Shown here piece after piece: positions 1-64,000 of a stretch of 64,000 bases of DNA. The stretch covers positions 62,001 to 126,000 of the forward strand of contig JACOEH010000001.1 in assembly GCA_024998685.1 (NCBI GenBank). Direction: 5' to 3'. Origin of the DNA: Nitrospira sp. (GTDB lineage: Bacteria > Nitrospirota > Nitrospiria > Nitrospirales > Nitrospiraceae). Within the stretch, counting starts at the first letter, position 1. Each line of letters opens with the position of its first letter. A model generated the notes under the pieces. It searched no databases and was not told where the DNA came from. It worked only from the letters and a program-made list of their open reading frames with translations. The translations under genes and the position numbers were made by a program.

Positions 1-3000
1 GGAGCAGGATTTTATACTGTCCCAACATCCGTTCAGCGGTCTGAGGCTCGAAAAGATCTGTATTGAACGTCAAGTATGCTCTTCGGGAGAACTCCGTCTC
101 GATCGTCAAGCTCAAGTCGAATTGCGCGGCTTGCGTCTCCACCTCGAACGGCACCCAACTCAACCCTTGGACGTTGATTTCCCCGATGGGAGCATTGGGT
201 ACATTGAAGAGAACCTGCACGAGCGGGGCGGAGCTATGGTCGCGAGCGGAGTGCATCGTCTCGACCAACTTATCGAACGGGAAGTCCTGATTGGCATACG
301 CCTCTAATGCCGTTGTACGCACCCGTGTCATCAACTCGTTGAATGTCGGATCGCCGGAGAGATCGGTACGCAAGATGAGTGTATTGACGAACGAACCGAT
401 GATCGATTCGACCGCGGATTGAGTTCGGTTGGCTATCGGGGAACCTACGGCCACATCGGGTTGCCCGGAATAGCGACTCAAGAGAATCTGGAAACAAGCC
501 AATAGGGTCATGAACACCGTCGCATTGTGTTCGGCGCTGAATTCCTTCAGTCGCTCGATCAACGACGTGGGCAACTCCAGCATGCAATGTGAACCGTTGA
601 ATGTTTGCACGACGGGCCGCGGGTAATCGGTCGGCAACGAAAGCTTGGAAAGTCCGTCCAGCTTCTTCTGCCAATAATCCGATTGTGTGCCGAGCCGGTC
701 GTCGGTCAAGCAACGACGCTGCCACACCGCATAGTCGGCATACTGAAGAAGGATCGGCTTGGCGGTAGGAATTTCTCTTCGGCAAAACGCATTGTAGAAG
801 AATGCAAACTCATGCCCGATGATCCCGAACGACCACTGGTCTCCGATGATATGATGCATCGTGAGCACCAGCACATGGTCCTCGGGCTCGATCTCAATCA
901 AAAGGAATCGGGCCAGAGGACCTTTCTCGAGATCGAACGGCTGATTCGCTTCCTGCTCCACGAGCCGAGCCGCATGCTGTCGACGTTGGTCGAGGGGCAG
1001 TGCCTGAAGATCCATTTCGACCCAATGAGGAGAGCGAAAGGGATGGACCATTTGGACGGGCCCCTCACCCCTCATCATGAACGTCGTTCTAAATGCCTCA
1101 TGTCGGCTACAGATGGCATCGATCGTACTCCGGAGAGCCGCTTTGTCGAGCCGTCCCATCTGCCGCGAAGCGAACGGCATGTTATACGCCGTGCTGTGAG
1201 GAGCCAGCCGATACATCAGCCACATGCGTTGCTGAGAATAAGAAAGGGGAAGCGGCTGATCTCTGGGCACCGGAACGATCGGTGGCATTACGAAAGTGTT
1301 GTGCTCCCTCTGTCGCAACCGCGTCACTTCCTCGGCCAACGCCGCGATCGTCGGTCGCTCAAAAAGCGCCTGGAGCGAGACATCGACTTCAAACAGCTCG
1401 CGTATCCGGGAGACGAGCTGAGTCGCGACCAGGGAGTGACCGCCATGCTCGAAGAAGTGGTCGTGGATGCCTGCCTCGGGGACTTGAAGCACGGATTTCC
1501 AGAGTTCAGCCAAGGATTCTTCGACCAGATTTCTCGGAGCAATCCTGGTTGCCGCCAGACCGGCTGCTTGGTTCGGAACGGGAAGAGCGTGTCGACTCAC
1601 TTTTCCGGCGGCATTGAGCGGCATCGTTTCAAGCCACACAATGACGGAGGGCACCATGTAGTGCGGTAATCGCGCGGCAAGATGACTGCGAATCTGATCG
1701 ACCCTTTTCCTCAGCGACGACTCGCCGGCGACATAACCCACCAATCGATGCTGGTCCGGTTTATCCTGCCGAAGCAGCACCGCCGCTTGATGCACGCCCG
1801 GGAAGTTACTCAACACATACTCGATTTCTCCCAGCTCGATCCGATAACCGCGCAGCTTAACTTGTTGATCTACCCGGCCGAGAAACTCGACATTGCCGTC
1901 GGTGCGATGGCGAGCCAGGTCACCGGTCCGATAGAGCCTGGAGCCGACTACGTAGGGATTCGCAACAAATCGCTCTTGGGTCAGCTGCGGCCGGTTGACG
2001 TAGCCGCGGGCCAGACACTCTCCCGCGATATAGAGTTCTCCCGGTACGCCGATAGGCGTCGGCTGCAGATTTGCATCCAGCACATAGAGCTGCATGTGGT
2101 CGATGGGTTTGCCGATCGGGACTCGGGCTCCTGCTTCCTCACGAGTCGTTTGGTACACGCTGCACCAGACCGAGGCTTCAGTCGGTCCATATTCGTTGTA
2201 CAGCACGGCATGAGGCAGGAGCTGATAATGTCGTCGCACGAGTTCGAGGGGCAAACTCTCTCCGGCAGTGACGATGACACGGAGCGATTCCAGTTGAGCA
2301 CCCACCGCCTCGCCAAGCACGGCATGGTACAAAGAAGGGACCCACACGACATGCGAGATGCGATGATGCTCAATGAGGACAGCCAGCTCCGTGGGGTCGC
2401 GGTGGGCCGCCTCTGATGGAATGACCAGTTCTCCACCATGCAGCAATGTCCAAAATATGCCCGTCACGGACCCGTCAAAAGCCAGGGAAAAAGTCAGCAA
2501 AAATCGGGAGACCGGTTCCGGATAGTACTGAAGTCTGGCATGAAGAGAGGTCACCAGACTGCGATGTGTCACGGCCACACCTTTTGGCCGCCCCGTCGAG
2601 CCCGACGTGTAAATGATATAGGCGAGCTGATCCGGGGAAACAGGAAGTGCTAGGTTCTCCTCCTCTTTCTCCTCCCCGCCCACAGCCGATGCAGACAAGG
2701 CCTCGACGTCACAGATTTGTCCGCCGTAACTCTGTAAATGGTTACGGAGATGCGCCTGTGTGACGACGATGGAAACGTGGGCGTCCTCCAGCATGAGTTG
2801 AAGGCGGTGACCAGGAAAGGACGGGTCCAGGGGAACATAACCACCACCGGCTTTCAGAATGCCCAAGAGGCCCACCAAGGCATCGATCGAACGCTCGACA
2901 CAGAGACCCACCGGCATATCTGCGCCGACCCCTAATTTCCGTAGCGCCCGAGCGACTCGATTCGCTCGTCGATTCAGCTCTCGGTAGCTGATGGATTGCT

Positions 3001-6000
3001 CTCCACATGTCACAGCGGATGCTTGGGGAGTCCGCTCGACCTGTGACTCGATGAGCGCATGGATTCCGGAGGCCGAGTGAGGCGGCTCGGTCCACGTCAA
3101 CTGAATGTGTCGTCTCTCTTCGGAAGTCAGCAATGAAAGTCGGTCAAGACGCGCCTCAGGTTTCTTGAGAAATTCCTCGAGAAGGATCTCAAGCTGTCCC
3201 AACATGCGGTCGATCGTCGAGTCGTCGAAGATCGTGGAATCATGGAGAAACGCCAAGTCCAAGCCGGCCGCCTTGTTGATCACCATCAAGACGAGGTCGA
3301 ACTCCGATGCCGTCGGCTCCCAGGGAAGATGAGCGACTTCAAGATCCTTGACGATGAACGCGGACAACGGGTCGTCTTCACACACTATCATCACGTTAAA
3401 CAGCGGGGACAGCTGACGTGCTCGCTGTAACGACAGCGACTCGATGACCTCTTCAAACGGCAGTTCCTGATGGTCATAGGCGTCCACCACCACCCGACGT
3501 ACCTGCTTCAACAATTCTTGCCCTGTCATCCCAGCCGACAGTTCGGACCGCAACGCCACCGTATTGACGCAATATCCCATCACGTCTTCGAGTTCTCTCC
3601 GGCGTCTGCCGGCCACGATCGATCCAATGACGGCATCCGATTCTTGTGTGTAGCGATGCAGCCATATCGCAAAGACTGCGTACAGCACCATGAACGGTGT
3701 GACGCTCTGGCGCTGACAGAAAAGATCGAGGCGGGCGGAAAGTTCCGGTGAAACCGATCGTGACCGCGCGCCTCCCTCGAACGTGCGCACCCGTGGCCGT
3801 TGACGATCGACCGGTAGCTCAGCGGGAGGGTGGATACCGTTCAACTGCCGAATCCAGTAGGCTCGATGGATCTCACGAAGGCCTTGATCCAGCCTGGTTC
3901 TCTGCCAATCGGCATAGTCCGCATACTGAACAGTCAACGAAGGGAGTCCAGCCTCTTGAGCGTCACCACCGGCTTCCCAAAGAAGGGCCAATTCCTTCCA
4001 GAAGATACGAAGAGACCACCCATCCGCGACGAGACGGTGGAATGTGAGCGACAGGACATACACGTCCTGTCCAAGCGCCAGGAGAGTCACTCTAAATAGC
4101 GGCCCCTCTCGTAAGTCGAATGGCCGGTTCCTTTCCGATCGTAGGAATTGCGGCACCTGAATGTCTCGCTCCGCGGGGTTCAGTGCTTGGAAATCTTCAC
4201 ATCTGATTGCGATGATCGCCTCAGGGGACACTTCTGCGAATCCGTCGCCTCGCTCCGATCCGAAACGAGTTCGAAGAATCTCGTGACGACGGGTGATTTC
4301 CCGCACCGACCGCTCCAACACCTCGGGGTTGACCGGCCCGCGTAGACGCACATCCATGGAAATATGGTTGATCGCGCTCCCCGGATGAACTTGCTCCAAG
4401 AACCACAGTCGCTGCTGCGAGGGGCTGAGAGAAATTTTGCCTTCCCTCGAGGATGCCGAGGGAAGCGGAACAAGTTGACTCCGTGTCTCGTCGGAGCTAT
4501 TTGCGTCCCGGTGCCGGTCATCCGGACTCGTGCTCGGTTCACCGATTCGAGAAGCCAATGCGGACAATGTCGGACATTCGAACAGCACGCTGAGCGGGAG
4601 CTCGACGTGGAAGACATCGAGGACGCGCGCAACGACCTGTGCCGCGAGGAGCGAATTGCCTCCGAGTGCGAAGAAATTCGCATGGCGATGCGGAGGATGT
4701 CCACCAAACACCTCTTGCCAGATATCCGCGAGTCGTTTCTCGATGGGGGTTTGCGGGATCTCGCTCGGCACCCCGTCGGCTTCAGCCTCCTGCGCCTGGT
4801 CCAGCGTGCTCGCGACGACGATAGCGAGTCGGCCGGACACAAAGGCGGCTTTGCAGGCGCCCCGCTGAATTTTTCCGCTGGAAGTTCTGGGGATCGTGCC
4901 GGACTTGATCAGCACCACCGTATGGATTTCGAGTTCATATTCGTCAGCCACCGCGCGACGGATACAGCTGACTATTTCCGACAGATCGGATTCAGGCACC
5001 TGCTTCTCAATCTCGTGGACCAGCGCCACCAGCTCTCCGGTCTTGCCCTCAACGGAGAAGGCCGCGCCATATCCTCGTCGCAAGCCGGGGTGCGCTTGTT
5101 GGGCCGACCACTCCAAATCATGGGGATAATAGTTCCGCCCACGCACGATGATCAAATCTTTGAGGCGTCCGGTCAGGAACAGTTCTCCGCGGCGGAGGAA
5201 TCCCAGGTCCCCGGTCCGCAAATAGGGGCCTTCTCCGGACCCGGCGAGAGTGGCTTTGAATGTGGCGTCGGTTTCTTCCGGTTTGCCCCAGTATCCAGAG
5301 CCGACTCCGGGTCCGGCCAGCCACACTTCTCCCACAACATCCGGCGGACACTCGCCATGAGTCGTAGGATTCACGATCCGTACACGAGTCTCTTCGAGAG
5401 GTTCGCCGCATCCGACCAATGTCCGCGTTCCCGTTTTCGATGCCGGAGATTCTTTGACGATCGAGTCAGCCAACGCGTCCGGCTCTACCGGCAAGACGCT
5501 CGGTTCCGTTCCGGCCCGCTTCATCGTCGCCAATAGCGTGGCTTCCGCAAGTCCATATCCCGGGGCAAACGCCGCTCGCCGAAAGCCGTGTGGACCAAAG
5601 GTATCGATAAACTGCTCGACGGTGTCCGGATGGATGGGTTCGGCGCCGCAACTGGCGACCATCCAGGTGCTCAAGTCAACCTGCCACTCCTTCTGCTGCG
5701 GCACAGCCCTGAGACAAGCCTCATAGGAGAAATTCGGTCCCCCGCTGTGGGTAATCGCGAATCGAGACACCGCTTCGAGCCATCGTAATGGCCGCCGGAG
5801 AAAGGTAATGGGCGACATCAAATAAGCGGGAATACCGGAATAGAACGGGGTGATGATTCCGTGGAGTAACCCATAGTCATGGAAATACGGCAACCAGCAG
5901 AGCGATCGGCTGCGGCTCGACACTTCTCCTGCCAGACTCAAGGCCTTACAGTGAGCGAGGACGTTTCCATGGCTGATCATGACGCCGCGAGGAACGGCCG

Positions 6001-6535
6001 TCGATCCTGAGGTATATTGCAAGTAGGCAAGGGCGGTGGGGTGAGGCCGTGATAACTCAACCGACTCGACTGAATTGTAGGGTTGATCCGTCGCCAACCA
6101 CTTGATCGGACTCACCTCGTTCGGGAGAGAACACTCCGAAGACAGAGCTGCGATACTTGCGGTCGTGAGCACCAGCGATACCTGAGCATCCTCGATAATG
6201 CTGCGCAGTCTGGGCAGCCCCTGCTTTCGCCTGATTGGATCGGGAGCCGGAGCGGGAACCGGCACGAGACCGGCACAGACACATGCCCAAAAGGCGCATG
6301 CGACATCGAGTCCTTGCGGATAGAGCAAAAGGACGTTGGTTCCTGGTGGGACTTCGCGTGCGAGATGGCCGGCAATCGAGCGCACGCTGGGTTCAAGCTG
6401 GCCATAGGTCAATTGACTGTCAAGTTCGAGGTTGTCGCGAACAAAAGCATAGGCAAGCTCATTCGGCTGTTGGCGGCATCGAAGTTCGAAGAGATCGGCG
6501 AGGTTGTCGATAGCCCGAGGAGGAAGTTTAGACAT
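1..6535 (-). CDS. Lipopeptide-type nonribosomal peptide synthetase, FAAL-PCP-C-A-PCP-C (3' end outside window)
   Basis: Open without a stop to the window edge (about 2178 residues seen). Domain order: fatty acyl-AMP ligase about 1-585 (AMP motif YTSGSTAVPRG at 174-184; C-terminal GRLKDLIIVRGRNYYP); carrier with GGNSL, Ser628; condensation domain about 700-1130 whose active-site motif reads HRLVADG (His833-Arg834) instead of HHxxxDG; adenylation domain about 1155-1640 (YIIYTSGSTGRPKG, NEYGPTE); carrier GGHSL, Ser1701; second condensation domain with HHIIGDQ at His1894-His1895. FAAL-led lines load a fatty acid, so the product is probably a lipopeptide. Specificity residues read by hand by alignment to PheA are D-G-T-W-V-A-E-V-W, which I cannot assign. 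The start ATG has no clear Shine-Dalgarno site; a GTG 14 codons upstream is possible. Confidence 0.93.
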   Translation of the reverse strand, partial: MSKLPPRAIDNLADLFELRCRQQPNELAYAFVRDNLELDSQLTYGQLEPSVRSIAGHLAREVPPGTNVLLLYPQGLDVACAFWACVCAGLVPVPAPAPDPIRRKQGLPRLRSIIEDAQVSLVLTTASIAALSSECSLPNEVSPIKWLATDQPYNSVESVELSRPHPTALAYLQYTSGSTAVPRGVMISHGNVLAHCKALSLAGEVSSRSRSLCWLPYFHDYGLLHGIITPFYSGIPAYLMSPITFLRRPLRWLEAVSRFAITHSGGPNFSYEACLRAVPQQKEWQVDLSTWMVASCGAEPIHPDTVEQFIDTFGPHGFRRAAFAPGYGLAEATLLATMKRAGTEPSVLPVEPDALADSIVKESPASKTGTRTLVGCGEPLEETRVRIVNPTTHGECPPDVVGEVWLAGPGVGSGYWGKPEETDATFKATLAGSGEGPYLRTGDLGFLRRGELFLTGRLKDLIIVRGRNYYPHDLEWSAQQAHPGLRRGYGAAFSVEGKTGELVALVHEIEKQVPESDLSEIVSCIRRAVADEYELEIHTVVLIKSGTIPRTSSGKIQRGACKAAFVSGRLAIVVASTLDQAQEAEADGVPSEIPQTPIEKRLADIWQEVFGGHPPHRHANFFALGGNSLLAAQVVARVLDVFHVELPLSVLFECPTLSALASRIGEPSTSPDDRHRDANSSDETRSQLVPLPSASSREGKISLSPSQQRLWFLEQVHPGSAINHISMDVRLRGPVNPEVLERSVREITRRHEILRTRFGSERGDGFAEVSPEAIIAIRCEDFQALNPAERDIQVPQFLRSERNRPFDLREGPLFRVTLLALGQDVYVLSLTFHRLVADGWSLRIFWKELALLWEAGGDAQEAGLPSLTVQYADYADWQRTRLDQGLREIHRAYWIRQLNGIHPPAELPVDRQRPRVRTFEGGARSRSVSPELSARLDLFCQRQSVTPFMVLYAVFAIWLHRYTQESDAVIGSIVAGRRRRELEDVMGYCVNTVALRSELSAGMTGQELLKQVRRVVVDAYDHQELPFEEVIESLSLQRARQLSPLFNVMIVCEDDPLSAFIVKDLEVAHLPWEPTASEFDLVLMVINKAAGLDLAFLHDSTIFDDSTIDRMLGQLEILLEEFLKKPEARLDRLSLLTSEERRHIQLTWTEPPHSASGIHALIESQVERTPQASAVTCGEQSISYRELNRRANRVARALRKLGVGADMPVGLCVERSIDALVGLLGILKAGGGYVPLDPSFPGHRLQLMLEDAHVSIVVTQAHLRNHLQSYGGQICDVEALSASAVGGEEKEEENLALPVSPDQLAYIIYTSGSTGRPKGVAVTHRSLVTSLHARLQYYPEPVSRFLLTFSLAFDGSVTGIFWTLLHGGELVIPSEAAHRDPTELAVLIEHHRISHVVWVPSLYHAVLGEAVGAQLESLRVIVTAGESLPLELVRRHYQLLPHAVLYNEYGPTEASVWCSVYQTTREEAGARVPIGKPIDHMQLYVLDANLQPTPIGVPGELYIAGECLARGYVNRPQLTQERFVANPYVVGSRLYRTGDLARHRTDGNVEFLGRVDQQVKLRGYRIELGEIEYVLSNFPGVHQAAVLLRQDKPDQHRLVGYVAGESSLRKRVDQIRSHLAARLPHYMVPSVIVWLETMPLNAAGKVSRHALPVPNQAAGLAATRIAPRNLVEESLAELWKSVLQVPEAGIHDHFFEHGGHSLVATQLVSRIRELFEVDVSLQALFERPTIAALAEEVTRLRQREHNTFVMPPIVPVPRDQPLPLSYSQQRMWLMYRLAPHSTAYNMPFASRQMGRLDKAALRSTIDAICSRHEAFRTTFMMRGEGPVQMVHPFRSPHWVEMDLQALPLDQRRQHAARLVEQEANQPFDLEKGPLARFLLIEIEPEDHVLVLTMHHIIGDQWSFGIIGHEFAFFYNAFCRREIPTAKPILLQYADYAVWQRRCLTDDRLGTQSDYWQKKLDGLSKLSLPTDYPRPVVQTFNGSHCMLELPTSLIERLKEFSAEHNATVFMTLLACFQILLSRYSGQPDVAVGSPIANRTQSAVESIIGSFVNTLILRTDLSGDPTFNELMTRVRTTALEAYANQDFPFDKLVETMHSARDHSSAPLVQVLFNVPNAPIGEINVQGLSWVPFEVETQAAQFDLSLTIETEFSRRAYLTFNTDLFEPQTAERMLGQYKILL

Positions 6536-6984
6536 GGAGGCGAGACATCCGGATCTTCTATCCTGAAAAAATCCGTTCACTCCTATCGACTATCCGTTCA
6601 CCGATGACTAGAGTAGTGCGCTTGATAACAAATTCAAAGAATTTCTCGGTTTCCAACCGAACAAGAATTCCTCCCGACACTCCATGCGCCGTCGAACCAG
6701 ATCTTCCTTTATATAAGATCCGTCGTCGTGTTTGCGGCCGGTGTAAGCGATAAAGATACTAACCACTTAACCCTAATTCAAGTGAACCAAGGGTAAGATC
6801 TGTAGCATTCCGCGTCATAGGAGAAACGAGCTCTGAGGATTTTTTCGCCAAATCACCCTTTTGCTCCGCGCACGCAATTTGAGTGAGCTATGTAAGCCAT
6901 TGATATGCAATGAACAAATCATATCGTCGCTGGAATGAATCATGGCATACTGATCGCACGGGTTCGGTTATCAAAGGGAGAAAG
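6536..6984. other. Divergent intergenic region
   Basis: This stretch separates the leftward synthetase from the rightward cytochrome island, so it should hold promoters for both directions. It is more AT-rich than its flanks. I see no gene, no convincing -35/-10 pair and no clear operator in it. Confidence 0.4.
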
Positions 6985-7374
6985 ATGTCTATCACTGGAT
7001 CAAGGCTGGTGCTGTGCGCAGTGTTAGCCGGTTTGTCGGGACTGGGGTTCAGCAACAGCGGAGTAAAAGATCTCACGACGTTTCCAAAGGGAGCCGATCC
7101 GGTCAGTGGGCGAGAAATCTATGTGAATACCTGCATTCGGTGTCATGGAATCGACGGCAAAGGTGCGCTTGGAATCAAACTTGTTCCGTCTCCGGCCGAC
7201 CTCACCTCACCCGTGGTTCAAGATCGACTCGACGGGACGTTATTTCGGCGCATTCATGAAGGCAAACCGAATACCGCTATGGGCGCATGGAAACACAGTC
7301 TCTCTGATGAAGAGATTTGGGATGTCTTGGCTTATGTGCGAACACTCGGGGTTGAACGAGGCGAGCAACCATAG
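6985..7374 (+). CDS. Small monoheme c-type cytochrome
   Basis: 129 residues. A hydrophobic N-terminal signal segment precedes one haem c motif, CIRCH, followed by GIDGKG and a distal KPNTAMGAWKHSLS loop whose Met is the likely sixth ligand. The protein ends in the class I cytochrome helix LSDEEIWDVLAYVRTL. An in-frame upstream start exists, but ATG 6985 is preceded by AAAGGGAGAAAG at good spacing and gives a proper signal peptide. First gene of the sulfur/cytochrome island. It is similar to the cytochromes at 10921 and 13767. The partner is unknown; a periplasmic electron shuttle is inferred. Confidence 0.85.
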   Translation: MSITGSRLVLCAVLAGLSGLGFSNSGVKDLTTFPKGADPVSGREIYVNTCIRCHGIDGKGALGIKLVPSPADLTSPVVQDRLDGTLFRRIHEGKPNTAMGAWKHSLSDEEIWDVLAYVRTLGVERGEQP

Positions 7375-7440
7375 TGAGTCCAATGGACAGGAGATGTCTC
7401 CTATGCGTGTGTGATGTATAAGATCAATGAGGTCCGATCT

Positions 7441-8295
7441 ATGAGTCGACCGGTCATTGCAGGTGTCGTACTGGGGAGCGCCCTTTTGATGACGATCAGC
7501 TGTGTGCCGCCTCCACGGGTGAAGGGGAGCGACGAGGCGGTTGCTCGTGCGACTGCGGGGTCCACAGTCGACGCCTTGTTTGCCCCGCCATCGCCTGAAA
7601 CGATTCCCGGTGATCTGAGAGGCGAGCAGATCCGACTGGGCTACAAGATGATTGTGGACACACAGGAATATGGAAAACGGTATGTCGGGAACGCGCTCAA
7701 CTGCGCCAATTGCCATTTGGACGGGGGGCTCAATCCGAATGCCGCATCATTTGTCGGTATCAGCACACTCTATCCACAATATCGTGAACGAGCCGGCCGA
7801 CAGATGACTCTGGCCGATCGGATCAACGAGTGTTTTGAGCGCAGTATGAACGGGAAACCTCTGCCGTCCGACAGTGTCAAGCTTACGGCTATTGTCGCGT
7901 ACATCGAGTGGTTGTCGGAAAATATGCCGCCCGGCAGTACGGTTCCGTGGCGAGGAATCCCGGGCCTGACCTCGACCCATCAGACTGATCCTCTCAACGG
8001 GAAAACGGTTTTTGAGAAAAAGTGTGTCTTTTGCCACGGCTCCGACGGGCAAGGGACGATGGCGGGGCCGCCGGTGTGGGGGCCGCGTTCGTACAGTATC
8101 GGCGCAGAAATGGCGCGTGTCGGCGTGGCCGCCGCATTTATCAAGGCCAACATGCCGCGAGGCTGGGGGTGGACGGTGACGGACGATGAAGCCATCGATG
8201 TCGCAACCTATATCAATGCGCAGCCTCGACCGGACTTTTCCGACAAGATTCATGATTGGCCGAATGGAAACAAGCCGGCCGATACACCCTATTGA
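7441..8295 (+). CDS. Diheme cytochrome c lipoprotein, thiosulfate dehydrogenase (TsdA)-like
   Basis: 284 residues. The lipoprotein signal ends LLMTISC. Two haem motifs, CANCH (in NALNCANCHLDGG) and CVFCH, lie in two cytochrome domains. The text around INECFERSMNGKPLP and the C-terminal PPVWGPRSY, AAFIKANMPRG and DVATYINAQPRPDF matches what I know of TsdA, which oxidises thiosulfate to tetrathionate. TsdA normally has a Cys as distal ligand of haem 1, about 18 residues after the first CxxCH. No Cys lies there, so thiosulfate activity is uncertain. ATG 7441 has GAGG nine bases upstream. It is followed closely by OsmC and sorAB. Confidence 0.75.
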   Translation: MSRPVIAGVVLGSALLMTISCVPPPRVKGSDEAVARATAGSTVDALFAPPSPETIPGDLRGEQIRLGYKMIVDTQEYGKRYVGNALNCANCHLDGGLNPNAASFVGISTLYPQYRERAGRQMTLADRINECFERSMNGKPLPSDSVKLTAIVAYIEWLSENMPPGSTVPWRGIPGLTSTHQTDPLNGKTVFEKKCVFCHGSDGQGTMAGPPVWGPRSYSIGAEMARVGVAAAFIKANMPRGWGWTVTDDEAIDVATYINAQPRPDFSDKIHDWPNGNKPADTPY

Positions 8296-8343
8296 GTGGG
8301 ACGCCGGCCATTTGTAACCGTAATGAGCGAGGTTAGGTGCGGT

Positions 8344-8769
8344 ATGAAGTTGACGGCGGTCTATCATGGAGGAACGCGTTACGATATTGTGAGCGGCCGG
8401 CATCGAATCATCACCGACCAAGCGGTGGAGGACGGAGGGCAGGACGCCGGAATGGGTCCGGTTGAACTGTTCGTCGGATCCGTCGCCAGTTGTGTCGCAT
8501 ATTTCGTAGGGCAATTCTGCGGGCGGCACGGTATTCCTCGGGACAGCTTGAGCGTCGATGCGGAATGGGTGATGGCCGAAGGTCCTCATCGAGTCGGTCG
8601 CATCGACATCGGCATCCACCTTCCTCACCGAATCACCACTGAGATGAAAGAACGGCTGTTAAGAGTGGCCCGTGGATGCACCGTTCATCAGTCGTTGACG
8701 GTTGTGCCGACGGTGGCGATTACGCTCAATCCACATAGCCATGCAGGAAATCAATCCTCCGAAAAATAG
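8344..8769 (+). CDS. OsmC/Ohr-family protein
   Basis: 141 residues. The OsmC fold is recognisable: an N-terminal beta segment, then GPVELFVGSVASCVAYFVGQFC, and a second conserved Cys in ARGCTVHQSL. Family members reduce organic hydroperoxides with this Cys pair, and some act with sulfur-transfer proteins. It lies between the TsdA-like cytochrome and sorA, which suggests a redox role in sulfur metabolism rather than general peroxide defence (inference). The start at 8344 follows GAGGTTAGG; an ATG at 8323 is an alternative. Confidence 0.8.
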   Translation: MKLTAVYHGGTRYDIVSGRHRIITDQAVEDGGQDAGMGPVELFVGSVASCVAYFVGQFCGRHGIPRDSLSVDAEWVMAEGPHRVGRIDIGIHLPHRITTEMKERLLRVARGCTVHQSLTVVPTVAITLNPHSHAGNQSSEK

Positions 8770-8777
8770 ATTAGGCG

Positions 8778-9956
8778 ATGGACATCTCGCGGCGTTCTCT
8801 ATTCAAAACACTTCTCCAGGGTATGGGAGCCGGCCTGCTGTTCAGCCGGCGGCTCCCTCCGGCGCTGGCGATCGGAGAAGAGCCGGGCCGCAATGAATCG
8901 GGACCTTTAATTACGCGCGTCACCAGGCCACTCGATGCGGAGACTCCCGTCCGTGAATTCACGTCCTTCCTGACACCTAACCACCGGTTTTTCGTGCGAA
9001 GCCATTTCGGGCCGCCGGCGCCGGAGTTGATTTCCGAGGCGGGCTGGAAGTTGCGGGTCAACGGCTTGGTTGAGCGATCGCAAGAATTCACGTTGAAGGA
9101 TCTGAAGCAATTGGAGCCGGTGACGATCACAGCGGTCGTTCAATGCAGCGGCAATGGCCGTACATTTCACCGACCCAAGGTCCCCGGTGTGCAATGGGAG
9201 AGGGGCGCGGTCGGCAACGCTGAATGGACCGGAGTACGACTGTGCGACGTGCTGGCGAGGGCGGCCGTAAAGGAGGGAGCGCAACACGTGCAGCTGCAAG
9301 GCGCCGATCGGCCTGTGATGGCCTCCGTGCCGCTCTTCACCAGGAGCATTCCATTGGCCAAGGCACTGCATCCGGACACGATTCTGGCCTATGAGATGAA
9401 CGGACGGCCGCTGCCTGTGCTGCATGGGGCTCCTCTACGGGCCATCCTACCTGGCTGGATGGCCGATTCATGCACGAAATGGCTGACGGAAATTACGGTC
9501 CAGCCGGAAACGGCGAAGGGCTACTATATGGAGACGGCTTATCGCATGCCGGTGAAGCCGGTAGAGGCCGGTACCATATCGACTGGTCCATCTACTCCGG
9601 TGGAAGCGATGGTCGTGAAATCGCTGATCGCCGCGCCGCACGAGGATGAAACGGTCAAGGTCGGACCGGTAACGGTTCAGGGCGTGTCCTGGAGCGGAGA
9701 AGCGACGGTGGTGCAAGTCGAGGTGTCGGTCGATGGTGGAAAAACGTGGGAGCCGGCGCGGTTGCTCGGGGAAGACCTCCCCTACGCCTGGCGGCAATGG
9801 CAATGGCTCTGGAAAGCTCGAACGGCAGGGCCGACGACGATTCTCTGCCGCGCGATCGACTCGCGCGGAGACACGCAACCGGCGGCGACGCCATGGAATC
9901 CCGGCGGCTTCCTCTGGAACGGCTGGGATCGCGTATCGGTGACGGTGGTTGCATGA
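8778..9956 (+). CDS. sorA: Sulfite dehydrogenase molybdopterin subunit SorA
   Basis: 392 residues of the sulfite oxidase family. The N-terminus SRRSLFKTLLQGMGAGLL is a twin-arginine signal, so the folded Mo enzyme is exported. The Mo-coordinating Cys lies in VVQCSGNGRTFH. The substrate-pocket and dimerisation parts follow (NGRPLPVLHGAPLRAILPGW; VSWSGEATVVQVEVSVDGGKTW; FLWNGWDRV). Members oxidise sulfite to sulfate and pass electrons to a cytochrome c; the following gene overlaps by four bases (ATGA) and encodes a haem c protein, as in SorAB. Methionine sulfoxide reductase MsrP is related but lacks this C-terminal domain. Confidence 0.88.
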   Translation: MDISRRSLFKTLLQGMGAGLLFSRRLPPALAIGEEPGRNESGPLITRVTRPLDAETPVREFTSFLTPNHRFFVRSHFGPPAPELISEAGWKLRVNGLVERSQEFTLKDLKQLEPVTITAVVQCSGNGRTFHRPKVPGVQWERGAVGNAEWTGVRLCDVLARAAVKEGAQHVQLQGADRPVMASVPLFTRSIPLAKALHPDTILAYEMNGRPLPVLHGAPLRAILPGWMADSCTKWLTEITVQPETAKGYYMETAYRMPVKPVEAGTISTGPSTPVEAMVVKSLIAAPHEDETVKVGPVTVQGVSWSGEATVVQVEVSVDGGKTWEPARLLGEDLPYAWRQWQWLWKARTAGPTTILCRAIDSRGDTQPAATPWNPGGFLWNGWDRVSVTVVA

Positions 9957-10372
9957 TGGACGGAAAATGCCCGCTCGTCGCGCTATTGGCAATCTGTCTT
10001 TCGGGAGTGGCGGTTGTAACGGCGGCACAGGAAAGGGACCTGACCGATGTAAACGCGGCCCTGGCCCGCCGCGGAGAAGGCCTCCTCGTCACCCGCTGTG
10101 CCGTCTGTCACAGCCAGGATCTCGTCTCGCAGCAGCGACTGCCGAGGGACCGATGGTTGGCCACGATCGACAAGATGAAACAGTGGGGCGCAGGAATTTC
10201 CGAAGAGGAAGCGGACCTGCTCGTGCGGTATCTGTCGGCACGCTATCACCCCGGCCTGCCGGATCAACCGGTGCCGGCCGACAGCGAACGGTCGCAAGCT
10301 GAGCCATTGAAGACCGAGCCGGAGGCTGAAGGTCCGGTAATGGGCATCGCGAACAGAGGAGCGTGTCTATAA
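9953..10372 (+). CDS. sorB: Sulfite dehydrogenase cytochrome c subunit SorB-like
   Basis: 139 residues, starting ATGATG inside the sorA stop, so probably translationally coupled. A signal peptide is followed by a single haem motif CAVCH and the short helix EEADLLVRYLSARYHP. The Pro/Glu-rich tail beyond residue 100 is longer than the minimal SorB domain and ends abruptly. In the next frame a second cytochrome-like segment with CLGCH continues from this point, so the gene may originally have encoded a longer diheme protein that is now split by a frameshift. Confidence 0.78.
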   Translation: MMDGKCPLVALLAICLSGVAVVTAAQERDLTDVNAALARRGEGLLVTRCAVCHSQDLVSQQRLPRDRWLATIDKMKQWGAGISEEEADLLVRYLSARYHPGLPDQPVPADSERSQAEPLKTEPEAEGPVMGIANRGACL

Positions 10373-10577
10373 GGATCCGCGGGTCCAGGTCGGGGCCTTC
10401 GATGTCTCGAAGGTCGGTAAATTCGACGTCACCCTTGGCGGTATGGCTTACAAGGCGCACGCCTGTCTCGGATGTCACACGATCGAAGAGAACGGCAAGC
10501 TCATCGGTGGATCACAGAACAACGGAGGTTTGAGACATGGCGACATTCATTATTTCAGGCAGTCGAGGGACCGATGA
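10341..10577 (+). pseudogene. Cytochrome c fragment out of frame behind sorB
   Basis: Open from 10341 after a TAA, with no good start codon or ribosome site. It encodes EERVYKDPRVQVGAFDVSK, then KFDVTLGGMAYKAHACLGCH and TIEENGKLIGG. CLGCH is a normal haem c attachment site. After LIGG the frame runs into the dsrE-like gene and loses sense. It is either the displaced C-terminal part of SorB (a one-base frameshift near 10350-10368) or the remnant of a separate cytochrome truncated by a deletion. Confidence 0.5.
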
Positions 10578-10896
10578 CCCCACAATGGCAACGTTGCCCT
10601 TCATGGCCGCCAAGACGGCCAAAGAGCAGGGGCATGATGTCGTGCTGTGGTTGTGGAACGAAGCAGTCATGCTGGGAAGAAAAGGCGTGGCGGATCATGT
10701 GACGGGTGTGAATTTGACCCCGGTGAAAGAACTACTTGCCGCTATCCAGGCGGCTAATGTGCCGATCTGGGTCTGCGGCGCCTGTGCCGTGGCGCGACAA
10801 ATCGGCGGAGGAGATCTCGTGGCCGGCGCGTCCATCAAAGGCATGCCGGATTACATCACAGCCGTCGCCGAACGTGATCGGAACGTGATGTTCTGA
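10537..10896 (+). CDS. DsrE/DsrF-family sulfur-relay-like protein
   Basis: 119 residues with the DsrE-like fold: MATFIISGSRGTDDPTMATLP at the N-terminus, GHDVVLWLWNEAVMLGR in the middle, and VPIWVCGACAVARQIGGGDL carrying a Cys pair at the position where DsrE/TusD proteins hold the persulfide. ATG is preceded by CGGAGG. Such proteins bind and transfer sulfane sulfur in the cytoplasm. Together with OsmC, SorAB and the TsdA-like cytochrome this argues for sulfur-compound handling in this island. No Dsr, Hdr or TusA gene is present nearby. Confidence 0.78.
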   Translation: MATFIISGSRGTDDPTMATLPFMAAKTAKEQGHDVVLWLWNEAVMLGRKGVADHVTGVNLTPVKELLAAIQAANVPIWVCGACAVARQIGGGDLVAGASIKGMPDYITAVAERDRNVMF

Positions 10897-10920
10897 TTTC
10901 TGGAATAGATGAGGTACAGG

Positions 10921-11460
10921 ATGATGAAGAAGTATTTGTTTCCATTGCTCGTCATGGTTATGGCCACCTCCAATCCCGTCGAAGCAGCCGAACGACATAT
11001 GATGCAGCCACGAGTGCCGGCCGATAAGCTGGCCGACGCTCGCGCGCTCAGCAGTCCCCTGTCGAATTCTCCTCAGGTCATTGAGCAGGGCAAAGCGATT
11101 TACCACGGCAAGGGCACCTGCTTTACTTGTCATGGAGCGGAGGGAGACGGCAAAGGGACGGCGGCGGCCAAGCTGAATCCTTCACCGCGGAATTTCCAAC
11201 ATCACGGCTTTTGGCGACATCGCACGGAAGGCGAGCTTTTCTGGGTCATCAAATACGGTTCGCCCGGTACTGCGATGACTGGATTCGGTCAAGTTCTGTC
11301 GGATGAAGAGATTTGGGCTCTCATTCGGTATGAGCGGATGTTTGCCGGGAGACATGGACCAGGCATGAAGGGGCATAGAGAAGGCATGGGGCCGGGAAGC
11401 GGTATGGATGGGATGCAAGGTATGGGACATCGAGGCCGAAGAGGTGGAGTGCAGGAATAA
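10921..11460 (+). CDS. Monoheme cytochrome c with Gly/Met/His-rich tail
   Basis: 179 residues. Signal peptide, then KGTCFTCHGAEGDGKG (one haem), a distal SPGTAMTGFGQVLS loop and the helix LSDEEIWALIRYERMF. The last 40 residues are a low-complexity tail rich in Gly, Met and His (GMKGHREGMGPGSGMDGMQG), which could bind metal ions. ATG 10921, with GAGG upstream, gives the best signal peptide; ATG 10924 is equally possible. Paralogue of the cytochromes at 6985 and 13767. Confidence 0.82.
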   Translation: MMKKYLFPLLVMVMATSNPVEAAERHMMQPRVPADKLADARALSSPLSNSPQVIEQGKAIYHGKGTCFTCHGAEGDGKGTAAAKLNPSPRNFQHHGFWRHRTEGELFWVIKYGSPGTAMTGFGQVLSDEEIWALIRYERMFAGRHGPGMKGHREGMGPGSGMDGMQGMGHRGRRGGVQE

Positions 11461-11809
11461 AAGAATGTTTACGTGTCATCCTGACACAGTTATCGACGTT
11501 CAACGTACAGCCGCGATCGCATCACTTCCTCCATCGATTGTCGCGTTTTTCCCCACTCAGCCATAGTGCCTTGGGTATTCCTGCATCACATCGACATGGC
11601 TCACAAGTGTCGAGCCGTCCGAAGCGCTTTTTTGCTATCCGTCCGTCGTTCACGTTAAAAGATAGTAACGGCATTAAAATCGCACTTAACTTTTCCGAAT
11701 CCAATCTTGAGAAGAATAGCTCCGAGTCACTACAATTAAGAGCATAAGAGCGAGGATTTTGGAGAGAAGCGAATTCAGTTATATCATCCATCAACCAGGA
11801 GGAGTTTTG
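11461..11809. other. Intergenic region upstream of CBS gene
   Basis: 349 bases with no gene that I can support. It probably carries the promoter of the CBS-domain gene. The right half is AT-rich and ends in a strong AGGAGG ribosome site directly before 11810. Confidence 0.4.
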
Positions 11810-12253
11810 ATGACTACGTTAGCTGAGCCAGGGGTTCCTGCGGGAGGGTTCAAGACGGTGGGGCAGATACGCGCAACGAACGCGGTTGTTTTTCGTCGTG
11901 ATCAGAATGCAATGGGAATTGCCGTGGAACTTCTGGCCAGTCATACCCCCGGCGCACCGGTCGTCGACGAACGAGGTACCTTCATCGGCTTCATCAGCGA
12001 GTTCGACATTCTTCGGGCACTGGAAGCAAAGAAGGATCTCAACCGTTTAACAGCCCAAGATGTGATGGCGAAGGACCACATCGCCGTGACTGAGGAGACG
12101 AGTTTCGATGAAGCTGTGAGGATCATGGAGGAGAAACGACTCTTAAACTTGCCGGTGAAGAAGAACGGAAAGGTGGCATATTCAGTCACTCGCCACGATC
12201 TTTTGAGAGCCTGGATCGGGCTTGGCGTGTCCATCGAAGATGCGGCCGGCTGA
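11810..12253 (+). CDS. Tandem CBS-domain protein
   Basis: 147 residues forming one Bateman module: CBS1 about 20-75 (NAMGIAVELLASHTPGAPVVDE then GTFIGFISEFDILRAL) and CBS2 about 85-140 (VMAKDHIAVTEETSFDEAVRIM, LLNLPVKKNGKVAYSVTRHDLL). No enzyme or transporter domain is attached, so this is a free-standing adenosyl-ligand sensor. Start chosen at 11810 because AGGAGGAGTTTTG precedes it. Target protein unknown. Confidence 0.85.
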   Translation: MTTLAEPGVPAGGFKTVGQIRATNAVVFRRDQNAMGIAVELLASHTPGAPVVDERGTFIGFISEFDILRALEAKKDLNRLTAQDVMAKDHIAVTEETSFDEAVRIMEEKRLLNLPVKKNGKVAYSVTRHDLLRAWIGLGVSIEDAAG

Positions 12254-12360
12254 GGACGCACGCTGCTTCCACCGTTTCATGAGGGAAGGGCGATCGCCGT
12301 TCTTGACCATCCATCTTGCAGAGTTGCCACGCTGCATAGGCTCGGTCGAAGGGAGGGGGC

Positions 12361-12945
12361 ATGTCAACAAGGATGTGGTTTGTCGGAGGATTGAGCGTCG
12401 TGCTTTGCGTGCTTGGAAGTGGGGGAACGGGTCACGCCGGAAAAGAATCAGCCGGCAGTGTCGCGTTGGAAACGGTCGTCGACTATATCCATGCGGTGCT
12501 TGAGGCAGACAGGACGTTTTACACGGTCCACGTCGTGGAGCGGATACAGAGGAAAGGCGTGATCAAATCGTCGGAGAAGTGGCGTTCAGAAAGTGCGCTC
12601 CCTCTTCCGGCGCAATTTTTTCAGGAGTCGTCGAGTTTGGCCGAGCTGACGGGAAGCAAAGTGCGCTATCGGTTGATCAGCCTCAACCCGATCAACAAGC
12701 AGAACGGCCCGCGAACCGAGTTTGAACAGAAGGCACTCGAAGCGGTCATGGCGCGACCCGAACAGCCGTACAAGGGCTTCGTCAAGGAAGAGGGTGGTAG
12801 ATATTTCCAAGCCGTCTATGCAGACCCTGCCGTTTCGCCCGGTTGCGTGACCTGTCATAACGCCGATCCCCGTAGCGCGAAGCGTGACTATAAGCTCAAG
12901 GATGTGCTGGGAGGAGTCCTGATTTCAATTCCGGCACCCGAATGA
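12361..12945 (+). CDS. DUF3365 (Tll0287-like) haem-binding periplasmic protein
   Basis: 194 residues. Signal peptide, then a Tll0287-like sensor domain: SLNPINKQNGPRTEFEQKAL and EGGRYFQAVYADPAVSPGCVTCHN, where CVTCH attaches a haem c near the C-terminus, followed by YKLKDVLGGVLISIP. This fold is often a haem-based sensor at the N-terminus of signalling proteins; here it stands alone. It may be a redox sensor or electron carrier of the periplasm. Role inferred from the family only. Confidence 0.78.
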   Translation: MSTRMWFVGGLSVVLCVLGSGGTGHAGKESAGSVALETVVDYIHAVLEADRTFYTVHVVERIQRKGVIKSSEKWRSESALPLPAQFFQESSSLAELTGSKVRYRLISLNPINKQNGPRTEFEQKALEAVMARPEQPYKGFVKEEGGRYFQAVYADPAVSPGCVTCHNADPRSAKRDYKLKDVLGGVLISIPAPE

Positions 12946-13024
12946 TGGGGGCTTGTCCTCGCAGCAACAGGTCCAAAGTACCGGGATACACGATCTCTGA
13001 TTATTGACTGCGAGAGGGGTGGCC

Positions 13025-13696
13025 ATGAGGAAGTTGAGCCAGTGGATTGTCGGATTAGGGGCGGCCGCGTGGATCCTAACGATAGCCGTGTTCCCGAGCT
13101 ATGCCGACGAGAGCCATGGGAAGATGGGACCTGGTAGACACGATGAGGATAAACAGGACGACCATAGTGGGCACTACCTGAAACATCTGTTGAAACATGC
13201 CAAAGAAATCGGACTGACTCAGGAGCAGGTCGGCAAGATCAAAACTCTACAGCTTGACTTCAAGCGGGCTGAGGCTCGATTGGAGGCCGATGCCAAAATC
13301 GCCAAACTCGAACTGCACGCGCTGTTGGATGATGAGCAGGCCGACCTCAATGCCATTCAGGCCAAAGTCGATCAGTTGAAAAAAGCGGAAGCGGCCTGTC
13401 TGTTTGCGGCGATTAAGAGTAAGCGTCACGCCATGGCGATGTTGACTCCCGACCAGCGGGAAAAGGAACATGCCCAGCATGAGCGAATGAAGGCTGGAGG
13501 GCAGCATGGAAGTGGAATGGGAGGGATGGGTCACGGTGGGATGATGGGCGGCATGGGAGGCGGCGGTGGACACCAATCCGGGATGGGCGGAATGGGCGGC
13601 ATGATGGGTGGTATGGGAGGAGGTGGACAGGAAGGGCATGACGGCGATGGCCATGGGAGTGGAGAATCCGGTGGAGGGCAGCAACACCAGCATTAG
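13025..13696 (+). CDS. Spy/CpxP/ZraP-like periplasmic protein with Met/Gly/His tail
   Basis: 223 residues. Signal peptide, His/Asp-rich linker (DEDKQDDHSGH), then a long helical region with the family signature GLTQEQVGKIKTLQLDFKRA and AMLTPDQREKEHAQH. The last 60 residues are almost only Gly, Met and His in repeats of GGMMGGMGGGGG type and end in QQHQH. The helical part resembles metal-responsive or chaperone proteins of the extracytoplasmic stress family; the tail would suit Cu(I) or Ni(II) binding. ATG 13025 follows GAGAGGGGTGG. Confidence 0.75.
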   Translation: MRKLSQWIVGLGAAAWILTIAVFPSYADESHGKMGPGRHDEDKQDDHSGHYLKHLLKHAKEIGLTQEQVGKIKTLQLDFKRAEARLEADAKIAKLELHALLDDEQADLNAIQAKVDQLKKAEAACLFAAIKSKRHAMAMLTPDQREKEHAQHERMKAGGQHGSGMGGMGHGGMMGGMGGGGGHQSGMGGMGGMMGGMGGGGQEGHDGDGHGSGESGGGQQHQH

Positions 13697-13766
13697 CCAT
13701 CGATCTCGACGTCCGTTCTCGATAGCACATTCGTCACCGTAGGGTAAAGTGTAATCGGAGGGTGGT

Positions 13767-14123
13767 ATGTACTTACGTATCGGGTTGAGCTGTGTCGCGA
13801 TTGTGCTGACCGGATCCGTGGCTTTGGCCCAACATTTCGGAAATCCGAAGAACGGAGAGACAATCTATCGACAACACTGTGTCGGCTGTCATGGAATTTC
13901 CGGTGATGGACTGGGACCTGATATTAAAGAATTGATCGTTCCTCCCGCGAACTTCCATGCGGCGAAGTCTCGAACAAAGACGGACATGGAACTGTATCTT
14001 GCGGTGAAACAGGGAGTCCTCTTCAGTCCGATGCACGGATGGGCGGATCGGCTGTCGAGTCAGGAAATGTGGGATGTTTTAAGCTATATCCGTATGTTGG
14101 CTCCGTTCAATCCTCTCGGCTAG
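13767..14123 (+). CDS. Small monoheme c-type cytochrome
   Basis: 118 residues: signal peptide ending ALAQHF, haem site CVGCHGISGDGLG, then QGVLFSPMHGWADRLSSQEM with the probable Met ligand and the closing helix MWDVLSYIRML. CGGAGGG precedes ATG. Close in plan to the cytochromes at 6985 and 10921. The region from QGVLFSP to the end is also recognisable in the short protein encoded at 22884-23156. Confidence 0.85.
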   Translation: MYLRIGLSCVAIVLTGSVALAQHFGNPKNGETIYRQHCVGCHGISGDGLGPDIKELIVPPANFHAAKSRTKTDMELYLAVKQGVLFSPMHGWADRLSSQEMWDVLSYIRMLAPFNPLG

Positions 14124-14328
14124 CTCCACTGCACACTGTCTATGCTATTCTGTCGTTTTCTGCGTCAGGGATATTGCGCAATGAGATCGTGATGCCGGAG
14201 GGGGGATAGCGTTCATATGAATCGTTTTAGTAAGCTGTCATCTCACGAGTATGTGAGACCGGCAGGAACATAGCTTCGGCAAGGATGCGATGTTGGTGTC
14301 GGACGATTTTACCCATGGAGGGTCCATT

Positions 14329-14631
14329 ATGACGTCTCATAACGATGACGATTCGGGGTTGGCACTTGCGCTTGCTTTTCTCGGCGGGGCAATGATGGGC
14401 ATTATGACGGGTTTTCTCCTTGCACCGAGGTCGGGCGAGGAAACGCGTCGTGAGCTCAAAGGCTACGCAAGAAGGACGGAAGAAGAGGTGCTGGAGAAGG
14501 CCAAGGAGGCGCGAGCCGCGCTTGATGAGCTGATCGGGCGTGGAAAACAGTTCGTCGAGGATCGTCGGGCCGATGTTGAAGCCGCTCTGCAAGCAGGCAA
14601 AGAAGCGATGAAAGAGAAAAGAGATCGATAG
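14329..14631 (+). CDS. YtxH-domain protein
   Basis: 100 residues. A glycine-rich hydrophobic segment, ALALAFLGGAMMGIMTGFLLAPRSGEETR, is the YtxH signature (membrane anchor followed by the APxSGxETR motif), and a charged coiled-coil-like helix follows to the end. YtxH proteins are general-stress-associated in Bacilli; the biochemical function is unknown. ATG 14329 is preceded by GGAGGG and gives the usual length. Confidence 0.8.
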   Translation: MTSHNDDDSGLALALAFLGGAMMGIMTGFLLAPRSGEETRRELKGYARRTEEEVLEKAKEARAALDELIGRGKQFVEDRRADVEAALQAGKEAMKEKRDR

Positions 14632-14704
14632 AAGTGTCCAAGGCGATGAGTGTGCGATAAGGAATCCGGTGGAGGTGCTTGTGTAGGTACGACGGAGGCA
14701 TGCG

Positions 14705-15184
14705 ATGAGTGAGCAGCAGACCGTGACGGCATTCTATGAAAAGGATCACGACCGGTTGGATGAGTTGTTCAAGACGTTTCAAACGTCGAAACGCTCAGAC
14801 TTTGTCAAGGCCAAGGAAGCTTTCAAGGAATTCAAAATCGGCCTCCAACGGCATATCGTGTGGGAAGAGGAGCTGCTTTTTCCGATGTGGGAAGAGAAAA
14901 CCGGTATGATCGAGGACGGGCCGACGCCCGTGATGCGATTTGAGCACGAGCAGATCAAGCAGCTGCTTGAAGCCATTCACCGGAAGGTGGAGGAGCAGAA
15001 TCTCGATACCGATCAGAGCGAGCAGGCGCTGTTCAATCTATTGAGCTCTCATAATCGGAAAGAAGAGCGGGCCCTCTATCCCGCAATCGATAATGTGACT
15101 CGTGCGGAGGAGCGCGAAAAAATCTTCAACAGCATGAACAGTATTCCCGCAGACCGGTACGATACCTGTTGCAGTCGGCACTGA
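14705..15184 (+). CDS. Hemerythrin-domain protein
   Basis: 159 residues, all-helical HHE cation-binding domain. Likely di-iron ligands: His in FYEKDHDRLDELF, His and Glu in LQRHIVWEEELLFP, His in RFEHEQIKQLL, and His and Glu in SSHNRKEERALYPAID. The protein ends in DTCCSRH. Members bind O2 or NO or act in iron and NO stress. It sits between YtxH and another cytochrome, consistent with a stress/redox set. Confidence 0.85.
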   Translation: MSEQQTVTAFYEKDHDRLDELFKTFQTSKRSDFVKAKEAFKEFKIGLQRHIVWEEELLFPMWEEKTGMIEDGPTPVMRFEHEQIKQLLEAIHRKVEEQNLDTDQSEQALFNLLSSHNRKEERALYPAIDNVTRAEEREKIFNSMNSIPADRYDTCCSRH

Positions 15185-15194
15185 TGGAGAGCGA

Positions 15195-15698
15195 ATGAAG
15201 GTCAAGACTGAGGTTGAACGAAGACCCGCAGTTCGTTTTCTTCTCCATAGCTCCAACCTATTACTGCCGGTCTCATTCAGCCTGCTCTTCATAAGCAACC
15301 TGGGAATGGAGGTGCGGTCTCCATCCGACTCTGCCTGGGCTGCGTCCTCGGCATCACAACCGAGCGGCAAATTAAACGGCAATGTGATGCGGGGACGAGA
15401 GATATTTAACGGGAAAGGCATTTGCTACTACTGTCACGGCATCGATGGGTATATCGGGAGAAGACCTCGGTTGGAAACCGACACTGCCGCGCTTATCGAC
15501 AAGCTGAATCCTCCGCCTTCCGACCTACGGAATCCAGAGGTCCTGCGCCTCAAAACCAATAAGGAACGCGCCCGCGCTATCAGAGAAGGCCATCCGGGAA
15601 CCGGTATGTTTCCAGACACCACCATGACCGACCAAGAACTCGCCGATACACTGCTCTACCTCGCGCTCATCAGAAAAGATCCTCACCCGGAGCAGTAA
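15195..15698 (+). CDS. c-type cytochrome, monoheme
   Basis: 167 residues. N-terminal signal anchor, then a haem site KGICYYCHGIDGY, a distal loop GHPGTGMFPDTTM with the candidate Met ligand, and a closing helix LADTLLYLALIRK. It follows the hemerythrin gene by ten bases after GATGGAGAGCGA and is probably in the same transcript. More divergent than the other small cytochromes of the island. Confidence 0.82.
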   Translation: MKVKTEVERRPAVRFLLHSSNLLLPVSFSLLFISNLGMEVRSPSDSAWAASSASQPSGKLNGNVMRGREIFNGKGICYYCHGIDGYIGRRPRLETDTAALIDKLNPPPSDLRNPEVLRLKTNKERARAIREGHPGTGMFPDTTMTDQELADTLLYLALIRKDPHPEQ

Positions 15699-15720
15699 AT
15701 CCAAGGTAAGAGGAACGGCC

Positions 15721-16026
15721 ATGCGCAAGAAACTATTGCCGCCTATCCAACCGGGGGAGATTTTGAGGGAAGAGTTTATGAAGCCGCTGAATCTTTCCGC
15801 CAACGCGCTTGCCCAACGTCTTGGCATGACGACCGCGCGTGTCAATGAGATCGCGAACGAGCGGCGCGGCATCACTGTCGATACCGCCCTGCGACTGGCA
15901 CGCTGCTTTTCCACAACACCGGAATTCTGGATGAATCTTCAGCGGCGAGATGAATTAGAAGCGGCGCGCCGAACAATCGGCACGGTAGTGGAACGCAAGG
16001 TGGCGGTGCTCGACCTGGCAGGGTAG
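15721..16026 (+). CDS. higA: HigA-family antitoxin (orphan)
   Basis: 101 residues of the XRE-type HigA/VapI family: IQPGEILREEFMKPLNLSAN, helix-turn-helix LAQRLGMTTARVNEIANERRG, and the family-typical RLARCFSTTPEFWMNLQRRDEL. In a usual higBA module a HigB RNase toxin precedes it; here the preceding gene is a cytochrome and I see no toxin on either side. Immediately downstream lies the C-terminal scrap of another antitoxin, so the locus is probably a decayed toxin-antitoxin pair. Confidence 0.85.
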   Translation: MRKKLLPPIQPGEILREEFMKPLNLSANALAQRLGMTTARVNEIANERRGITVDTALRLARCFSTTPEFWMNLQRRDELEAARRTIGTVVERKVAVLDLAG

Positions 16027-16117
16027 TTTAGACAAGTGGGACAAGTTCAGCCTGGAAATGCTCATCACGCTTGAGGCGCGGATTGGGCGGAAAATACGCA
16101 TCGAGTTTGCTGCTTGA
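16025..16117 (+). pseudogene. C-terminal scrap of an HTH antitoxin
   Basis: In the frame shifted by one base from the HigA-like gene the sequence reads SLDKWDKFSLEMLI, then TLEARIGRKIRIEFAA and a stop. This resembles the C-terminus of small HTH antitoxins (pattern DKFSLDxLxxLAxxxGxxVxI). No helix-turn-helix or start codon belongs to it, so I take it as a remnant. Confidence 0.4.
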
Positions 16118-16289
16118 ACAGTGAGGGTGTGATAAGGGTGTCCGATACCTTCTACCCTCGCTGCAATCCTTCCAACCACATCCTTTGAAATCGGTAGAGC
16201 TGCGTGTATTCCCTAGGTATCGGCATTTCGTAAAGGACCAGGAGACTATTTAAAGTGCCGAGTCTTCATTCCTACTACTTGCTACTTCC

Positions 16290-16408
16290 TTAGACCCTGG
16301 ATCCTGGCTTAATTCGTATTTTCGCATCCACGACTCGGCAGCCCCGGCCTGGCGGCAATGCGAAGATCGGATTCAGGTCGAGTTCGCGGGTCTTCGGAAC
16401 TTCTTCAC
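16290..16408 (-). pseudogene. 3'-end remnant of a second acyl-CoA synthetase gene
   Basis: On the minus strand this reads EEVPKTRELDLNPIFALPPG, then RGCRVVDAKIRIKPGSRV and TAA. It matches the C-terminus of the synthetase encoded at 20168-22921 (…ISELDLNPIFTLPPGRGCRVVDARIRV). At DNA level 16315-16408 and 20205-20298 are the same length and differ at about eight positions, several of them synonymous. No further part of the gene precedes it, so this is a truncated paralogue or duplication scar. Confidence 0.75.
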
Positions 16409-16470
16409 ATGTGACAAACGGAGAGGAGGGAGATATCGCGGGAGGAGCTTGAACGAGGATGCATGCGAGA

Positions 16471-16506
16471 CTGAGGCACCCGGCGAAATTGCGCCAAGTG
16501 CCTCAG
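16471..16506 (-). terminator. Strong hairpin downstream of the peroxidase gene
   Basis: A perfect nine-base stem, CTGAGGCAC paired with GTGCCTCAG, encloses a second short stem, GGCG with CGCC. It lies about 16 bases past the stop of the minus-strand peroxidase gene. No T-run follows on the minus strand, so it may be a factor-dependent terminator or an mRNA-stabilising hairpin. Confidence 0.5.
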
Positions 16507-16522
16507 CACGTCGCGTCGTGGC

Positions 16523-17941
16523 CTACAGCGTACTCAAGAATGCGGCAAGGTCCGTTATTTCATGATGAGTCAAACCCATGCTGAAACGAATATTATAAAA
16601 CTCCACGGTTTCCTTCAGGGTTGAGGCCGAGCCGTTGTGGAAATACGGGGCTCGTGCAGCCAGACCGCGGAGAATCGGGCCTTTGAACTTCCCGATATCA
16701 GCCCACTTTCCTGTAATCAATGCTCGGCCCGGATCGGTGGTCGACACTTCTGTTCCATCGGCCTTGTTGCGCAAGGTGATGACCGGGAGATAATGGACTT
16801 CCAAGGGATTTGTCACATCAGCGATACCGATGTTCAGCGGAACTGACTCAGAGTGATTCCCCACGTTGAACGAATCGTGACAGGTGCCGCAGGTGCCTTT
16901 GATGAGTGGAAGGCCCATGGCATCGTTGAGCCCTCCCACTCCCGTAATGTTGATGGGGTGAGAGTTGAAGAGCTCTTGTCCTCGGAGAATACTTGCACGG
17001 CGGTTTCCATGGTGGCCGTGATGGTCATGCGCAGCCGCATGAGCCCAGTGGTTGGTGAAGAGAGAGAAGACTACCGGTGTGAAGGGCGTCTGAAAAGGGT
17101 TGAGCCCCAGCGGGTCGTTGATTCCGATGTAAAACGGTTGCGTTGCGAGGATGACCGGGCCGCCGCTTGCGCCATGAACATCGAGAGCTCCCACGCCGAA
17201 ATCTATGGCCTGCGCCGTCGTGAGGGCCATTTCAAAGTCCACGATCTTCTTTTGCTGTTCTGCAGTGGGTGGCGTTGAAGCTTGGGCGTGCCCCAGCGTG
17301 GCATCCAGCGCCTGATGGGCCAGATCGGCGAGGAGATCGGAGGGATTTGTGGCGAAAGTGATCGGCTTCGTGCCGGTTTGGGTCGACGACTCGCGCCCAT
17401 CCCACATCACGGTGCTGAGAAACCGCAGGTTGGTGGACGGCAGCGGGCGTCGATACGTGGAGAGCGTGTTCATCTCGCTGCACCCGTAGGGGTTCTTGAC
17501 GCTCACGACATCAAACTCGGCTCCCGCCGGCACGGCGAGTGCTATACGGAACAATCCACGAGTGCGCAGGAGGCTATAGGCGTTGCGACGGCCTTCCACC
17601 GTCGAAGTCTCGATGTCGTGATCGCAATTCGACCCATCGTTGGGACGAAAGATCGGATCTTGGCCGTGCGAACGTTCAAACCGGTCGTCAACGTGCTCCG
17701 CTGACACGGACCAGGCATCGCCGGGCTGATGACAACTGGCGCAGGAGCGACCGTTGGTTCCGAGGTTTTGGAAGAAGGGACCGGTCAAATCCAGCTTCCC
17801 AGTAGCGTTGAAGGTTTTCAACACGCCGGTGGAATTGGGGAAGGGGAAGAGATTCGGAAGCATGGTCTCGGGTTCCGCAGACACAACCGTGGTAAGACCG
17901 AGCAATAGCACGCCTGAGAGCCAGAGACGGAATTTCACCAT
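16523..17941 (-). CDS. Cytochrome c peroxidase / MauG-family diheme protein
   Basis: 472 residues with signal peptide. Haem sites CASCH (in NGRSCASCHQPGDAW, about residue 70) and CGTCH (in KGTCGTCHDSFNVGNH). The C-terminal block KGPILRGLAARAPYFHNGSA, TLKETVEFYNIRF is typical of the CCP/MauG family. A His-rich stretch AHAAAHDHHGHHG lies between the two haem domains and may bind metal. The protein is longer than classical CCP (about 330). Substrate could be H2O2 or a protein side chain. CAAGGAGGAACT precedes the start. Divergent from the MDR gene. Confidence 0.8.
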   Translation of the reverse strand: MVKFRLWLSGVLLLGLTTVVSAEPETMLPNLFPFPNSTGVLKTFNATGKLDLTGPFFQNLGTNGRSCASCHQPGDAWSVSAEHVDDRFERSHGQDPIFRPNDGSNCDHDIETSTVEGRRNAYSLLRTRGLFRIALAVPAGAEFDVVSVKNPYGCSEMNTLSTYRRPLPSTNLRFLSTVMWDGRESSTQTGTKPITFATNPSDLLADLAHQALDATLGHAQASTPPTAEQQKKIVDFEMALTTAQAIDFGVGALDVHGASGGPVILATQPFYIGINDPLGLNPFQTPFTPVVFSLFTNHWAHAAAHDHHGHHGNRRASILRGQELFNSHPINITGVGGLNDAMGLPLIKGTCGTCHDSFNVGNHSESVPLNIGIADVTNPLEVHYLPVITLRNKADGTEVSTTDPGRALITGKWADIGKFKGPILRGLAARAPYFHNGSASTLKETVEFYNIRFSMGLTHHEITDLAAFLSTL

Positions 17942-18356
17942 AGTTCCTCCTTGTATTGAGAATTGGAAACGGCTGCAAATCTAGCAGCCATCAGTTAAAC
18001 GGGCTAGTGTGGAACCTACATACCAAAGAAGGGTGTTAAGACGAAGAAAACTTCGCGTTTTAGCATGGGTAAGACCAGCGAGAAATCACCGCGGTGACGG
18101 ACTCTCCGCCAGAAGGTCGAGTTCGCGCCAGTCCTTTGCTTCGAATCAGATTACTGCCCAAGATTGGCCGCGTAGACTTAGTGGGCACTCATATTCGACG
18201 AACAGGTCGTTTTGTGCGACAGCGAATCATCGTGGAGGATGCGTCTCACAAGTGCATCGAGCCGAACTGTCTAGGCTTCGACAATTTTCGGACAACTCTT
18301 CAAGCTCAACGTGACGCCGCACGAGTTGGACCGCTCGGCGAAGGAGGACGTGATCC
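17942..18356. other. Divergent intergenic region
   Basis: 415 bases between the leftward peroxidase gene and the rightward MDR oxidoreductase. An open frame at 18094-18360 overlaps the MDR start by ATGA but shows no recognisable protein features. Promoters for both sides are expected here; none is obvious by eye. Confidence 0.35.
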
Positions 18357-19403
18357 ATGAGACACAGGCGCATCATCGTGACTCACTACGGTGGGCCCGA
18401 GGCACTTCAGGTCATTGAAGAAGAGTGTCCCGAGCCGAAGCACGGTGAAGTTCGGGTGAACGTGCTGGCAGCGGGAGTTTCCTTGCCCGACCTAATGATG
18501 CGGGAAGGCATCCACCCCGAGACGCCTCCGTTGCCTTTCACGTCGGGGTGGGACCTGGTTGGTGTGGTGGATCAGCTTGGTGAGGGTGTCTCCGAACTCG
18601 AACCGGGCCAGGTCGTGGCCGCGCTGCCGATCTGCGGCGCATATGCGGAGTTCGTCTGCCTGCCGCACCGGGAACTGGTGCCGGTGCCATCCGGGTTGGA
18701 CCCCGCCGAGGCGGTCAGCCTTGTGCTGAATTACATCACGGCGTACCAGATGCTGTATCACTCCGCTAAGGTCAGAACGGGGCAGCGTGTGCTGATCCAC
18801 GGTGCTGCAGGCGGGGTCGGCTCGGCACTCTTGCAGCTTGGGCGTCTAGCCGGCCTGGAGTTGTACGGAACCTGTTCCTCGCGAGGAGTGTCGGCTGTTT
18901 CAGGCCTGGGCGGTATCCCCATTGACTATCAACATCAGGACTTCGTGACAGAAATTCACCGTCTGACAGGTCACGGCGTAGATGTTGTCTTTGACGGCAT
19001 CGGTGGAACCCACATCTGGCGTTCCCGCAAGGCTCTGCGTCCTGGTGGCATGGTTGTGGCCTATGGCCTGACTGGCTCACTCCGTGGAGGCCGCTTGGCG
19101 TCAGGTCGTTCAGGCGGTCGTCATCGCTTTCGTGCAATCATCATCTTCGGCTTGTACATTGCCGGTGGTTGGCTGTTCCCGGGCCGGAGGCGGGTTGTCC
19201 CTTATAGTATCCAATGGCTCAAACGGCTGAAACCGTCATGGTTTCGACAGGACTTGATCACTCTGTTTGACCTCCTCCAACAGCAGAAGATCAAGCCGCT
19301 TATCGCGCAGCGATTCCCGATTGCCGAGGCCAGGCAGGCGCAGGAGTTGCTCGGGAAGGGTGGCGTAACAGGTAAGATCGTTCTCATCCACAACGAATCG
19401 TAG
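18357..19403 (+). CDS. Medium-chain dehydrogenase/reductase, quinone oxidoreductase-like
   Basis: 348 residues. GroES-like N-terminal domain (GEVRVNVLAAGVSLPDLMMREG, PLPFTSGWDLVGVV) then a Rossmann domain with GQRVLIHGAAGGVGSALLQLG, the NAD(P)H-binding AAGGVG of zinc-free quinone oxidoreductases. No structural-zinc Cys cluster is present. Substrate is probably a quinone or enal, reduced with NADPH. GGAGGACGTGATCC precedes ATG. Part of the block bounded by synthetase-gene repeats. Confidence 0.82.
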   Translation: MRHRRIIVTHYGGPEALQVIEEECPEPKHGEVRVNVLAAGVSLPDLMMREGIHPETPPLPFTSGWDLVGVVDQLGEGVSELEPGQVVAALPICGAYAEFVCLPHRELVPVPSGLDPAEAVSLVLNYITAYQMLYHSAKVRTGQRVLIHGAAGGVGSALLQLGRLAGLELYGTCSSRGVSAVSGLGGIPIDYQHQDFVTEIHRLTGHGVDVVFDGIGGTHIWRSRKALRPGGMVVAYGLTGSLRGGRLASGRSGGRHRFRAIIIFGLYIAGGWLFPGRRRVVPYSIQWLKRLKPSWFRQDLITLFDLLQQQKIKPLIAQRFPIAEARQAQELLGKGGVTGKIVLIHNES

Positions 19404-19500
19404 CTTGAATCGCGAAAGGCATAACAACTTCGTGCAGTGATGGTATTTCACAACGGTGAAGATCCAAGTGTCGGTCCCGTTGAAAGACCAAGGAGAAACG

Positions 19501-20202
19501 TTGTTCGCCGGGCATGTCGGAGCGGCTTTAGCCATCGGGCGCATTGAGCGGCGCGTGAATGTCGGCCTTTTTGTGACTGCGGCGCTCTTGCTCGACTTCG
19601 TGCTTTGGCTGTTTATTCTCTTCGGATGGGAATCGGTCAATATTACCGAGGATTTTTCGACCACACACCAACCCCACTTCGTGTTTCCATCCTCCCACGG
19701 TCTCTTGGCAGCAGGAGGCTGGTCCGCAGCCGCTGGAGTACTTACTCTGCTGTTGTCCCCATACCTTAAGGAGGCAAGGCGGCGTGCCGCCGCTCTTGTT
19801 GCTGGAGCAGTCTTCTCACATTGGCTGTTGGATGTGCTTGTTCACCGGTCCGAATTGCCGCTCACCGGTAACACCTCGGTTACAGTGGGTCTTGCGCTTT
19901 GGAACGATATGCCGGCGGCACTGGCGATAGAAGCTGCCATTGTCGCACTCGGTCTGTGTCTCTTTCTCCCCAAAAGCGGACTCGCGCGTGGCAAATCCAT
20001 TGCTCTCGGAATCCTCATCCTCATCGTCCTTATGTCCACTATCATCGGAATGACCATTGCCCCACCTCCGTCCTCAGCAGCGGCAATGGCCGGCAGCTCA
20101 TTAGTGGCACTTGTGGCGGTGTGCGGACTGATTGCTTGGCTAGGAAGGGTCTCGCGTGAAGAACGGTTTAGTACTTCGTTAAGCGAGGATCGGCATGATT
20201 GA
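19501..20202 (+). CDS. Membrane-bound metal-dependent hydrolase-like protein
   Basis: 233 residues from a TTG start. TTG 19501 is chosen because AAGGAG lies five bases upstream and the family begins at LFAGHVGAALAIGR; an in-frame GTG at 19456 lacks a ribosome site. Polytopic membrane protein with His/Asp residues (FPSSHGLLAAGG, SHWLLDVLVHRSELPL) matching the YdjM-like group predicted to bind metal at the membrane face. Its 3' end overlaps the convergent synthetase gene by 35 bases, and its stop lies two bases before the repeat copy at 20205. Confidence 0.72.
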   Translation: MFAGHVGAALAIGRIERRVNVGLFVTAALLLDFVLWLFILFGWESVNITEDFSTTHQPHFVFPSSHGLLAAGGWSAAAGVLTLLLSPYLKEARRRAAALVAGAVFSHWLLDVLVHRSELPLTGNTSVTVGLALWNDMPAALAIEAAIVALGLCLFLPKSGLARGKSIALGILILIVLMSTIIGMTIAPPPSSAAAMAGSSLVALVAVCGLIAWLGRVSREERFSTSLSEDRHD

Positions 20203-22921
20203 CACGTATTCTTGCATCCACGACTCGGCAGCCCCGGCCTGGCGGCAATGTGAAGATCGGATTCAGGTCGAGTTCGCTGATCTGTGGAATTTCTTCAACG
20301 AGACGAGATATCCGCAGCAACGTTTCTTCAAGAGCCTCCAGATCGGCTGGCAGATGTCCCCGATAGCCGGTCAGCAGTCGATAGCCTTTGATTCCCCTGA
20401 TCATCTCAGCCGCATCAAAGTCGGTGAGCGGGGTGATGCGGAACTGCACATCGCCGAGAATCTCGACGTGAATCCCACCGAGGCCAAACGCGATTAAGGG
20501 TCCGAATAAAGGGTCCTCAGTGACCCCGATCATGACTTCCACACCACCGGTCACCATCGGTTGCACGAGCACACCTTCCATGGCATCGAGCTGGTTGGTT
20601 TCGGCAAGGTACATTCTCATTGAGTCGAACGCCCGGCGAACCGCTTGCTCATCCTTGAGATTCAACTGCACGCCACCGACCTCGGTTTTGTGCACAATCT
20701 GATGTGAGGCTAGTTTGACGGCGACCGGATAGCCGACTCCGCTCGCCAATGCGGCCGCTTCATCAGCCGTCTTCGCCACTCCACCGGCCTGAATGGAAAG
20801 CCCTATTGCGTTCAGGATGTTCCGCGTTTCTTCCGTCGTCAACCAACCGGTGCCACGCTGGGATAAGGCAGCGGCACAAATCGTTCGTGCGGCGGCAAGA
20901 TCGAGATCGTCAAAGTCGGGCACCATGCCGGGCCGTTGTTTCCGCCACTCCCCATAAGACACCGCTTTGCTGAGCACAAGTGCGGGAGTCTCAGGTAGGG
21001 GATAGGTCGGGATCGTCTCTGTTCGGACGCTGAATGTACGGTCCATATCACCTTCCGCCATCCAGCCTATAAACACGGGCTTGGTCTTCGCGCCCGCTTT
21101 CCGCCCATTTTCAATTCCCGTCAGAATGCCGCGAGCAATATCAGCTGTGTCTCGTACCGTCAGCGCTATATAGAGAATGATCAGCGCATCGATCTCATCG
21201 GCCGATAGAAGAGTTGCAATCGTCTTGGCATACTGATCCGGCGTGGCAGACGCAATCAGATCGACAGGATTGTTCAGCGCAGCGACCGACGGCAGAGACG
21301 ACGCGAGAGTCGCCTTGGTCCGATTGGATAGTTCTGGAACAACTAATGCCCCTGCCTCGCAGGCATCAGTACAGAGAATGGCCGGCCCTCCGGCGTTTGT
21401 AACAATTCCTACCCGCCGCCCCGGAGGGAGGGGTTGATTCGAAAAACCAGCGGCCACGTTCAACAATTCGTCGAGTGATTCGGCGCGAATGACGCCGGCC
21501 TGATGAAACAGCGCGTCCACCGCCACATCGCTGGCAGCGAGCGCTGCCGTGTGCGAGCTGGCCGCCCTCCGCCCCGATTGTGATCGCCCGGCTTTGACCG
21601 CGATGATAGGTTTGCAACGGCTCACACGCCGGGCGATGCGAGCAAAACGGCGAGGATTGCCGAACGATTCTACGTATAAGAGAATCGTGTCGGTTGCAGG
21701 ATCTTCCTCCCAATATTGGAGCAGGTCGTTGGTCGAGACATCAGCCTTATTCCCGACGCTGGCAAATGAAGAGATCCCGAGTCGGACACGACGGGCTCCG
21801 GCGAGAGCGGCAAGGCCCAACGCGCCGCTTTGCGACGACATCGCTACTCTGCCTTGAGGGGGAAACAGCGAGGTGAAAGTGGCATTGAGCCTGATACCCG
21901 GATCCGTATTCACTATCCCGAAGCAATTGGGGCCGATCATGCGCATGCCGTGCTGCCGGACTTTCGCGACCAACTGCCGCTGGAGGGCCGCTCCTTCCGC
22001 GCCCGCTTCCGCGAATCCAGCCGTAATGATGACACAGGCCCGGATTTCCTTTGCCGCGCATTCGTCGATTACTGACGACACAGAGTCTCTCGGGACGGCA
22101 ATGACGGCTAGATCAACGGGCTCGGGGATTTCCTGCGTGGATGCATAGGTCCGGATGTTTTTGATGTCGGTCGCCTTGGGATTGACGGGGTAGATGCCGC
22201 CTCGAAATCCGCCGGCCGTTACGGCATCGAGCAATCGATAGCCGATCTTGTTTGGATCATGCGAGACGCCGATGATGGCGATGGACTGGGGCTGAAAAAA
22301 CGGTCGGAGTGAGGCCGTCGTGGCCAGCCGTTCTCGGACCTCCCCGCGCGTGACGGTCTTTTCCGTGGGGATCAGCGACAACTCTACCGCCATATCTTCG
22401 CCTTCGTACGCCTCATGGGCGGTAAACCCCGATTCTCGGAAGACTTCGCGCATGGCCAGGTTCTCTGCATGGGTCACTGCCCACAGCCGGATGAATCCAT
22501 GGCGGATGGCCGGCAGAGCAAGCCGTTCGAGAAGCAGTGTGCCCAAACCTTTTCCATGGAACGCATCATCCACGGCCATGGCGACTTCCGCGGTTTGCTC
22601 ATCCTTCGCCCAGTAAGATCCAGCGGCAATGATGCGGAGCGTGCCTTTCCATACTCGCGTCACGACCAGCGTAAATTGGGAACGTGGGTTGGAGGAATGA
22701 CACAAGGCGGCGGTACTATCCGAAGACGGAGAGCTTTCCGAGAAAAATCTGTGGCGCCTCGACTCAGGGGATAACCGATCGACGAACTGTTGCATCATCA
22801 CGGCGTCGGACGGTTCGGCCGGTCGGATTGCGGCGGTCGAGCCGTCACGCATAATGAGCGAACCGGACTCAGTATGATCGGCCTCAAGAGGAGGAATGTA
22901 GAGAGGGCGAACGAATCGCAT
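20168..22921 (-). CDS. NDP-forming acyl-CoA synthetase fused to GNAT domain
   Basis: 917 residues. GNAT acetyltransferase about 24-185 (FHGKGLGTLLLERLALPAIR), CoA-binding domain from about 205 (QSIAIIGVSHDPNKIGYRLL), ligase domains with the phospho-His motif ASSHTAALAAS, and an ATP-grasp domain from about 680 to the end (GYPVAVKLASHQIVHKTEVG, ELDLNPIF). The architecture matches Pat/PatZ-type proteins, which acetylate lysines or act as ADP-forming acetyl-CoA synthetases; which one cannot be told here. Its C-terminal coding sequence is duplicated at 16290-16408. Confidence 0.88.
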   Translation of the reverse strand: MRFVRPLYIPPLEADHTESGSLIMRDGSTAAIRPAEPSDAVMMQQFVDRLSPESRRHRFFSESSPSSDSTAALCHSSNPRSQFTLVVTRVWKGTLRIIAAGSYWAKDEQTAEVAMAVDDAFHGKGLGTLLLERLALPAIRHGFIRLWAVTHAENLAMREVFRESGFTAHEAYEGEDMAVELSLIPTEKTVTRGEVRERLATTASLRPFFQPQSIAIIGVSHDPNKIGYRLLDAVTAGGFRGGIYPVNPKATDIKNIRTYASTQEIPEPVDLAVIAVPRDSVSSVIDECAAKEIRACVIITAGFAEAGAEGAALQRQLVAKVRQHGMRMIGPNCFGIVNTDPGIRLNATFTSLFPPQGRVAMSSQSGALGLAALAGARRVRLGISSFASVGNKADVSTNDLLQYWEEDPATDTILLYVESFGNPRRFARIARRVSRCKPIIAVKAGRSQSGRRAASSHTAALAASDVAVDALFHQAGVIRAESLDELLNVAAGFSNQPLPPGRRVGIVTNAGGPAILCTDACEAGALVVPELSNRTKATLASSLPSVAALNNPVDLIASATPDQYAKTIATLLSADEIDALIILYIALTVRDTADIARGILTGIENGRKAGAKTKPVFIGWMAEGDMDRTFSVRTETIPTYPLPETPALVLSKAVSYGEWRKQRPGMVPDFDDLDLAAARTICAAALSQRGTGWLTTEETRNILNAIGLSIQAGGVAKTADEAAALASGVGYPVAVKLASHQIVHKTEVGGVQLNLKDEQAVRRAFDSMRMYLAETNQLDAMEGVLVQPMVTGGVEVMIGVTEDPLFGPLIAFGLGGIHVEILGDVQFRITPLTDFDAAEMIRGIKGYRLLTGYRGHLPADLEALEETLLRISRLVEEIPQISELDLNPIFTLPPGRGCRVVDARIRVNHADPRLTKY
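20205..20298. repeat. Right copy of a 94-bp direct repeat (left copy 16315-16408)
   Basis: The two copies lie in the same orientation 3890 bases apart and differ at about eight positions. This copy is the coding end of the intact synthetase gene. Together they bracket the HTH-scrap-proximal region, the peroxidase, MDR and hydrolase genes. Confidence 0.8.
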
Positions 22922-23156
22922 TGCACTCCGAGAACTTCAACATGAAGGACGCGGGTAGCGCCTCGGACCAGCTATTGATGTCGGGCGGTGACACGGATCT
23001 GGTAGAGGACACCACATTCAGCATGTGTTGATTCGTGAGTTTTCCGCGAAAGCCGTGCGTCGGACTGAACAGCACACCGTTCGAGATTGCCGCCGACAAT
23101 GCGGATATGAGCATGAACGCAGCGACCGGTATCTTACCCGTATTGGATCCTTTCAT
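22884..23156 (-). CDS. Short exported protein resembling a cytochrome c C-terminus (no haem site)
   Basis: 90 residues. The N-terminus KIPVAAFMLISALSAA looks like a signal peptide; it is directly followed by NGVLFSPTHGFRGKLTNQHM, which aligns with QGVLFSPMHGWADRLSSQEM of the cytochrome at 13767. The haem-binding half is missing. The ATG overlaps the stop of the preceding stress-protein gene (ATGA), so it may be translated by coupling; the 3' end overlaps the synthetase start by 38 bases. Probably a deletion remnant. Confidence 0.45.
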   Translation of the reverse strand: MKGSNTGKIPVAAFMLISALSAAISNGVLFSPTHGFRGKLTNQHMLNVVSSTRSVSPPDINSWSEALPASFMLKFSECNAIRSPSLHSSS

Positions 23157-24010
23157 CTCAAGACGAGCACTGGAGAGGTCACGTGATGCACGACGGCATG
23201 GGACACGCTCCCCAAGAGAAAACGAGAAAGGCCCTTGCGTCCATGGGAGCTGACGACCACCAAATCCCTCCCCTTCGCCTCCCGTTCAATCACCGTTGCG
23301 GGATTGCCCGTGGCGACGTTCGTGCTCACCGTATAGCGGGGGTTCAAGAGTTTTCCGGCGGTCGATTGGACGAGTTCATCCGCATAGCGTTCCGCTCCCT
23401 CCCACCATGTTCCGGTTCCCAGCGCGTCATAGGGGTCACTGACTCCGATCGGAACGAGGGCATGCAGCACGCAGACCTCCGTGGGATCGGTAAAGGGGTG
23501 GTGCGTCAGCCACTTCGCGATTCGGTCGGCATCGTCTCGATCCTCGATGGCGACGAGCACCCGTTGGATCTTACGCGCAGCTCCTCGGACAATCAGGACC
23601 GGCCGAGTGCCGTGCATGAGCACCCGATGGGACACACTTCCGAGGACAGCCTCGGACAGACGGTTTCGTCCGCGCACGCCGACGACGACCAAGTCGGCTG
23701 AGAGATTTTCGGTGCTGTCGAGGATGAGCTGAGCGGGATTGCCGATTTCGTTCACCTTCCTGATCGATGCAATCTCCGTCGGTATCAGGGCGGCGGCGCG
23801 ATCCAGTAATTGATTTCCCGAATCGACCATCGCCTTGCGGAAATCATCGTACCCTTGCACGTTGCCTGCTTGGGCCACGAACGGATGTTTCAAAATCCCT
23901 AAATCGACGCCGTGGACCAGCGTGACGTCCGTCGGATGATAGAGCAGAAACGTCTGGCTGAGGGCGGCAAACGCCTGATCCGACCAATCGACGCCGATGA
24001 TGACTCTCAT
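23153..24010 (-). CDS. Tandem universal stress protein (UspA)
   Basis: 285 residues, two Usp domains: MRVIIGVDWSDQAFAALSQT at the start with VVVGVRGRNRLSEAVLGSVS as the ATP-binding tail of domain 1, and VVVSSHGRKGLSRFLLGSVS with SPVLVLR for domain 2. The G-x2-G-x9-GS pattern for ATP binding is seen in both. First gene of a leftward run with the short exported protein and the acyl-CoA synthetase. Confidence 0.9.
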   Translation of the reverse strand: MRVIIGVDWSDQAFAALSQTFLLYHPTDVTLVHGVDLGILKHPFVAQAGNVQGYDDFRKAMVDSGNQLLDRAAALIPTEIASIRKVNEIGNPAQLILDSTENLSADLVVVGVRGRNRLSEAVLGSVSHRVLMHGTRPVLIVRGAARKIQRVLVAIEDRDDADRIAKWLTHHPFTDPTEVCVLHALVPIGVSDPYDALGTGTWWEGAERYADELVQSTAGKLLNPRYTVSTNVATGNPATVIEREAKGRDLVVVSSHGRKGLSRFLLGSVSHAVVHHVTSPVLVLR

Positions 24011-24131
24011 ACCATGGCCTTTCCCATTTGAACTTCAAAGCAGCAGATCATGATCACCGTTCTCCGTCGAGCCGTCGGCGGTGTCCTCATTATTTTTGCG
24101 GTTAGGCGTGCTCCCTTATCATTGCGATGTA

Positions 24132-24821
24132 TCATTGCGATGAGGCTGTTGAGGGATGTGGTCGCTCCTTCCATTCCAACAGCGATTCTTCCGCCAGGTT
24201 TAAATACCCCACCACATCGTGATCGCTGACCTGTGCAAAGTCGAGATAGTGGTTCCCCACGGCCCGGAAGAGGTCCGGCACGGCGAGGACGACTAATTCA
24301 TCCGTCTGTGCGCGGGCCTCTTGGATAGTCTCTGTCGGACCGACCGGAATAGCTCCAATCAGGCGACGTGGTTTGAAGCGCCGGATGGACTCGACGGATG
24401 CGAAGAAGGTGGAACCGGTAGCGATTCCATCATCCACGAGAATGACGATGCGGTCGGTGAGCATAGGCAACCGGCGGCCTTGCCGGTAGAGCTCCTGCCG
24501 CCGAGCGATCTCTCGTTGCTGCACCTGAACGATCTCCTCCAGGTCCGAGCGAGAAAGGCCGTACGCCGCCATCGCATCAGGGTTCAGATAAATCGTTCCT
24601 GTCTCACCCACCGCACCGAGGGCGTACTCGGGATTATCCGGTGCTCCCAGCTTTCGAGCGATGAAGACGTCCAGCGGAAGATGTAGCTCCAGGCTCAACT
24701 GGTACCCGACCGCCACCCCGCCACGTGGAAGCGCTAAAATGAGAGCTGCTTCAACCTCGCGATACGGAGTCAGTCGTTCAGCGAGCCTTCGACCTGCCTC
24801 TTCTCGATTCTTGAACGTCAC
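24132..24821 (-). CDS. Phosphoribosyltransferase-family protein
   Basis: 229 residues, GTG start. PRPP-binding signature RIVILVDDGIATGSTFFA at about residues 123-140; N-terminal LALPRGGVAVGYQLSLELHL and LDVFIARKLGAPDNPEYALG are typical of the predicted phosphoribosyltransferases found near hydrolases, stress proteins and Hsp20. Natural substrate unknown. A 9-nt-period repeat lies directly upstream. Confidence 0.85.
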   Translation of the reverse strand: MTFKNREEAGRRLAERLTPYREVEAALILALPRGGVAVGYQLSLELHLPLDVFIARKLGAPDNPEYALGAVGETGTIYLNPDAMAAYGLSRSDLEEIVQVQQREIARRQELYRQGRRLPMLTDRIVILVDDGIATGSTFFASVESIRRFKPRRLIGAIPVGPTETIQEARAQTDELVVLAVPDLFRAVGNHYLDFAQVSDHDVVGYLNLAEESLLEWKERPHPSTASSQ

Positions 24822-24832
24822 ACGAACCTCTG

Positions 24833-24902
24833 TTTGTCTTGTTGTTCTTGTCGCTCTCGTTTGTTTGGTTCAACCGGATAAACAAGATCAACCAAACAAA
24901 CC
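24833..24902. repeat. Two-armed 9-nt-period repeat, copy A
   Basis: Pyrimidine/T-rich nonamers (for example TTTGTCTTG, TTGTTCTTG, TTTGTTTGG) run up to a centre TTCAACCGG and are followed by purine-rich nonamers (ATAAACAAG, ATCAACCAA). The second arm is roughly the reverse complement of the first, so an imperfect hairpin is possible. Lies between the phosphoribosyltransferase start and a small membrane-protein gene. Confidence 0.75.
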
Positions 24903-24909
24903 TTTCAAC

Positions 24910-25062
24910 CTATGCAAGGCCGCTTATCACACCAACTCCGATCAGAAACATCGCCATGAAAATAAGGATGAGCATGAGCAGCACATGATGATGCGGTCCC
25001 CTTTCGTTCCGATCCCAATGGACTTGCCACGGAATTTCAAGATACCGAGGATGGCGGATCAT
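24910..25062 (-). CDS. Small single-pass membrane protein, 50 aa
   Basis: Start ATG 25062 has AAGGAAG nine bases upstream. The N-terminal half is polar and aromatic (RHPRYLEIPWQVHWDRNERG), followed by three His and one transmembrane helix, LLMLILIFMAMFLIGVGV. Not recognised as a known family. It is between the Hsp20 gene and the phosphoribosyltransferase, all on the minus strand. Confidence 0.6.
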   Translation of the reverse strand: MIRHPRYLEIPWQVHWDRNERGPHHHVLLMLILIFMAMFLIGVGVISGLA

Positions 25063-25113
25063 GCTGTCTTCCTTTCCGAAAAGAGAAAGAGATGAGCAAT
25101 GATTCTCTATCTC

Positions 25114-25587
25114 TCAGGCAATTTTCACTTCAATCGCTTTGGGTTTGGCCCTCTCTGCCTTTGGGAGATGCACTTTGAGCACCCCATCCTTGTACTCGGC
25201 ATTGACTTTGGATCCATCGGCGTCTTCGGGAAGGGTAAAGCTTCGCATAAAGCTGCCGTACGCCCGCTCGACGCGGTGATACTTCTTGCCCTTTTCTTCC
25301 TTCTCGTATTTCCGTTCGCCACTGATGGCAAGGACATCGTCATGGACGTTGATCTTGATTTCCTCTTTCTTCATTTCGGGAATCTCAGCTTTGATCACGT
25401 ACTCCTTCTCATCTTCCGAGATGTCCACGAGCGGCGACCACTCCGCGACGCTGATGGCCTCCTTCTTGTCGCCACCGGTAGGAACGGATGTGCGGCCGAA
25501 GAGGCTCGAAAGCCGTTTCTCCATTTCCTCGATTTCCTTGAACGGATTCCATCGCGTCGTCGGTTCCCATCTTGTCAGTCCGCTCAT
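25114..25587 (-). CDS. Small heat-shock protein Hsp20
   Basis: 157 residues. N-terminal WNPFKEIEEMEKRLSSLFG, then the alpha-crystallin domain (WSPLVDISEDEKEYVIKAEI, VHDDVLAISGERKYE, then the A-x-x-x-n-G-v-L motif as AEYKDGVLKVHLPK). ATP-independent holdase. Start 25587 is chosen since AGGAGG lies eight bases upstream; a Met two codons earlier is too close to that site. Confidence 0.92.
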   Translation of the reverse strand: MSGLTRWEPTTRWNPFKEIEEMEKRLSSLFGRTSVPTGGDKKEAISVAEWSPLVDISEDEKEYVIKAEIPEMKKEEIKINVHDDVLAISGERKYEKEEKGKKYHRVERAYGSFMRSFTLPEDADGSKVNAEYKDGVLKVHLPKAERAKPKAIEVKIA

Positions 25588-26547
25588 GACCATTGCCTCC
25601 TTGTATGAATTGATTGAGAGTCGAAGTCTCATTCCGATATTTGTGCATCGATAGTGCCAATGTCCCGGAATAATCTCTCTACGAGAAACTGCAGCGTTCT
25701 AGGTTCAGGAGGACTGCGCTTAGAGACAAAAGAAGAGGAATCTGGGGCATTACGGGGCAGCGGCATCCACAGGGCTGTTGCCTCTTTCAACATCACGCGA
25801 GTGAAACCCCGAGAAAAAGCAGAGTGATAGCGAGGTCGAGTCCTTTTCATCGCCGTGGATCCAAGGCCCAAGGAGAACTTTCTATGATCGGCCTTGTTGC
25901 CACTAAAAAAAGGAAGAGCGTGAACCCCACTTGCTACAATCGCTGCGGTGAGTCGACGACCCACGAGAAAGTCTCCTACATCGGACGGAGGCAGGTCCAG
26001 AGAGCTCTTCGTAAGTGCTGAGGTCTTGGAGGGACTTTAGGCTTCCCACTCACCGGTGGGCCTGCTCACCGCCCCAGCGCTCGACCTCCATTTCCTGAGT
26101 GTTCCTCTCACCGAAACCTCCGCCCGCTTATGAGATAACCGCTTTTCTCGAAAAATCAATCGATGCAATCGACGTGTCTTGATCAGCCAGGCCAGTAACG
26201 CACTGTAGCGAAATAGGGCAGTAGAAGCCGGGCGGTGAATCGTCGAAGCGGCATCTTTCGTGTGGTTTGCATGAAGCAGCTTGTCGCACAATAGGCATGG
26301 CATACGAGATGCGCAATGCTTGTTGATTAAGATCGCAAGTGGTGGTCATGAGCTCTTCACAAGAGTTCTTCAATGGGGCAAACATGGGAGTCCTTATTCG
26401 TTTGTTTGGATGTCTGTCCGGTTATTGACAAGACCGTGCGGTCGAAGACCGGTTGGAAGCCGAGCGGGAAAACCTCAGCTCAATGCAGCGAGTGACAACG
26501 CCCGGCAAGGTTGCGTTGGTTGGATCACTACATAAAAGGAGGTGGCC
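25588..26547. other. Long intergenic region without a supported gene
   Basis: 960 bases between hsp20 and the PepSY gene. Several short open frames exist on both strands, but none shows a ribosome site, domain or signal peptide I trust. A short palindrome, CCCACtcaccgGTGGG, lies near 26045. It may hold heat-shock promoter elements on the left and decayed sequence in the middle. Confidence 0.4.
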
Positions 26548-26898
26548 ATGAGACGGCAATCGCCCACTGTATTTGCTTTGGTCATGTTGTTGGCGGCAGG
26601 AACTCTGGCTGTCGGGGGAGCAGCCTACGGTGACGAAAAAGGAAAGAAAGGAAAGGCGGAGATGGCTGCGGCAGCCAAGGTGACGATCGAACAAGCGATC
26701 AAAACGGCATCGGACAAGGTTGCAGGGAAGGTGATCGAAGCCGAGTTGGAGAGGAAGCACCATAAGCTCGTCTGGGAAGTCGAAATCCTCACGGAGGAGA
26801 ACAAGACGATGGAAGTCCACATCGATGCCGACACAGGCGACGTGATCGACGTGGAGGAAGAAAAGGCGAAGCCGACAAAATCTCCCAAGATGAGATGA
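26548..26898 (+). CDS. Secreted PepSY-domain protein
   Basis: 116 residues. Signal peptide (MLLAAGTLAVGGAAYGDE), then one PepSY domain: KVTIEQAIKTASDKVAGKVI, and EVEILTEENKTMEVHIDADTGDVIDVEEE. PepSY units are thought to inhibit or bind periplasmic proteases or ligands. AAAGGAGGTGGCC precedes the ATG. Confidence 0.85.
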   Translation: MRRQSPTVFALVMLLAAGTLAVGGAAYGDEKGKKGKAEMAAAAKVTIEQAIKTASDKVAGKVIEAELERKHHKLVWEVEILTEENKTMEVHIDADTGDVIDVEEEKAKPTKSPKMR

Positions 26899-27126
26899 AA
26901 CGCATCGCAAGTAACTGCTCCATCTACGCACTCGTGGGAACCGTTATCTTCCTCTTCCATCATCCTCATCCGGGCAAACCTGGGGGTCCCATAGTAGATG
27001 AGCGGTCGCGAGCGAGTGGTGGGACGCAGTCTTGATTCTCTCGCCTTGCAAGAGGGTGGAAGAGTCCTTACCATGGCGACGAGACCGACCACTCAGTTTG
27101 GCACAGAGCGAACTGGCATTTGTATC

Positions 27127-28275
27127 ATGTCGATAGCCAGCGAAATGCGCGGCATCCTACCTACAGCGAACCTCCAACGATTACTCGATGCCCTGAGCGC
27201 TAAGGGCTATCGAATTATCGGACCTACCGCGCACGATGGGTCTGTTGTCTGGGAGACAGTCCGGTCGGTGTCGGATCTGCCGATCGGTTGGCGCGATCAG
27301 CAGGAACCAGGACGCTATCGGCTCGAACAGACCGCCTCTCAGGAAGTCTTCGGGGTCGTCCATGGACCACAATCACTCAAGCCCTTCGTCTTTGCGCCGC
27401 GTGAGCCGCTCTTGCAGATCGAGCGGACAAAGGATGGGTTCGCCCCACGTCAGATGATTCCTCAACTGGAGAAGGTGGCGGTCATTGGAGCGCGCGCCTG
27501 CGATCTCGCCGGGCTGACGGTTCAAGACCGGATTTTTCTGAACGATGCCTATCGCGATCCTTACTACGCGGCTCGCCGCGAAGGACTTTTCGTGATCGCG
27601 GTGAATTGCGTCAGGGCATTGAGCACTTGTTTTTGTGCATCAATGGAGACCGGCCCTCGCGCTAAAACCGGCTTCGATCTTGCTTTGACCGAAGTGGACG
27701 ACCGGCTGTTGATCGAGGCGGGCAGCGAGGCCGGGTTCGATCTTCTTTCCGATCTCTCTTTGTCTCCTGCTCCACAAAAATTACTCGATGAAGCAGCGAC
27801 CCGTGTGGATGCTTGTGGGCATAGCCAGGTGAGACGGCTCGAGCGATCGCGCTTGCCGCAAGCTCTCTACGATGCCCACGAGCATCCACGATGGGACGAT
27901 GTGGCGGGGTGTTGCCTCGCCTGTACGAATTGCACGATGGTCTGCCCGACGTGCTTCTGCCATGCGGCCGAGGAGACACCGGACCTCGATCATCAACAAA
28001 CTGCGCACGTTAGATTGTGGGATTCGTGTTTCACGCAAGAGCACGGATACATCCATGGCAAGAACATTCGCCCGACGATTAAAGATCGATACCGAATGTG
28101 GCTGACGCACAAGCTCGCCTCGTGGATCGATCAGTTCGGCATGTCCGGCTGCGTCGGCTGCGGCCGGTGCATCACCTGGTGCCCGGTCGGGATCGATTTA
28201 ACCGAGGAATTGTCGGCGTTACTGGTTCCGGCTAGCCGGTCGTCGGTCACTAGCCAACAGGTAGAAGGCCCGTAG
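27127..28275 (+). CDS. hydB: Group 3b [NiFe] hydrogenase iron-sulfur subunit (HydB/HyhB)
   Basis: 382 residues. N-terminal [20 protein letters not shown] resembles the start of sulfhydrogenase beta and AsrA subunits. Two [4Fe-4S] clusters are indicated near the C-terminus: [17 protein letters not shown] and [14 protein letters not shown]. Further Cys in ARACDLAG and CFC may hold another cluster. The subunit carries electrons between the Ni-Fe module and the flavin subunit in the cytoplasm. Upstream in-frame starts exist (ATG 27073 has a weak purine-rich site); 27127 matches the family start better. Confidence 0.88.
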
Positions 28276-28277
28276 CC

Positions 28278-29132
28278 GTGGATGCCGAAGCTGATTCAAT
28301 GGCGAACCCCTATGTCATCTATCCCGCGACGATTGTCGGGAAGATTCGGGAAGCCGAAGATATCAACACCTACCGCTTGAGGTTCGTCGACGAGCAGGCG
28401 CGGCGGCAATTTCGCTTCAAAGCCGGCCAGTTCAATATGGTCTATCTGTTTGGAGTCGGTGAGGTGGCGATTTCCATCGTTTCGGATCCGGATGAGCCGG
28501 CATTGCTGGATCATACCATCCGTGCTGTCGGTCGAATCACCAAGGCAATCGCAGATCTTCGGACGGGCGACGTTTTGGGAATCCGAGGACCGTTCGGACA
28601 AGGTTGGCCGCTGGAAGAGGCGCGCGGACGCAACATGGTGATCGTCACGGGCGGCTTAGGCTGTGCTCCGGTCGTCGGGGCCATTGAGTATATTTTACGA
28701 CGGCGAACGCAATATGGATCCGTCACAATCCTGCATGGGGTCAAGACGCCTCAAGACCTTCTTTACCGCGAGCGATTCGATGCATGGCGGCGCTTTCCCG
28801 ATACGGAAGTGTTGTTGACCAGCGATCAGCCGGACAAAAGCTGGAGTTATCACATCGGTGTGGTGACGGAACTGTTCGAGCTGGTATCGATCGACCCGCC
28901 GAAGAGCATCGTGCTGATGTGCGGGCCGGAGATTATGATGCGCTTGGGTGTGCCGATCCTTATCCGTCGCGGCATTCCGGCGACGGCCATCTATGTCTCG
29001 CTGGAACGGCATATGGAATGCGGGATCGGCCTGTGCGGCCATTGTCAGATGGGTCCGTACTTCCTCTGCAAAGACGGCCCGGTCATGCGGTATGACCGAG
29101 TCGCGCAGTGGCTGGGACGGACAGGGGTGTGA
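28278..29132 (+). CDS. hydG: Group 3b hydrogenase FAD/NAD(P)-binding subunit (HydG/HyhG)
   Basis: 284 residues in the ferredoxin-NADP reductase family. FAD-binding barrel ([20 protein letters not shown]), NAD(P) site ([20 protein letters not shown]), and a C-terminal [2Fe-2S] motif [17 protein letters not shown]. It transfers electrons to NAD(P)+. Two bases after hydB. GTG 28278 has GAAGG upstream; ATG 28299 is the other candidate. Confidence 0.9.
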
Positions 29133-29142
29133 AACGAGGGAT

Positions 29143-29205
29143 GGTTTGTCTTGTGTGTCTGGTTTGTCTGGTTCAACCAAACAAACCAGAAAAACTAAAT
29201 AAACT
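29143..29205. repeat. Two-armed 9-nt-period repeat, copy B, between hydG and hydD
   Basis: Seven consecutive nonamers: GGTTTGTCT occurs twice, with TGTGTGTCT between; the centre is GGTTCAACC; then AAACAAACC, AGAAAAACT and AAATAAACT. The inner GGTTTGTCTGGTT pairs with AACCAAACAAACC. It is in the only sizeable gap of the hydrogenase structural genes, so it would be present in the operon mRNA. Confidence 0.8.
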
Positions 29206-29220
29206 CAGGCGGTGATAACA

Positions 29221-30066
29221 ATGGGCGATCGACTTGTGCATCATGGAGAGGCGACCAAGAAAGCCGCGCGGCCAAGGCTGGCGGTATTCAAGTTCGCCTC
29301 TTGCGACGGTTGCCAGCTCAGCATCCTGAATCTTGAGGAAGACCTCCTTGCCCTAGGTCAGGCGCTGGATATTGCCTATTTCCCTGAGGCTTCCAGCGAC
29401 ATGAAGCCGGGCCCATACGATATCGGCCTGGTGGAAGGGTCGATCACTACGGCGGAAGACGCGCATCGTATTCTATCCATACGCCGACAAACGAAAGTGT
29501 TGATCACGATCGGGGCCTGCGCGACGGCCGGCGGCATTCAAGCCTTGCGGAACTGGGCCGATGTCGAAGCGTTCAAGCAGGTGGTCTATCCCAGCCCGGA
29601 ATATATTCAGAGCCTGAGTACATCCACACCTATCTCGGAACATGTCCAGGTGGACTTCGAACTGTGGGGCTGCCCGATCGATAAGGGCCAACTTCTGCGC
29701 GTCATCACGGATCTGATCGCGGGGATCCAGCCTCGCCTGCCGGCCGACAGTGTGTGTCTGGAGTGCAAGCGACGAGGAAATGTCTGCGTGCTGGTGGCGA
29801 AAGGGATGCCTTGTCTTGGACCGGTGACACGGATCGGCTGCGGGGCGATCTGTCCTGGCATGGGTCGCGACTGTTACGGCTGTTTCGGACCAAGCGAAGG
29901 CGCACGAAAGGGGCCGGGCCTTCCACCCAACACGGCCTCGCTCGCGAAGCATTTCCATGGCGGACTACAACTAATCCCGATCGAGATCATGCGGCGGTTT
30001 CGTGGCATCAACGGGTATGGGTCGTCCTTTCTCGCTGAGAGTAATGCATGGGAGAAGAAAACGTGA
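29221..30066 (+). CDS. hydD: Group 3b hydrogenase small subunit (HydD)
   Basis: 281 residues. Proximal-cluster motif KFASCDGCQLSILNLEEDLL, then GACATAGGIQ, WGCPIDK and a C-terminal cluster region CLECKRRGNVC, CLGPVTRIGCGAICP, CYGCFGP. No Tat signal, so the enzyme is cytoplasmic as expected for group 3. GTG 29212 is in frame, but ATG 29221 has AGGCGG at better spacing. Confidence 0.9.
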   Translation: MGDRLVHHGEATKKAARPRLAVFKFASCDGCQLSILNLEEDLLALGQALDIAYFPEASSDMKPGPYDIGLVEGSITTAEDAHRILSIRRQTKVLITIGACATAGGIQALRNWADVEAFKQVVYPSPEYIQSLSTSTPISEHVQVDFELWGCPIDKGQLLRVITDLIAGIQPRLPADSVCLECKRRGNVCVLVAKGMPCLGPVTRIGCGAICPGMGRDCYGCFGPSEGARKGPGLPPNTASLAKHFHGGLQLIPIEIMRRFRGINGYGSSFLAESNAWEKKT

Positions 30067-30102
30067 TGCGCCGAGACCTCTCTTGCGTGAGCCGAGGATG
30101 CA

Positions 30103-31404
30103 ATGTCTAAAGCGTCGGAGCAGACGAGGACGATCGCCGTCGACATGGTTGCGCGTGTGGAAGGCGAAGGCGCTCTCCGCGTCACGGTGAAGGACGGCAC
30201 GGTCGAGGATGTGGAACTCAGGCTCTTCGAGCCGCCGAGGTTTTTCGAGGCCTTCTTGAGAGGGCGGCATTATGCAGAAGTACCCGACATCGTTGCACGC
30301 ATTTGCGGCATCTGTCCGATCGCGTACCAGATGAGCGCGGTTCATGCGCTGGAGCAAATTTTCGGCCTGCGCATTGAGGGGGCATTGCGTGACCTGAGGC
30401 GGCTCATCTACTGCGGTGAGTGGATCGAGAGCCACGCGCTGCATGTCTATCTGTTGCAGGCGCCGGATTTTCTCGGTTATGACAGCGCCGTTGCGATGGC
30501 GAAGGATCATGCAGCGATCGTGACCAGAGGCCTGCGGCTCAAGAAGGCCGGCAACGCCATCATGACGTTGCTGGGAGGCCGTTCCGTGCATCCGGTCTCT
30601 GTGAAGGTCGGCGGGTTCTCTCGTGTGCCGCTGCGGGGTGAGCTGGAAAGGTTGAAGGACGAGCTGTTATGGGCGCGCGACGCGGCGGTGGAAACTGTGC
30701 GCTGGGTAGCCGATTTCGAATATATCGATTTTGCACCGGACTACAATTACGTCGCGCTCCGCCACCCCGATGAGTATCCGCTCAACGAAGGGCAAATCGC
30801 CGCGTCCACTGTGCTGCAGATTTCGCCGAACGAGTTCGAGCAACATTTTGTCGAGCATCAGGTGCCCTATTCCAACGCGCTTCATTGCACATTGCAGGGG
30901 GAGCCCTATCTGGTCGGTCCGCTGGCGCGGCTGAACCTGAATCAGAATCACCTCACGCCGCTGGCCGGGCAAGTCCTCGCCGACAAGCGAATCGCGTTGC
31001 CACTGCGTAATCCTTTTCATGGGATCATCGCTCGGTCCGTCGAAATTCTGTATGCGTTGGAGGAATCATTGCGGCTCATCGAGCAGTATGAGCCTCCGCC
31101 TTTACCGGCGGCGCCCGTCGCGGTTCGACCAGGTACGGGTATGGCCTGCACGGAAGCGCCAAGGGGAATTCTCTATCACCGGTACCAAATCGACGGCGAC
31201 GGCGTGATTCGTGAAGCCAAAATCGTTCCGCCGACTTCGCAAAACCAGTCTCGTATTGAGCAGGACTTGCGCCAATTCATGCCACGCCTCTTGTCTCTCC
31301 CCGATAAGGAAGCGGCGCTGGCGTGCGAGCGGGTCATCCGTTGCTATGATCCTTGTATTTCCTGCGCAACGCACTTCTTGCGATTGGAAATTGAACGCGA
31401 ATAA
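30103..31404 (+). CDS. hydA: Group 3b [NiFe] hydrogenase large subunit (HydA)
   Basis: 433 residues. Both nickel-binding motifs are intact: [19 protein letters not shown] near residue 67 and [18 protein letters not shown] at the C-terminus. The short tail after the His is the part removed by the maturation protease encoded next. Group 3b enzymes couple H2 and NADP(H), and some reduce S0 or polysulfide (sulfhydrogenase). Together with hydBGD this gives a complete soluble heterotetramer. Confidence 0.93.
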
Positions 31405-31431
31405 GAACGTAGGGGTTCGACGAGACAGACC

Positions 31432-31929
31432 ATGGCTGCAATTCGAATTATCGGGCTTGGCAATCATCTGAGAGGGGATGACGCGGTCGGTCTCCTGGCA
31501 GCTCGCCGACTTCGACAAAAAGTCGGCCACCGCGCAGAGGTCATCGAAGCGGAGATGGTCGGAATCGGCCTTATGGAATTGATGAAAGACGTGTCCGTCG
31601 TGATTCTTGTCGATGCAGCGCGCAGTGGGCTGGCTCCCGGCACGATCCACCGGCTTGATGCCTCAGCCGGCCCGATCGGTGGCCGGATCTTTCCTTGCTC
31701 CAGCCATGTCATCGGGATATTGGAAGCGTTGGAGTTGGCCCGCGCAGTGGGTGCCCTTCCGGCAACGGTCATTCTCTATGGGGTTGAGGCAGACAATACG
31801 GAACCCGGACAACAACTGTCGTCTGCGGTGGCCGTGGCATTGGACCAGGTGGTGGAACAAATCGTTCAAGAGTGTGACGCCGATCATGCACGAATTTCAT
31901 CTGATGACGCAAGTCGTGAAGGTTGTTGA
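31432..31929 (+). CDS. Hydrogenase maturation protease (HyaD/HycI type)
   Basis: 165 residues, peptidase M52 family. The signature IIGLGNHLRGDDAVGLLAAR carries the conserved GxGNxLxxDD, with Glu in EAEMVGIGLMELM and the Asp in ILVDAARSG as nickel-sensing residues; His in CSSHVIGIL fits the third ligand. It should cleave the HydA C-terminal tail after Ni insertion. The 3' end overlaps hypA by 44 bases. Confidence 0.9.
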   Translation: MAAIRIIGLGNHLRGDDAVGLLAARRLRQKVGHRAEVIEAEMVGIGLMELMKDVSVVILVDAARSGLAPGTIHRLDASAGPIGGRIFPCSSHVIGILEALELARAVGALPATVILYGVEADNTEPGQQLSSAVAVALDQVVEQIVQECDADHARISSDDASREGC

Positions 31930-32239
31930 AGCACAGTTGCAAGAAACACGAGATGCTAGGCTTTTAGCGGTCCGACTCAAGGTCAACCGGCGCTCTCACC
32001 TATTGACGCATGATTATGCCTCGCTGCAGACAGCATTCAAGTCGGCCGCCCGCGGCACAAAAGCCGAAGGAGCCACGTTGGAAATCATTTCTATCCCCGG
32101 TGATGCCTGGTGCCCTCATTGTAATCGAAAAGCTGCGGCTACGGGAGCGGAGGATGCTTGTTCAGTTTGCGGTGAACCGTTGATAGGAGATCCGGCACAG
32201 CCGGAAGCGGTCGTTCACGAATTGGTCGTACAGGAATGA
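31886..32239 (+). CDS. hypA: Hydrogenase nickel-insertion protein HypA
   Basis: 117 residues. Nickel-site N-terminus MHEFHLMTQVVKVVEAQL with His2, and a zinc ribbon CPHC…CSVC near the C-terminus (WCPHCNRKAAATGAEDACSV). Start ATG 31886 is fixed by the family's MHE. It overlaps both the protease gene upstream and hypF downstream (ATGA). HypA normally works with the GTPase HypB, which is not in this window. Confidence 0.92.
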   Translation: MHEFHLMTQVVKVVEAQLQETRDARLLAVRLKVNRRSHLLTHDYASLQTAFKSAARGTKAEGATLEIISIPGDAWCPHCNRKAAATGAEDACSVCGEPLIGDPAQPEAVVHELVVQE

Positions 32240-34620
32240 GAAGGGCTCAAGCTCAACGGATGCAAGTCCATGTAGAAGGAACGGTGCAAGGCGTGGGGTT
32301 CCGTCCGTTCGTCTATCGGTTGGCGTCCGAGTTAGAGTTGACTGGATGGGTGAAGAACACAAGAAACGGCGTGCTGATCGAAGTAGAAGGAGCGGTGCTG
32401 GTTGTGAAGACCTTTCTCGAAAGGATGCGCACCGACGCGCCGCCCTCAGCTTCTGTCGAGACCGTGAGCGCGACCGTCGTTCCAGCGCTCGACGATGCCG
32501 GTTTTTCGATAGAACAGAGCGCTGAATCCGGTCAGCGAGCCTTTGTCGTCCCGCCTGATCTAGCCACCTGCGCTGATTGTCGGCGAGAGCTCGCCGACCC
32601 CAATGACCGCCGCTTTCGATATCCGTTTCTCACCTGCACGCAATGCGGACCGCGCTATAGTTTGCTCACGGCGATTCCATACGAGCGATCCAACATTACC
32701 ATGACTGAATTCGAACTCTGTGCCGCTTGTCGCGCTGAGTATTCCACCGAATCAGATCGACGTTTTCACGCGGAACCGATCGCCTGTCCTGCTTGTGGTC
32801 CGCGGCTGTGTTTGTGGGACGAGCAAGGAAATGAGATCGCAGGCGGCGAGGAGGCCTTGCGCCAGGCCGAGGAATTACTCGGAACTGGGCGGATCGTTGC
32901 CGTGAAAGGGTTGGGCGGGTTTCAACTGTGGGTCAACGCGACATCGGAAGAAGCTGTCCAGCGCTTGCGCGATAGAAAACGACGTCCTGAAAGGCCTTTC
33001 GCCGTGCTATTTCCCTCTGTCGAATCGGTCGGCGGGTATTGCTTATTGTCGCCAAATCAGGAAGCACTGCTCTGCTCGCCGCAAGCGCCGATCGTCTTGG
33101 TGCGAAAGCGCCGAAACGCAGTCCTTGCCGATGCCGTGGCGCCGGGCAATCCCTATCTCGGCGTGATGCTGCCGGCGACGCCGCTCCATCATCTCTTGAT
33201 GGGGTCGATGCAACAGCCAATGGTGGCCACGAGCGGCAATCGGTCCGAAGAACCGATTGTGACGGATGAGCGGGAGGCGCTTGTTCGACTCAAAGGCCTT
33301 GCCGATGCGCTGCTGGTGCATGACAGGTCGATTGCAAGGCCGATTGATGACTCGGTGGTGTTGGTGGCCGGCATCAAGCCGGATTGCAACGACATGCGGG
33401 AGGTGGACAAGCCAAAAGCTGATGTGACGATCCTTCGCCGGGCGCGAGGCTATGCGCCTCAGGCCATTAGATGGAGTGATGGCCCGGCAAATGGGAGCTC
33501 GCAAGGTCCCATCCTTGCCGTCGGTGGACATCTCAAGAACACCGTTGCCCTCCTACACGGCGATCGGATCATGATGAGCCAACATCTTGGAGATCTTTCG
33601 ACGGTCGAAGCGGACCGAGCGTTTCAGCAAGCGATCGATGATCTCCAGCGACTGCTCCAAGTCACACCACAGACCATTGCCTGCGATCTCCACCCGGACT
33701 ATCGCTCAACCAATTTCGCGCGAGAACTGGCTAGGAACCTGTCTATTCCGTTGATTCCCGTGCAACACCACCACGCTCACGTGGCCTCGTGTATGGCAGA
33801 GCACAGGCTTGACGGTGAAGTGTTGGGTATAGCTTGGGACGGAGCCGGCTATGGAGGAGACGGCCAGGTGTGGGGCGGAGAATGTTTGATCGCGAACTAC
33901 CGGGAGTTCACTCGGTATGCCTCTCTCAAACCTTTTCGGCTGTTGGGTGGAGATGCGGCGATGAAGGAGCCGAGCCGGTCTGCCGCAGCCCTGTTGTGGG
34001 AACTCACGGGAGAGGAGATGACAACCTATCGACTTCCTTCTTGGAAGGTGACGCAAGATCAGTGTAAGAAGTTTGCGGTCCTGCTCCGCTCCGGCATCGC
34101 GTCACCTTGGACCACGAGCATGGGGCGCCTCTTCGACGCCGTGGCATCCCTCACAGGTCTGTGTCACCAAACTTCTTTTGAAGGGCAGGCAGCCATGGCG
34201 GTCCAGTTTGCAGCGGAGCGAGAAGCGTATGCAGGCGGAGTACCGGTCGAAGGATATACGATGGACCTGATGTCCAGTCACGGTCTCGATAGGAAGTGGA
34301 TAATCGATTGGTGTCCCATGATCAGCGCCCTGCTCGAAGACCTTCGCAGAGGTACTAATCCTGACAAGATTGCCATTCGGTTTCATGCGGCTCTTGCCGC
34401 AGTAACCGTACGTGTCGCTCAAGCAGCTGATCTCCCACGTGTCGTCCTGACCGGAGGCTGTTTTCAGAATCGGCCGCTTCTATCCTTGGCTCGAACATAT
34501 TTGGAGCAGGCAGGATTCACTGTGTATAGCCATGCGCTGGTTCCTCCCAATGACGGCGGACTGTCGCTGGGACAGGCGGTAGTTGCTTCGTGCCAATTGG
34601 ACGAGAGAGGTCACGCATAA
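32236..34620 (+). CDS. hypF: Carbamoyltransferase HypF
   Basis: 794 residues. Acylphosphatase domain (VEGTVQGVGFRPFVYRLASE), two zinc fingers (CADC…CTQC and CAAC…CPAC), YrdC-like domain (GRIVAVKGLGGFQLWVNATS), and Kae1-like carbamoyltransferase domain (VQHHHAHVASCMAEH, IAWDGAGYGGDGQVWGGE). HypF makes the carbamoyl group on HypE's terminal Cys that becomes the CN ligands of the Ni-Fe site. Full length, all domains present. Confidence 0.94.
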   Translation: MRRAQAQRMQVHVEGTVQGVGFRPFVYRLASELELTGWVKNTRNGVLIEVEGAVLVVKTFLERMRTDAPPSASVETVSATVVPALDDAGFSIEQSAESGQRAFVVPPDLATCADCRRELADPNDRRFRYPFLTCTQCGPRYSLLTAIPYERSNITMTEFELCAACRAEYSTESDRRFHAEPIACPACGPRLCLWDEQGNEIAGGEEALRQAEELLGTGRIVAVKGLGGFQLWVNATSEEAVQRLRDRKRRPERPFAVLFPSVESVGGYCLLSPNQEALLCSPQAPIVLVRKRRNAVLADAVAPGNPYLGVMLPATPLHHLLMGSMQQPMVATSGNRSEEPIVTDEREALVRLKGLADALLVHDRSIARPIDDSVVLVAGIKPDCNDMREVDKPKADVTILRRARGYAPQAIRWSDGPANGSSQGPILAVGGHLKNTVALLHGDRIMMSQHLGDLSTVEADRAFQQAIDDLQRLLQVTPQTIACDLHPDYRSTNFARELARNLSIPLIPVQHHHAHVASCMAEHRLDGEVLGIAWDGAGYGGDGQVWGGECLIANYREFTRYASLKPFRLLGGDAAMKEPSRSAAALLWELTGEEMTTYRLPSWKVTQDQCKKFAVLLRSGIASPWTTSMGRLFDAVASLTGLCHQTSFEGQAAMAVQFAAEREAYAGGVPVEGYTMDLMSSHGLDRKWIIDWCPMISALLEDLRRGTNPDKIAIRFHAALAAVTVRVAQAADLPRVVLTGGCFQNRPLLSLARTYLEQAGFTVYSHALVPPNDGGLSLGQAVVASCQLDERGHA

Positions 34621-34621
34621 A

Positions 34622-34870
34622 ATGTGTCTTGCGGTTCCAGGACAAGTCTTGAACATCGAAGAGGACGCGCTTCGAACAGCAACCGTGTCGTTCGGCGGAG
34701 TCACGAAATCCGTCTCATTAGCACTGGTGCCGGAAGCAGTGGTAGGCGACTACGTCATTGTCCATGTCGGCTTTGCCATCAGCAAACTGGATGAGGAAGC
34801 GGCCCGGCGAACGTTGGAGACCTACGCCGAGTTGGCGGCATCCGATCCGGATCGAGGGGTTAAACTATGA
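34622..34870 (+). CDS. hypC: Hydrogenase assembly chaperone HypC
   Basis: 82 residues. Starts MCLAVPGQV with the essential Cys2, and ends with the helix GFAISKLDEEAARRTLETYA. HypC holds the Fe(CN)2CO unit with HypD and delivers it to HydA. One base after the hypF stop. Confidence 0.93.
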   Translation: MCLAVPGQVLNIEEDALRTATVSFGGVTKSVSLALVPEAVVGDYVIVHVGFAISKLDEEAARRTLETYAELAASDPDRGVKL

Positions 34871-34941
34871 AGCTCGACTACCATCCGGACACTGATTCGT
34901 TCGATATTGAAAGGCACATGATCAACAAGGAAGGTGAATGA
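34867..34941 (+). pseudogene. DUF2283-like N-terminal stub, 24 aa
   Basis: ATG overlaps the hypC stop (ATGA). The frame reads MKLDYHPDTDSFDIE and ends after 24 codons. The opening resembles the start of small DUF2283 proteins (MKxxYdpexDxlyI), which are normally about 60-70 residues. The next gene begins inside its end, again by overlap. Either a remnant or a leader-like coupling peptide. Confidence 0.35.
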
Positions 34942-35258
34942 TGAATGATAACGACGGGATGTTATTTGTGGCTCATTGGACGCACACGCCTGAGAATTGC
35001 CCGGGAAGAAGTAAAGAGGGAGCCATGATGCTCAATGAGTTCTGGGCCAAGCGGGACCTCGCCGCCAAGAAAGGAGTGAAGATTCTGAGTGCCTATGTCG
35101 CCGCCACGGAACATACCTACTACATCACCGTTCAGGCCAAGAACTATCAGTCCCTCTTGGAGTTTTTTGAACCGTTGGCGCCGACCCAAACCGGCGCCAT
35201 TCATCCGGTTACGACGATGGATGAATGGACGAAGCACATTGATCCAAAGAGAACGTGA
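34938..35258 (+). CDS. DUF3303-like small alpha/beta-barrel protein
   Basis: 106 residues. The opening MLFVAHWTHTPENCPGRSKE is followed by GVKILSAYVAATEHTYYITV and LEFFEPLAPTQTGAIHPVTT, the pattern of a ferredoxin-like ABM/DUF3303 fold. CAAGGAAGGTGA precedes ATG. It is inserted in the hyp cluster between hypC and hypD. No enzymatic role can be assigned. Confidence 0.65.
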   Translation: MMNDNDGMLFVAHWTHTPENCPGRSKEGAMMLNEFWAKRDLAAKKGVKILSAYVAATEHTYYITVQAKNYQSLLEFFEPLAPTQTGAIHPVTTMDEWTKHIDPKRT

Positions 35259-35325
35259 TGAATGGCTCTTCAAGGCGGACATAAATCTGGCGGCGCGGCG
35301 CTACAAGCTCATGCACGAGGCAGTC

Positions 35326-35485
35326 GGTATATTGCTGCGCTGCGAGCTTGCGGAAGCACTGCGCAAGTGGATGAATCGCAAAAGATTGACGCAGGCAAGC
35401 CGCCGAACGTCTTGATGTGGTTCAACCGCGCATCTCCGAGATTGCGTGCAACAAGGTAGATAAGCTCTCACTTGAACCTATCCAT
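35326..35485 (+). pseudogene. Frameshifted HTH antitoxin remnant
   Basis: One frame reads LRCELAEALRKWMNRKRLTQ and, after skipping the single G at 35395, the next frame continues QAAERLDVVQPRISEI then ACNKVDKLSLEPI. Joined, this is a textbook helix-turn-helix antitoxin (LTQxxAAxxLxVxQPRISEIxxxKxDxxSLExL). The one-base frameshift breaks it, and no toxin gene is adjacent. The second frame runs without stop into the Phd gene. Confidence 0.65.
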
Positions 35486-35509
35486 TGTTCCAAAATCGGA
35501 GGCTGCGAT

Positions 35510-35782
35510 ATGGTTGGAGCAGTTCGGAAATCCCGAATAAAAGAAGTTCCGTTATCCGAGATCAAGGATGATCTGTCCAGGTTTCTGCATGAGGCGGAGA
35601 GGCAGGAGATCGTCATCACTCGGCACGGAAAGCCTGCCGGTGTCCTGATCGGATTCGAGTCGGAGGACGATTGGTTTGAGTACGAACTAGAAAACGACCC
35701 TCGTTTTCTACGGCGCATCGAACAAGCCCGCAAGAGCCTGAAGGCCGGTCGGGCTACCCGTTTAGAAGATATGGCGGAGTAA
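35510..35782 (+). CDS. Phd/YefM-family antitoxin
   Basis: 90 residues. IKEVPLSEIKDDLSRFLHEA then QEIVITRHGKPAGVLIGFES is the DNA-binding Phd/YefM fold; the acidic, Arg-rich tail (RRIEQARKSLKAGRATRLED) is the toxin-binding part. CGGAGG precedes ATG 35510. No RelE, Doc or PIN toxin gene follows in the 475 bases before hypD, so it is an orphan, possibly a solitary regulator. Confidence 0.8.
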   Translation: MVGAVRKSRIKEVPLSEIKDDLSRFLHEAERQEIVITRHGKPAGVLIGFESEDDWFEYELENDPRFLRRIEQARKSLKAGRATRLEDMAE

Positions 35783-36257
35783 CAAGTTCCTCTCGCGATG
35801 CGTTTGCACATGAATAGGGAGTGAGAGAATGATTTCATTGTTGACCTCTATTCGCTGCTCAAGAAGAAATTGGGAGCCGTGTAGGCCGACTGTTGAAAGA
35901 GGAACGCGCGGGCGTCTGAAACGGGCGGATCGCCCCTCGGAAATTACAGTCTGATCCCAATTGACCACATTGTTGGGCCACAATGGAAAGATCCCTAGAG
36001 ATTGTAGAGTTGCTCATTGCGATCAGTCTTTGTGGCCTAACAATTCATTTGATCCGACATTGCCTCGTGGCTCGGTTTGGGGTTTTCTAACCTCGTTCAC
36101 GTGCCCCTTAACCGCGTGGGTTAATTCAGACGTTCGACCGATATAAAGGAGGAGGCATTGTTGAGATTCGCGAACAGCTCTGAATCACCGTTCTGCTACT
36201 TCCCAGCTGACCGAAGTCGGTCGGATGTCAGCAACGAGGTTCGAGAGGGTCATGGGC
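35783..36257. other. Intergenic region before hypD
   Basis: 475 bases with no supported gene. It contains the inverted repeat listed at 35970-36043 and probably a promoter for hypD-hypE, since these are separated from the rest of the hyp genes by the antitoxin patch. Confidence 0.4.
35970..36043. repeat. Imperfect inverted repeat
   Basis: TTGTTGGGCCACAA at 35970-35983 and its near-complement TTTGTGGCCTAACAA at 36029-36043 differ at one position in the 14-base core. GATC occurs inside both arms, which are 45 bases apart. It could be the scar of a small mobile element or a long hairpin. Confidence 0.55.
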
Positions 36258-37397
36258 ATGAAATACGTAGATGAATTTCGCGATCGTGCCGTGGCAACGG
36301 CATTGGCGGAGCGGATCAAGAAGACGATACGCCGGCCTTGGACGATCATGGAGGTCTGTGGAGGGCAGACTCATGCGATTGTACGGTTCGGTCTCGATAG
36401 CCTGCTGCCGAAAAACCTTACGCTGGTTCATGGACCAGGTTGCCCGGTCTGTGTAACCTCGGTGTCGCTCATCGACCAAGCGGTCTGTATTGCATCCTTG
36501 CCGAAAGTAATCTTCTGCTCGTTCGGTGACATGTTGCGAGTTCCCGGTTCCCGTGGTGATTTGTTTGGAGTGAAATCGGCAGGCGGAGATGTGCGGATTA
36601 TCTATTCGCCATTGGATGCGCTGGAACTGGCCAGAAAAACTCCTGATCGCGAAGTCGTTTGTTTCGCTGTGGGATTCGAGACCACCGCTCCGGCGTGGGC
36701 GATGGCGGTCACGCAGGCGAAGCAGTCAGGGATGAGAAATTTCAGTCTGCTGATTGCTCATGTGCTGGTGCCTCCGGCGATGGAAGCGATCCTGTCGTCG
36801 CCTCAGAATCGAATCCAAGGATTTCTGGCCGCGGGCCATGTCTGTACGGTGATGGGTTATGAGGAGTATGAAGCGATCGCACAACGATATCGCGTCCCCA
36901 TCGTCGTGACCGGTTTCGAGCCGCTCGATGTGCTCGAAGGCGTGGCCATGTTGGTCGGTCAGTTGGAGGAAGGACGGGTCGAGGTCGAAAATCAGTATGC
37001 GCGATCGGTCAGTCGGGAAGGGAACAAGCAGGCAAAAACCATCGTCGACGAGGTCTTTGAACCGGCAGCTCGTGCTTGGCGAGGCATCGGCGAGATTCCA
37101 GCAAGCGGTCTGCGTCTCAAGTCAGCCTACAATGCCTACGACGCCGAGCTGAAATTTCAACGGGAGCTCGCGCAACTCGCTGAAGGAAAGGAAGATCCAG
37201 AATGCCGGAGTGGGCTGGTTCTCCAGGGTTTGCTCAAACCGCCTGACTGCCCGGCCTTCGGAACTCGCTGCACACCGGAGCAACCGTTGGGTGCACCGAT
37301 GGTGTCGAGCGAAGGAGCCTGCGCCGCTTATTATCGATACCGCTCCCATGCCACGCTTGAGTATAGATGTGAAGGGCAAGTGAATGACCGTCAATAA
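36258..37397 (+). CDS. hypD: Hydrogenase Fe-ligand assembly protein HypD
   Basis: 379 residues. Conserved Cys motifs are present: [38 protein letters not shown], and C-terminal [20 protein letters not shown] for the [4Fe-4S] cluster. HypD is the scaffold, with HypC, on which Fe(CN)2CO is built. MKYVDEFRD is the usual family start; AGAGGG lies eight bases before ATG 36258. Confidence 0.94.
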
Positions 37398-38442
37398 CAA
37401 ATCCTTTGAACCAGCTTGTCCCTTGCCGATCTCGGGAAAGCATACCGTCCAGCTTGCGCATGGCGGGGGTGGTCGGCTCATGCAGGAGTTGATTCAGGAC
37501 GTATTCTTGCGAGCCTTTCACAATCCTATGCTGGCGCCTCTCCATGACGGTGCTACATGGCCGATCGAGAAAGGGACGCTTGCTTTTACCACCGATTCCT
37601 ACGTCGTGCGTCCGCTATTTTTTCCAGGCGGCGACATCGGGAGCTTAGCGGTGAACGGCACGATCAACGATCTGGCCATGTGCGGGGCCAAGCCGCTGTA
37701 TTTGAGCGCGGGATTTATCCTGGAAGAAGGATTAAGCCTGGACATTGTGCAGCGAGTCGTGAACTCGATGGCCGAAGCCGCACGGGCGGCGGGGGTGCCG
37801 ATCGTGACCGGTGATACGAAGGTGGTCGATCGTGGCAAGGGGGACGGGATCTTCATCAACACGGCGGGGGTTGGTCTGGTGCCGACCGGCGTTCGGGTGC
37901 TGCCGTCGTTGATCCAGCCGGGTGATGCGATTCTTGTAAGCGGCGACCTCGGTTCCCATGGTGTAGCGGTTCTTAGTGTACGGGAAGGACTGAGGTTCGA
38001 CGGCAACGTCGAGAGCGATTCAGCGCCGGTACATCACATCGTTGCTGATCTGATCGACAGCGGCATTGAAATTCATTGCCTCCGTGACCTTACCCGTGGG
38101 GGGCTTGCCAGTGTATTGAACGAACTAGCCGCAGCGGCGAAGCTCGGCATGGTGGTGGAAGAGTCTGCTATTCCAGTCAGTGAGCCAGTGCGTGGAGCCT
38201 GCGAGTTGCTGGGACTCGATCCATTGTATGTGGCGAATGAGGGGCGTTTCGTTGCAATGGTGCCGATGCAGCAAGCCGAAGCCACGCTCGCTGTGATGCG
38301 TCGGCATGAGGCGTCCAGGCATGCGGCTCACATGGGGGTTGTGACAGACCGCGACCCTTCCATGGTCGTTCTACGGACCGTTGTCGGCACGCATCGTGTG
38401 CTCGATCTGCTGTCGGGCGAACAACTGCCTCGAATTTGTTGA
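37384..38442 (+). CDS. hypE: Carbamoyl dehydratase HypE
   Basis: 352 residues of the PurM/AIR-synthase-like family. ATP-site region [37 protein letters not shown], and the invariant C-terminal PRIC, whose Cys accepts the carbamoyl group and dehydrates it to thiocyanate. It overlaps the hypD end by 14 bases. Last gene of the hydrogenase cluster. Confidence 0.94.
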
Positions 38443-38534
38443 GCCGCGGAGTGAGACAGGGAACCGCTCTGCGTGACCTCACGAACTTCCAGCCGTTCTC
38501 AGTCGAAGTGTCACCGTCGAACCGGCATCTGGCC

Positions 38535-38705
38535 TTAGCGCAAGCGGCGCAGGATATTTTGTAAGACGGTTTTCCGTTGCTTAAGGTCTTCCCGAAATTC
38601 TTGGTTCTCCGTGTCCGCTATTTCTCCACCGAGATCAGATACGGCGCCCTGAAGCGCCCAGATCAAGATATCCTGTTCGTTCGGTTCCAGCGATAGCTGT
38701 GTCAT
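38535..38705 (-). CDS. Small protein of unknown function, 56 aa
   Basis: Starts at ATG 38705 after AAAGGGGTGG. Sequence is charged and probably helical (LSLEPNEQDILIWALQGAVS, QEFREDLKQRKTVLQNILRR). No domain recognised, no signal peptide. Reading is supported by the good ribosome site and clean codon use. Confidence 0.5.
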   Translation of the reverse strand: MTQLSLEPNEQDILIWALQGAVSDLGGEIADTENQEFREDLKQRKTVLQNILRRLR

Positions 38706-39023
38706 AAGCCACCCCTTTCGCGCAACATTTTAACAGGCGCGTCTCGGCACCTTCCTCTGCAACTCGCGCAAGCTCCTCCGGAAGGCGGTCAAGACTATAC
38801 CATAGCGGCCAACATGGTTTGGTCTAGGATGCCGGATGTGGGACAAGATCAGAAGGACGGAAGTTCATCTGAGTGGGCGGGGAAACCTGTGCCGCCTTGA
38901 AACGGCGTCAACATGCGTATGCCTTTGTGCATTGCCGAGATGACATGGGGATCTTTCCGCGGAAGAAGATTGCACCCCACTCCAGCAACGGTCTGGTCGT
39001 GGAAATTATCTTGCCGGGACAAC
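38706..39023. other. Intergenic region
   Basis: 318 bases between two small minus-strand genes. Open frames here overlap their neighbours' shadows and carry no recognisable feature. Confidence 0.35.
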
Positions 39024-39260
39024 CTACGGCTTTCCTTGTTTCCTCAACATACGCGCGACACGCCATGTCACCCACCCCATGTACAGAAACAACATGAGGC
39101 CAAGCAGCTCGAAGAGATGAATGAGGTGCCACCCCTCGATCACTTCTACCTGCACGACAATCAATAAAACGGTTGCGACCAGAAAGACGAGTACGTGTTT
39201 GCGGGGCATCGCAAGGACCTCTTGCAGGAATGCCGTGAGCCACCCGCGCCCGCCCTCCAT
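39024..39260 (-). CDS. Small membrane protein, two transmembrane helices
   Basis: 78 residues. Two hydrophobic helices, VLVFLVATVLLIVVQVEVI and LLGLMLFLYMGWVTWRVARM, separated by a short EGWHLIHLFE segment, with a basic C-terminus. AGGAGGGC precedes ATG 39260; a TTG two codons earlier is possible. Family not recognised. Confidence 0.55.
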   Translation of the reverse strand: MEGGRGWLTAFLQEVLAMPRKHVLVFLVATVLLIVVQVEVIEGWHLIHLFELLGLMLFLYMGWVTWRVARMLRKQGKP

Positions 39261-39380
39261 GGTCAATGCCCTCCTCTGCTTATGAGTCTTAGTTGCTGCA
39301 GGTTGGGTGCCATAGAGTTCCCCTTCTTCTGTCGCCTCCGCACGGGCGAGAAAGATGATACCCGGAGTTATGGCTGGCGG

Positions 39381-40049
39381 CTATGAGGCTTTCTTCTTTT
39401 TCGTCTCCTCAGTGACGGTGCGCTCCCGCAGCTTCTTGAGCAACTCCTCATACGAGCTCTCGCGAATGATCTTCTGAAACTGGCTCCGATAGTTGCTCAC
39501 CAAACTGACGCCGTCTATGATGATGTCGTACGCCGACCACCGGCCATCTTTCATCAAGAGGCGGTAATCCATCGGAAGCGTCGTTTTGTCCGACCGCAAC
39601 TCGGTTCTCACTTCCGCATACGACCCTTCGATCCGTTCCGTCAGGTAACCTACCTCTTGTTTTTGTCCGCTATAATCTTCAATCTTTCCCGCATACCGAT
39701 CGGAGAGAAAGCCCTTGTATACCTCGACGAACTCCTTCCGTTGAGTTTCGGTCAGCGGCTTCCAATAGCTGCCCAACACTCGCTTCGACATTTCTGCGTA
39801 ATCAAATCTTCCGGCGGCGATCTCTTCGAGCATATGACGACGCTGCGCCTGTTTGGCCGGGTTTTTCAGAGAGGGGTCATCGAGGATGCGGAGGACCTGA
39901 GTGATCGTCTCGCGCACCGCCTCCATCGGGGTTTCTGCGCCCTGCAGGAAAGCGGTGTCGGCAAAGCACCACAGAAAAACGCATGCTAAGGCCCCCCGCC
40001 ACAGTGATCCTCTTGCAGCTCGCCCACTCCTTCCGGGCCACTGAGGCAT
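39381..40049 (-). CDS. mlaC: MlaC/Ttg2D-family phospholipid-binding protein
   Basis: 222 residues. After an N-terminal signal segment the mature part shows the Tol-Tol-Ttg2 pattern: ETITQVLRILDDPSLKNPAK, FDYAEMSKRVLGSYWKPLTE, QRKEFVEVYKGFLSDRYAGK, and MKDGRWSAYDIIIDGVSLVS near the end. MlaC shuttles lipids across the periplasm between the outer-membrane MlaA complex and the MlaFEDB transporter. MlaA is at 44339-45256; the ABC part is not in the window. No clear ribosome site at this start. Confidence 0.85.
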   Translation of the reverse strand: MPQWPGRSGRAARGSLWRGALACVFLWCFADTAFLQGAETPMEAVRETITQVLRILDDPSLKNPAKQAQRRHMLEEIAAGRFDYAEMSKRVLGSYWKPLTETQRKEFVEVYKGFLSDRYAGKIEDYSGQKQEVGYLTERIEGSYAEVRTELRSDKTTLPMDYRLLMKDGRWSAYDIIIDGVSLVSNYRSQFQKIIRESSYEELLKKLRERTVTEETKKKKAS

Positions 40050-40073
40050 GAAGTGTAGGTTCTCCGTAACGCG

Positions 40074-40274
40074 TCAATCCAATACGAACGTCACCTTTAG
40101 ATCTACACGATACAAAGTGACTTTGCCACTTTCGATCACGACATGTTGCTCCTTCACCCAAGCCGACTTGATGCCGTGGACGGTCTTAGAGGCTTTGGCT
40201 ATTCCTTGGACGACGGCATCTTCAAAACTCGTCGGAGATTCGGAACTGATCTCAATGATTTTAGCGACGGACAT
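40074..40274 (-). CDS. Dodecin
   Basis: 66 residues, the usual dodecin size. VAKIIEISSESPTSFEDAVV and AWVKEQHVVIESGKVTLYRV match the flavin-binding dodecamer family. AAAGGAGGAGTTCC precedes the start. Stores or buffers flavin in the cytoplasm. Confidence 0.9.
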   Translation of the reverse strand: MSVAKIIEISSESPTSFEDAVVQGIAKASKTVHGIKSAWVKEQHVVIESGKVTLYRVDLKVTFVLD

Positions 40275-40635
40275 GGAACTCCTCCTTTCTTATTTCGTCT
40301 TATTTCGAACGCACCCGACGTTCTGATCCAGGTGATTCCTATTCAGAATTGATTGCACAGCAAGGTCGACGCCAGGATGCATCGTCCCCTCGTGGTTCGG
40401 CACATACTCAATATCTCAGGGAAATTGATAGGGCGGGAAATGAAACGGCGGGAGGAATGGGGAGTTCTGCTACAAGTCGAGACCGAGACCTGTAGAAAAA
40501 AGGGCTTGCAGATCTCTCGACATCGCGAGCGGAACGAAACTCTGGACGGCTTTGCTTCGTTTACCAAAACAGTCGCTTCCGGGAATTCCGGGTTGCGAGG
40601 ATTGTGTCGGAAGCCTAGAATAGTTTCCTCTGGTA
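40275..40635. other. Divergent intergenic region
   Basis: 361 bases between the leftward dodecin gene and the rightward histidine kinase. No gene or clear regulatory motif was found. Confidence 0.35.
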
Positions 40636-41679
40636 ATGATACCCAACGACAAGAAGAAGCGTCGGGCTAGGATGCAGCGGCTTTCACAGGCTCATTTTTC
40701 CGGTGCCGGACGAGACGCTGCGCCCCAGCTCCAAGAGGACGATCTTTTCGCCGAAGCCTTCCGCCGAAGTTCTCATCCGATCGGTATCACGGACCTTGAG
40801 ACGGGGATCTGTCTGGAAATCAATGACGCCTGGCTAGCGACATTAGGCGCTCGCCGGGACGAGGTTATCGGAAAGACGACAGTGATGTGGGAAATTTGGC
40901 CCGATCCTCAAGATCGGGCCAAATTCATCGATCGGTTGAAATCCGAGGGATCGGTCCAAAATCTTGACGTATCGATGCGGATGAAGAGCGGTGGATTGCG
41001 GCAGTTCCTCATCAGCACGGACTTGATAACGCTCAGAGGGAAGCCCTGCCTCCTGACGATCGGCCATGACATTACTGAGCGTAAGAGGAATGTGACGGCT
41101 CGTGTGGAGACCCAAAACGCACTGCATGAAAGGGAGGAGCGGTCCGATCAGGTCATTCGGTTGGCCCATTTCGGCATTGTGGATCATGACCACCGCACCG
41201 GGAAAGTGTACTGGTCGCCGGTGATGAGAGAAATCTACGGCGTGAGACCTGATGAACCCGCTTCGATGGAGGGATATATTCAGTTGATTCACCCGGAAGA
41301 CCGGGAAGCGGTCGTCACGGCGATCAAGCAGGCCCATGATCCTTCGGGCGATGATCTGTTCTCGCTGGAGCACCGTCTTTTGTATCCACACGGCGGTGTC
41401 CGCTGGGTCAGCTTTCGATCATGGACATTGTTCGACAATGATGGATCTGAGCGCCGTCCCGCTCGAACCTTGGGGGCGATGATCGACATCACAAGACGCA
41501 AACATGCCGAAGAGGCTCTCCGAATGAGCGAGCGCCAATTCGCATCCTTTATGGACAATTTGCACGGCTTTGCGTGGATCAAAGACGCCGAGGGACGCTA
41601 TCTGTACGTCAACCGACTCTTTGAAGAATCCGCCCTCAATGGATTGGATTGGAAAGAAAAGACGGCCCGTGACTTGTGA
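40636..41679 (+). CDS. PAS histidine kinase, N-terminal part, ends at an in-frame TGA
   Basis: 347 residues holding two complete PAS domains (about 35-150 with ITDLETGICLEINDAWLATL and DITERKR; about 170-290 ending GAMIDITRRKHAEEAL) and the beginning of a third (FASFMDNLHGFAWIKDAEGR). The frame stops at TGA 41677-41679 within ARDL*SEEIAVQY and then stays open in the same frame through the kinase core at 41707-42588. PAS domains of this type normally read DLW or DLF here, so TGG to TGA is likely. ATG 40672 is an alternative start. Confidence 0.75.
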   Translation: MIPNDKKKRRARMQRLSQAHFSGAGRDAAPQLQEDDLFAEAFRRSSHPIGITDLETGICLEINDAWLATLGARRDEVIGKTTVMWEIWPDPQDRAKFIDRLKSEGSVQNLDVSMRMKSGGLRQFLISTDLITLRGKPCLLTIGHDITERKRNVTARVETQNALHEREERSDQVIRLAHFGIVDHDHRTGKVYWSPVMREIYGVRPDEPASMEGYIQLIHPEDREAVVTAIKQAHDPSGDDLFSLEHRLLYPHGGVRWVSFRSWTLFDNDGSERRPARTLGAMIDITRRKHAEEALRMSERQFASFMDNLHGFAWIKDAEGRYLYVNRLFEESALNGLDWKEKTARDL

Positions 41680-41706
41680 TCTGAGGAGATTGCCGTACAG
41701 TATGAG

Positions 41707-42588
41707 TTGAACGATAGGAAAGTGCGTGAAACAAGATCCCCTCTGCACACAGTCGAGCAATTCGTCCAGAACGGTGAGGTCCGGCACGCGCTTGTGAGCA
41801 AGTTTCCCATCGACGATCACAAAGGAACGCCGGTGCTGTTGGGAGGTGTCGCTGTCGACATCACCGAACGCAAGCAGGCGGAAGAGGCGCTTCATCGTAA
41901 CCAGCAGGAATTGCACCAGCAGCAAGTGCAACTGGAAGAGCTGACGTCCAAGCTCCTGACGGCGCAAGAACGTGAACGGCAGCGAATCGCCCGGGATCTG
42001 CACGACGATGTGAGCCAGCGATTGGCTGCCTTGGTCTTGGAAGTGGCATCGTTGGAACGCTGTCCTTCCACTGTACCCGCTGACCTTACTCAAGCGCTGA
42101 GACCACTCCGTGAACAGTTGGAACACCTTTCCGACGATGTGCATACGCTCGCGTACCGGCTTCATCCCTCGCTGTTGGAGCATGCCGGATTGCGCCCAGC
42201 GGTCGAAGACCATGTCCAGCAGGTTTCACGGCGCACAGGTTTACCCGTTCATCTGAAGATTCTTGATGTTCCGAATGCGGTGACGCTCGATCAGGCGACC
42301 TGTCTCTTCCGCGTCATGCAGGAAAGCGTCCAAAATGTGGTGAAACATGCGCAGGCGACGACGGTGACGGTCCAGCTCAGGGGGTCATCAAAAGGCATCG
42401 GTCTGTCCGTTATCGATAATGGGAAGGGATTCGACCCGCAGGACCTGCGTACCCATCAACAGGGACTGGGATTGAGCAGTATGGAGGAACGATTGCGACA
42501 ACTGCACGGGTTCCTTCGAATTCAATCCCGGCCATCCTACGGCACAAAAGTCTGTGCGTGGGTGCCTTGCGAGGTGGAGGTGACATGA
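41707..42588 (+). CDS. PAS histidine kinase, C-terminal part with HisKA_3 and ATPase
   Basis: Same frame as the preceding segment. It completes the third PAS domain (GGVAVDITERKQAEEALHRN), then a coiled coil, the NarL-type dimerisation helix with the phospho-His (ERERQRIARDLHDDVSQRLA) and the HATPase_c domain (LFRVMQESVQNVVKHAQATT; DNGKGFD; GLGLSSMEERLRQL). A separate start is doubtful: only TTG 41707 is near. The last codons overlap the regulator gene (ATGA). It is functional only if the TGA is read through or restarted. Confidence 0.78.
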   Translation: MNDRKVRETRSPLHTVEQFVQNGEVRHALVSKFPIDDHKGTPVLLGGVAVDITERKQAEEALHRNQQELHQQQVQLEELTSKLLTAQERERQRIARDLHDDVSQRLAALVLEVASLERCPSTVPADLTQALRPLREQLEHLSDDVHTLAYRLHPSLLEHAGLRPAVEDHVQQVSRRTGLPVHLKILDVPNAVTLDQATCLFRVMQESVQNVVKHAQATTVTVQLRGSSKGIGLSVIDNGKGFDPQDLRTHQQGLGLSSMEERLRQLHGFLRIQSRPSYGTKVCAWVPCEVEVT

Positions 42589-43238
42589 AACAGCCCCGAA
42601 TTCTGATGGCCGATGATCATGCCATTGTCCTGGCCGGCCTTCGGAAGCTGGTGGAAGCCGAGGGGGAAGTGGTGGGTATGGTGGAAGACGGACGATCATT
42701 GGTCGATGCGGCCCAGCAGTTACGCCCCGATATCGTGTTGCTTGACATCTCGATGCCGTTGCTCAATGGATTGGATGCAGCACGGCAGATAAGTAAGCTG
42801 GTGCCGGAGAGCAAGCTTATCTTCCTGACCATGCATGCCACTCCTACCTATGCGACCGAAGCTTTTAAGGCCGGGGCTTCCGGCTATCTGATAAAACGGT
42901 CCGCCGCAGCGGAACTCAAGCAAGCCATCCAGGCGGTCATGAGAGGACAACACTATATGACGCCGCTTATCACGAAAGATGTCTTGGCGGCGACACTCCA
43001 ATCCCCGGAGGACCAGCCCGGCAGGCCTTTGGTGACCCATCTCACCCAGCGGCAACGAGAAGTGTTACAGCTCGTTGCCGAAGGAAAAGGCACCAAGGCT
43101 ATTGCCTCGATTCTGAATATTTCCGTGAAGACGGTGGAATTTCACAAGTTTCGCATTATGGGCGAACTCGATCTCCACTCCACCGCTGAATTAATCAAAT
43201 ACGCGATTGCCGAAGGTCTGGTGAGCGTGTCATCATAG
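42585..43238 (+). CDS. NarL/FixJ-family response regulator
   Basis: 217 residues. Receiver domain with acidic pocket MADDHAIVLAGL, phospho-Asp in DIVLLDISMPLLNGLDAARQ, and Lys in GASGYLIKRS; LuxR-type HTH LTQRQREVLQLVAEGKGTKA, SVKTVEFHKFRIM. GGAGGTGAC precedes ATG 42585, which overlaps the kinase stop, so the pair is coupled. Target genes unknown. Confidence 0.92.
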   Translation: MKQPRILMADDHAIVLAGLRKLVEAEGEVVGMVEDGRSLVDAAQQLRPDIVLLDISMPLLNGLDAARQISKLVPESKLIFLTMHATPTYATEAFKAGASGYLIKRSAAAELKQAIQAVMRGQHYMTPLITKDVLAATLQSPEDQPGRPLVTHLTQRQREVLQLVAEGKGTKAIASILNISVKTVEFHKFRIMGELDLHSTAELIKYAIAEGLVSVSS

Positions 43239-43449
43239 GCGCATCTCCGCTGTCTGCTGCCGGTACCAGGACACAGCCGTACTTGCCTGAGACACAACGT
43301 CATGAAATCATGCACTCATGGTGCACCTTCAGCACTAGTAATCTCATGTTGCCTTTCTAGGGCATTTCCTAGTTCACAAGATCCATCCTACTCCCTTAAC
43401 ATACGTCACAAGTACCCTAGTAAGTCTTGACCTCTGTCAGGGGGAGCTC

Positions 43450-43707
43450 ATGCAAGTTTCAGCGATGATAGATCGCGTCTATGGTGCCTTGGAGCAGTTT
43501 GGCACTACCTGCTCAATGGAAGAAGTGGTTGGGCTCTGTCCGGATCTGACCTGGAACCAGGTGTACCTAGCGATTGACTATTTGAACAAGACCGGAAAAG
43601 TCTCTGTGACCTTAGATCCAGATAGGACGTACACGGTCAAGGTCTATCCATCAGCCGGTGAGGGGTCTCAATACTCCAGACAAGATCACGTTCACAGTAC
43701 CGTCTAG
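43450..43707 (+). CDS. Small winged-helix-like protein, 85 aa
   Basis: MIDRVYGALEQFGTTCSMEE and LTWNQVYLAIDYLNKTGKVS suggest a helical, DNA-binding-like fold, with a beta strand TYTVKVYP at the end. AGGGGGAGCTC precedes ATG. Not assigned to a named family. Located after the two-component system. Confidence 0.6.
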   Translation: MQVSAMIDRVYGALEQFGTTCSMEEVVGLCPDLTWNQVYLAIDYLNKTGKVSVTLDPDRTYTVKVYPSAGEGSQYSRQDHVHSTV

Positions 43708-44000
43708 TCACGTTACAAATCATCACTCTCTTATACTTCCTCATTCTTCGTATCGTGATCGTGTAGTTTTATCAATACATCCTTCCAAGCCACTTGACAG
43801 CATATTGAGTCAGGAATAAATTTGGCGGGATCGCAGGTTCCCAAAGGTGCCAGGGGCCGAGTTGTTGTTTGACATCAGACCCTGTGGTGTCATCCTTTGC
43901 AGCTTTGTCCGGGGAATGGTGTCTATTCGGTCTCATCCTTGGGAGGTGTGCTGTGGTGTTCCACTTCGTTGCGTGACGGGTCCGAACGAAAGGAGTAACC

Positions 44001-44084
44001 ATGGATAGTACCTTCTTAATATTTGCTGTTGTGATGCTCGTGATCTTCATCGGCGGCATCATTGTGTACAAGAAGAGCGTCTAA
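44001..44084 (+). CDS. Membrane microprotein, 27 aa (copy 1)
   Basis: ATG 44001 with AAAGGAGTAACC upstream. The peptide is one transmembrane helix, TFLIFAVVMLVIFIGGIIV, ending YKKSV. A second gene at 46572-46652 encodes a 26-residue relative with the same GGIIVYKKS end and an equally good ribosome site. Two independent copies with conserved ends argue for a real, probably membrane-inserted peptide. Confidence 0.65.
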   Translation: MDSTFLIFAVVMLVIFIGGIIVYKKSV

Positions 44085-44338
44085 TCGTCGCTCTACCATC
44101 TCCTTCATCTTGTCAGTTAGATGACTCGGCAATGGTGAGCCGCTAAAGAGAAATCCTCACGCGTGCTGAGCAAAAGCCTAGGACTGCCTTCTTCCGAGTG
44201 GTTCCGCGATCTCATTAAAACAGTCGTACTTCTGAGAGGTTATCTTCCCGAGGGTCATTGATCCGTTCGCGGACAGGAGCTGCGGAGACATCAACCGCTG
44301 ATGGCGTAGGCGAGAGAGGCGATTACGAATCCGATGAG

Positions 44339-45256
44339 CTATTCTTGAATCGCCTTGGCTCGCTTTTGTAGGTAGGCATTACGGACTGCGGCATAAAGAT
44401 CCACCGTGGACTCTTCAACACCCTGAAATTTTTCAAGATTCAACGAACGATCGTTCACGATTTCTGTTCCACGGGCGGCAATGAGTATCAGAGAAATTGT
44501 GAGGTTATCGCGGAAGAGGGTAGGAATAGCATTGATCTCAATGATCGGGAACATCAGCCAATAGACAGGATTTAAGGCAATATCTCCGACATACCCGGCA
44601 AGATCTCGAACCGTATATGGTCCCAAGAGCGGCACCATGATATAGGGACCGGGTTTGACTCCGTAATACCCGAGTGTTTGTCCTGTATCTTCTTCCGGCG
44701 TTGTCAGGTTGAAACGCTGAGCGACATCGAAGAATCCTCCGATTCCTGCAGTCGTGTTGATCAGGAATCGTCCGGCTTCTATCCCTGCCCCCTTGAACTT
44801 TCCCTGGAAAATATTGTTCATGAAACGCGGCGTGACGCGAATATTGTAAAAGAAATTGCTGATGCCGACCTGAACAATATTCGGAACGACGAAGTTGTAA
44901 CCCTTGGCCACCGGCTTCAGCAGATGGCGATCAAGCTGTCGGTTGAATTCAAAGAATTTGGCATTGAGTGGTTCCCACGGATCATACTCCTCGATCCCTT
45001 CTTCGCCCGGTTTGGCAAATGGATCGAACGGTTCTTCAGAAGAGACTTCGTGAGCTGGTATCGCTGAGGGAATGGTCTCTTGAGAAAGATCAGCGATAAG
45101 AATCGGTGGAGCGCTCTGCTCGATGTCGGGGATGAGTGAGCTGGTCGAGCCTTTCTGAACGGCGCAACCGGAGAGTACGATCAACAAGACGGCAAGAAGG
45201 ACTCCATATTCACTTTGCCTGAAGCAGACCGGCCTACGCCCAGGTTTTGTCCTCAT
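44339..45256 (-). CDS. mlaA: Outer-membrane lipoprotein MlaA (VacJ)
   Basis: 305 residues. Lipobox LIVLSGC; then an acidic spacer (residues 35-90), then the MlaA core DPWEPLNAKFFEFNRQLDRH, VTPRFMNNIFQGKFKGAGIE, AGRFLINTTAGIGGFFDVAQ, LGYYGVKPGPYIMVPLLGPY. MlaA removes mislocalised phospholipids from the outer leaflet and passes them to MlaC (encoded at 39381-40049). Confidence 0.9.
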   Translation of the reverse strand: MRTKPGRRPVCFRQSEYGVLLAVLLIVLSGCAVQKGSTSSLIPDIEQSAPPILIADLSQETIPSAIPAHEVSSEEPFDPFAKPGEEGIEEYDPWEPLNAKFFEFNRQLDRHLLKPVAKGYNFVVPNIVQVGISNFFYNIRVTPRFMNNIFQGKFKGAGIEAGRFLINTTAGIGGFFDVAQRFNLTTPEEDTGQTLGYYGVKPGPYIMVPLLGPYTVRDLAGYVGDIALNPVYWLMFPIIEINAIPTLFRDNLTISLILIAARGTEIVNDRSLNLEKFQGVEESTVDLYAAVRNAYLQKRAKAIQE

Positions 45257-45527
45257 TCTTAAGATAACCTCTTGAGATTAATGAAGCGAGCATCGACAAC
45301 GGGCCCCGCAATGTACCAAAAGCCGAGCCACCCGCCAATCATTTATTTCTGAATCGTTCTTTTGGAGAAGGGGCTGAAGGACAACGGCCTCGTAATTGTG
45401 GTATCAACGTGCGGCACTCTTATCCACGAGAGGACGATAGTGTACATCCCGCGCAATGCCGGAACCGCTGACAGAGACGAAGTCAGCATATTGGTTCAGA
45501 GAATTCTCTAACGCGAGGGGGAGGTCG

Positions 45528-46373
45528 ATGAAAGTCGTCATAGGAGTGGATGGATCGAAGTATTCCGAATGGGCGTTAGGCTGGCTCGGCGTACTGCCTT
45601 TTCAAACGCCGCCACGAGTGACCGCGATTCATGCCATGGATCTTCAATCCGTGCGGCCGACGTTCATCATTCAACCCTCCGTCAGTGGGTACGAACCGGA
45701 CAGCGGGGAAGCCATTCATCTCTTAGAGTCTCGCGCCAAGCAAGTAGAATCGGAGACGAAGCGCCGCTTAGTGGAGATTGGATTCAAGGGCTCGGTGCAT
45801 GTCGTGCAAGACACGATTGCACACGTGCTCCTCAAGCAGGCGGGTCATAAGGGTTTGATCGTGGTCGGGAGCCGCGGGTTAGATGCCATCGATCGTTTTG
45901 TTCTGGGCAGTGTTTCTACAGCGGTTACACTCCATGCGTCCGGTCCGGTCTTGATCGTGAAAGAGCCTGCGCAAACCATTCGGCGGATGTTAGTCGCCAC
46001 GGACGGTTCTCCGTCCTCCAAGAAAGCGATCCAATTCTTGACCAAACAGTTAACGGCCAAATCCGAAGGCAAACCGCTCGTGATTTTGCTGGTCCATGTC
46101 ATGCCCTTTCTGCGCTATACGATGGTGAAGGAGGAGGGAGAGCAATTGCTTGCGCAGGAGGCGGCAAAGCTCGAAAAAGTCGGATACCGCGTCAGACAGT
46201 TTCCATGCGTGGGACCGGCCGCTGAGGAGATTATGAAAGTAGTGAATCGCGAACAACCGGATCTGATCGTCACTGGAGCAAAAGGACAAAGCGCTGTCGC
46301 ACGTTTTCTCCAGGGTAGCGTCTCAACAAAACTGGTGCACCAAAGCGCCTGCTCCGTTCTTGTCGTCAGATAA
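45528..46373 (+). CDS. Tandem universal stress protein (UspA)
   Basis: 281 residues. Domain 1: MKVVIGVDGSKYSEWALGWL and IVVGSRGLDAIDRFVLGSVS; domain 2: RRMLVATDGSPSSKKAIQFL and IVTGAKGQSAVARFLQGSVS. Both carry the ATP-type G-x2-G-x9-GS motif. GGGGGAGGTCG fixes the ATG at 45528; the frame is open further upstream without a site. Second such gene of the window (the other at 23153). Confidence 0.9.
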   Translation: MKVVIGVDGSKYSEWALGWLGVLPFQTPPRVTAIHAMDLQSVRPTFIIQPSVSGYEPDSGEAIHLLESRAKQVESETKRRLVEIGFKGSVHVVQDTIAHVLLKQAGHKGLIVVGSRGLDAIDRFVLGSVSTAVTLHASGPVLIVKEPAQTIRRMLVATDGSPSSKKAIQFLTKQLTAKSEGKPLVILLVHVMPFLRYTMVKEEGEQLLAQEAAKLEKVGYRVRQFPCVGPAAEEIMKVVNREQPDLIVTGAKGQSAVARFLQGSVSTKLVHQSACSVLVVR

Positions 46374-46571
46374 GCTCGTCATTCTTAAGCGGTAGTGCCG
46401 TATCTGCAGTCGAGCCCTTCCTCGCCCCCATGGTGGAGACGAGGAAGATATCAGTCGGAAGGAGGCGCTCGACGAATCGACCGTATTACGTAGAAAGGTT
46501 CCAGGCTGGTAAGGATCCTGCCCGTCAGCGCACTATTAACCCTCAGGAATACCTGATTCCTAGACGGCAGG

Positions 46572-46652
46572 CTACGCGCTCTTCTTGTAGACGATTATCC
46601 CACCAAGAAGGAGTGCGCCCATCACAGTTGCGAATAACCACATCATATCCAT
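46572..46652 (-). CDS. Membrane microprotein, 26 aa (copy 2)
   Basis: ATG 46652 follows AAAGGAGCTGTT. One transmembrane helix, MWLFATVMGALLLGGIIV, then YKKSA. Similar to the product of 44001-44084 in length, topology and the GGIIVYKKS end, but on the other strand. Function unknown; small subunits or regulators of membrane complexes have this form. Confidence 0.65.
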   Translation of the reverse strand: MDMMWLFATVMGALLLGGIIVYKKSA

Positions 46653-46891
46653 AACAGCTCCTTTCATTAAGACCAACATGAACACTTGTCATCGAAGTGA
46701 GCAACTCTTGTGCTTGATTTCGTCCGAAGAAAATCGCCTCGAAAAACTAGGCAAAATGGGAAGTTTCGATGCCCGCTTGCTTCACGGATCAGTAGAGATG
46801 GGGGAAATAACCTCAAGACTGTCTACGTGCGTAGACATTTTAATGCGGAAGCATCGAATAGGCGTATATTGTTTTGAGGAAGATGACGCCG

Positions 46892-47836
46892 TTAGGCCGG
46901 ACGGTCACGTGCATGGGGCGTCGATAAGTCTTGATCGGGGCCGATCGGGACGATACGGGTCGGATTGATATCGTCGTGCGTGATGTAGTAGTGCCGCTTG
47001 ATATGGTCGAAATTCACGGTCTCGGCGATACCGTCGGTTTGGTAGAGATCTTTAAGATACCCGAAGAGATTCGGATAATCGATGATTCGTCGGACGTTGC
47101 ATTTAAAATGTCCGTGGTAGACCGCATCGAACCGAACCAGCGTGACAAAAAGGCGCCAGTCGGTTTCCACGAATTCCGGTCCGAATAAGTAACGGTGAGT
47201 TGCGAGGCGTGCATCGAGTTGATCCAGCGCGGCAAACAATCGCCGTGCCGCTCGTTCATACGCCTGCTGCGATGTGGCGAATCCTGCCCGATAGACCCCG
47301 TCGTTCACGTTTTCGTAAATGAACGTGTTGAGCTCGTCGATCTCTTGCCGCAGGCCGTCCGGGTACAAATCGATCGGGCTCTCGGTGAATCGATTGAACT
47401 CGCCGTTGAAGATCCTCATCAGATCATCATCCGAGTTGGTGACGATCCGTTCGGTCGCGCCATCCCACAGTACCGGGACCGTCATGCGTCCGATGTAGTT
47501 CGGGTCGGTCGCCTTATACGCTTCGCGGAGAAACTGAAAGCCGTTGATCGGATCGAGAGAATGCCCTGAACCTTCGCGAAACGCCCATCCTCGTTCGTCA
47601 CGAATAGGATCCACGACCGTCATGCCGATCACATCTTCAAGCTTCTTCAACTTGCGCACGATGATTGTGCGATGGGCCCAGGGACAGGCCCATGACACGT
47701 AGAGATGGTACCGGCCGGAGGCGGAGAGATAGCCCGAGCTGCCGTCGGCGGTGACCCATCCCCGGAAGGCGTCCGGCTGGCGCGTAAACTCACCGGTCGG
47801 CGATTGTTCGTCTGGAAATTGGGCTTGGACTTCCAT
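46892..47836 (-). CDS. Glutathionyl-hydroquinone reductase (YqjG/ECM4-type GST)
   Basis: 314 residues. The active-site Cys lies in YHLYVSWACPWAHRTIIVRK; VPVLWDGATERIVTNSDDDL and a helical C-terminal domain with GPEFVETDWRLFVTLVRFDA follow. The family reduces glutathionyl-hydroquinones and related adducts. ATG 47836 is preceded by AAAGGAAGTG; the open frame extends 28 codons further without a site. Divergent from the RND genes. Confidence 0.9.
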   Translation of the reverse strand: MEVQAQFPDEQSPTGEFTRQPDAFRGWVTADGSSGYLSASGRYHLYVSWACPWAHRTIIVRKLKKLEDVIGMTVVDPIRDERGWAFREGSGHSLDPINGFQFLREAYKATDPNYIGRMTVPVLWDGATERIVTNSDDDLMRIFNGEFNRFTESPIDLYPDGLRQEIDELNTFIYENVNDGVYRAGFATSQQAYERAARRLFAALDQLDARLATHRYLFGPEFVETDWRLFVTLVRFDAVYHGHFKCNVRRIIDYPNLFGYLKDLYQTDGIAETVNFDHIKRHYYITHDDINPTRIVPIGPDQDLSTPHARDRPA

Positions 47837-48010
47837 AACAAGGTCACTTCCTTTCTGAATCAGTATCTCATATCCACAATCAATGGTGTGTTCGGAAGTC
47901 TCAGTGCAGGACTGTCGCATTTCGCCACGGCGTCACACACGCGTGGTGTCAAAAGGCAACCAATATCCGGTTTGAACCGAAGAAAACAACATGTTTGGAG
48001 GGCATGCCCC

Positions 48011-49291
48011 ATGCGAGAAGCTCAAACGCGGTGGATGAATAAATCCAAGGTCGAAGAGCGACCCCAAGGAGTAGTGATCGTGAATGATGGCCGGCTGACT
48101 CAGACCACCACCGCCTTTCTTCCGGGGGCGATTCGTCATCTGGCGGTTTGCATGATCCTCGCAGGCGGGATTTCCTGCGAGAGCAAATCGGTTGATACCT
48201 CCACGGTCAAACCGAACTCGTCCAGGGAAGGACGAGAGTTATTGCGCCTGACATCAGAAGAATTGTCTCGGCTGCGACTGGAACTCGTGCCGGCGGCGGA
48301 GGGACAAATTCTTTCGCATCGTGATTTTCCCGCAACCGTCCAAGCCAACCAAAACGAATTGGCTGAGGTCACGGCTCTCATTCGTGGCCGGGTCGTGAAG
48401 GTCCATACCGATGTCGGACAGGACGTGAAAAAAGGCGCCGTCTTGGCCGTGCTCCATAGCGTGGATCTCGGCGTGACCGAGGGGGAGTATCTCAAGGCAA
48501 AGGCCAGGTTGGAAGAAGGGGAGCGGTCGTATGCGCGGGCCAAGGAATTGTACGACAACAAGGCGGTAAGTCTGGCGGAACTGCAACGCCGGGAAGCCGC
48601 AATGAAGACTGCACAAGTCGAAGTCCGTGAGACGAAGAATCGACTGGAATTGCTCGGTTTGCCATGGGAAGAAATCGACAGACTGGACAAGGAACATACG
48701 ATCAAAGCCGATGTGGCCTTGCGCGCGCCCTTCGATGGACGGGTTATCGCGCGGAACATCACGCGGGGAGAGGTGGTCGAAACGGATCAAAAGCTCTTCA
48801 CCGTGGCAAATCTCACCGACGTATGGGTGATCGGCAATGTGCCGGAGAAGGACGTGCAATTCATCCGCAAGGATCAGAAAGTCAACGTGGTACTGGCGGC
48901 TTATCCCCATGCCATCTTCACCGGAACCATTTCCTACGTCGGAGACGTGCTTGAACCGACCACTCGGTCCATGAACCTTCGGGTCACGGTCCCCAACCCC
49001 GAGCGACTGTTGAAACCGGAAATGTTCGCCATCGTCAGCGTATATACAGCATTGAGTCCCGACACGCTGAGCGTCCCGCTTGCGGCTGTTCAAGATGGGC
49101 CGGCCGGGAAGATGGTGTTCATTCAACGAGGCACCGGTGAGTTCGAGGCGCGGATGGTCGAGTTGGGCAATGAGGAGGGGGATGTAGTCACGGTATTGGA
49201 GGGGATCAAGGCAGGGGAGCTTGTCGTGACGAAGGGTTCTTTCGCCCTCAAGTCCGAAATGGAACGTCACAGGATTGAGCCTTCGCTATGA
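48011..49291 (+). CDS. Heavy-metal RND efflux periplasmic adaptor (CusB/CzcB type)
   Basis: 426 residues. A hydrophobic segment ends LAGGISC, a possible lipobox, though it lies about 60 residues in; ATG 48011 has GGAGGG upstream and ATG 48035 is an alternative. Membrane-fusion parts are clear: RGRVVKVHTDVGQDVKKGAV, the alpha-hairpin AKARLEEGERSYARAKELYD, RAPFDGRVIARNITRGEVVE, and VPLAAVQDGPAGKMVFIQRG. The stop overlaps the pump gene by four bases. An outer-membrane factor is not in the window. Confidence 0.87.
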   Translation: MREAQTRWMNKSKVEERPQGVVIVNDGRLTQTTTAFLPGAIRHLAVCMILAGGISCESKSVDTSTVKPNSSREGRELLRLTSEELSRLRLELVPAAEGQILSHRDFPATVQANQNELAEVTALIRGRVVKVHTDVGQDVKKGAVLAVLHSVDLGVTEGEYLKAKARLEEGERSYARAKELYDNKAVSLAELQRREAAMKTAQVEVRETKNRLELLGLPWEEIDRLDKEHTIKADVALRAPFDGRVIARNITRGEVVETDQKLFTVANLTDVWVIGNVPEKDVQFIRKDQKVNVVLAAYPHAIFTGTISYVGDVLEPTTRSMNLRVTVPNPERLLKPEMFAIVSVYTALSPDTLSVPLAAVQDGPAGKMVFIQRGTGEFEARMVELGNEEGDVVTVLEGIKAGELVVTKGSFALKSEMERHRIEPSL

Positions 49292-52200
49292 TCGTCTCGC
49301 TTCTGGAATTCTCGTTACGGCAGCGGATACTGGTTCTGGGCCTGGCTTGTCCGTTGTCCATCGCCGGCGTCTTTGCCTTCCAATCTATCCCCATCGACGC
49401 CTACCCCGACGTGACCAATATCCAAGTGCAGGTGCTGACCGAGGCGGGAGGCCTCTCGCCGGTCGAAGTGGAGCGATTCATCACGTATCCGCTCGAACTT
49501 CAGATGACGGGCCTACCCGGTCTTGCGGAAATCCGTTCGCTTTCCAAATTCGCCTTGTCCCAAATCACGGTCGTGTTCAACGACGATGTGGATATCTATT
49601 TTGCCCGCCAGTTAGTGCTGGAGCGGATGATGGCGGCGAAAGAGCGGTTGCCGGACGGGCTCGAACCGGTGATGGCTCCTGTCACAACAGGGCTGGGAGA
49701 GGTCTATCACTATTATCTCGAAGGGCCTCATGCGACGGCGACCGATGCGAAGGTCGTCGAGGCGGAGTTGACGGATCAGCGAACGCTGCAGGAATGGGTC
49801 CTGCGACCGCTGCTCAAGGGCGTGTCGGGGGTGATCGATGTGAACGGCATGGGCGGGTTCGTCAAACAATATCAGGTCCTCGTCGATCCGGCCAAACTGC
49901 GCAAGTTCGACTTGACGCTCCACCAGATCTATGGGGCGGTGGTGAAAAACAACGCCAATGTCGGGGGCAACGTGATGGAGCGCCATGCCGAGCGGGCGAT
50001 CGTCCGAGGGCTGGGTCTGATCAAGAGCGTAAGCGATATCGAGTCGATCATCGTAAAGGAATCCGGCGGCACGCCGGTTTTCGTGCGCGACGTCGCTGAG
50101 GTCCGCATCGGCCACGCCGTCCGCCACGGCGCAGTCGTGCTCAATGGGGAGCGGGAAGTGGTGATAGGAACCGTGCTCATGCTTCGAGGAGACAATGCCC
50201 GCCAGGTGGTTGAGTCGGTCAAGAACAAGATAGAAGATCTGCAACAGAGCAATGTCCTGCCTGGGGGCACGAAACTGATCTCCTTCTATGATCGCATCGA
50301 GTTGGTGAATGCCGCCATTGCCACGGTACGTGATGCATTGATCGAAGGGATTGTGCTGGTGACCTTCGTCTTCTTTTTCTTCCTGGGCCATGTCCGCAGC
50401 GCCGTCATCGTGACGGTGACGTTGATCGTCACTCCGCTCGTGACCTTTATTGCGATGGAGTGGTTCGGGCTCTCGGCCAACTTGATGACGCTTGGGGGGC
50501 TGGCGATCGCGATCGGCGAGATCGCCGATGGGTCTCTGGTCGTGGTGGAGAACGCCTATCGGCATCTTGCCCAACACAGCGGCGCATCGCGGGAAGCCAG
50601 GCTCAGCATCATTCTTCACGCGACGAAGGAAGTAGGCCGTCCCATTCTGTTCGGCATTCTGATCATCAGCGTCGTCTTCCTGCCGCTCATGGCGCTGCAA
50701 GGGATGGAAGGCAAGATGTTCGCGCCGCTGGCCTATACCCTCGTCATCGCGATGCTGGTCTCGGTGATCGTCACGCTGACCCTGTCACCGGTGCTCGCCT
50801 CTCTGCTGTTGAAGGGAAACCATCCGCAGGAAACCGGCCTCACGCGGTGGATGAAGCAACGGTACGTGCCGGTGTTGCAATGGACGCTCCGGCGCCGAGG
50901 TCTCATCCTGTCGATTTCGACAGCGATCGTGCTGTGCAGCCTGGCCCTCGTTCCATTCGTGGGACGGGAATTCATTCCCCTCCTTGAGGAAGGGTCCCTG
51001 ACTCCCCAAGTCGTAAAGCTGCCGAGCGTGTCGCTCGCCGAGTCCATCGAGTTGGAGAAGCAGACTCAACAGGCCATGTTGGAATTTCCTGAAGTGAAGA
51101 CGGCGGTGAGCAGGATCGGCCGAGCGGAAATTCCATACCATCCGGAAGATCTCTATGAGAGCGACCCGATTGTCTCACTCCACGACCGAAGCACCTGGAA
51201 GACGGCGAAGACTCAATCGGGATTGACGGACGCCATTCGGAAGAAATTGGCGGAGATTCCCGGCGTCTCCGTCCTCATGAGCCAGCCGATTCAGGAACGA
51301 GTGGACGAATTGATCTCCGGCATCAGAACCGAATGTGCCGTTAAGCTGTTCGGAGACGATCTCGATGTGCTGCGCGACAAGGCGGAGGAGATCGCCGCCT
51401 TGATCCAGCACATCAACGGCGTCAAAGACATCAAAGTCGAACAGGTCGCCGGACAGCCCTATCTTGTCATCGACATCGATCGGCAAAAGATCGCCCGGTT
51501 CGGCATCAATGTGGCCGATGTGCAGGAGATCATCACCACCGCGATCGGCGGAAGATCGGCGACGGAGGTCTATGAGGGCGAGCGCCGGTTTCAGCTCACC
51601 CTGAGATTTCCGGAACCCTACCGGAACAGCGTTGCGGCCGTCGGAGAAATCCGCGTGAAATCCTCCACCGGCGCCTTCATTCCCATGAGCGACCTGGCCA
51701 AGATCGAAATGCGCGAAGGTCCGGCACGCATCAGTCGCGAGCATGTGAAGCGTCGCATCTACATCGGCTTCAACGTCGTGGGCAGGGACATCGGGGGGGT
51801 GGTGGATGAAGGGCACGCGAAACTGGCCGCGCAACTCCGCTTGCCGGAAGGGTATACCGTCGTGTGGGGCGGGGCGTTCGAAAATATGGAACGAGCCAAC
51901 GCCCGGTTGATGGTCGTCGTGCCGATCACGCTGGGCCTCGTGTTCTTTCTTTTGTTTTGGGCCTTTCATTCTTTTCGCTATGCCACGTTGATTATCCTGA
52001 ATCTCCCCTTTGCATTGATCGGCGGTGTCGTGTCGCTGTGGCTGAGCGGCCAGTACCTGAGCGTGCCGGCCTCTATCGGGTTCATCGAGCTGTTCGGACT
52101 CGCGGTGGGTAACGGGATCGTGCTGGTCTCCTATATCAACCAACTGCGCCACGAAGGGCGGCAGATCGACGAAGCGATCCTGGCCGGGTGCAGTTTGCGT

Positions 52201-52419
52201 CTTCGCCCGGTCGTGATGACGATGATGACGACGTTGCTGGGTCTTCTCCCGTTGGCGCTGGCACAAGGGATCGGAGCGGAGGTCCAACGCCCGCTCGCCA
52301 GCGTTGTGATCGGCGGACTCTTCACGTCGACGGCGCTGACGCTTGTCGTACTCCCCGCGCTCTACAGCATGATTGCGGGGCAGGAGGTGAAGACAGAGGA
52401 GGCGCCGGAATGGGTGTGA
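49288..52419 (+). CDS. Heavy-metal RND efflux pump (CusA/CzcA family)
   Basis: 1043 residues, full length for HME-RND. Start MIVSLLEFSLRQRILVLGLA; PIDAYPDVTNIQVQVLTEAG is family-typical. The proton-relay helix reads IGEIADGSLVVVENAYRH; the second half has GREFIPLLEEGSLTPQVVKL and LFGLAVGNGIVLVSYINQLR. It takes metal ions from periplasm or membrane and expels them with the adaptor. Metal specificity (Cu/Ag or Co/Zn/Cd) cannot be fixed by eye. Confidence 0.93.
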   Translation: MIVSLLEFSLRQRILVLGLACPLSIAGVFAFQSIPIDAYPDVTNIQVQVLTEAGGLSPVEVERFITYPLELQMTGLPGLAEIRSLSKFALSQITVVFNDDVDIYFARQLVLERMMAAKERLPDGLEPVMAPVTTGLGEVYHYYLEGPHATATDAKVVEAELTDQRTLQEWVLRPLLKGVSGVIDVNGMGGFVKQYQVLVDPAKLRKFDLTLHQIYGAVVKNNANVGGNVMERHAERAIVRGLGLIKSVSDIESIIVKESGGTPVFVRDVAEVRIGHAVRHGAVVLNGEREVVIGTVLMLRGDNARQVVESVKNKIEDLQQSNVLPGGTKLISFYDRIELVNAAIATVRDALIEGIVLVTFVFFFFLGHVRSAVIVTVTLIVTPLVTFIAMEWFGLSANLMTLGGLAIAIGEIADGSLVVVENAYRHLAQHSGASREARLSIILHATKEVGRPILFGILIISVVFLPLMALQGMEGKMFAPLAYTLVIAMLVSVIVTLTLSPVLASLLLKGNHPQETGLTRWMKQRYVPVLQWTLRRRGLILSISTAIVLCSLALVPFVGREFIPLLEEGSLTPQVVKLPSVSLAESIELEKQTQQAMLEFPEVKTAVSRIGRAEIPYHPEDLYESDPIVSLHDRSTWKTAKTQSGLTDAIRKKLAEIPGVSVLMSQPIQERVDELISGIRTECAVKLFGDDLDVLRDKAEEIAALIQHINGVKDIKVEQVAGQPYLVIDIDRQKIARFGINVADVQEIITTAIGGRSATEVYEGERRFQLTLRFPEPYRNSVAAVGEIRVKSSTGAFIPMSDLAKIEMREGPARISREHVKRRIYIGFNVVGRDIGGVVDEGHAKLAAQLRLPEGYTVVWGGAFENMERANARLMVVVPITLGLVFFLLFWAFHSFRYATLIILNLPFALIGGVVSLWLSGQYLSVPASIGFIELFGLAVGNGIVLVSYINQLRHEGRQIDEAILAGCSLRLRPVVMTMMTTLLGLLPLALAQGIGAEVQRPLASVVIGGLFTSTALTLVVLPALYSMIAGQEVKTEEAPEWV

Positions 52420-52610
52420 AGGGAATGCGCTTGGGAAGGAGGACAATTTCGGTAGGCATGAGCTGGAAGGTCACAAGTCAACTACGGCATGGGCACTAAT
52501 CTTGTATGAATTTTCGGTGAGCTTTTGCCGGGCCGGCATGGCAAGGGATCCTAGCTTGGAGACGAGGCTGACTCCAGGGGCAATCACAATCAATCGGGAG
52601 GGATCTTTCC

Positions 52611-53894
52611 ATGAGCGGGATATTGGTGAAGGCGACGTTGCTGTGCTTCTTCCTGAGTTCAGGGGTCAGCGTACAATCCACGGCCGTTTATGCGGCCGGC
52701 TCCGGCGAGCAGGATTTTACCAAAGGGGAAATTCAATTGAAAAGTAAACAGTATGCCGAGGCGCGCGCATCGTGGGAAGCCGGAATACAGAAGGATCCGT
52801 CGAATGTGCAAGCTCACGTGGGCCTGGCAGAATCCTGCCGAAATTTAGAGGCCTGGGCTTGCGCGGAGGAACATTACGAGACGGCGTTGCACCTGGACGC
52901 CAAGGCCGGGGCCACGGGGTCGACACAACCGCGTTTGCGCAAAGCGATCGTGTGGCGGTCGCTCGAGGAAGTGACGGCATGGCGGTTGCTCAACGATGCA
53001 AAGGGACTGGTGAGCAACGGGAAAGTTTCTCCTGAAAAGGTGAGGCAAGTGGAGGAGGCCCTGGACAGTGCCAATGAGCTGGGTCTCAACAATGACCAAC
53101 TGGCTCTCTATCAACAGCTACAGATGAAACTGCCGAGGCAGCGGACCGTTGCGGTATCGAACAAATTGCCGTCAGGCGGCTCGTCCGTAGCGGTGGTGCA
53201 AGCCGAGACGCAAGCTATGCCTATGGTGCTGGTGGCGGCAGGGGAATTCACGATGGGAAGCAATCTCGGAGATGATGAAAAGCCCGTGCGGCGCGTGTAC
53301 CTGAATGCCTTCTACATGGACAAATTTGAGGTGACGGTCGGGCAGTATGCCAGGTACCTGGAAGTGACGGACATGGAAGAGCCTCCGGACTGGAATATGA
53401 TGAATCAACCTCAGCATCAGAGGCGGCCGGTCGTCAATGTCAGTTGGGAGGATGCCGTGAACTACTGCAAATGGGCCGGCAAGCGCCTGCCGACGGAAGC
53501 GGAGTGGGAAAAGGCGGCTCGTGGAACGGATGGACGGATTTATCCATGGGGCAATGAAGCGCCGACCAGGCTCCACGCGAATTACGGGAGAAAAGAATGG
53601 GACAACCATCAAGCCTTAACCCCCGTGGGATCGTTCGAAGAGGGAAAGAGTCCCTATGGGATTTATGACATGGCCGGCAATGCGTGGGAATGGGTGTTCG
53701 ATTGGTACGACCATGATTACTATAAGAAAGGCGCGAAAAAAAATCCGATAGGGCCGGCAAAAGGTGATGGGAAAGTGGTACGGGGCGGGTCATGGCTGTA
53801 CGTTCCTGAGTTCTTGCGTTCTGCACACCGGTTCGATGCGCAACCGACGAACCGGCTCTTTGGGTATGGATTCCGTTGCGCGAAGACGCCGTAG
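52611..53894 (+). CDS. TPR plus formylglycine-generating-enzyme-like (SUMF1) exported protein
   Basis: 427 residues. Signal peptide, TPR-like repeats at about 35-110 (FTKGEIQLKSKQYAEARASW, NVQAHVGLAESCRNLEAWAC), then an FGE-sulfatase domain from about 205: MPMVLVAAGEFTMGSNLGDD, NVSWEDAVNYCKWAGKRLPT, EAEWEKAARGTDGRIYPWGN, DMAGNAWEWVFDWYD, VVRGGSWLY, YGFRCAKTP. I do not see the FGE active-site Cys pair, so a binding or structural role is more likely than formylglycine formation. CGGGAGGGATC precedes ATG. Confidence 0.87.
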   Translation: MSGILVKATLLCFFLSSGVSVQSTAVYAAGSGEQDFTKGEIQLKSKQYAEARASWEAGIQKDPSNVQAHVGLAESCRNLEAWACAEEHYETALHLDAKAGATGSTQPRLRKAIVWRSLEEVTAWRLLNDAKGLVSNGKVSPEKVRQVEEALDSANELGLNNDQLALYQQLQMKLPRQRTVAVSNKLPSGGSSVAVVQAETQAMPMVLVAAGEFTMGSNLGDDEKPVRRVYLNAFYMDKFEVTVGQYARYLEVTDMEEPPDWNMMNQPQHQRRPVVNVSWEDAVNYCKWAGKRLPTEAEWEKAARGTDGRIYPWGNEAPTRLHANYGRKEWDNHQALTPVGSFEEGKSPYGIYDMAGNAWEWVFDWYDHDYYKKGAKKNPIGPAKGDGKVVRGGSWLYVPEFLRSAHRFDAQPTNRLFGYGFRCAKTP

Positions 53895-53941
53895 CGTCAG
53901 TATCGTAAGCAGTCGTCAGGCGGAGACGTTGATGACTCAGC

Positions 53942-54394
53942 TTAGCGATACTTGGCGAAGCAGATGAGGTCGAGATGGTCGTAATGATCGGGAAGAACCG
54001 TTTCGGCTTTGTAGCCGAGATTCATGAAGAACTGAATGTTTCGCGCCGTGCGCAGCATGGTACAGGCATAAAATTTGTGAGCGTCGGTGGTCGCACGTTC
54101 AACCTCGCGGATCAGGGTTTGGCCCACTCCGTGACGCTGATGAGTGGGGTTTACGGAGAGCAATCGAATCACGCAGACGCCTGCCACCGTCCAGAAGCGT
54201 ACGGAACCGACAATCGCTCCTCCGTCGTCCGCCACGAAAATATGTTTCTCCCTCGCGTCTTCCTTCAAACTTTCGAGGGTTTCCGTTGTCCACCCACTTA
54301 CTTTATAGACGCCGGAATATTCCCCGAATGCGGCCTGTTGCACTTGGAGGAGTGCGGGAAAATCAACCTCCGTCGCTGGTCGAATGTGAACCAC
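53942..54394 (-). CDS. GNAT-family N-acetyltransferase
   Basis: 150 residues, GTG start. IRPATEVDFPALLQVQQAAF, then the acetyl-CoA site VIRLLSVNPTHQRHGVGQTL (pattern Q/RxxGxG as QRHGVGQTL) and NIQFFMNLGYKAE. Substrate unknown. Stands alone and converges with the TPR-FGE gene. Confidence 0.82.
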   Translation of the reverse strand: MVHIRPATEVDFPALLQVQQAAFGEYSGVYKVSGWTTETLESLKEDAREKHIFVADDGGAIVGSVRFWTVAGVCVIRLLSVNPTHQRHGVGQTLIREVERATTDAHKFYACTMLRTARNIQFFMNLGYKAETVLPDHYDHLDLICFAKYR

Positions 54395-54572
54395 AATGCA
54401 TACCGTAAGCTAGGGACAAATTCAGTACACTCATAGCGGAAGGAAGGTGATTCGCAAGTACGGTGGTCTGCGCCCTTGAGAACAGGCAACGAGATGCATC
54501 ACTGAAAAGGACTGCATCGTGACAGTGCTAAGCCGGAGCGCGCACGGTTGCTTCCGGCAGACCGTACATCGC

Positions 54573-54779
54573 TCACGCAGCTTCGCTTTCGTATCGGCGG
54601 CGTTCGGAGCCGGGCGAGACTCTCTGCCGTGAGATCACCCGCCGATTCTTATTGATGACATCGTCACCGATCATCCCACAATTGATACAGCGCCACCCAT
54701 GAAAGTCCGACGTCGAACCAGTTTGCACCGCGAAGCTGTCGTCACTGACGGCGAGGCCGTTGCATCGTAAGCAATTCAT
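54573..54779 (-). CDS. Small zinc-ribbon-like protein
   Basis: 68 residues. CLRC near the start and CINC about 30 residues later form a four-Cys zinc ribbon; the C-terminus is rich in Arg (NRRVISRQRVSPGSERRRYE), suggesting nucleic-acid contact. The ATG overlaps the stop of the preceding gene (54776-55090) by four bases. Family not known to me. Confidence 0.55.
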   Translation of the reverse strand: MNCLRCNGLAVSDDSFAVQTGSTSDFHGWRCINCGMIGDDVINKNRRVISRQRVSPGSERRRYESEAA

Positions 54780-55090
54780 CTGGCATCTCCTAGTAGAACG
54801 TCAATATCCATCCGAGACGGTTGTGGAGTCTCCGATGCGGCATGAGCCATGCGCTGCACTCGTGTGGCTCGCAGCAATGCCGTCCCGTCCTGGAACCCCA
54901 GCACGTATCGTCTGAGGACCTCGGGAAAACACAGTTGATAGTTGTCGGTGTGGTCAGTACCCATGAGGGCATCTCGCAAGCCATCTGCTTCTGCGCGCCA
55001 CTCGTCTATCTCCGATTCGCTGCGGGCCTGTGCAGATTGCCTTCGACACCACTCAATCCGAACACTGATGGGGTGCTTTGTTTGTTTCAT
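54776..55090 (-). CDS. Conserved-looking hypothetical protein, 104 aa
   Basis: Charged, helical N-terminal half (IEWCRRQSAQARSESEIDEW, RAEADGLRDALMG) and a second part with LCFPEVLRRYVLGFQDGTAL. No domain assigned, no signal peptide. ATGA overlap with the zinc-ribbon gene makes a two-gene unit; a ribosome site GCAAGAGGTG precedes the start. Confidence 0.5.
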   Translation of the reverse strand: MKQTKHPISVRIEWCRRQSAQARSESEIDEWRAEADGLRDALMGTDHTDNYQLCFPEVLRRYVLGFQDGTALLRATRVQRMAHAASETPQPSRMDIDVLLGDAR

Positions 55091-55397
55091 GCTTCACCTC
55101 TTGCAATTCAAGACTTGTCATTCAAGTATGTGCAGCAGCAAGTTGAATGCCATGAGGGAATGCGAGCCGTCATATCGTGGTTCTGTTCAATCGAAAAATT
55201 ATTATTCACGTATTTCTAATGACTTACGGCAATAGGCCATATCAGTACATGCGAACAGTATGGATAGCATAGCATTGGCCGAACTGAAGGATGTGAAGGA
55301 TATAAAGTCTACTGTTTCGTCATGATACTGGGAACAACCCTAGGAGAAATGTCCGGGGCTGAAGGGGTATCGACTGCTCTCATTGAAGATTGCCCGA
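55091..55397. other. Intergenic region
   Basis: 307 bases, AT-rich around 55190-55215, upstream of the leftward two-gene unit and downstream of the broken transporter. It probably holds the promoter of the two-gene unit. No gene seen. Confidence 0.4.
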
Positions 55398-56281
55398 TCA
55401 GCCCAACAACATCGCAGCTAATCGAGGCAGCCAGGGAAGCATCACGACAGCGAGGCAAATGGAGAGGGCCACAATGGAAGCGACCGGTTCCTCATCGAGT
55501 CGCGTTTCAGCGGCGAAGATCACGGAGCCGACTGCCGACGGCATTGCCGCTACAAGGACCACGACGGCTCGTTCTATTCCCGTCAATCCAAGCAACCATA
55601 CCGCCGCCAAGCCGAACCCAGTATGGTCAACCGCGCGGTCCGCCGGATCGCTGAGAAACTGATCCACAGTCCGAGCACGAAACTGGCGAGCGGCGTCGTG
55701 GTGACGTGCAATGGCTTGAGGACTTCAAGCAGCCAGGGAGGGAGATGATGCCCGGAAAACTTCACGAAGAGAATGCAAACCAGGGCCCATAACGGCGGCG
55801 ATGACAGGAAGCGGATTGCAGTGGGCCTGGGTGCAGCGGACTGTGTGCCGTGCCAAACGGCCAGCCCGTAAAGAACGGTCAGAGTCAGCATGGTTTGTCC
55901 GAGGTCAAAGAGCACCGCCTGAGTCAATCCTTCTTCGCCGAACGTGGCGAGGATGACGGGAAAGGCAAAATACACGGAATTGATCGAACCGGTGGTCAAT
56001 ACGAACCCGCCTTGCGTTTGACGTGGAAGTTGCAGCAGGCGGGCAAGTTGCCAAGAGCCGACGACGATCGGGAGTGTGATGAGACAAGCGGCCAGCGGAA
56101 GTTTCCAAGCTGTCGATGCAAGGGGCACCCGATCGAGAGAAACGAGAATCGTCGAGGGCAGACTGACGGAAAACACGAACGTCGCCAGCCGTTCAGCGGG
56201 AGTGTTCGTCAGCACGGCAAGGGCCCGGAGCAAGATGCCGATAACGAAGATTGCGATGAAGATTTGAAGGGAAGACGGCAT
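55398..56281 (-). pseudogene. AEC-family (auxin efflux carrier) transporter, frameshifted
   Basis: The first frame (56281 to 55583) gives 232 residues with AEC-type helices and VLGLWISFSAIRRTARLTIL, then goes off to a stop. The next frame (to 55398) supplies the missing end: GLAAVWLLGLTGIERAVVVL and AAMPSAVGSVIFAAETRLDE, typical of the last helices of AEC carriers. Joined length about 295 residues fits the family. The shift lies near 55620-55645. Unless it is a sequencing error the gene is inactive. Confidence 0.75.
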
Positions 56282-56442
56282 GGCGGCCGATGGATCGGAA
56301 GAGTATGATGCGTTGCTCCGGACATAGATACAACTGTCCCAGCGAATAGGACTCGGTTAGGCCAGACTGATGACTCTGCCACGGCGCGAAGCAGGGCGAG
56401 AGGTGAGGAAATGAGAGCGGTCTGGTTGACTGGAGGGCAAAT

Positions 56443-57024
56443 ATGAAGCGTGATCCAAAGGCATCTGCGTTTGTTGTGCTGAGTCTGGCCCTATCCTGGG
56501 CATCCGCACCCATTCAGGTCTCGGCCAAGGTTCAAGTGTTACCGGAGACGACATTGTTGATGGAGAGGAAGAAGGTCACGCAACAAAATGAGATTCTGCG
56601 TCATCCGGTTGTAACAGATTTGCTTGCGGCATTTGAACGTGCGGAAGCGGCGCTGAAAAAAGAGGATATCGATGCGCTCATGCAGTTTTATGCGTCCTCG
56701 TATGACTACCATGGGTTGAAAGGGGACGACGTGCGTCGAGTATGGACCGAAGTGTTCGAACACTACAAAGCCGTGGAATCACTTCATTTATTTTCCGATA
56801 TCAAGGTCACGCAGGTGAATAATGACGTTCGCGCGGAAGTGACCTGTACGGGCGGGTTGTACGGTACTGACGAACATTCTGGAGATCGAGTCACCCTCGA
56901 CAGCTGGTTTCGGGAAGTCCACTACCTGGTGAAGGAGGGCGAAGCCTGGCGATTTCTTGGCAATGCCGGAAATGTGCCGGCTGCTGCTCCCTTTGCCTCG
57001 GCTCCGCACCATCCGCTGTTTTGA
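56443..57024 (+). CDS. Exported NTF2-like (SnoaL-type) protein
   Basis: 193 residues. Signal peptide, then a domain with LLAAFERAEAALKKEDIDAL, MQFYASSYDYHGLKGDDVRR and WFREVHYLVKEGEAWRFLGN, the cone-shaped NTF2-like fold used for ligand binding. Tail ends SAPHHPLF. TGGAGGG precedes ATG. Function unknown. Confidence 0.7.
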   Translation: MKRDPKASAFVVLSLALSWASAPIQVSAKVQVLPETTLLMERKKVTQQNEILRHPVVTDLLAAFERAEAALKKEDIDALMQFYASSYDYHGLKGDDVRRVWTEVFEHYKAVESLHLFSDIKVTQVNNDVRAEVTCTGGLYGTDEHSGDRVTLDSWFREVHYLVKEGEAWRFLGNAGNVPAAAPFASAPHHPLF

Positions 57025-57153
57025 TCCGCGCGAAAAGGCCCGCAAGACGCCCATAGAGCCGGTGAAGGCAAACGGAATCACCGTGGAAATCAGGAAGACG
57101 GGCAACGGTCTTTTCTGGTAGACTCCACCGGTCACCATGACGGAGGAATCACA

Positions 57154-57423
57154 GTGGAATACGAACTCCCCAAGAAAGCCCTGGAGGCGCTGTCGCAAGG
57201 CGATAGAAACGAAGCGATTGAACAGGTTCGGCTTGAGAGAAACATCAGCCGGGAGGAAGCCAGAGAGCTGGTCGCGTCCTTTATCCTTGCGCAACCTTCT
57301 CAGTATCGGAGAATGAAAGACAGCCAGTCGGAAACACAATGGGGTCTCATGCGCTGGTTGATCCTGTTCCAAGCCATCGCAGTCGCGATCGGGTACTTCC
57401 TCTTTTTCCGAGACCAATGGTGA
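57154..57423 (+). CDS. Small membrane-anchored protein with L7/L12-like helix pair
   Basis: 89 residues, GTG start with GGAGG eight bases upstream. LPKKALEALSQGDRNEAIEQ, VRLERNISREEARELVASFI resembles the ribosomal L7/L12 C-terminal-like helical motif seen in small bacterial proteins; one transmembrane helix, WLILFQAIAVAIGYFLFF, closes it. Role unknown. Confidence 0.62.
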   Translation: MEYELPKKALEALSQGDRNEAIEQVRLERNISREEARELVASFILAQPSQYRRMKDSQSETQWGLMRWLILFQAIAVAIGYFLFFRDQW

Positions 57424-57703
57424 GCTAACTTGCTGCAAGCAGCCGTTCCCGACTAAGGTTGTAACTTTCCTCCGTTGAGAACTCTCTTCATGGCTCCTCT
57501 TTGACGGATAACAAAAAGCAAGCGAACTATCTCCAACTCCTCTTAATACCCTTTTAATACTCCTCCTTCGTTATGTTGCATTTGACCACCATGGTTCTCC
57601 GCTGACGTGGCGTAACGCGACAGTGAACAGGGTAAGGCTATCTGATAGCCCATGCTATGCATGGCATGCACCCTGCTGCGAATTGTCCTAACGAAAGGAT
57701 GTT

Positions 57704-60547
57704 ATGCGGATTGAGAGGACAAGAGCGGCACCTCGTGAAGTGAGGAGGGCGACAGCCTGGTATGCCCGGCCGGCAGAAGCTCTGGCTGATGAACTGCTGA
57801 CAGACCTCGACGCGGGTTTGAATAGCGATGAAGCGGCACGCCGGCGAACCGAAGAAGGACTCAACGAATTACCTGAAGCTTCTCCTCCCTCGCTGCTGAA
57901 ACTCTTTTTCTCGCAGTTCTCAAGCCTTCTCGTGTGGGTGTTGATCGGGGCGGCCGTTGTGTCCGGTTTGTTGGAAGACTGGATCGATGCGGCGGCGATT
58001 CTGGCCATCGTGTTTCTCAACGGTGTGCTGGGGTTTGCGCAGGAATTCCGAGCCGAGCGATCGCTGGCGGCGCTGCGCAAGATGTCGGTCGCGATGGCCC
58101 GCGTCATTCGCGCGGGCGCGCTGCAGTCCATTCCGGCACGAGAACTGGTCAGAGGAGACGTGATCGCCCTGGAGGCGGGCGATCGTATTCCGGCGGATTC
58201 ACGCTTGTTCTACACAACGAACTTCCAAGCTCAAGAAGCCTCACTCACCGGCGAATCGACGCCTGTACAAAAACAGGCGGACCTGCTCGATACCACCGAG
58301 GTCCCGCTCGCCGATCAACGCAACATGGTCTTCATGGGCACCGTGGCCGTCTCCGGCAAGGCCCGTGCGGCGGTAGTGGCGACAGGTTTTGACACGGAAC
58401 TGGGCCGGATCGCCGCCATGATCCAGAAGGCCTCGGAGGAAGAGCGTACCGAAACACCGCTGCAACGTCGGTTGGAACAATTCGGCTATACGCTCCTGTG
58501 GCTGGCGCTCGGCGTCGTCACGGTGGTGTTCGCTCTCGGGTATCTCCGAGGGGAACCGCTGGTGGAGATGTTTCTCATATCCGTGAGCCTCGCTGTGGCG
58601 GCTGTGCCCGAAGGTCTTACCGCTGTCGTCACGATTACACTGGCCTTGGGTGTGACGAGGATGGCCAAGCGACATGCGTTGATTCGTAAACTTCCCGCAG
58701 TCGAAACGCTGGGTTCTGCCACAGTGATCTGCACCGACAAGACCGGCACCTTGACGAAGAATGAGATGACGGTGACGCGTGTGATCATGGACGACTCTCA
58801 CTTCGAAGTGACCGGCGAGGGATACGAACCGAAAGGGGAAATCCGGGGAAGCAGTGCTGAGCCAAAAGTCCTGAGTGCTGAGTTTTCAAGTCAAGGATTC
58901 GATCGTTACTCTGATAACTCAGGACTCAGGACTCAGGACTCAGCACTTCCCACTGGTCTGCGTGACCTTCTGACTGCCGCGGCGCTGTGCAACGGCGCGA
59001 CATTGCAACAAGAGAACGGAACCTGGCGGATCATCGGCGATCCGACGGAAGGCGCGCTGCTCGTGGCGGCGGCGAAGGCCGGTCTCACGAAGGCTGAGTT
59101 GGAGCGCCGGGCGCCGCTGGACAGGGAAGTTCCGTTCGATGCCGAGCGGAAGATGATGACGATCGTCCGCCGAACGGAGCAGGGCCGCATGGCTTACTGC
59201 AAAGGCGCACCCGATGTCTTGCTGAAACGTTGCGCTGCGCGTCTCACGTTGGATGGCCGGACTGAGGCATTGGACGACGAGCATCGGCGGCGGATCGGCG
59301 AAGCCGACACGTTGTTGGCGCAACAAGCCCTCCGCGTACTGGGCGTCGCGTATAGGCCCCTTGGCCAACCGTCGAGTACGGATGAAGACCTTGAGCGCGA
59401 TTTGATCTTTCTCGGCCTCTTCGCGATGAAGGATCCCTTGCGGCCCGAGGCGACAGAGGCGATTCGTCTCTGTCGGGGTGCAGGCATCCGTACCTCCATG
59501 ATCACAGGTGATCACAAGGAGACGGCGATCGCAATCGCTCGCGAATTGGGCCTGTATCGCGACGACGGGATGGCGTTGTCCGGGTCAGAGCTGGATAGCT
59601 TGACCGACGAGCAATTGATGCAACGTGTCGAGCGCGTGAGCGTGTACGCCCGGGTGTCGGCGGAGCACAAGCTCCGGATCGTCCAGGCCTGGAAGCGGAA
59701 CGGGGCCATTGTCGCCATGACCGGTGACGGGGTCAACGACGCGCCGGCCATCAAAGCGGCCGATATAGGCGTGGCAATGGGGATGGCCGGCACCGACGTG
59801 ACAAAAGAAGCTTCGGACATGGTGGTGACGGACGACAACTTCGCCTCGATCGCCGCAGCGGTCGAGGAAGGCAGGGGCATCTTCGACAACATCAGGAAGG
59901 CGGTGCATTTTCTCCTGTCGTGCAACGTCAGCGAAGTGTTGGTCATGCTCTTTGCCGCATTGCTGGGCTTGCCGCTGCCCCTCTTGCCGATCCAGATCCT
60001 CTGGATGAATCTTGTCACGGACGGTTTTCCAGCCCTGGCCTTGGCCGTGGATCCGAAGGCGCCCGATCTCATGAGCCAGCCACCTCGCCGCCCCGACGAC
60101 CGGCTCTTCGACCGAACCCGTTTCCTGTCGATCGGCGGCGAAGGCTTGATGTTGGCTCTTGTCGCCTTGGGCACATTCAGCGCGAGTCTCTTTGTCTGGC
60201 ATCAGAGTATCGAGCAAGCACGAACAGTGACCTTTACCGTCATGGTGCTCGTGCAACTCGTGCATGCATTCAACTCCCGAAGTGATCATTTGTCACTCTT
60301 CCAACTGGGGATGACCACCAATCGCGCACTCATCTGGGCATTTCTTCTGTCGCTCGCGATGCAACTGGCCGTGCTGACGATCCCCGCCGCGACATCGGTT
60401 TTCAAAGTCGCCCCCTTACCTCTCGAGGATTGGGAACTCATGGCGTTCATGGGGCTGGTCCCCCTCGTCGCAATGGAAGTAGTCAAATGGCTGAGGCGCC
60501 GGCAAAATGATAAGACGGGGACAGGATGTAAGTCGGCTAGCGCTTAG
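57704..60547 (+). CDS. P2-type cation-transporting ATPase with in-frame repeat insertion
   Basis: 947 residues. N-terminal cation-ATPase domain, actuator motif LTGEST, phosphorylation motif [16 protein letters not shown], hinge [20 protein letters not shown], and C-terminal helices ([20 protein letters not shown]). Resembles Ca2+ and other P2 pumps; the exported ion cannot be fixed. Residues about 384-415, directly after the conserved [10 protein letters not shown] of the nucleotide-binding domain, are encoded by a palindromic repeat and look foreign. The 3' end overlaps lpdA by eleven bases, convergent. Confidence 0.92.
58853..58948. repeat. 7-nt-period palindromic element inside the ATPase gene
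   Basis: Left arm AGTGCTGAG at 58853 and GTCCTGAGTGCTGAG at 58868-58882; right arm at 58918-58948 made of tandem CTCAGGA units ending CTCAGCACTT. The arms are largely reverse complements over about 30 bases, with a spacer of about 35. The whole insert keeps the reading frame open and adds roughly 32-34 residues. Confidence 0.8.
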
Positions 60548-61952
60548 GTGTGTAAATGTGCGTCGCTTGTCCGTGAAAGAGTTCCGCCGCCTCCATGACC
60601 GTCTCGCTTAATGTCGGATGCGGATGAATTGAAGCCGCCAGGTCTTCGGCGACCGCCCCCATCTCCACCGCCAAAACGCCTTCCGCAATCAACTCTCCTG
60701 CCCCCGCTCCACACAATCCCACACCGAGAATTCGCCCGGACTCGGCATCGCACACCAATTTGGTCAGACCGTCGTTGCGGCCCACGGTGGCGGCTCGACC
60801 TGAAGCCGCCCAGGGAAAGCGCGTCACCTTGACCGCTTGTCCCGCAGCGTTGGCGGCTTCTTCCGTCAGGCCGCACCAGGCGATTTCGGGATCGGTGAAG
60901 ACGACGGCTGGAATAGCGGCAGGATCGAAGACCGCCTGTTTGCCGGCAATCACTCCGGCCGCGACCAATCCTTCGTGCGTGGCCTTGTGCGCAAGCATCG
61001 GTTCTCCAACGACGTCGCCGATCGCCAAGATGGTCGGCTCGGCGGTGCGTAATTGACGATCGACCTGCACGAACCCTTTCTCCGAGATTGCGACTTTGGT
61101 GTGTTCGAGTCCGAGGTGCTCCGTGTTCGCTCGGCGTCCCACCGCGATGAGCACCCGATCGAAAGTCTCTGTGCCGGCCCCGTCAGGTCCCGTCAGCGTC
61201 GCCGCGATACCGTCTTGGCGCGGTTCCAGTTTCTCCACCTTCGTATTCAGTCTGATCGCCTTGAACCGCCGCTGCAGGCGCTGCTGCAACGGCCTCACGA
61301 GATCCGGATCGGCACCGTTGAGCAGACGCGGCAGCATCTCTACGACCGTCACTTCGGATCCGAGAGCCTCATAGACGGTGCCCAACTCCAGCCCGATGTA
61401 TCCACCGCCCACGACAAGCAAGCGGGCGGGAACGCCGGGCAAGTCGAGCGCACCGGTGGAATCCATCACTCGGGGATCATCGAGCTTGAGCGACCCTGGA
61501 ACGACCGGGCGTGAGCCGGTGGCGAGGATCGTATGCGCACAGGAAAGCGTTTTCGTACCGTCGGGACCGGATAATGTCAGTGTCGTGGGATTCGTGAACG
61601 TTGCCCGCGCTTGGAACAGGTCTACCTTGCGGCTGTTCGCCAGCGTCCGCACACCCTTGGTCAGTTTGCCGATGACGCCCTTCGTCCGTTCACGAAGCGT
61701 GTCGAGATCGATCTTGGGTTTCTCAAAATGAATTCCCCAGCCCTCCGCGTCTGCTGCGTCGGTAACCAGCTTGGCTGCATGGAGCAACGCTTTCGAGGGA
61801 ATACACCCCCGCAGAAGACAGACGCCTCCCAGTTGCGGTTCGAGGTCGATCAACGCGGCGCGCAGGCCTAGATCCGCTGCATGGAAGGCGGCGGCGTAGC
61901 CGCCTGGGCCCGCGCCGATCACGGCCACGTCATAGTGGTTTGTCTCGTTCAT
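60537..61952 (-). CDS. lpdA: Dihydrolipoyl dehydrogenase (E3)
   Basis: 471 residues. FAD site YDVAVIGAGPGGYAAAFHAA, redox pair GGVCLLRGCIPSKALLHAA, NAD site RLLVVGGGYIGLELGTVYEA, and a His-Pro dyad near the C-terminus (SIHPHPTLSE). Start ATG 61952 (MNETNHYD) fits the family; the frame is open 39 codons further, but those codons are the 9-nt repeat. Third gene of aceE-aceF-lpdA; regenerates lipoamide with NAD+. Confidence 0.93.
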   Translation of the reverse strand: MNETNHYDVAVIGAGPGGYAAAFHAADLGLRAALIDLEPQLGGVCLLRGCIPSKALLHAAKLVTDAADAEGWGIHFEKPKIDLDTLRERTKGVIGKLTKGVRTLANSRKVDLFQARATFTNPTTLTLSGPDGTKTLSCAHTILATGSRPVVPGSLKLDDPRVMDSTGALDLPGVPARLLVVGGGYIGLELGTVYEALGSEVTVVEMLPRLLNGADPDLVRPLQQRLQRRFKAIRLNTKVEKLEPRQDGIAATLTGPDGAGTETFDRVLIAVGRRANTEHLGLEHTKVAISEKGFVQVDRQLRTAEPTILAIGDVVGEPMLAHKATHEGLVAAGVIAGKQAVFDPAAIPAVVFTDPEIAWCGLTEEAANAAGQAVKVTRFPWAASGRAATVGRNDGLTKLVCDAESGRILGVGLCGAGAGELIAEGVLAVEMGAVAEDLAASIHPHPTLSETVMEAAELFHGQATHIYTPKR

Positions 61953-62089
61953 CTGGTCTTTCTTGTCTATCTCGTCTTTCTGGTCTATCTCGGTCTCGTC
62001 CTGGCTTACTATCGCAAATCTCACAACTTCTTCAGCGCCATTATCTGTGTTGCCACGGTCATCTATCAACCAGACAGACCGGACAGACT
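61939..62089. repeat. Two-armed 9-nt-period repeat, copy C, between aceF and lpdA
   Basis: Seven T/C-rich nonamers from 61939 (TTTGTCTCG, TTCATCTGG, TCTTTCTTG, TCTATCTCG twice) and, after a spacer of about 60 bases, purine-rich nonamers CTATCAACC, AGACAGACC and GGACAGACT at 62063-62089. The left arm runs into the first codons of lpdA. It fills the only gap between aceF and lpdA. Confidence 0.75.
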
Positions 62090-62090
62090 T

Positions 62091-63443
62091 TTAGAGTCCC
62101 AAAAACATCGCCTGAAAGTCTTCCAACGCTTTGGCGATTTCGTTGGTAAAACGCGCGCCGACCGCTCCATCCACCAGACGATGATCGTAGGCCACGCACA
62201 ATTGCAAGACCCGGCGGGGCACGAATTGGCCGTCGCGATACACCGGCATCATGCGGGCCTTCCCGACGCCCAAGATACCGACTTGTGGCGCATTGATGAT
62301 CGGAGTGAACGGACCGGAGCCGAGCCCACCCATGTTGCTCACGGTAAACGTGGCGCCGCGCAACTCTTCCAGCTTCACCTCGCGTTGACGCGTGCGTTCC
62401 GCCAGATCAGCGAGCTCGACGGAAATTTGAAACAGGTCTTTATGGTCCACGTCATGGACCACCGGCACGATCAATCCCGCGGGCGTATCCACGGCGACGC
62501 CGATGTTGTAATAGTCCTTGTAGATCACTTCGCCGCCGGTGAGGTCGAGGGCGGCGTTCAACTGCGGATACCGCTTCAGAGCGTGGACGACGGCTTTGAT
62601 GATGAGGCTGGTGAGCGTCAGTGTCGCGCCTTTCTTCTTGAAGTCGAGCACGTAGCGTTTGTGCAGCTCCATCAGATCGGTGATGTCGGCATCCTGAAAT
62701 TGATGAACGTGAGGAATGGTCGTCCAAGACTGCGTCATGTTCGCCGCAATCTTCCGCCGCAGTGACGGGAGAGGCTCGCGGCGCTCCGTGCCGTACGTCG
62801 TGGTAAAGACGCCGCCCGATCCGGAAGGCCCGGCGGCAACGCCGCTGCGCCTGGTTCGTTCACGAACAAAGGCTTTGACATCATCGGCCGTAATCCGACC
62901 GCCGGCTTCAGAGCCTTTCACTTGCGTCAGATCCACGCTCAATTCGCGGGCAAGCCGGCGCACCGACGGAGGCGCAGGGATGGCGGCTCCGTCGGACGAC
63001 GAGGAAGGCGTTGCAGCCATCTTGTCCTTAGGCGGTGAGGGCGACGGCTTCTCCGCTTCCTGTGAAGCTGTTGTGGAAGGTTCAGTCGGCGGCGCGTCCC
63101 GTCCTTCCACGGCCTCCGCATGGGCCGATTCGACGACAGCCGGCCGTTGCGGGGCTGGAGCAACGGCTGGCTTATGCGGCGTCGGCGTCGTGGCCGACCG
63201 ACCTGCGCCCTCTGCACCGTCCAGTTCGACGAGGGCTTGCCCGACCTTCACGTGATCTCCCTCGCGGACCAGCAAGCGTACAACTGTACCGGCTCCCGGC
63301 GCCGGTACCGGAATCGTGGCCTTGTCGGTCTCCAACTCGATCAACGCTTGGCCTTCGCTGACCTGATCGCCTTCGTGGACCAGGACCATGACGACATCGC
63401 CGCCTTCGATTCCTTCAGCGAGAAACGGTAGTTCCACTTTCAT
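62091..63443 (-). CDS. aceF: Dihydrolipoamide acetyltransferase (E2)
   Basis: 450 residues. One lipoyl domain (LIELETDKATIPVPAPGAG, Lys in TDKA), Pro/Ala-rich linker (about 80-150), peripheral-subunit-binding domain (PSVRRLARELSVDLTQVKGS), and the catalytic domain with YDHRLVDGAVGARF at the C-terminus (His and Asp of DHRLVDG). Transfers acetyl from the E1 product to CoA. Only one lipoyl domain, while many AceF proteins with a homodimeric E1 have two or three. Confidence 0.93.
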   Translation of the reverse strand: MKVELPFLAEGIEGGDVVMVLVHEGDQVSEGQALIELETDKATIPVPAPGAGTVVRLLVREGDHVKVGQALVELDGAEGAGRSATTPTPHKPAVAPAPQRPAVVESAHAEAVEGRDAPPTEPSTTASQEAEKPSPSPPKDKMAATPSSSSDGAAIPAPPSVRRLARELSVDLTQVKGSEAGGRITADDVKAFVRERTRRSGVAAGPSGSGGVFTTTYGTERREPLPSLRRKIAANMTQSWTTIPHVHQFQDADITDLMELHKRYVLDFKKKGATLTLTSLIIKAVVHALKRYPQLNAALDLTGGEVIYKDYYNIGVAVDTPAGLIVPVVHDVDHKDLFQISVELADLAERTRQREVKLEELRGATFTVSNMGGLGSGPFTPIINAPQVGILGVGKARMMPVYRDGQFVPRRVLQLCVAYDHRLVDGAVGARFTNEIAKALEDFQAMFLGL

Positions 63444-63450
63444 AGCTCAG

Positions 63451-63565
63451 TCTCGTCTCGGTCTTGTTTGTCCCGTTTGTTTGGTTAAGTGGAGTCCTCG
63501 GCATTCTGGATCTCCAATCTGATAAACCGATTAACCCAGATAAACCGAACAGGCCGGATAGACTT
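63451..63565. repeat. Two-armed 9-nt-period repeat, copy D, between aceE and aceF
   Basis: T/C-rich arm at about 63451-63486 (TCTCGTCTC, GGTCTTGTT, TGTCCCGTT, TGTTTGGTT), a 34-base spacer, then purine-rich nonamers at 63521-63565: GATAAACCG occurs twice, with ATTAACCCA, AACAGGCCG and GATAGACTT. Fills the whole intergenic gap of this operon joint. Confidence 0.75.
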
Positions 63566-63569
63566 CTCG

Positions 63570-64000
63570 TCACCGCTGCCAGGGTGCCTGGTCGGGTGTT
63601 CGGATATCAAGATCTTTCGCGGCTTGGCGAACGGTCTGCGCGTGTACGGCTCCGTCTCGGCGATGGAGAGCGTAGAGTGTCGCCACGACGAGATGCTCGG
63701 CATCGATCTCGAAGAACCGGCGCAGGGCCTTGCGGGTATCGCTCCGGCCGAATCCATCGGTACCGAGTGTCAGCAGGCCTCCCGGTACCCATGGAGCGAT
63801 CTGCTGGGGAACCATGCGAACATAGTCGCTCACCGCCACGCTGGGACCTTGAAACGTTTCGGCAGCCTGCTGAAGATAACTCTTTCGCGGCGGCTCGTCC
63901 GGATGCCGCATGTTCCACCGCTCGGCTTCAAGCGCCCGCATCCGCAACATCTTATAGCTCGTCACGCTCCATACGTCTGCCGCCACGCCGTAGCGTTCCA
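63570..64000 (-). CDS. aceE: Pyruvate dehydrogenase E1 component, homodimeric type (C-terminal part only)
   Basis: About 142 C-terminal residues; the gene continues past the right edge. ERYGVAADVWSVTSYKMLRM, SDYVRMVPQQIAPWVPGGLL and LGTDGFGRSDTRKALRRFFE are the C-terminal domain of the AceE-type E1, ending KDLDIRTPDQAPWQR. E1 decarboxylates pyruvate with thiamine diphosphate. It is followed on the same strand by aceF and lpdA. Confidence 0.92.
   Translation of the reverse strand, partial: ERYGVAADVWSVTSYKMLRMRALEAERWNMRHPDEPPRKSYLQQAAETFQGPSVAVSDYVRMVPQQIAPWVPGGLLTLGTDGFGRSDTRKALRRFFEIDAEHLVVATLYALHRRDGAVHAQTVRQAAKDLDIRTPDQAPWQR

Follow-up and report, generated by a model that had tools for sequence, protein, structure and literature searches.

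The described systems closest to the locus presented here are the TsdA diheme cytochromes of Allochromatium vinosum, Campylobacter jejuni and Marichromatium purpuratum (TsdBA in the last of these), and the SorAB pairs of Starkeya novella and of Nitrospirales lineage IV. A Cys axial ligand at haem 1 is needed for TsdA activity, and the C. jejuni enzyme, adapted to tetrathionate reduction, has an Asn-Met pair at haem 2 (PMC5146829). SorAB and the group 3b hydrogenase have already been discussed for nitrite oxidizers (PMC3578206, PMC8115632, PMC7078480). For the Nitrospinia, physiological proof of sulfite oxidation is stated to be lacking (PMC10839748), and the portions of the literature available to us mention no sulfur phenotype for Nitrospira.

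The window is a stretch of 64,000 nt from the genome of a Nitrospira sp. (G000), and all coordinates are positions within it. This genome was also considered as a comammox candidate and rejected as such, having no AMO, whereas two relatives (G020 and G023) matched. The sequence-only reading had singled out five co-directional genes at 7441-10896, and their reality is borne out by Pfam, NCBIfam and PDB matches: a TsdA-type diheme cytochrome, probably a lipoprotein (Cys21; 7441-8295), an OsmC/Ohr-family thiol protein (8344-8769), a SorA-like molybdoenzyme of the sulfite oxidase family (8778-9956), a truncated SorB-like cytochrome (9953-10372) and a DsrE/YchN-like protein (10537-10896). The five sit within a longer plus-strand run (6985-11460) that has a single-heme cytochrome at both ends. 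The first, cytA, is a class I c-type cytochrome (6985-7374; PF13442, 49.9 bits, one CxxCH) whose counterpart lies directly upstream of TsdA in relatives; the counterpart of the last (10909-11460; NCBIfam cytochrome 579, 118.9 bits, below the cut-off of 280) sits downstream of DsrE in relatives. The TsdA stop at 8295 is followed by the OsmC ATG at 8344, OsmC ends at 8769 and SorA begins at 8778, the end of SorA (9956) overlaps the start of SorB (9953) by 4 bases, and DsrE ends at 10896, with the next cytochrome beginning at 10909. The 164-base spacer between SorB and DsrE holds the remnant of a triheme cytochrome gene (10371-10518, plus strand).

The TsdA-type protein, with two CxxCH motifs, has two domains over the cut-off of 27 bits each, PF21342 (TsdA/SoxA, 55.5 bits) and PF13442 (45.5 bits), and its residues 49-272 match the solved A. 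vinosum TsdA (4wq7) with a phmmer E of 4.1e-53. This 224-residue match and the diheme layout are shared with the TsdA enzymes named above, as are the ligands: Cys131 aligns with the haem 1 Cys ligand and is present in 62/62 homologs, and the haem 2 Met238 is equally constant (62/62), with Asn237 ahead of it in 60 of the 62. These features point to a putative interconversion of thiosulfate and tetrathionate. Asn instead of Lys ahead of the Met is likewise found in M. purpuratum TsdBA (5lo9); since Asn-Met is thus common to the C. jejuni and M. purpuratum enzymes, the haem 2 residues give no direction for TsdA, and we rejected reading it from them. Unlike the known TsdA systems, the window gene has OsmC and DsrE as cassette partners.

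SorA exceeds the Pfam cut-offs for Oxidored_molyb (PF00174, 190.6 bits) and Mo-co_dimer (63.7 bits), its best PDB match is the SorA structure 2blf (E 1.2e-65), and a Tat-type signal, SRRSLFK, can be recognized by eye. Its residues R74, H76, C123, R128 and Y255 correspond to R55, H57, C104, R109 and Y236 of S. novella SorA, all of them retained; we take the Cys to be the Mo ligand and the Arg, His and Tyr to be substrate residues. These active-site residues and a cytochrome gene that overlaps SorA are held in common with the SorAB of S. novella and of Nitrospirales lineage IV. Against the NCBIfam SorA equivalog the window protein reaches 313.8 bits, short of the cut-off of 600, and we have therefore classed it as SorA-like and not as a SorA equivalog. 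One SorA sequence of the order, from its family f3, comes to 595.4 bits on this model, and the two SorA types fall in separate clades. SorB, the c-heme cytochrome (CAVCH) whose frame overlaps that of SorA, scores 24.1 bits for Cytochrome_CBB3, under the Pfam cut-off of 27, and 41.7 bits against the SorB model NF052246 (cut-off 93), for which an intact relative gives 49.2 bits.

OsmC (PF02566, 47.8 bits, over the Pfam cut-off) matches the OsmC/Ohr fold and has strictly kept cysteines, Cys50 in 69/69 readable homologs and Cys59 and Cys112 in 70/70. The frame is open from a GTG at 8296, the ATG at 8344 being preferred as judged by relatives, and no signal peptide is visible by eye, which suggests a cytoplasmic protein. 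The DsrE-like protein shares with the DsrE/YchN family a PF02635 match over cut-off (65.3 bits), similarity to YchN (1jx7, E 8.4e-4) and a CxxC motif (Cys80 in 57/57 readable homologs, Cys83 in 56/57). YchN was also the best Foldseek match, of weak weight for a YchN-like assignment as the model has a pLDDT of only 59. Sulfur carriage by this protein is putative. In contrast to the DsrEFH relay, the neighbours scanned contain no DsrF or DsrH partner and the genome has no DsrA match above cut-off; the ten window genes scanned (6985-14123) include no further DsrE-family gene. Some copies of the cassette have, between TsdA and OsmC, a TsuA-like sulfur transporter gene (PF04143 Sulf_transp, 61.7 bits, cut-off 27) that resembles the YeeE/TsuA thiosulfate uptake proteins, with 43.2 bits for the TsuA model against a cut-off of 400; the window cassette is without it. 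At a Verrucomicrobiales locus (L129), omitted from the transporter count, a 30%-identical Sulf_transp gene lies directly upstream of SorA.

Conservation of the gene set elsewhere was the check that the sequence-only reading had proposed for itself, and the set is indeed conserved in other Nitrospira genomes. TsdA was found in 40 of the 47 genus genomes and DsrE in 35; both occur in 32, sharing one contig in 30, and in every one of these 30 DsrE lies downstream of TsdA on the same strand, 552-4568 bases apart. The core begins with a cytochrome c gene, followed by TsdA and OsmC; triheme and small cytochromes come next (variably), and DsrE and another cytochrome c close it. Intact copies, among them those of Nitrospira moscoviensis and Ca. 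N. defluvii, further contain the triheme cytochrome and PPK2. Because many genomes repeat this order, a chance gene cluster could be ruled out. At the level of the family, TsdA is present in 123/175 Nitrospiraceae genomes. SorAB appears in 13/47 genus genomes, in two of them as fragments: it is an optional insert, the TsdA-type enzyme being the constant core, and we therefore rejected the idea that the cassette is built around SorAB. The persistence of the core without SorAB in most genus genomes, together with a triheme cytochrome that is missing or truncated in several, indicates that the parts do not strictly depend on one another.

The same association was seen from the side of SorA, in neighbourhoods counted per gene with loci of too little flank omitted. 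Near Nitrospira-clade SorA (55 loci) we found TsdA in 33/45, OsmC in 46/54, SorB in 48/48, the triheme cytochrome in 35/43, DsrE in 30/39 and PPK2 in 23/36; near SorA of other phyla (25 loci) the figures were 0/17 for TsdA, 0/20 for OsmC, 0/18 for DsrE and 12/22 for SorB. HMMs of the Nitrospira OsmC and DsrE had no match in these 25 loci, and that of TsdA had seven weak ones (E 7e-7 to 1e-3), in frames near SorA or SorB. Named-locus and genus-genome counts were kept separate and unsummed; the two sets seem to overlap (L060/G003, L065/G020). The TsdA tree requires three changes of SorA state, places the window beside SorA-lacking genomes and does not separate gain from loss; loss is favoured because the insert lies at a shared position, with OsmC before it and the triheme gene after it.

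In the window genome the cassette is partly eroded. SorB has 139 residues and one heme motif, versus about 205 residues and two heme motifs and domains in relatives, that is, monoheme and not diheme: domain 1, which matches the SorB model, is kept without the second, and homology to the SorB of locus L059 ends at 10362. The 148-base remnant of the triheme gene (about 336 aa when intact in relatives), with a CLGCH at 10464-10478, has 79.7% DNA identity to its L059 counterpart and 92.6% to that of L157 (G044); compared with relatives, there is a deletion on either side of it. PPK2 is gone. The nearest relatives are broken too, G044 with a stop in SorA and a fused triheme end and G023, a single-contig assembly, with no SorAB and a partial triheme gene. 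The truncated copy, with a dN/dS versus the nearest relative of 0.29 for the first 132 codons of SorA (0.27 for TsdA and 0.16 for OsmC), may be losing function, and the broken genes would fit a decaying relic in which SorAB, perhaps the whole run, no longer works. The frames of SorA, OsmC, DsrE and TsdA are nevertheless open and constrained, and SorB retains its heme domain; the window copy is under purifying selection, with dN/dS of 0.05-0.13 versus two relatives. We consider a relic quite unlikely.

The description of the locus as a sulfur-oxidation cassette holds in so far as it is sulfur-related, conserved and in some copies accompanied by the TsuA-like transporter; the complete route by which sulfane sulfur would become sulfate, with the group 3b sulfhydrogenase taking part, finds no such backing. 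That the possible sulfane carrier, DsrE-like, shares an operon with a sulfite oxidase, and that TusA-family genes were present in 15/15 genomes tested, would suit it. The cassette, however, contains no enzyme from sulfane sulfur to sulfite; SoxY was found in 0/13 cassette-bearing genomes (3/4 same-order control genomes matched), and DsrA over cut-off in 0/23 Nitrospiraceae within a 118-genome phylum sample of which 46 were over cut-off. The sequence-only reading saw no sox genes in the window; elsewhere in the genome, a separate contig (G000:C58) carries a gene of the SoxC family (TIGR04555, 505 bits, cut-off 420). The sHdr pathway consists of hdrC1B1AhypC2B2 with LbpA. As for the hydrogenase, the genes for four subunits of a group 3b-type [NiFe] hydrogenase/sulfhydrogenase are real (26998-31404, plus strand; Fer4_22, NAD_binding_1, Oxidored_q6 and NiFeSe_Hases; NF040828 290.8 bits, below the cut-off of 700) and stand outside the cassette, about 16 kb away. 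Of 27 genomes that carry hydrogenase and TsdA, 12 have them on one contig, and in all 12 the hydrogenase is downstream on the same strand, 15.6-65.6 kb off. Against this, the link is weakened by its distribution within the genus, 5/13 SorA-bearing versus 25/34 SorA-lacking genomes (Fisher p = 0.04, ignoring relatedness), so that it tends to go with the absence of SorA. The full route is in our opinion very improbable.

The reading we prefer, at a probability of roughly 0.5, is a periplasmic module for thiosulfate/tetrathionate electron exchange with optional sulfite oxidation. A periplasmic TsdA would interconvert thiosulfate and tetrathionate, its electrons being exchanged with the small cytochromes on either side and, through them, with the respiratory chain. 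SorA, where present, would leave the cytoplasm through the Tat system, carrying its molybdenum cofactor, and oxidize sulfite to sulfate, its electrons passing via SorB to the same cytochrome pool. In the cytoplasm, OsmC and the DsrE-like protein may act on thiols, persulfides or sulfane sulfur entering with thiosulfate, and the TsuA-like transporter could contribute in the copies that have it. Counted against this reading, besides the looseness of the gene set and the truncated copy in the window, were the scores of SorA and SorB far below the NCBI equivalog cut-offs, and neighbours that also suit a stress cluster, namely PPK2, CBS-domain, hemerythrin and metal-resistance-like genes, which are found near cassettes. 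Such neighbours, the OsmC/Ohr fold with its conserved cysteines, the dispensability of SorAB and a proposal of reduced-sulfur detoxification for Nitrospirales (PMC11033732) would agree with a protective cluster, in which SorAB and OsmC (and DsrE) clear sulfite, peroxide or reactive sulfur with no net energy gain, TsdA neutralises thiosulfate or tetrathionate from the habitat and the cytochromes discharge electrons. TsdA with several dedicated cytochromes appears respiratory, however, and having an uptake gene, as some copies do, is the reverse of exclusion; we regard protection as rather unlikely.

Sulfite oxidation has been proposed earlier for some Nitrospira, while TsdA, although the more constant of the genes, has apparently been overlooked; we found no published description of the TsdA-OsmC-DsrE core. 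Tentatively, and with more doubt than confidence, we propose that most Nitrospiraceae hold an undescribed TsdA-OsmC-DsrE-cytochrome redox module with which nitrite and ammonia oxidizers might use thiosulfate as an electron donor or, without oxygen, tetrathionate as an electron acceptor, sulfite oxidation being a lineage-specific addition. The cultured N. moscoviensis and N. defluvii hold intact copies, so that the module is open to testing. Few nitrifiers are as widespread as Nitrospira and, if the module works as we infer, it would tie nitrification to the thiosulfate/tetrathionate cycle and would provide a survival mode at oxic-anoxic boundaries.

Seven co-directional genes were identified at 6985-11460, bearing out the sulfur-gene cluster of the sequence-only reading: a single-heme cytochrome, a TsdA-type diheme cytochrome, OsmC, SorA-like, SorB-like and DsrE-like genes and another single-heme cytochrome, in this order. 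The genome is 4.83 Mb in size, and the named relatives belong to Nitrospira and other Nitrospirota. No AMO gene was found in it by a search that was positive in two comparison genomes (G020 and G023); judged from this absence, the organism looks like a nitrite oxidizer. An NRPS gene (5-6586, minus strand, extending past the window edge) that encodes two condensation domains and two AMP-binding domains is divergent from the cassette; G003 (locus L039) and G044 (L053) also have a long gene of this family upstream of their cassettes. On the 3' side (11759-15698) there are genes for a CBS-domain protein, a Tll0287-like heme protein, a metal-resistance-like protein, a cytochrome c, YtxH and a hemerythrin; the CBS gene follows the cassette in several relatives too.

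The gene set is kept elsewhere, as the neighbour counts around SorA confirmed. A SorA alignment scan gave 80 loci, 55 of a Nitrospira-type clade and 25 from other phyla, and the counts take in only loci with enough flank. Around the Nitrospira-type SorAs we found SorB (48/48), OsmC (46/54), TsdA (33/45), a triheme cytochrome (35/43), DsrE (30/39), PPK2 (23/36) and a TsuA-like transporter (7/45). In the other phyla SorB was beside SorA in 12 of 22 loci, and TsdA (0/17), OsmC (0/20), the transporter (0/17), the triheme cytochrome (0/21), DsrE (0/18) and PPK2 (0/16) were neighbours in none of the loci counted. The order in N. moscoviensis (L077) is TsdA, transporter, OsmC, SorA, SorB, triheme cytochrome, DsrE, PPK2 and cytochrome; that in Ca. 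N. defluvii (L090) differs in lacking the transporter. This TsuA/YeeE-like gene between TsdA and OsmC (L041:7725-8474; similar in L059, L067, L077, L079, L143, L148, L149 and L152) is absent from the window. Sulfite oxidase and a sulfur transporter are also paired, independently, at L129:1441-3211, where a Verrucomicrobiales SorA has a Sulf_transp-like gene (30% identity) directly upstream. Two contigs with Nitrospira-type cassettes are labelled otherwise (L070, Pyrinomonadaceae MAG SH2; L086, uncultured Nitrosospira NOB2), probably through binning or naming errors.

SorAB is the optional part of the cassette. Among 47 genomes of the genus, the window's included, 40 carried TsdA, 35 carried DsrE and 32 carried both; cassette-type SorA was present in 13, counting G030 (spread across two contigs) and G044 (truncated). 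Wherever TsdA and DsrE shared a contig (30 genomes), DsrE was 552-4568 bases downstream on the same strand (30/30). We have mapped 20 further stretches, 18 cassette stretches from the same genus and two from a genome of another family (G074), and none of the 20 contained SorA. OsmC was present in 16 of the 18, lacking in G039 and at a contig end in G044, and the triheme cytochrome was absent or truncated in several stretches (G033, G010, G004, G005, G023 and G001). A full copy thus has, in order, cytochrome, TsdA, (transporter), OsmC, (SorA-SorB), triheme cytochrome, small cytochrome, DsrE, (PPK2) and cytochrome. At the family level TsdA was found in 123 of 175 genomes.

Compared with the relative's locus L059, homology in the window continues through SorB until 10362. 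A jump of about 0.6 kb then leads into the triheme gene (matched at 10371-10518), and a second one, of about 1 kb, to a point immediately before DsrE. At 139 aa, the window SorB retains the domain matching the SorB model and has lost the second heme domain; the 148-base triheme remnant shares 92.6% identity with the corresponding gene of the close relative G044. The SorA of G044 itself is interrupted by an in-frame stop, after which a triheme end is fused on, at the edge of a contig. SorAB is missing from the single-contig assembly G023, whose triheme gene carries an in-frame truncation. Taken together, these deletions and broken or shortened copies suggest that parts of the cassette region have been lost repeatedly in this lineage, while any one copy could reflect MAG assembly error. 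In the window, the SorA, TsdA, OsmC and DsrE reading frames are still open and under constraint, with dN/dS values of 0.05-0.13 in comparisons with two relatives and 0.16-0.29 in the comparison with G044.

The closest match of the window SorA is that of S. novella (2blf, E 1.2e-65), and the active-site residues of the two align. It scored 313.8 bits with the NCBI SorA equivalog (cut-off 600), and SorA of L028, from another family of the order, 595.4. The cassette SorAs and those of other Nitrospirota group together in one clade of the SorA tree (100/99), and families f3 and f4 have their SorAs outside it. A 2025 survey describes sorAB as mostly confined to lineage IV (PMC12342949), and an earlier paper credits some clade A comammox organisms, as well as three Nitrospira that oxidize nitrite, with a sulfite dehydrogenase (PMC7078480); we infer that the low score and separate clade may account for this discrepancy.

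The window TsdA matches the thiosulfate dehydrogenase of A. vinosum (E 4.1e-53). A homolog search covering 82 of the fetched loci gave 62 TsdAs, all with Cys kept at the haem 1 and Met at the haem 2 position; Asn precedes this Met in 60. M. purpuratum TsdBA (5lo9) likewise has Asn here, as does C. jejuni TsdA, an enzyme adapted to tetrathionate reduction according to passages of PMC5146829.

The proposal that these genes, together with a group 3b hydrogenase, make a route from sulfane sulfur to sulfate was too strong. SoxY was found in 0/13 cassette genomes (control, 3/4 same-order genomes positive), and DsrA over the cut-off in none of 23 Nitrospiraceae genomes, the window's included (best E 1.1e-6), against 46 of 118 in the phylum. 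A SoxC-family sulfite dehydrogenase is present elsewhere in the window's genome (G000:C58, L002; 505 bits, NCBI cut-off 420), where SoxY was not found, in agreement with the statement in PMC11033732 that soxCD is prevalent among Nitrospirales, which overwhelmingly lack the remaining sox genes. With TusA-family genes in 15/15 genomes, a cytoplasmic sulfur relay would be possible. As for the hydrogenase (26998-31404, downstream on the strand of TsdA), its tie to the cassette stood as regional synteny and not as an operon. Of 27 genus genomes with both, 12 had it on the TsdA contig, each time downstream on TsdA's strand at a distance of 15.6-65.6 kb, and 15 had it on a different contig. It occurs in 30 of the 47 genus genomes, 5/13 with SorA versus 25/34 without (p = 0.04, relatedness ignored).

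Possible sulfur metabolism of nitrite oxidizers via SorAB, with or without the 3b hydrogenase, is discussed in passages of PMC3578206, PMC7078480, PMC8115632 and PMC12342949, and tsdA is reported for Ca. Nitrotoga in those of PMC9239080. We found no description of TsdA or the TsdA-OsmC-DsrE cassette in Nitrospira in the titles, abstract openings and text passages covered. The cassette is thus apparently an undescribed, well-conserved arrangement of known enzymes, and its TsdA-OsmC-DsrE core is a more interesting point than SorAB.

Follow-up and report, generated by a model that had tools for sequence, protein, structure and literature searches.

Two-armed intergenic repeats with a 9-nt period in Nitrospira

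The window, i.e., the whole 64,000-nt stretch of Nitrospira DNA that was analysed, contains four inverted pairs of 9-nt arrays, each with the order TTTGTYTGG, then CCARACAAA. The two-armed 9-nt plan at all four loci is confirmed. The repeats are confined almost entirely to the genus Nitrospira and their occurrence is patchy between species. With moderate confidence we regard them as dispersed imperfect palindromes of about 60–150 bp, mostly selfish or neutral spacer DNA, in which the arms change by slippage after dispersal.

Anatomy of the four elements

An HMM of the 9-nt unit, together with its reverse complement, was used to call arms. It called two arms at each of the four loci and zero segments in 25 dinucleotide shuffles of the window. 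Shuffles were used because the unit read backwards fits the model, which makes reversed sequence useless as an HMM control. A tandem pair of TTTGTCTGG units (up to 3 mismatches) has 6 matches in the window versus 0.05 expected. On the strand on which the T/C-rich arm comes first the trained unit reads T(T/C)T(G/A)T(C/T)TGG; variation is greatest at positions 2, 4 and 6, followed by positions 8 and 3. A sequence-only reading of this DNA had proposed a repeat family which keeps a 9-nt phase. This has held: further copies exist in the same genome and in other Nitrospira, and 518 of 581 arms from the window genome and related genomes run without a phase break, the rate of breaks being 0.29 per 100 nt.

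All element limits are those called by the HMM, and no strand is assigned to the elements. Element 1 (24832–24902) consists of a T/C arm (24832–24870), the centre TTCAACC and an A/G arm (24872–24902), and adjoins a phosphoribosyltransferase gene on the minus strand (24132–24821). Element 2 (29142–29204) has the same centre between a T/C arm (29142–29173) and an A/G arm (29175–29204). It starts 9 nt past the stop codon of a gene for an NAD-binding/Fe-S subunit and immediately precedes a gene of the Oxidored_q6 (hydrogenase small-subunit) type; both flanking genes are co-directional. In element 3 (61936–62088) a spacer of 72 nt separates the T/C arm (61936–61992) from the A/G arm (62065–62088). 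The element occupies the gap between a 2-oxoacid dehydrogenase acyltransferase gene (62091–63443) and a dihydrolipoamide dehydrogenase gene, both on the minus strand. Element 4 (63458–63563; T/C arm 63458–63486, A/G arm 63521–63563, spacer 34 nt) lies between the same acyltransferase gene and one whose product has a transketolase-like C-terminal domain, likewise both minus. Thus, the centre GGTTCAACC that had been ascribed to the loci applies to the first two and is replaced by spacers in the last two. The earlier description of all four as intergenic needs an amendment for element 3, which supplies the likely minus-strand ATG of the dihydrolipoamide dehydrogenase.

Abundance and distribution

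The genome from which the window derives (4.83 Mb in 105 contigs) has at least 21 two-armed copies in the stretches that were fetched. These stretches were picked by pattern matches; all copy counts are therefore lower bounds. Genome-wide, the pattern GTTNRTYTNGTTNRTYTNG (up to 1 mismatch) has 85 matches versus 21 for the reversed pattern, and TTNRTYTNGTTNRTYTNG (no mismatch) has 38 versus 1, control counts which are inflated as the reversed unit still fits the model. Of 79 congeneric genomes about 15, among them N. moscoviensis, are rich in the unit; most others have 0–3 matches. A scan of some 85,000 species for the two-armed pattern returned at least 119 stretches. Among the 80 matches listed, 79 bear a Nitrospira, Nitrospiraceae or Nitrospirae label, one is labelled Deltaproteobacteria and no cyanobacterial record occurs. 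The single exception, a contig labelled Deltaproteobacteria HGW-15, carries several 9-nt arrays in a row (L253:2937–3267); either a real transfer or an error of binning could explain this.

According to a home-made gene finder, from which all figures on gene context derive, 225 of the 234 copies placed fall between genes and 9 within them. The copies of N. moscoviensis are clustered, with 16 gaps of less than 15 kb between neighbours compared to 3.7 expected.

A common core and its dispersal

The typical arm has three to five units. In a broad set the T/C arm precedes the A/G arm in each of the 164 simple two-armed copies; the reverse order does not occur. The centre is a single nucleotide in 103 of 239 copies. 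The sequence around it, GTTAGTTTCGTTCAACCAAACAAAC, is conserved yet not symmetric, and mismatches between the arms are kept across copies. This asymmetric core around TTCAACC is common to about 75 copies. Since these reside at unrelated loci, many copies descend from one dispersed ancestor and are not independently generated arrays.

This observation bears directly on the proposal that arrays arise locally by slippage alone, as suggested for heptamer repeats, with the second arm generated by template switching on a hairpin. Such an origin would agree with the whole-unit indels between orthologues, with the dominance of 7- and 9-nt periods in noncoding DNA and with the fact that the unit at one site can differ between sister species (see below). 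It does not explain why unrelated loci carry the same asymmetric core in so many copies. Further, a unit of one arm resembles its mirror unit in the other no better than a permuted partner (0.547 versus 0.549), and on this ground growth by template switching on a hairpin was rejected. We consider a purely local origin rather unlikely. The slippage growth suggested by the sequence-only reading survives as a process which changes existing copies, not as their sole source.

How, then, might an element be copied from a donor into a new intergenic spacer, as dispersal would demand? A candidate vehicle is present in some lineages only. In one related genome (G020) four copies are alike in the element and in the outer flanks; they are part of a MITE-like unit which ends in CAGGATGCTGAAAAAG and CTTTTTCAGCATCCTG. 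In the broad set of 167 copies such a terminus adjoins 21 copies on the left and 18 on the right, about five times the expectation of roughly 4 per side; by the terminal inverted repeats that characterize a MITE, about 12% of the copies are so flanked. MITE-like elements of about 126–190 bp with CAGGATGCTGAAAAAG-type inverted termini and 9-nt arrays inside were seen at L098:2531–2703 and in L108, L109, L244, L283 and L299. A different dispersed repeat of about 195 bp (L056:2705–2900), with dozens of copies in related genomes, is probably another MITE-like family.

In these lineages a transposase acting on the outer termini may have carried out the copying; elsewhere templated repair or recombination would perhaps serve. 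Several results weigh against the dispersal we favour. A vehicle is apparent neither in the genome of the window (MITE-like termini at 0 of 21 copies) nor in N. moscoviensis (0 of 35). A target-site duplication was not detected, the longest shared flank word being 3.60 versus 3.57 in permuted data, a comparison in which fuzzy element ends could hide a weak signal. Lastly, at the sites compared between the own genome and its sister G080 the old spacer is replaced, not split.

Mobilization as REP-type elements by a Y1/RAYT transposase would account for copies that are short, palindromic, intergenic and dispersed, and Y1_Tnp genes (PF01797) are present in most Nitrospira, three of them in the own genome. 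However, PF01797 finds no match in the complete and element-rich genome of N. moscoviensis (G041) or in the rich drafts G016 and G055; judged by this Pfam family a Y1 transposase is not needed. GTAG or CGTC occur at element ends only at background frequency. An origin of this kind is highly improbable; for N. moscoviensis, and by the absence of the tags, it was rejected. The earlier statement that the family is unlike REP elements was correct.

Whole-unit changes and reuse of sites

Once an element is in place, replication slippage would alter arm length in steps of 9 nt while the units drift. Orthologous copies of the own genome and G080 at one locus (L066) differ by exactly one unit, 9 nt, with flanks that are 94–96% identical. 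Other orthologous pairs differ by two units (18 nt, L225/L249), three units (27 nt, L306/L213) or 9+9 nt (L312/L217). Because the aligned orthologues differ by exactly these lengths, gain and loss of whole units by slippage is directly evidenced.

Different pictures emerge when the four sites of the window are viewed in relatives. The sister G080 has an unrelated 39-nt spacer in place of element 1 and weaker repeats of 7-nt type in place of element 2. Instead of elements 3 and 4, between flanks about 93–98% identical, G080 has two-armed or tandem arrays of a 7-nt unit (AGTGCTG/CAGCACT), two-armed at site 3. In G074 an unrelated spacer of 272 nt takes the place of element 4; in relatives devoid of the family site 3 is an ordinary spacer, of 48 nt in G010 and 75 nt in G022. 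At the threshold used, only a handful of intergenic 7-nt arrays exist in 120 kb of G080, therefore chance is an unlikely reason for their presence at two of five sites; a hand estimate which assumes some 100 gaps puts the probability at about 0.01. A second family with 9-nt units, of the type GCGAGACNG, is found at L232, L252 and L302, where orthologues carry the TTTGTCTGG family. The unit GCGAGACNG was also observed at L093:6861. In general, the periodicity of noncoding DNA in these genomes peaks at 7 nt, at 9 nt and at twice these values, and a few 8-nt arrays occur. Arrays of 8 nt (CCCCGTTA), some of them two-armed, were noted in N. moscoviensis at L082:526, L087:15518 and L093:4293. For the cluster C97 (L067) a search of five relatives matched repeats only, so that synteny is not comparable there.

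One may speculate that Nitrospira possesses a general process by which two-armed arrays, of 7- and 9-nt period, are built into the same spacers and linkers. Between sister species the unit in use would be exchanged as though an enzyme not known had written it from a template that changes, and the 9-nt version would also supply in-frame linkers and start codons. We regard this as distinctly unlikely.

Hairpins and the question of selection

A further possibility is that the copies function as RNA hairpins or protein-binding arrays, with roles in stability, termination or translation coupling, or as targets of a protein that reads 9-nt steps. Stable folding is in accord with this: the median z is −5.9 over 60 copies, and many copies are located right after a stop codon or before a start. 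Similar hairpins reside between hupS and hupL in cyanobacteria (PMC2670836). Within the window, elements 1 and 2 fold more stably than shuffled sequences on both strands (z −3.4 to −6.1; element 2, −6.1 on both), elements 3 and 4 on one strand only, which restricts the hairpins that had been predicted for every locus.

Transcript hairpins are therefore possible, but a detectable selection for pairing does not accompany them. The paired fraction between the arms is 0.691 versus 0.690 in permuted data, i.e., base-pair covariation is absent, and without compensatory change a selection for pairing has no support. Gaps between co-directional genes show no enrichment of copies (68% versus 74%). The lack of arm covariation together with the lack of orientation enrichment supports neither arm-templated growth nor selection for pairing. 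Rfam returned no match in the window. An operon-specific or terminator role was rejected as gap orientation shows no enrichment. Moreover, close relatives have unrelated spacers or other repeats at the same places, and most congeners lack the 9-nt family. A functional hairpin or array thus appears quite improbable to us, and the repeat-binding protein which had been considered for these arrays is not supported, as there is no evidence for one. Still, the two-armed plan is kept in nearly all copies; this counts against the favoured reading of selfish or neutral DNA, as it could reflect selection, e.g., on a DNA cruciform or on protein binding.

Copies read as protein

As 9 is a multiple of 3, copies can exist in frame inside genes. 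A unit of three codons would allow some of the dispersed palindromes to survive as linkers in proteins or to provide a start codon. In-frame 9-nt copies follow the N-terminal segment of waaA (kdtA; ...GLSGLFGGGNPDQPDQPNKPDEPDKLNKSDKP...) and are situated in the linker of a heptosyltransferase-GmhB fusion (...GLSG...NQTNQTN...), names which we presume from sequence motifs and general knowledge. Such coding copies are present in the own genome, in relatives and in N. moscoviensis. The linkers vary in length by multiples of 3; in some relatives the repeat is missing. At unit positions 8 and 3, where stop codons would arise in the frames of the coding copies, A is rare (2% and 1%, respectively), perhaps a trace of selection for open frames.

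Part of element 3 (61936..61952, minus strand) is the likely start of the dihydrolipoamide dehydrogenase. A reading frame opens with an ATG at 61952 (MNETNHYDVAV...) and the product matches Pfam Pyr_redox_2; on this basis the element probably supplies the start codon. In G080 the start of the dihydrolipoamide dehydrogenase at this site is a different one.

A related two-armed array of 7 nt (AGTGCTG ... ACTCAGG; 58853–58947, plus strand) is situated in frame within the gene of a P-type cation ATPase (57704–60547). The orthologue in G080 is longer by 21 and 42 nt. Both are multiples of 21, hence the 7-nt unit as well as the reading frame are kept.

Relation to known repeats

No description of a 9-nt two-armed repeat of Nitrospira was found in the literature searched; in one survey N. 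moscoviensis appears only in a table of REP counts (PMC12306157). The earlier assertion that no named family fits is sustained by Rfam. It is too broad with respect to architecture, since short-unit intergenic arrays including inverted pairs are on record, with 7-nt units, for cyanobacteria and Xanthomonas (PMC2670836, PMC4692102).

The closest known kinds are the STRRs of cyanobacteria and the inverted heptamer pairs of Xanthomonas. STRRs usually have 7-nt units, are capable of forming hairpins and are found between hupS and hupL. They share with the Nitrospira family short tandem units between genes, the potential for hairpins and an occurrence within hydrogenase operons; like them, the 9-nt arrays consist of tandem short units in intergenic DNA in 225 of 234 instances. 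They differ in being usually 7-nt repeats of filamentous cyanobacteria, whereas the present repeats are 9-nt, two-armed and built around a shared core (PMC2670836). In Xanthomonas, each genome has 70–75 inverted pairs of convergent arrays of the heptamer GGGAATC (Rehm et al., 2015, PMC4692102). These are also short-unit arrays, mostly intergenic and variable in length between sister species. Yet their unit (GGGNATC) is a G-rich 7-nt G-quadruplex sequence as opposed to the 9-nt TTTGTYTGG, and the passages considered mention neither a shared core nor a MITE-like carrier.

Other repeats are more distant. RPEs of Rickettsia are palindromic, about 100–150 bp long and inserted in frame inside genes (PMC10969869, PMC3733652), as are the copies in waaA and in the heptosyltransferase-GmhB linker. 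However, RPEs end in CGTC (PMC3733652), an end which the Nitrospira copies lack, they are frequent in genes, where only 9 of 234 Nitrospira copies are located, and no 9-nt phase is described for them. REPs are likewise short dispersed intergenic palindromes, but of 20–40 bp, with a terminal GTAG or CGTC and often with a RAYT, none of which was found for the Nitrospira family (PMC3733652). The TAACTGA repeats of Beggiatoaceae resemble it as abundant intergenic arrays of short units; unlike it they are 7-nt direct repeats upstream of start codons and almost never inverted (PMC4679880).

Significance

The repeats form an abundant class in Nitrospira, a major genus of nitrifiers, and are undescribed in the literature searched. 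Over short spans of evolution they rewrite not only spacers but also linkers and probably a start codon. Orthologues that differ by exact steps of 9 nt, and a 7-nt array within a gene that differs by steps of 21 and 42 nt, allow slippage and selection on the reading frame to be measured directly. Further, since 7-nt and 9-nt arrays replace one another at given sites between sister species, the origin and spread of intergenic oligomer arrays, an old question, can be put to the test.
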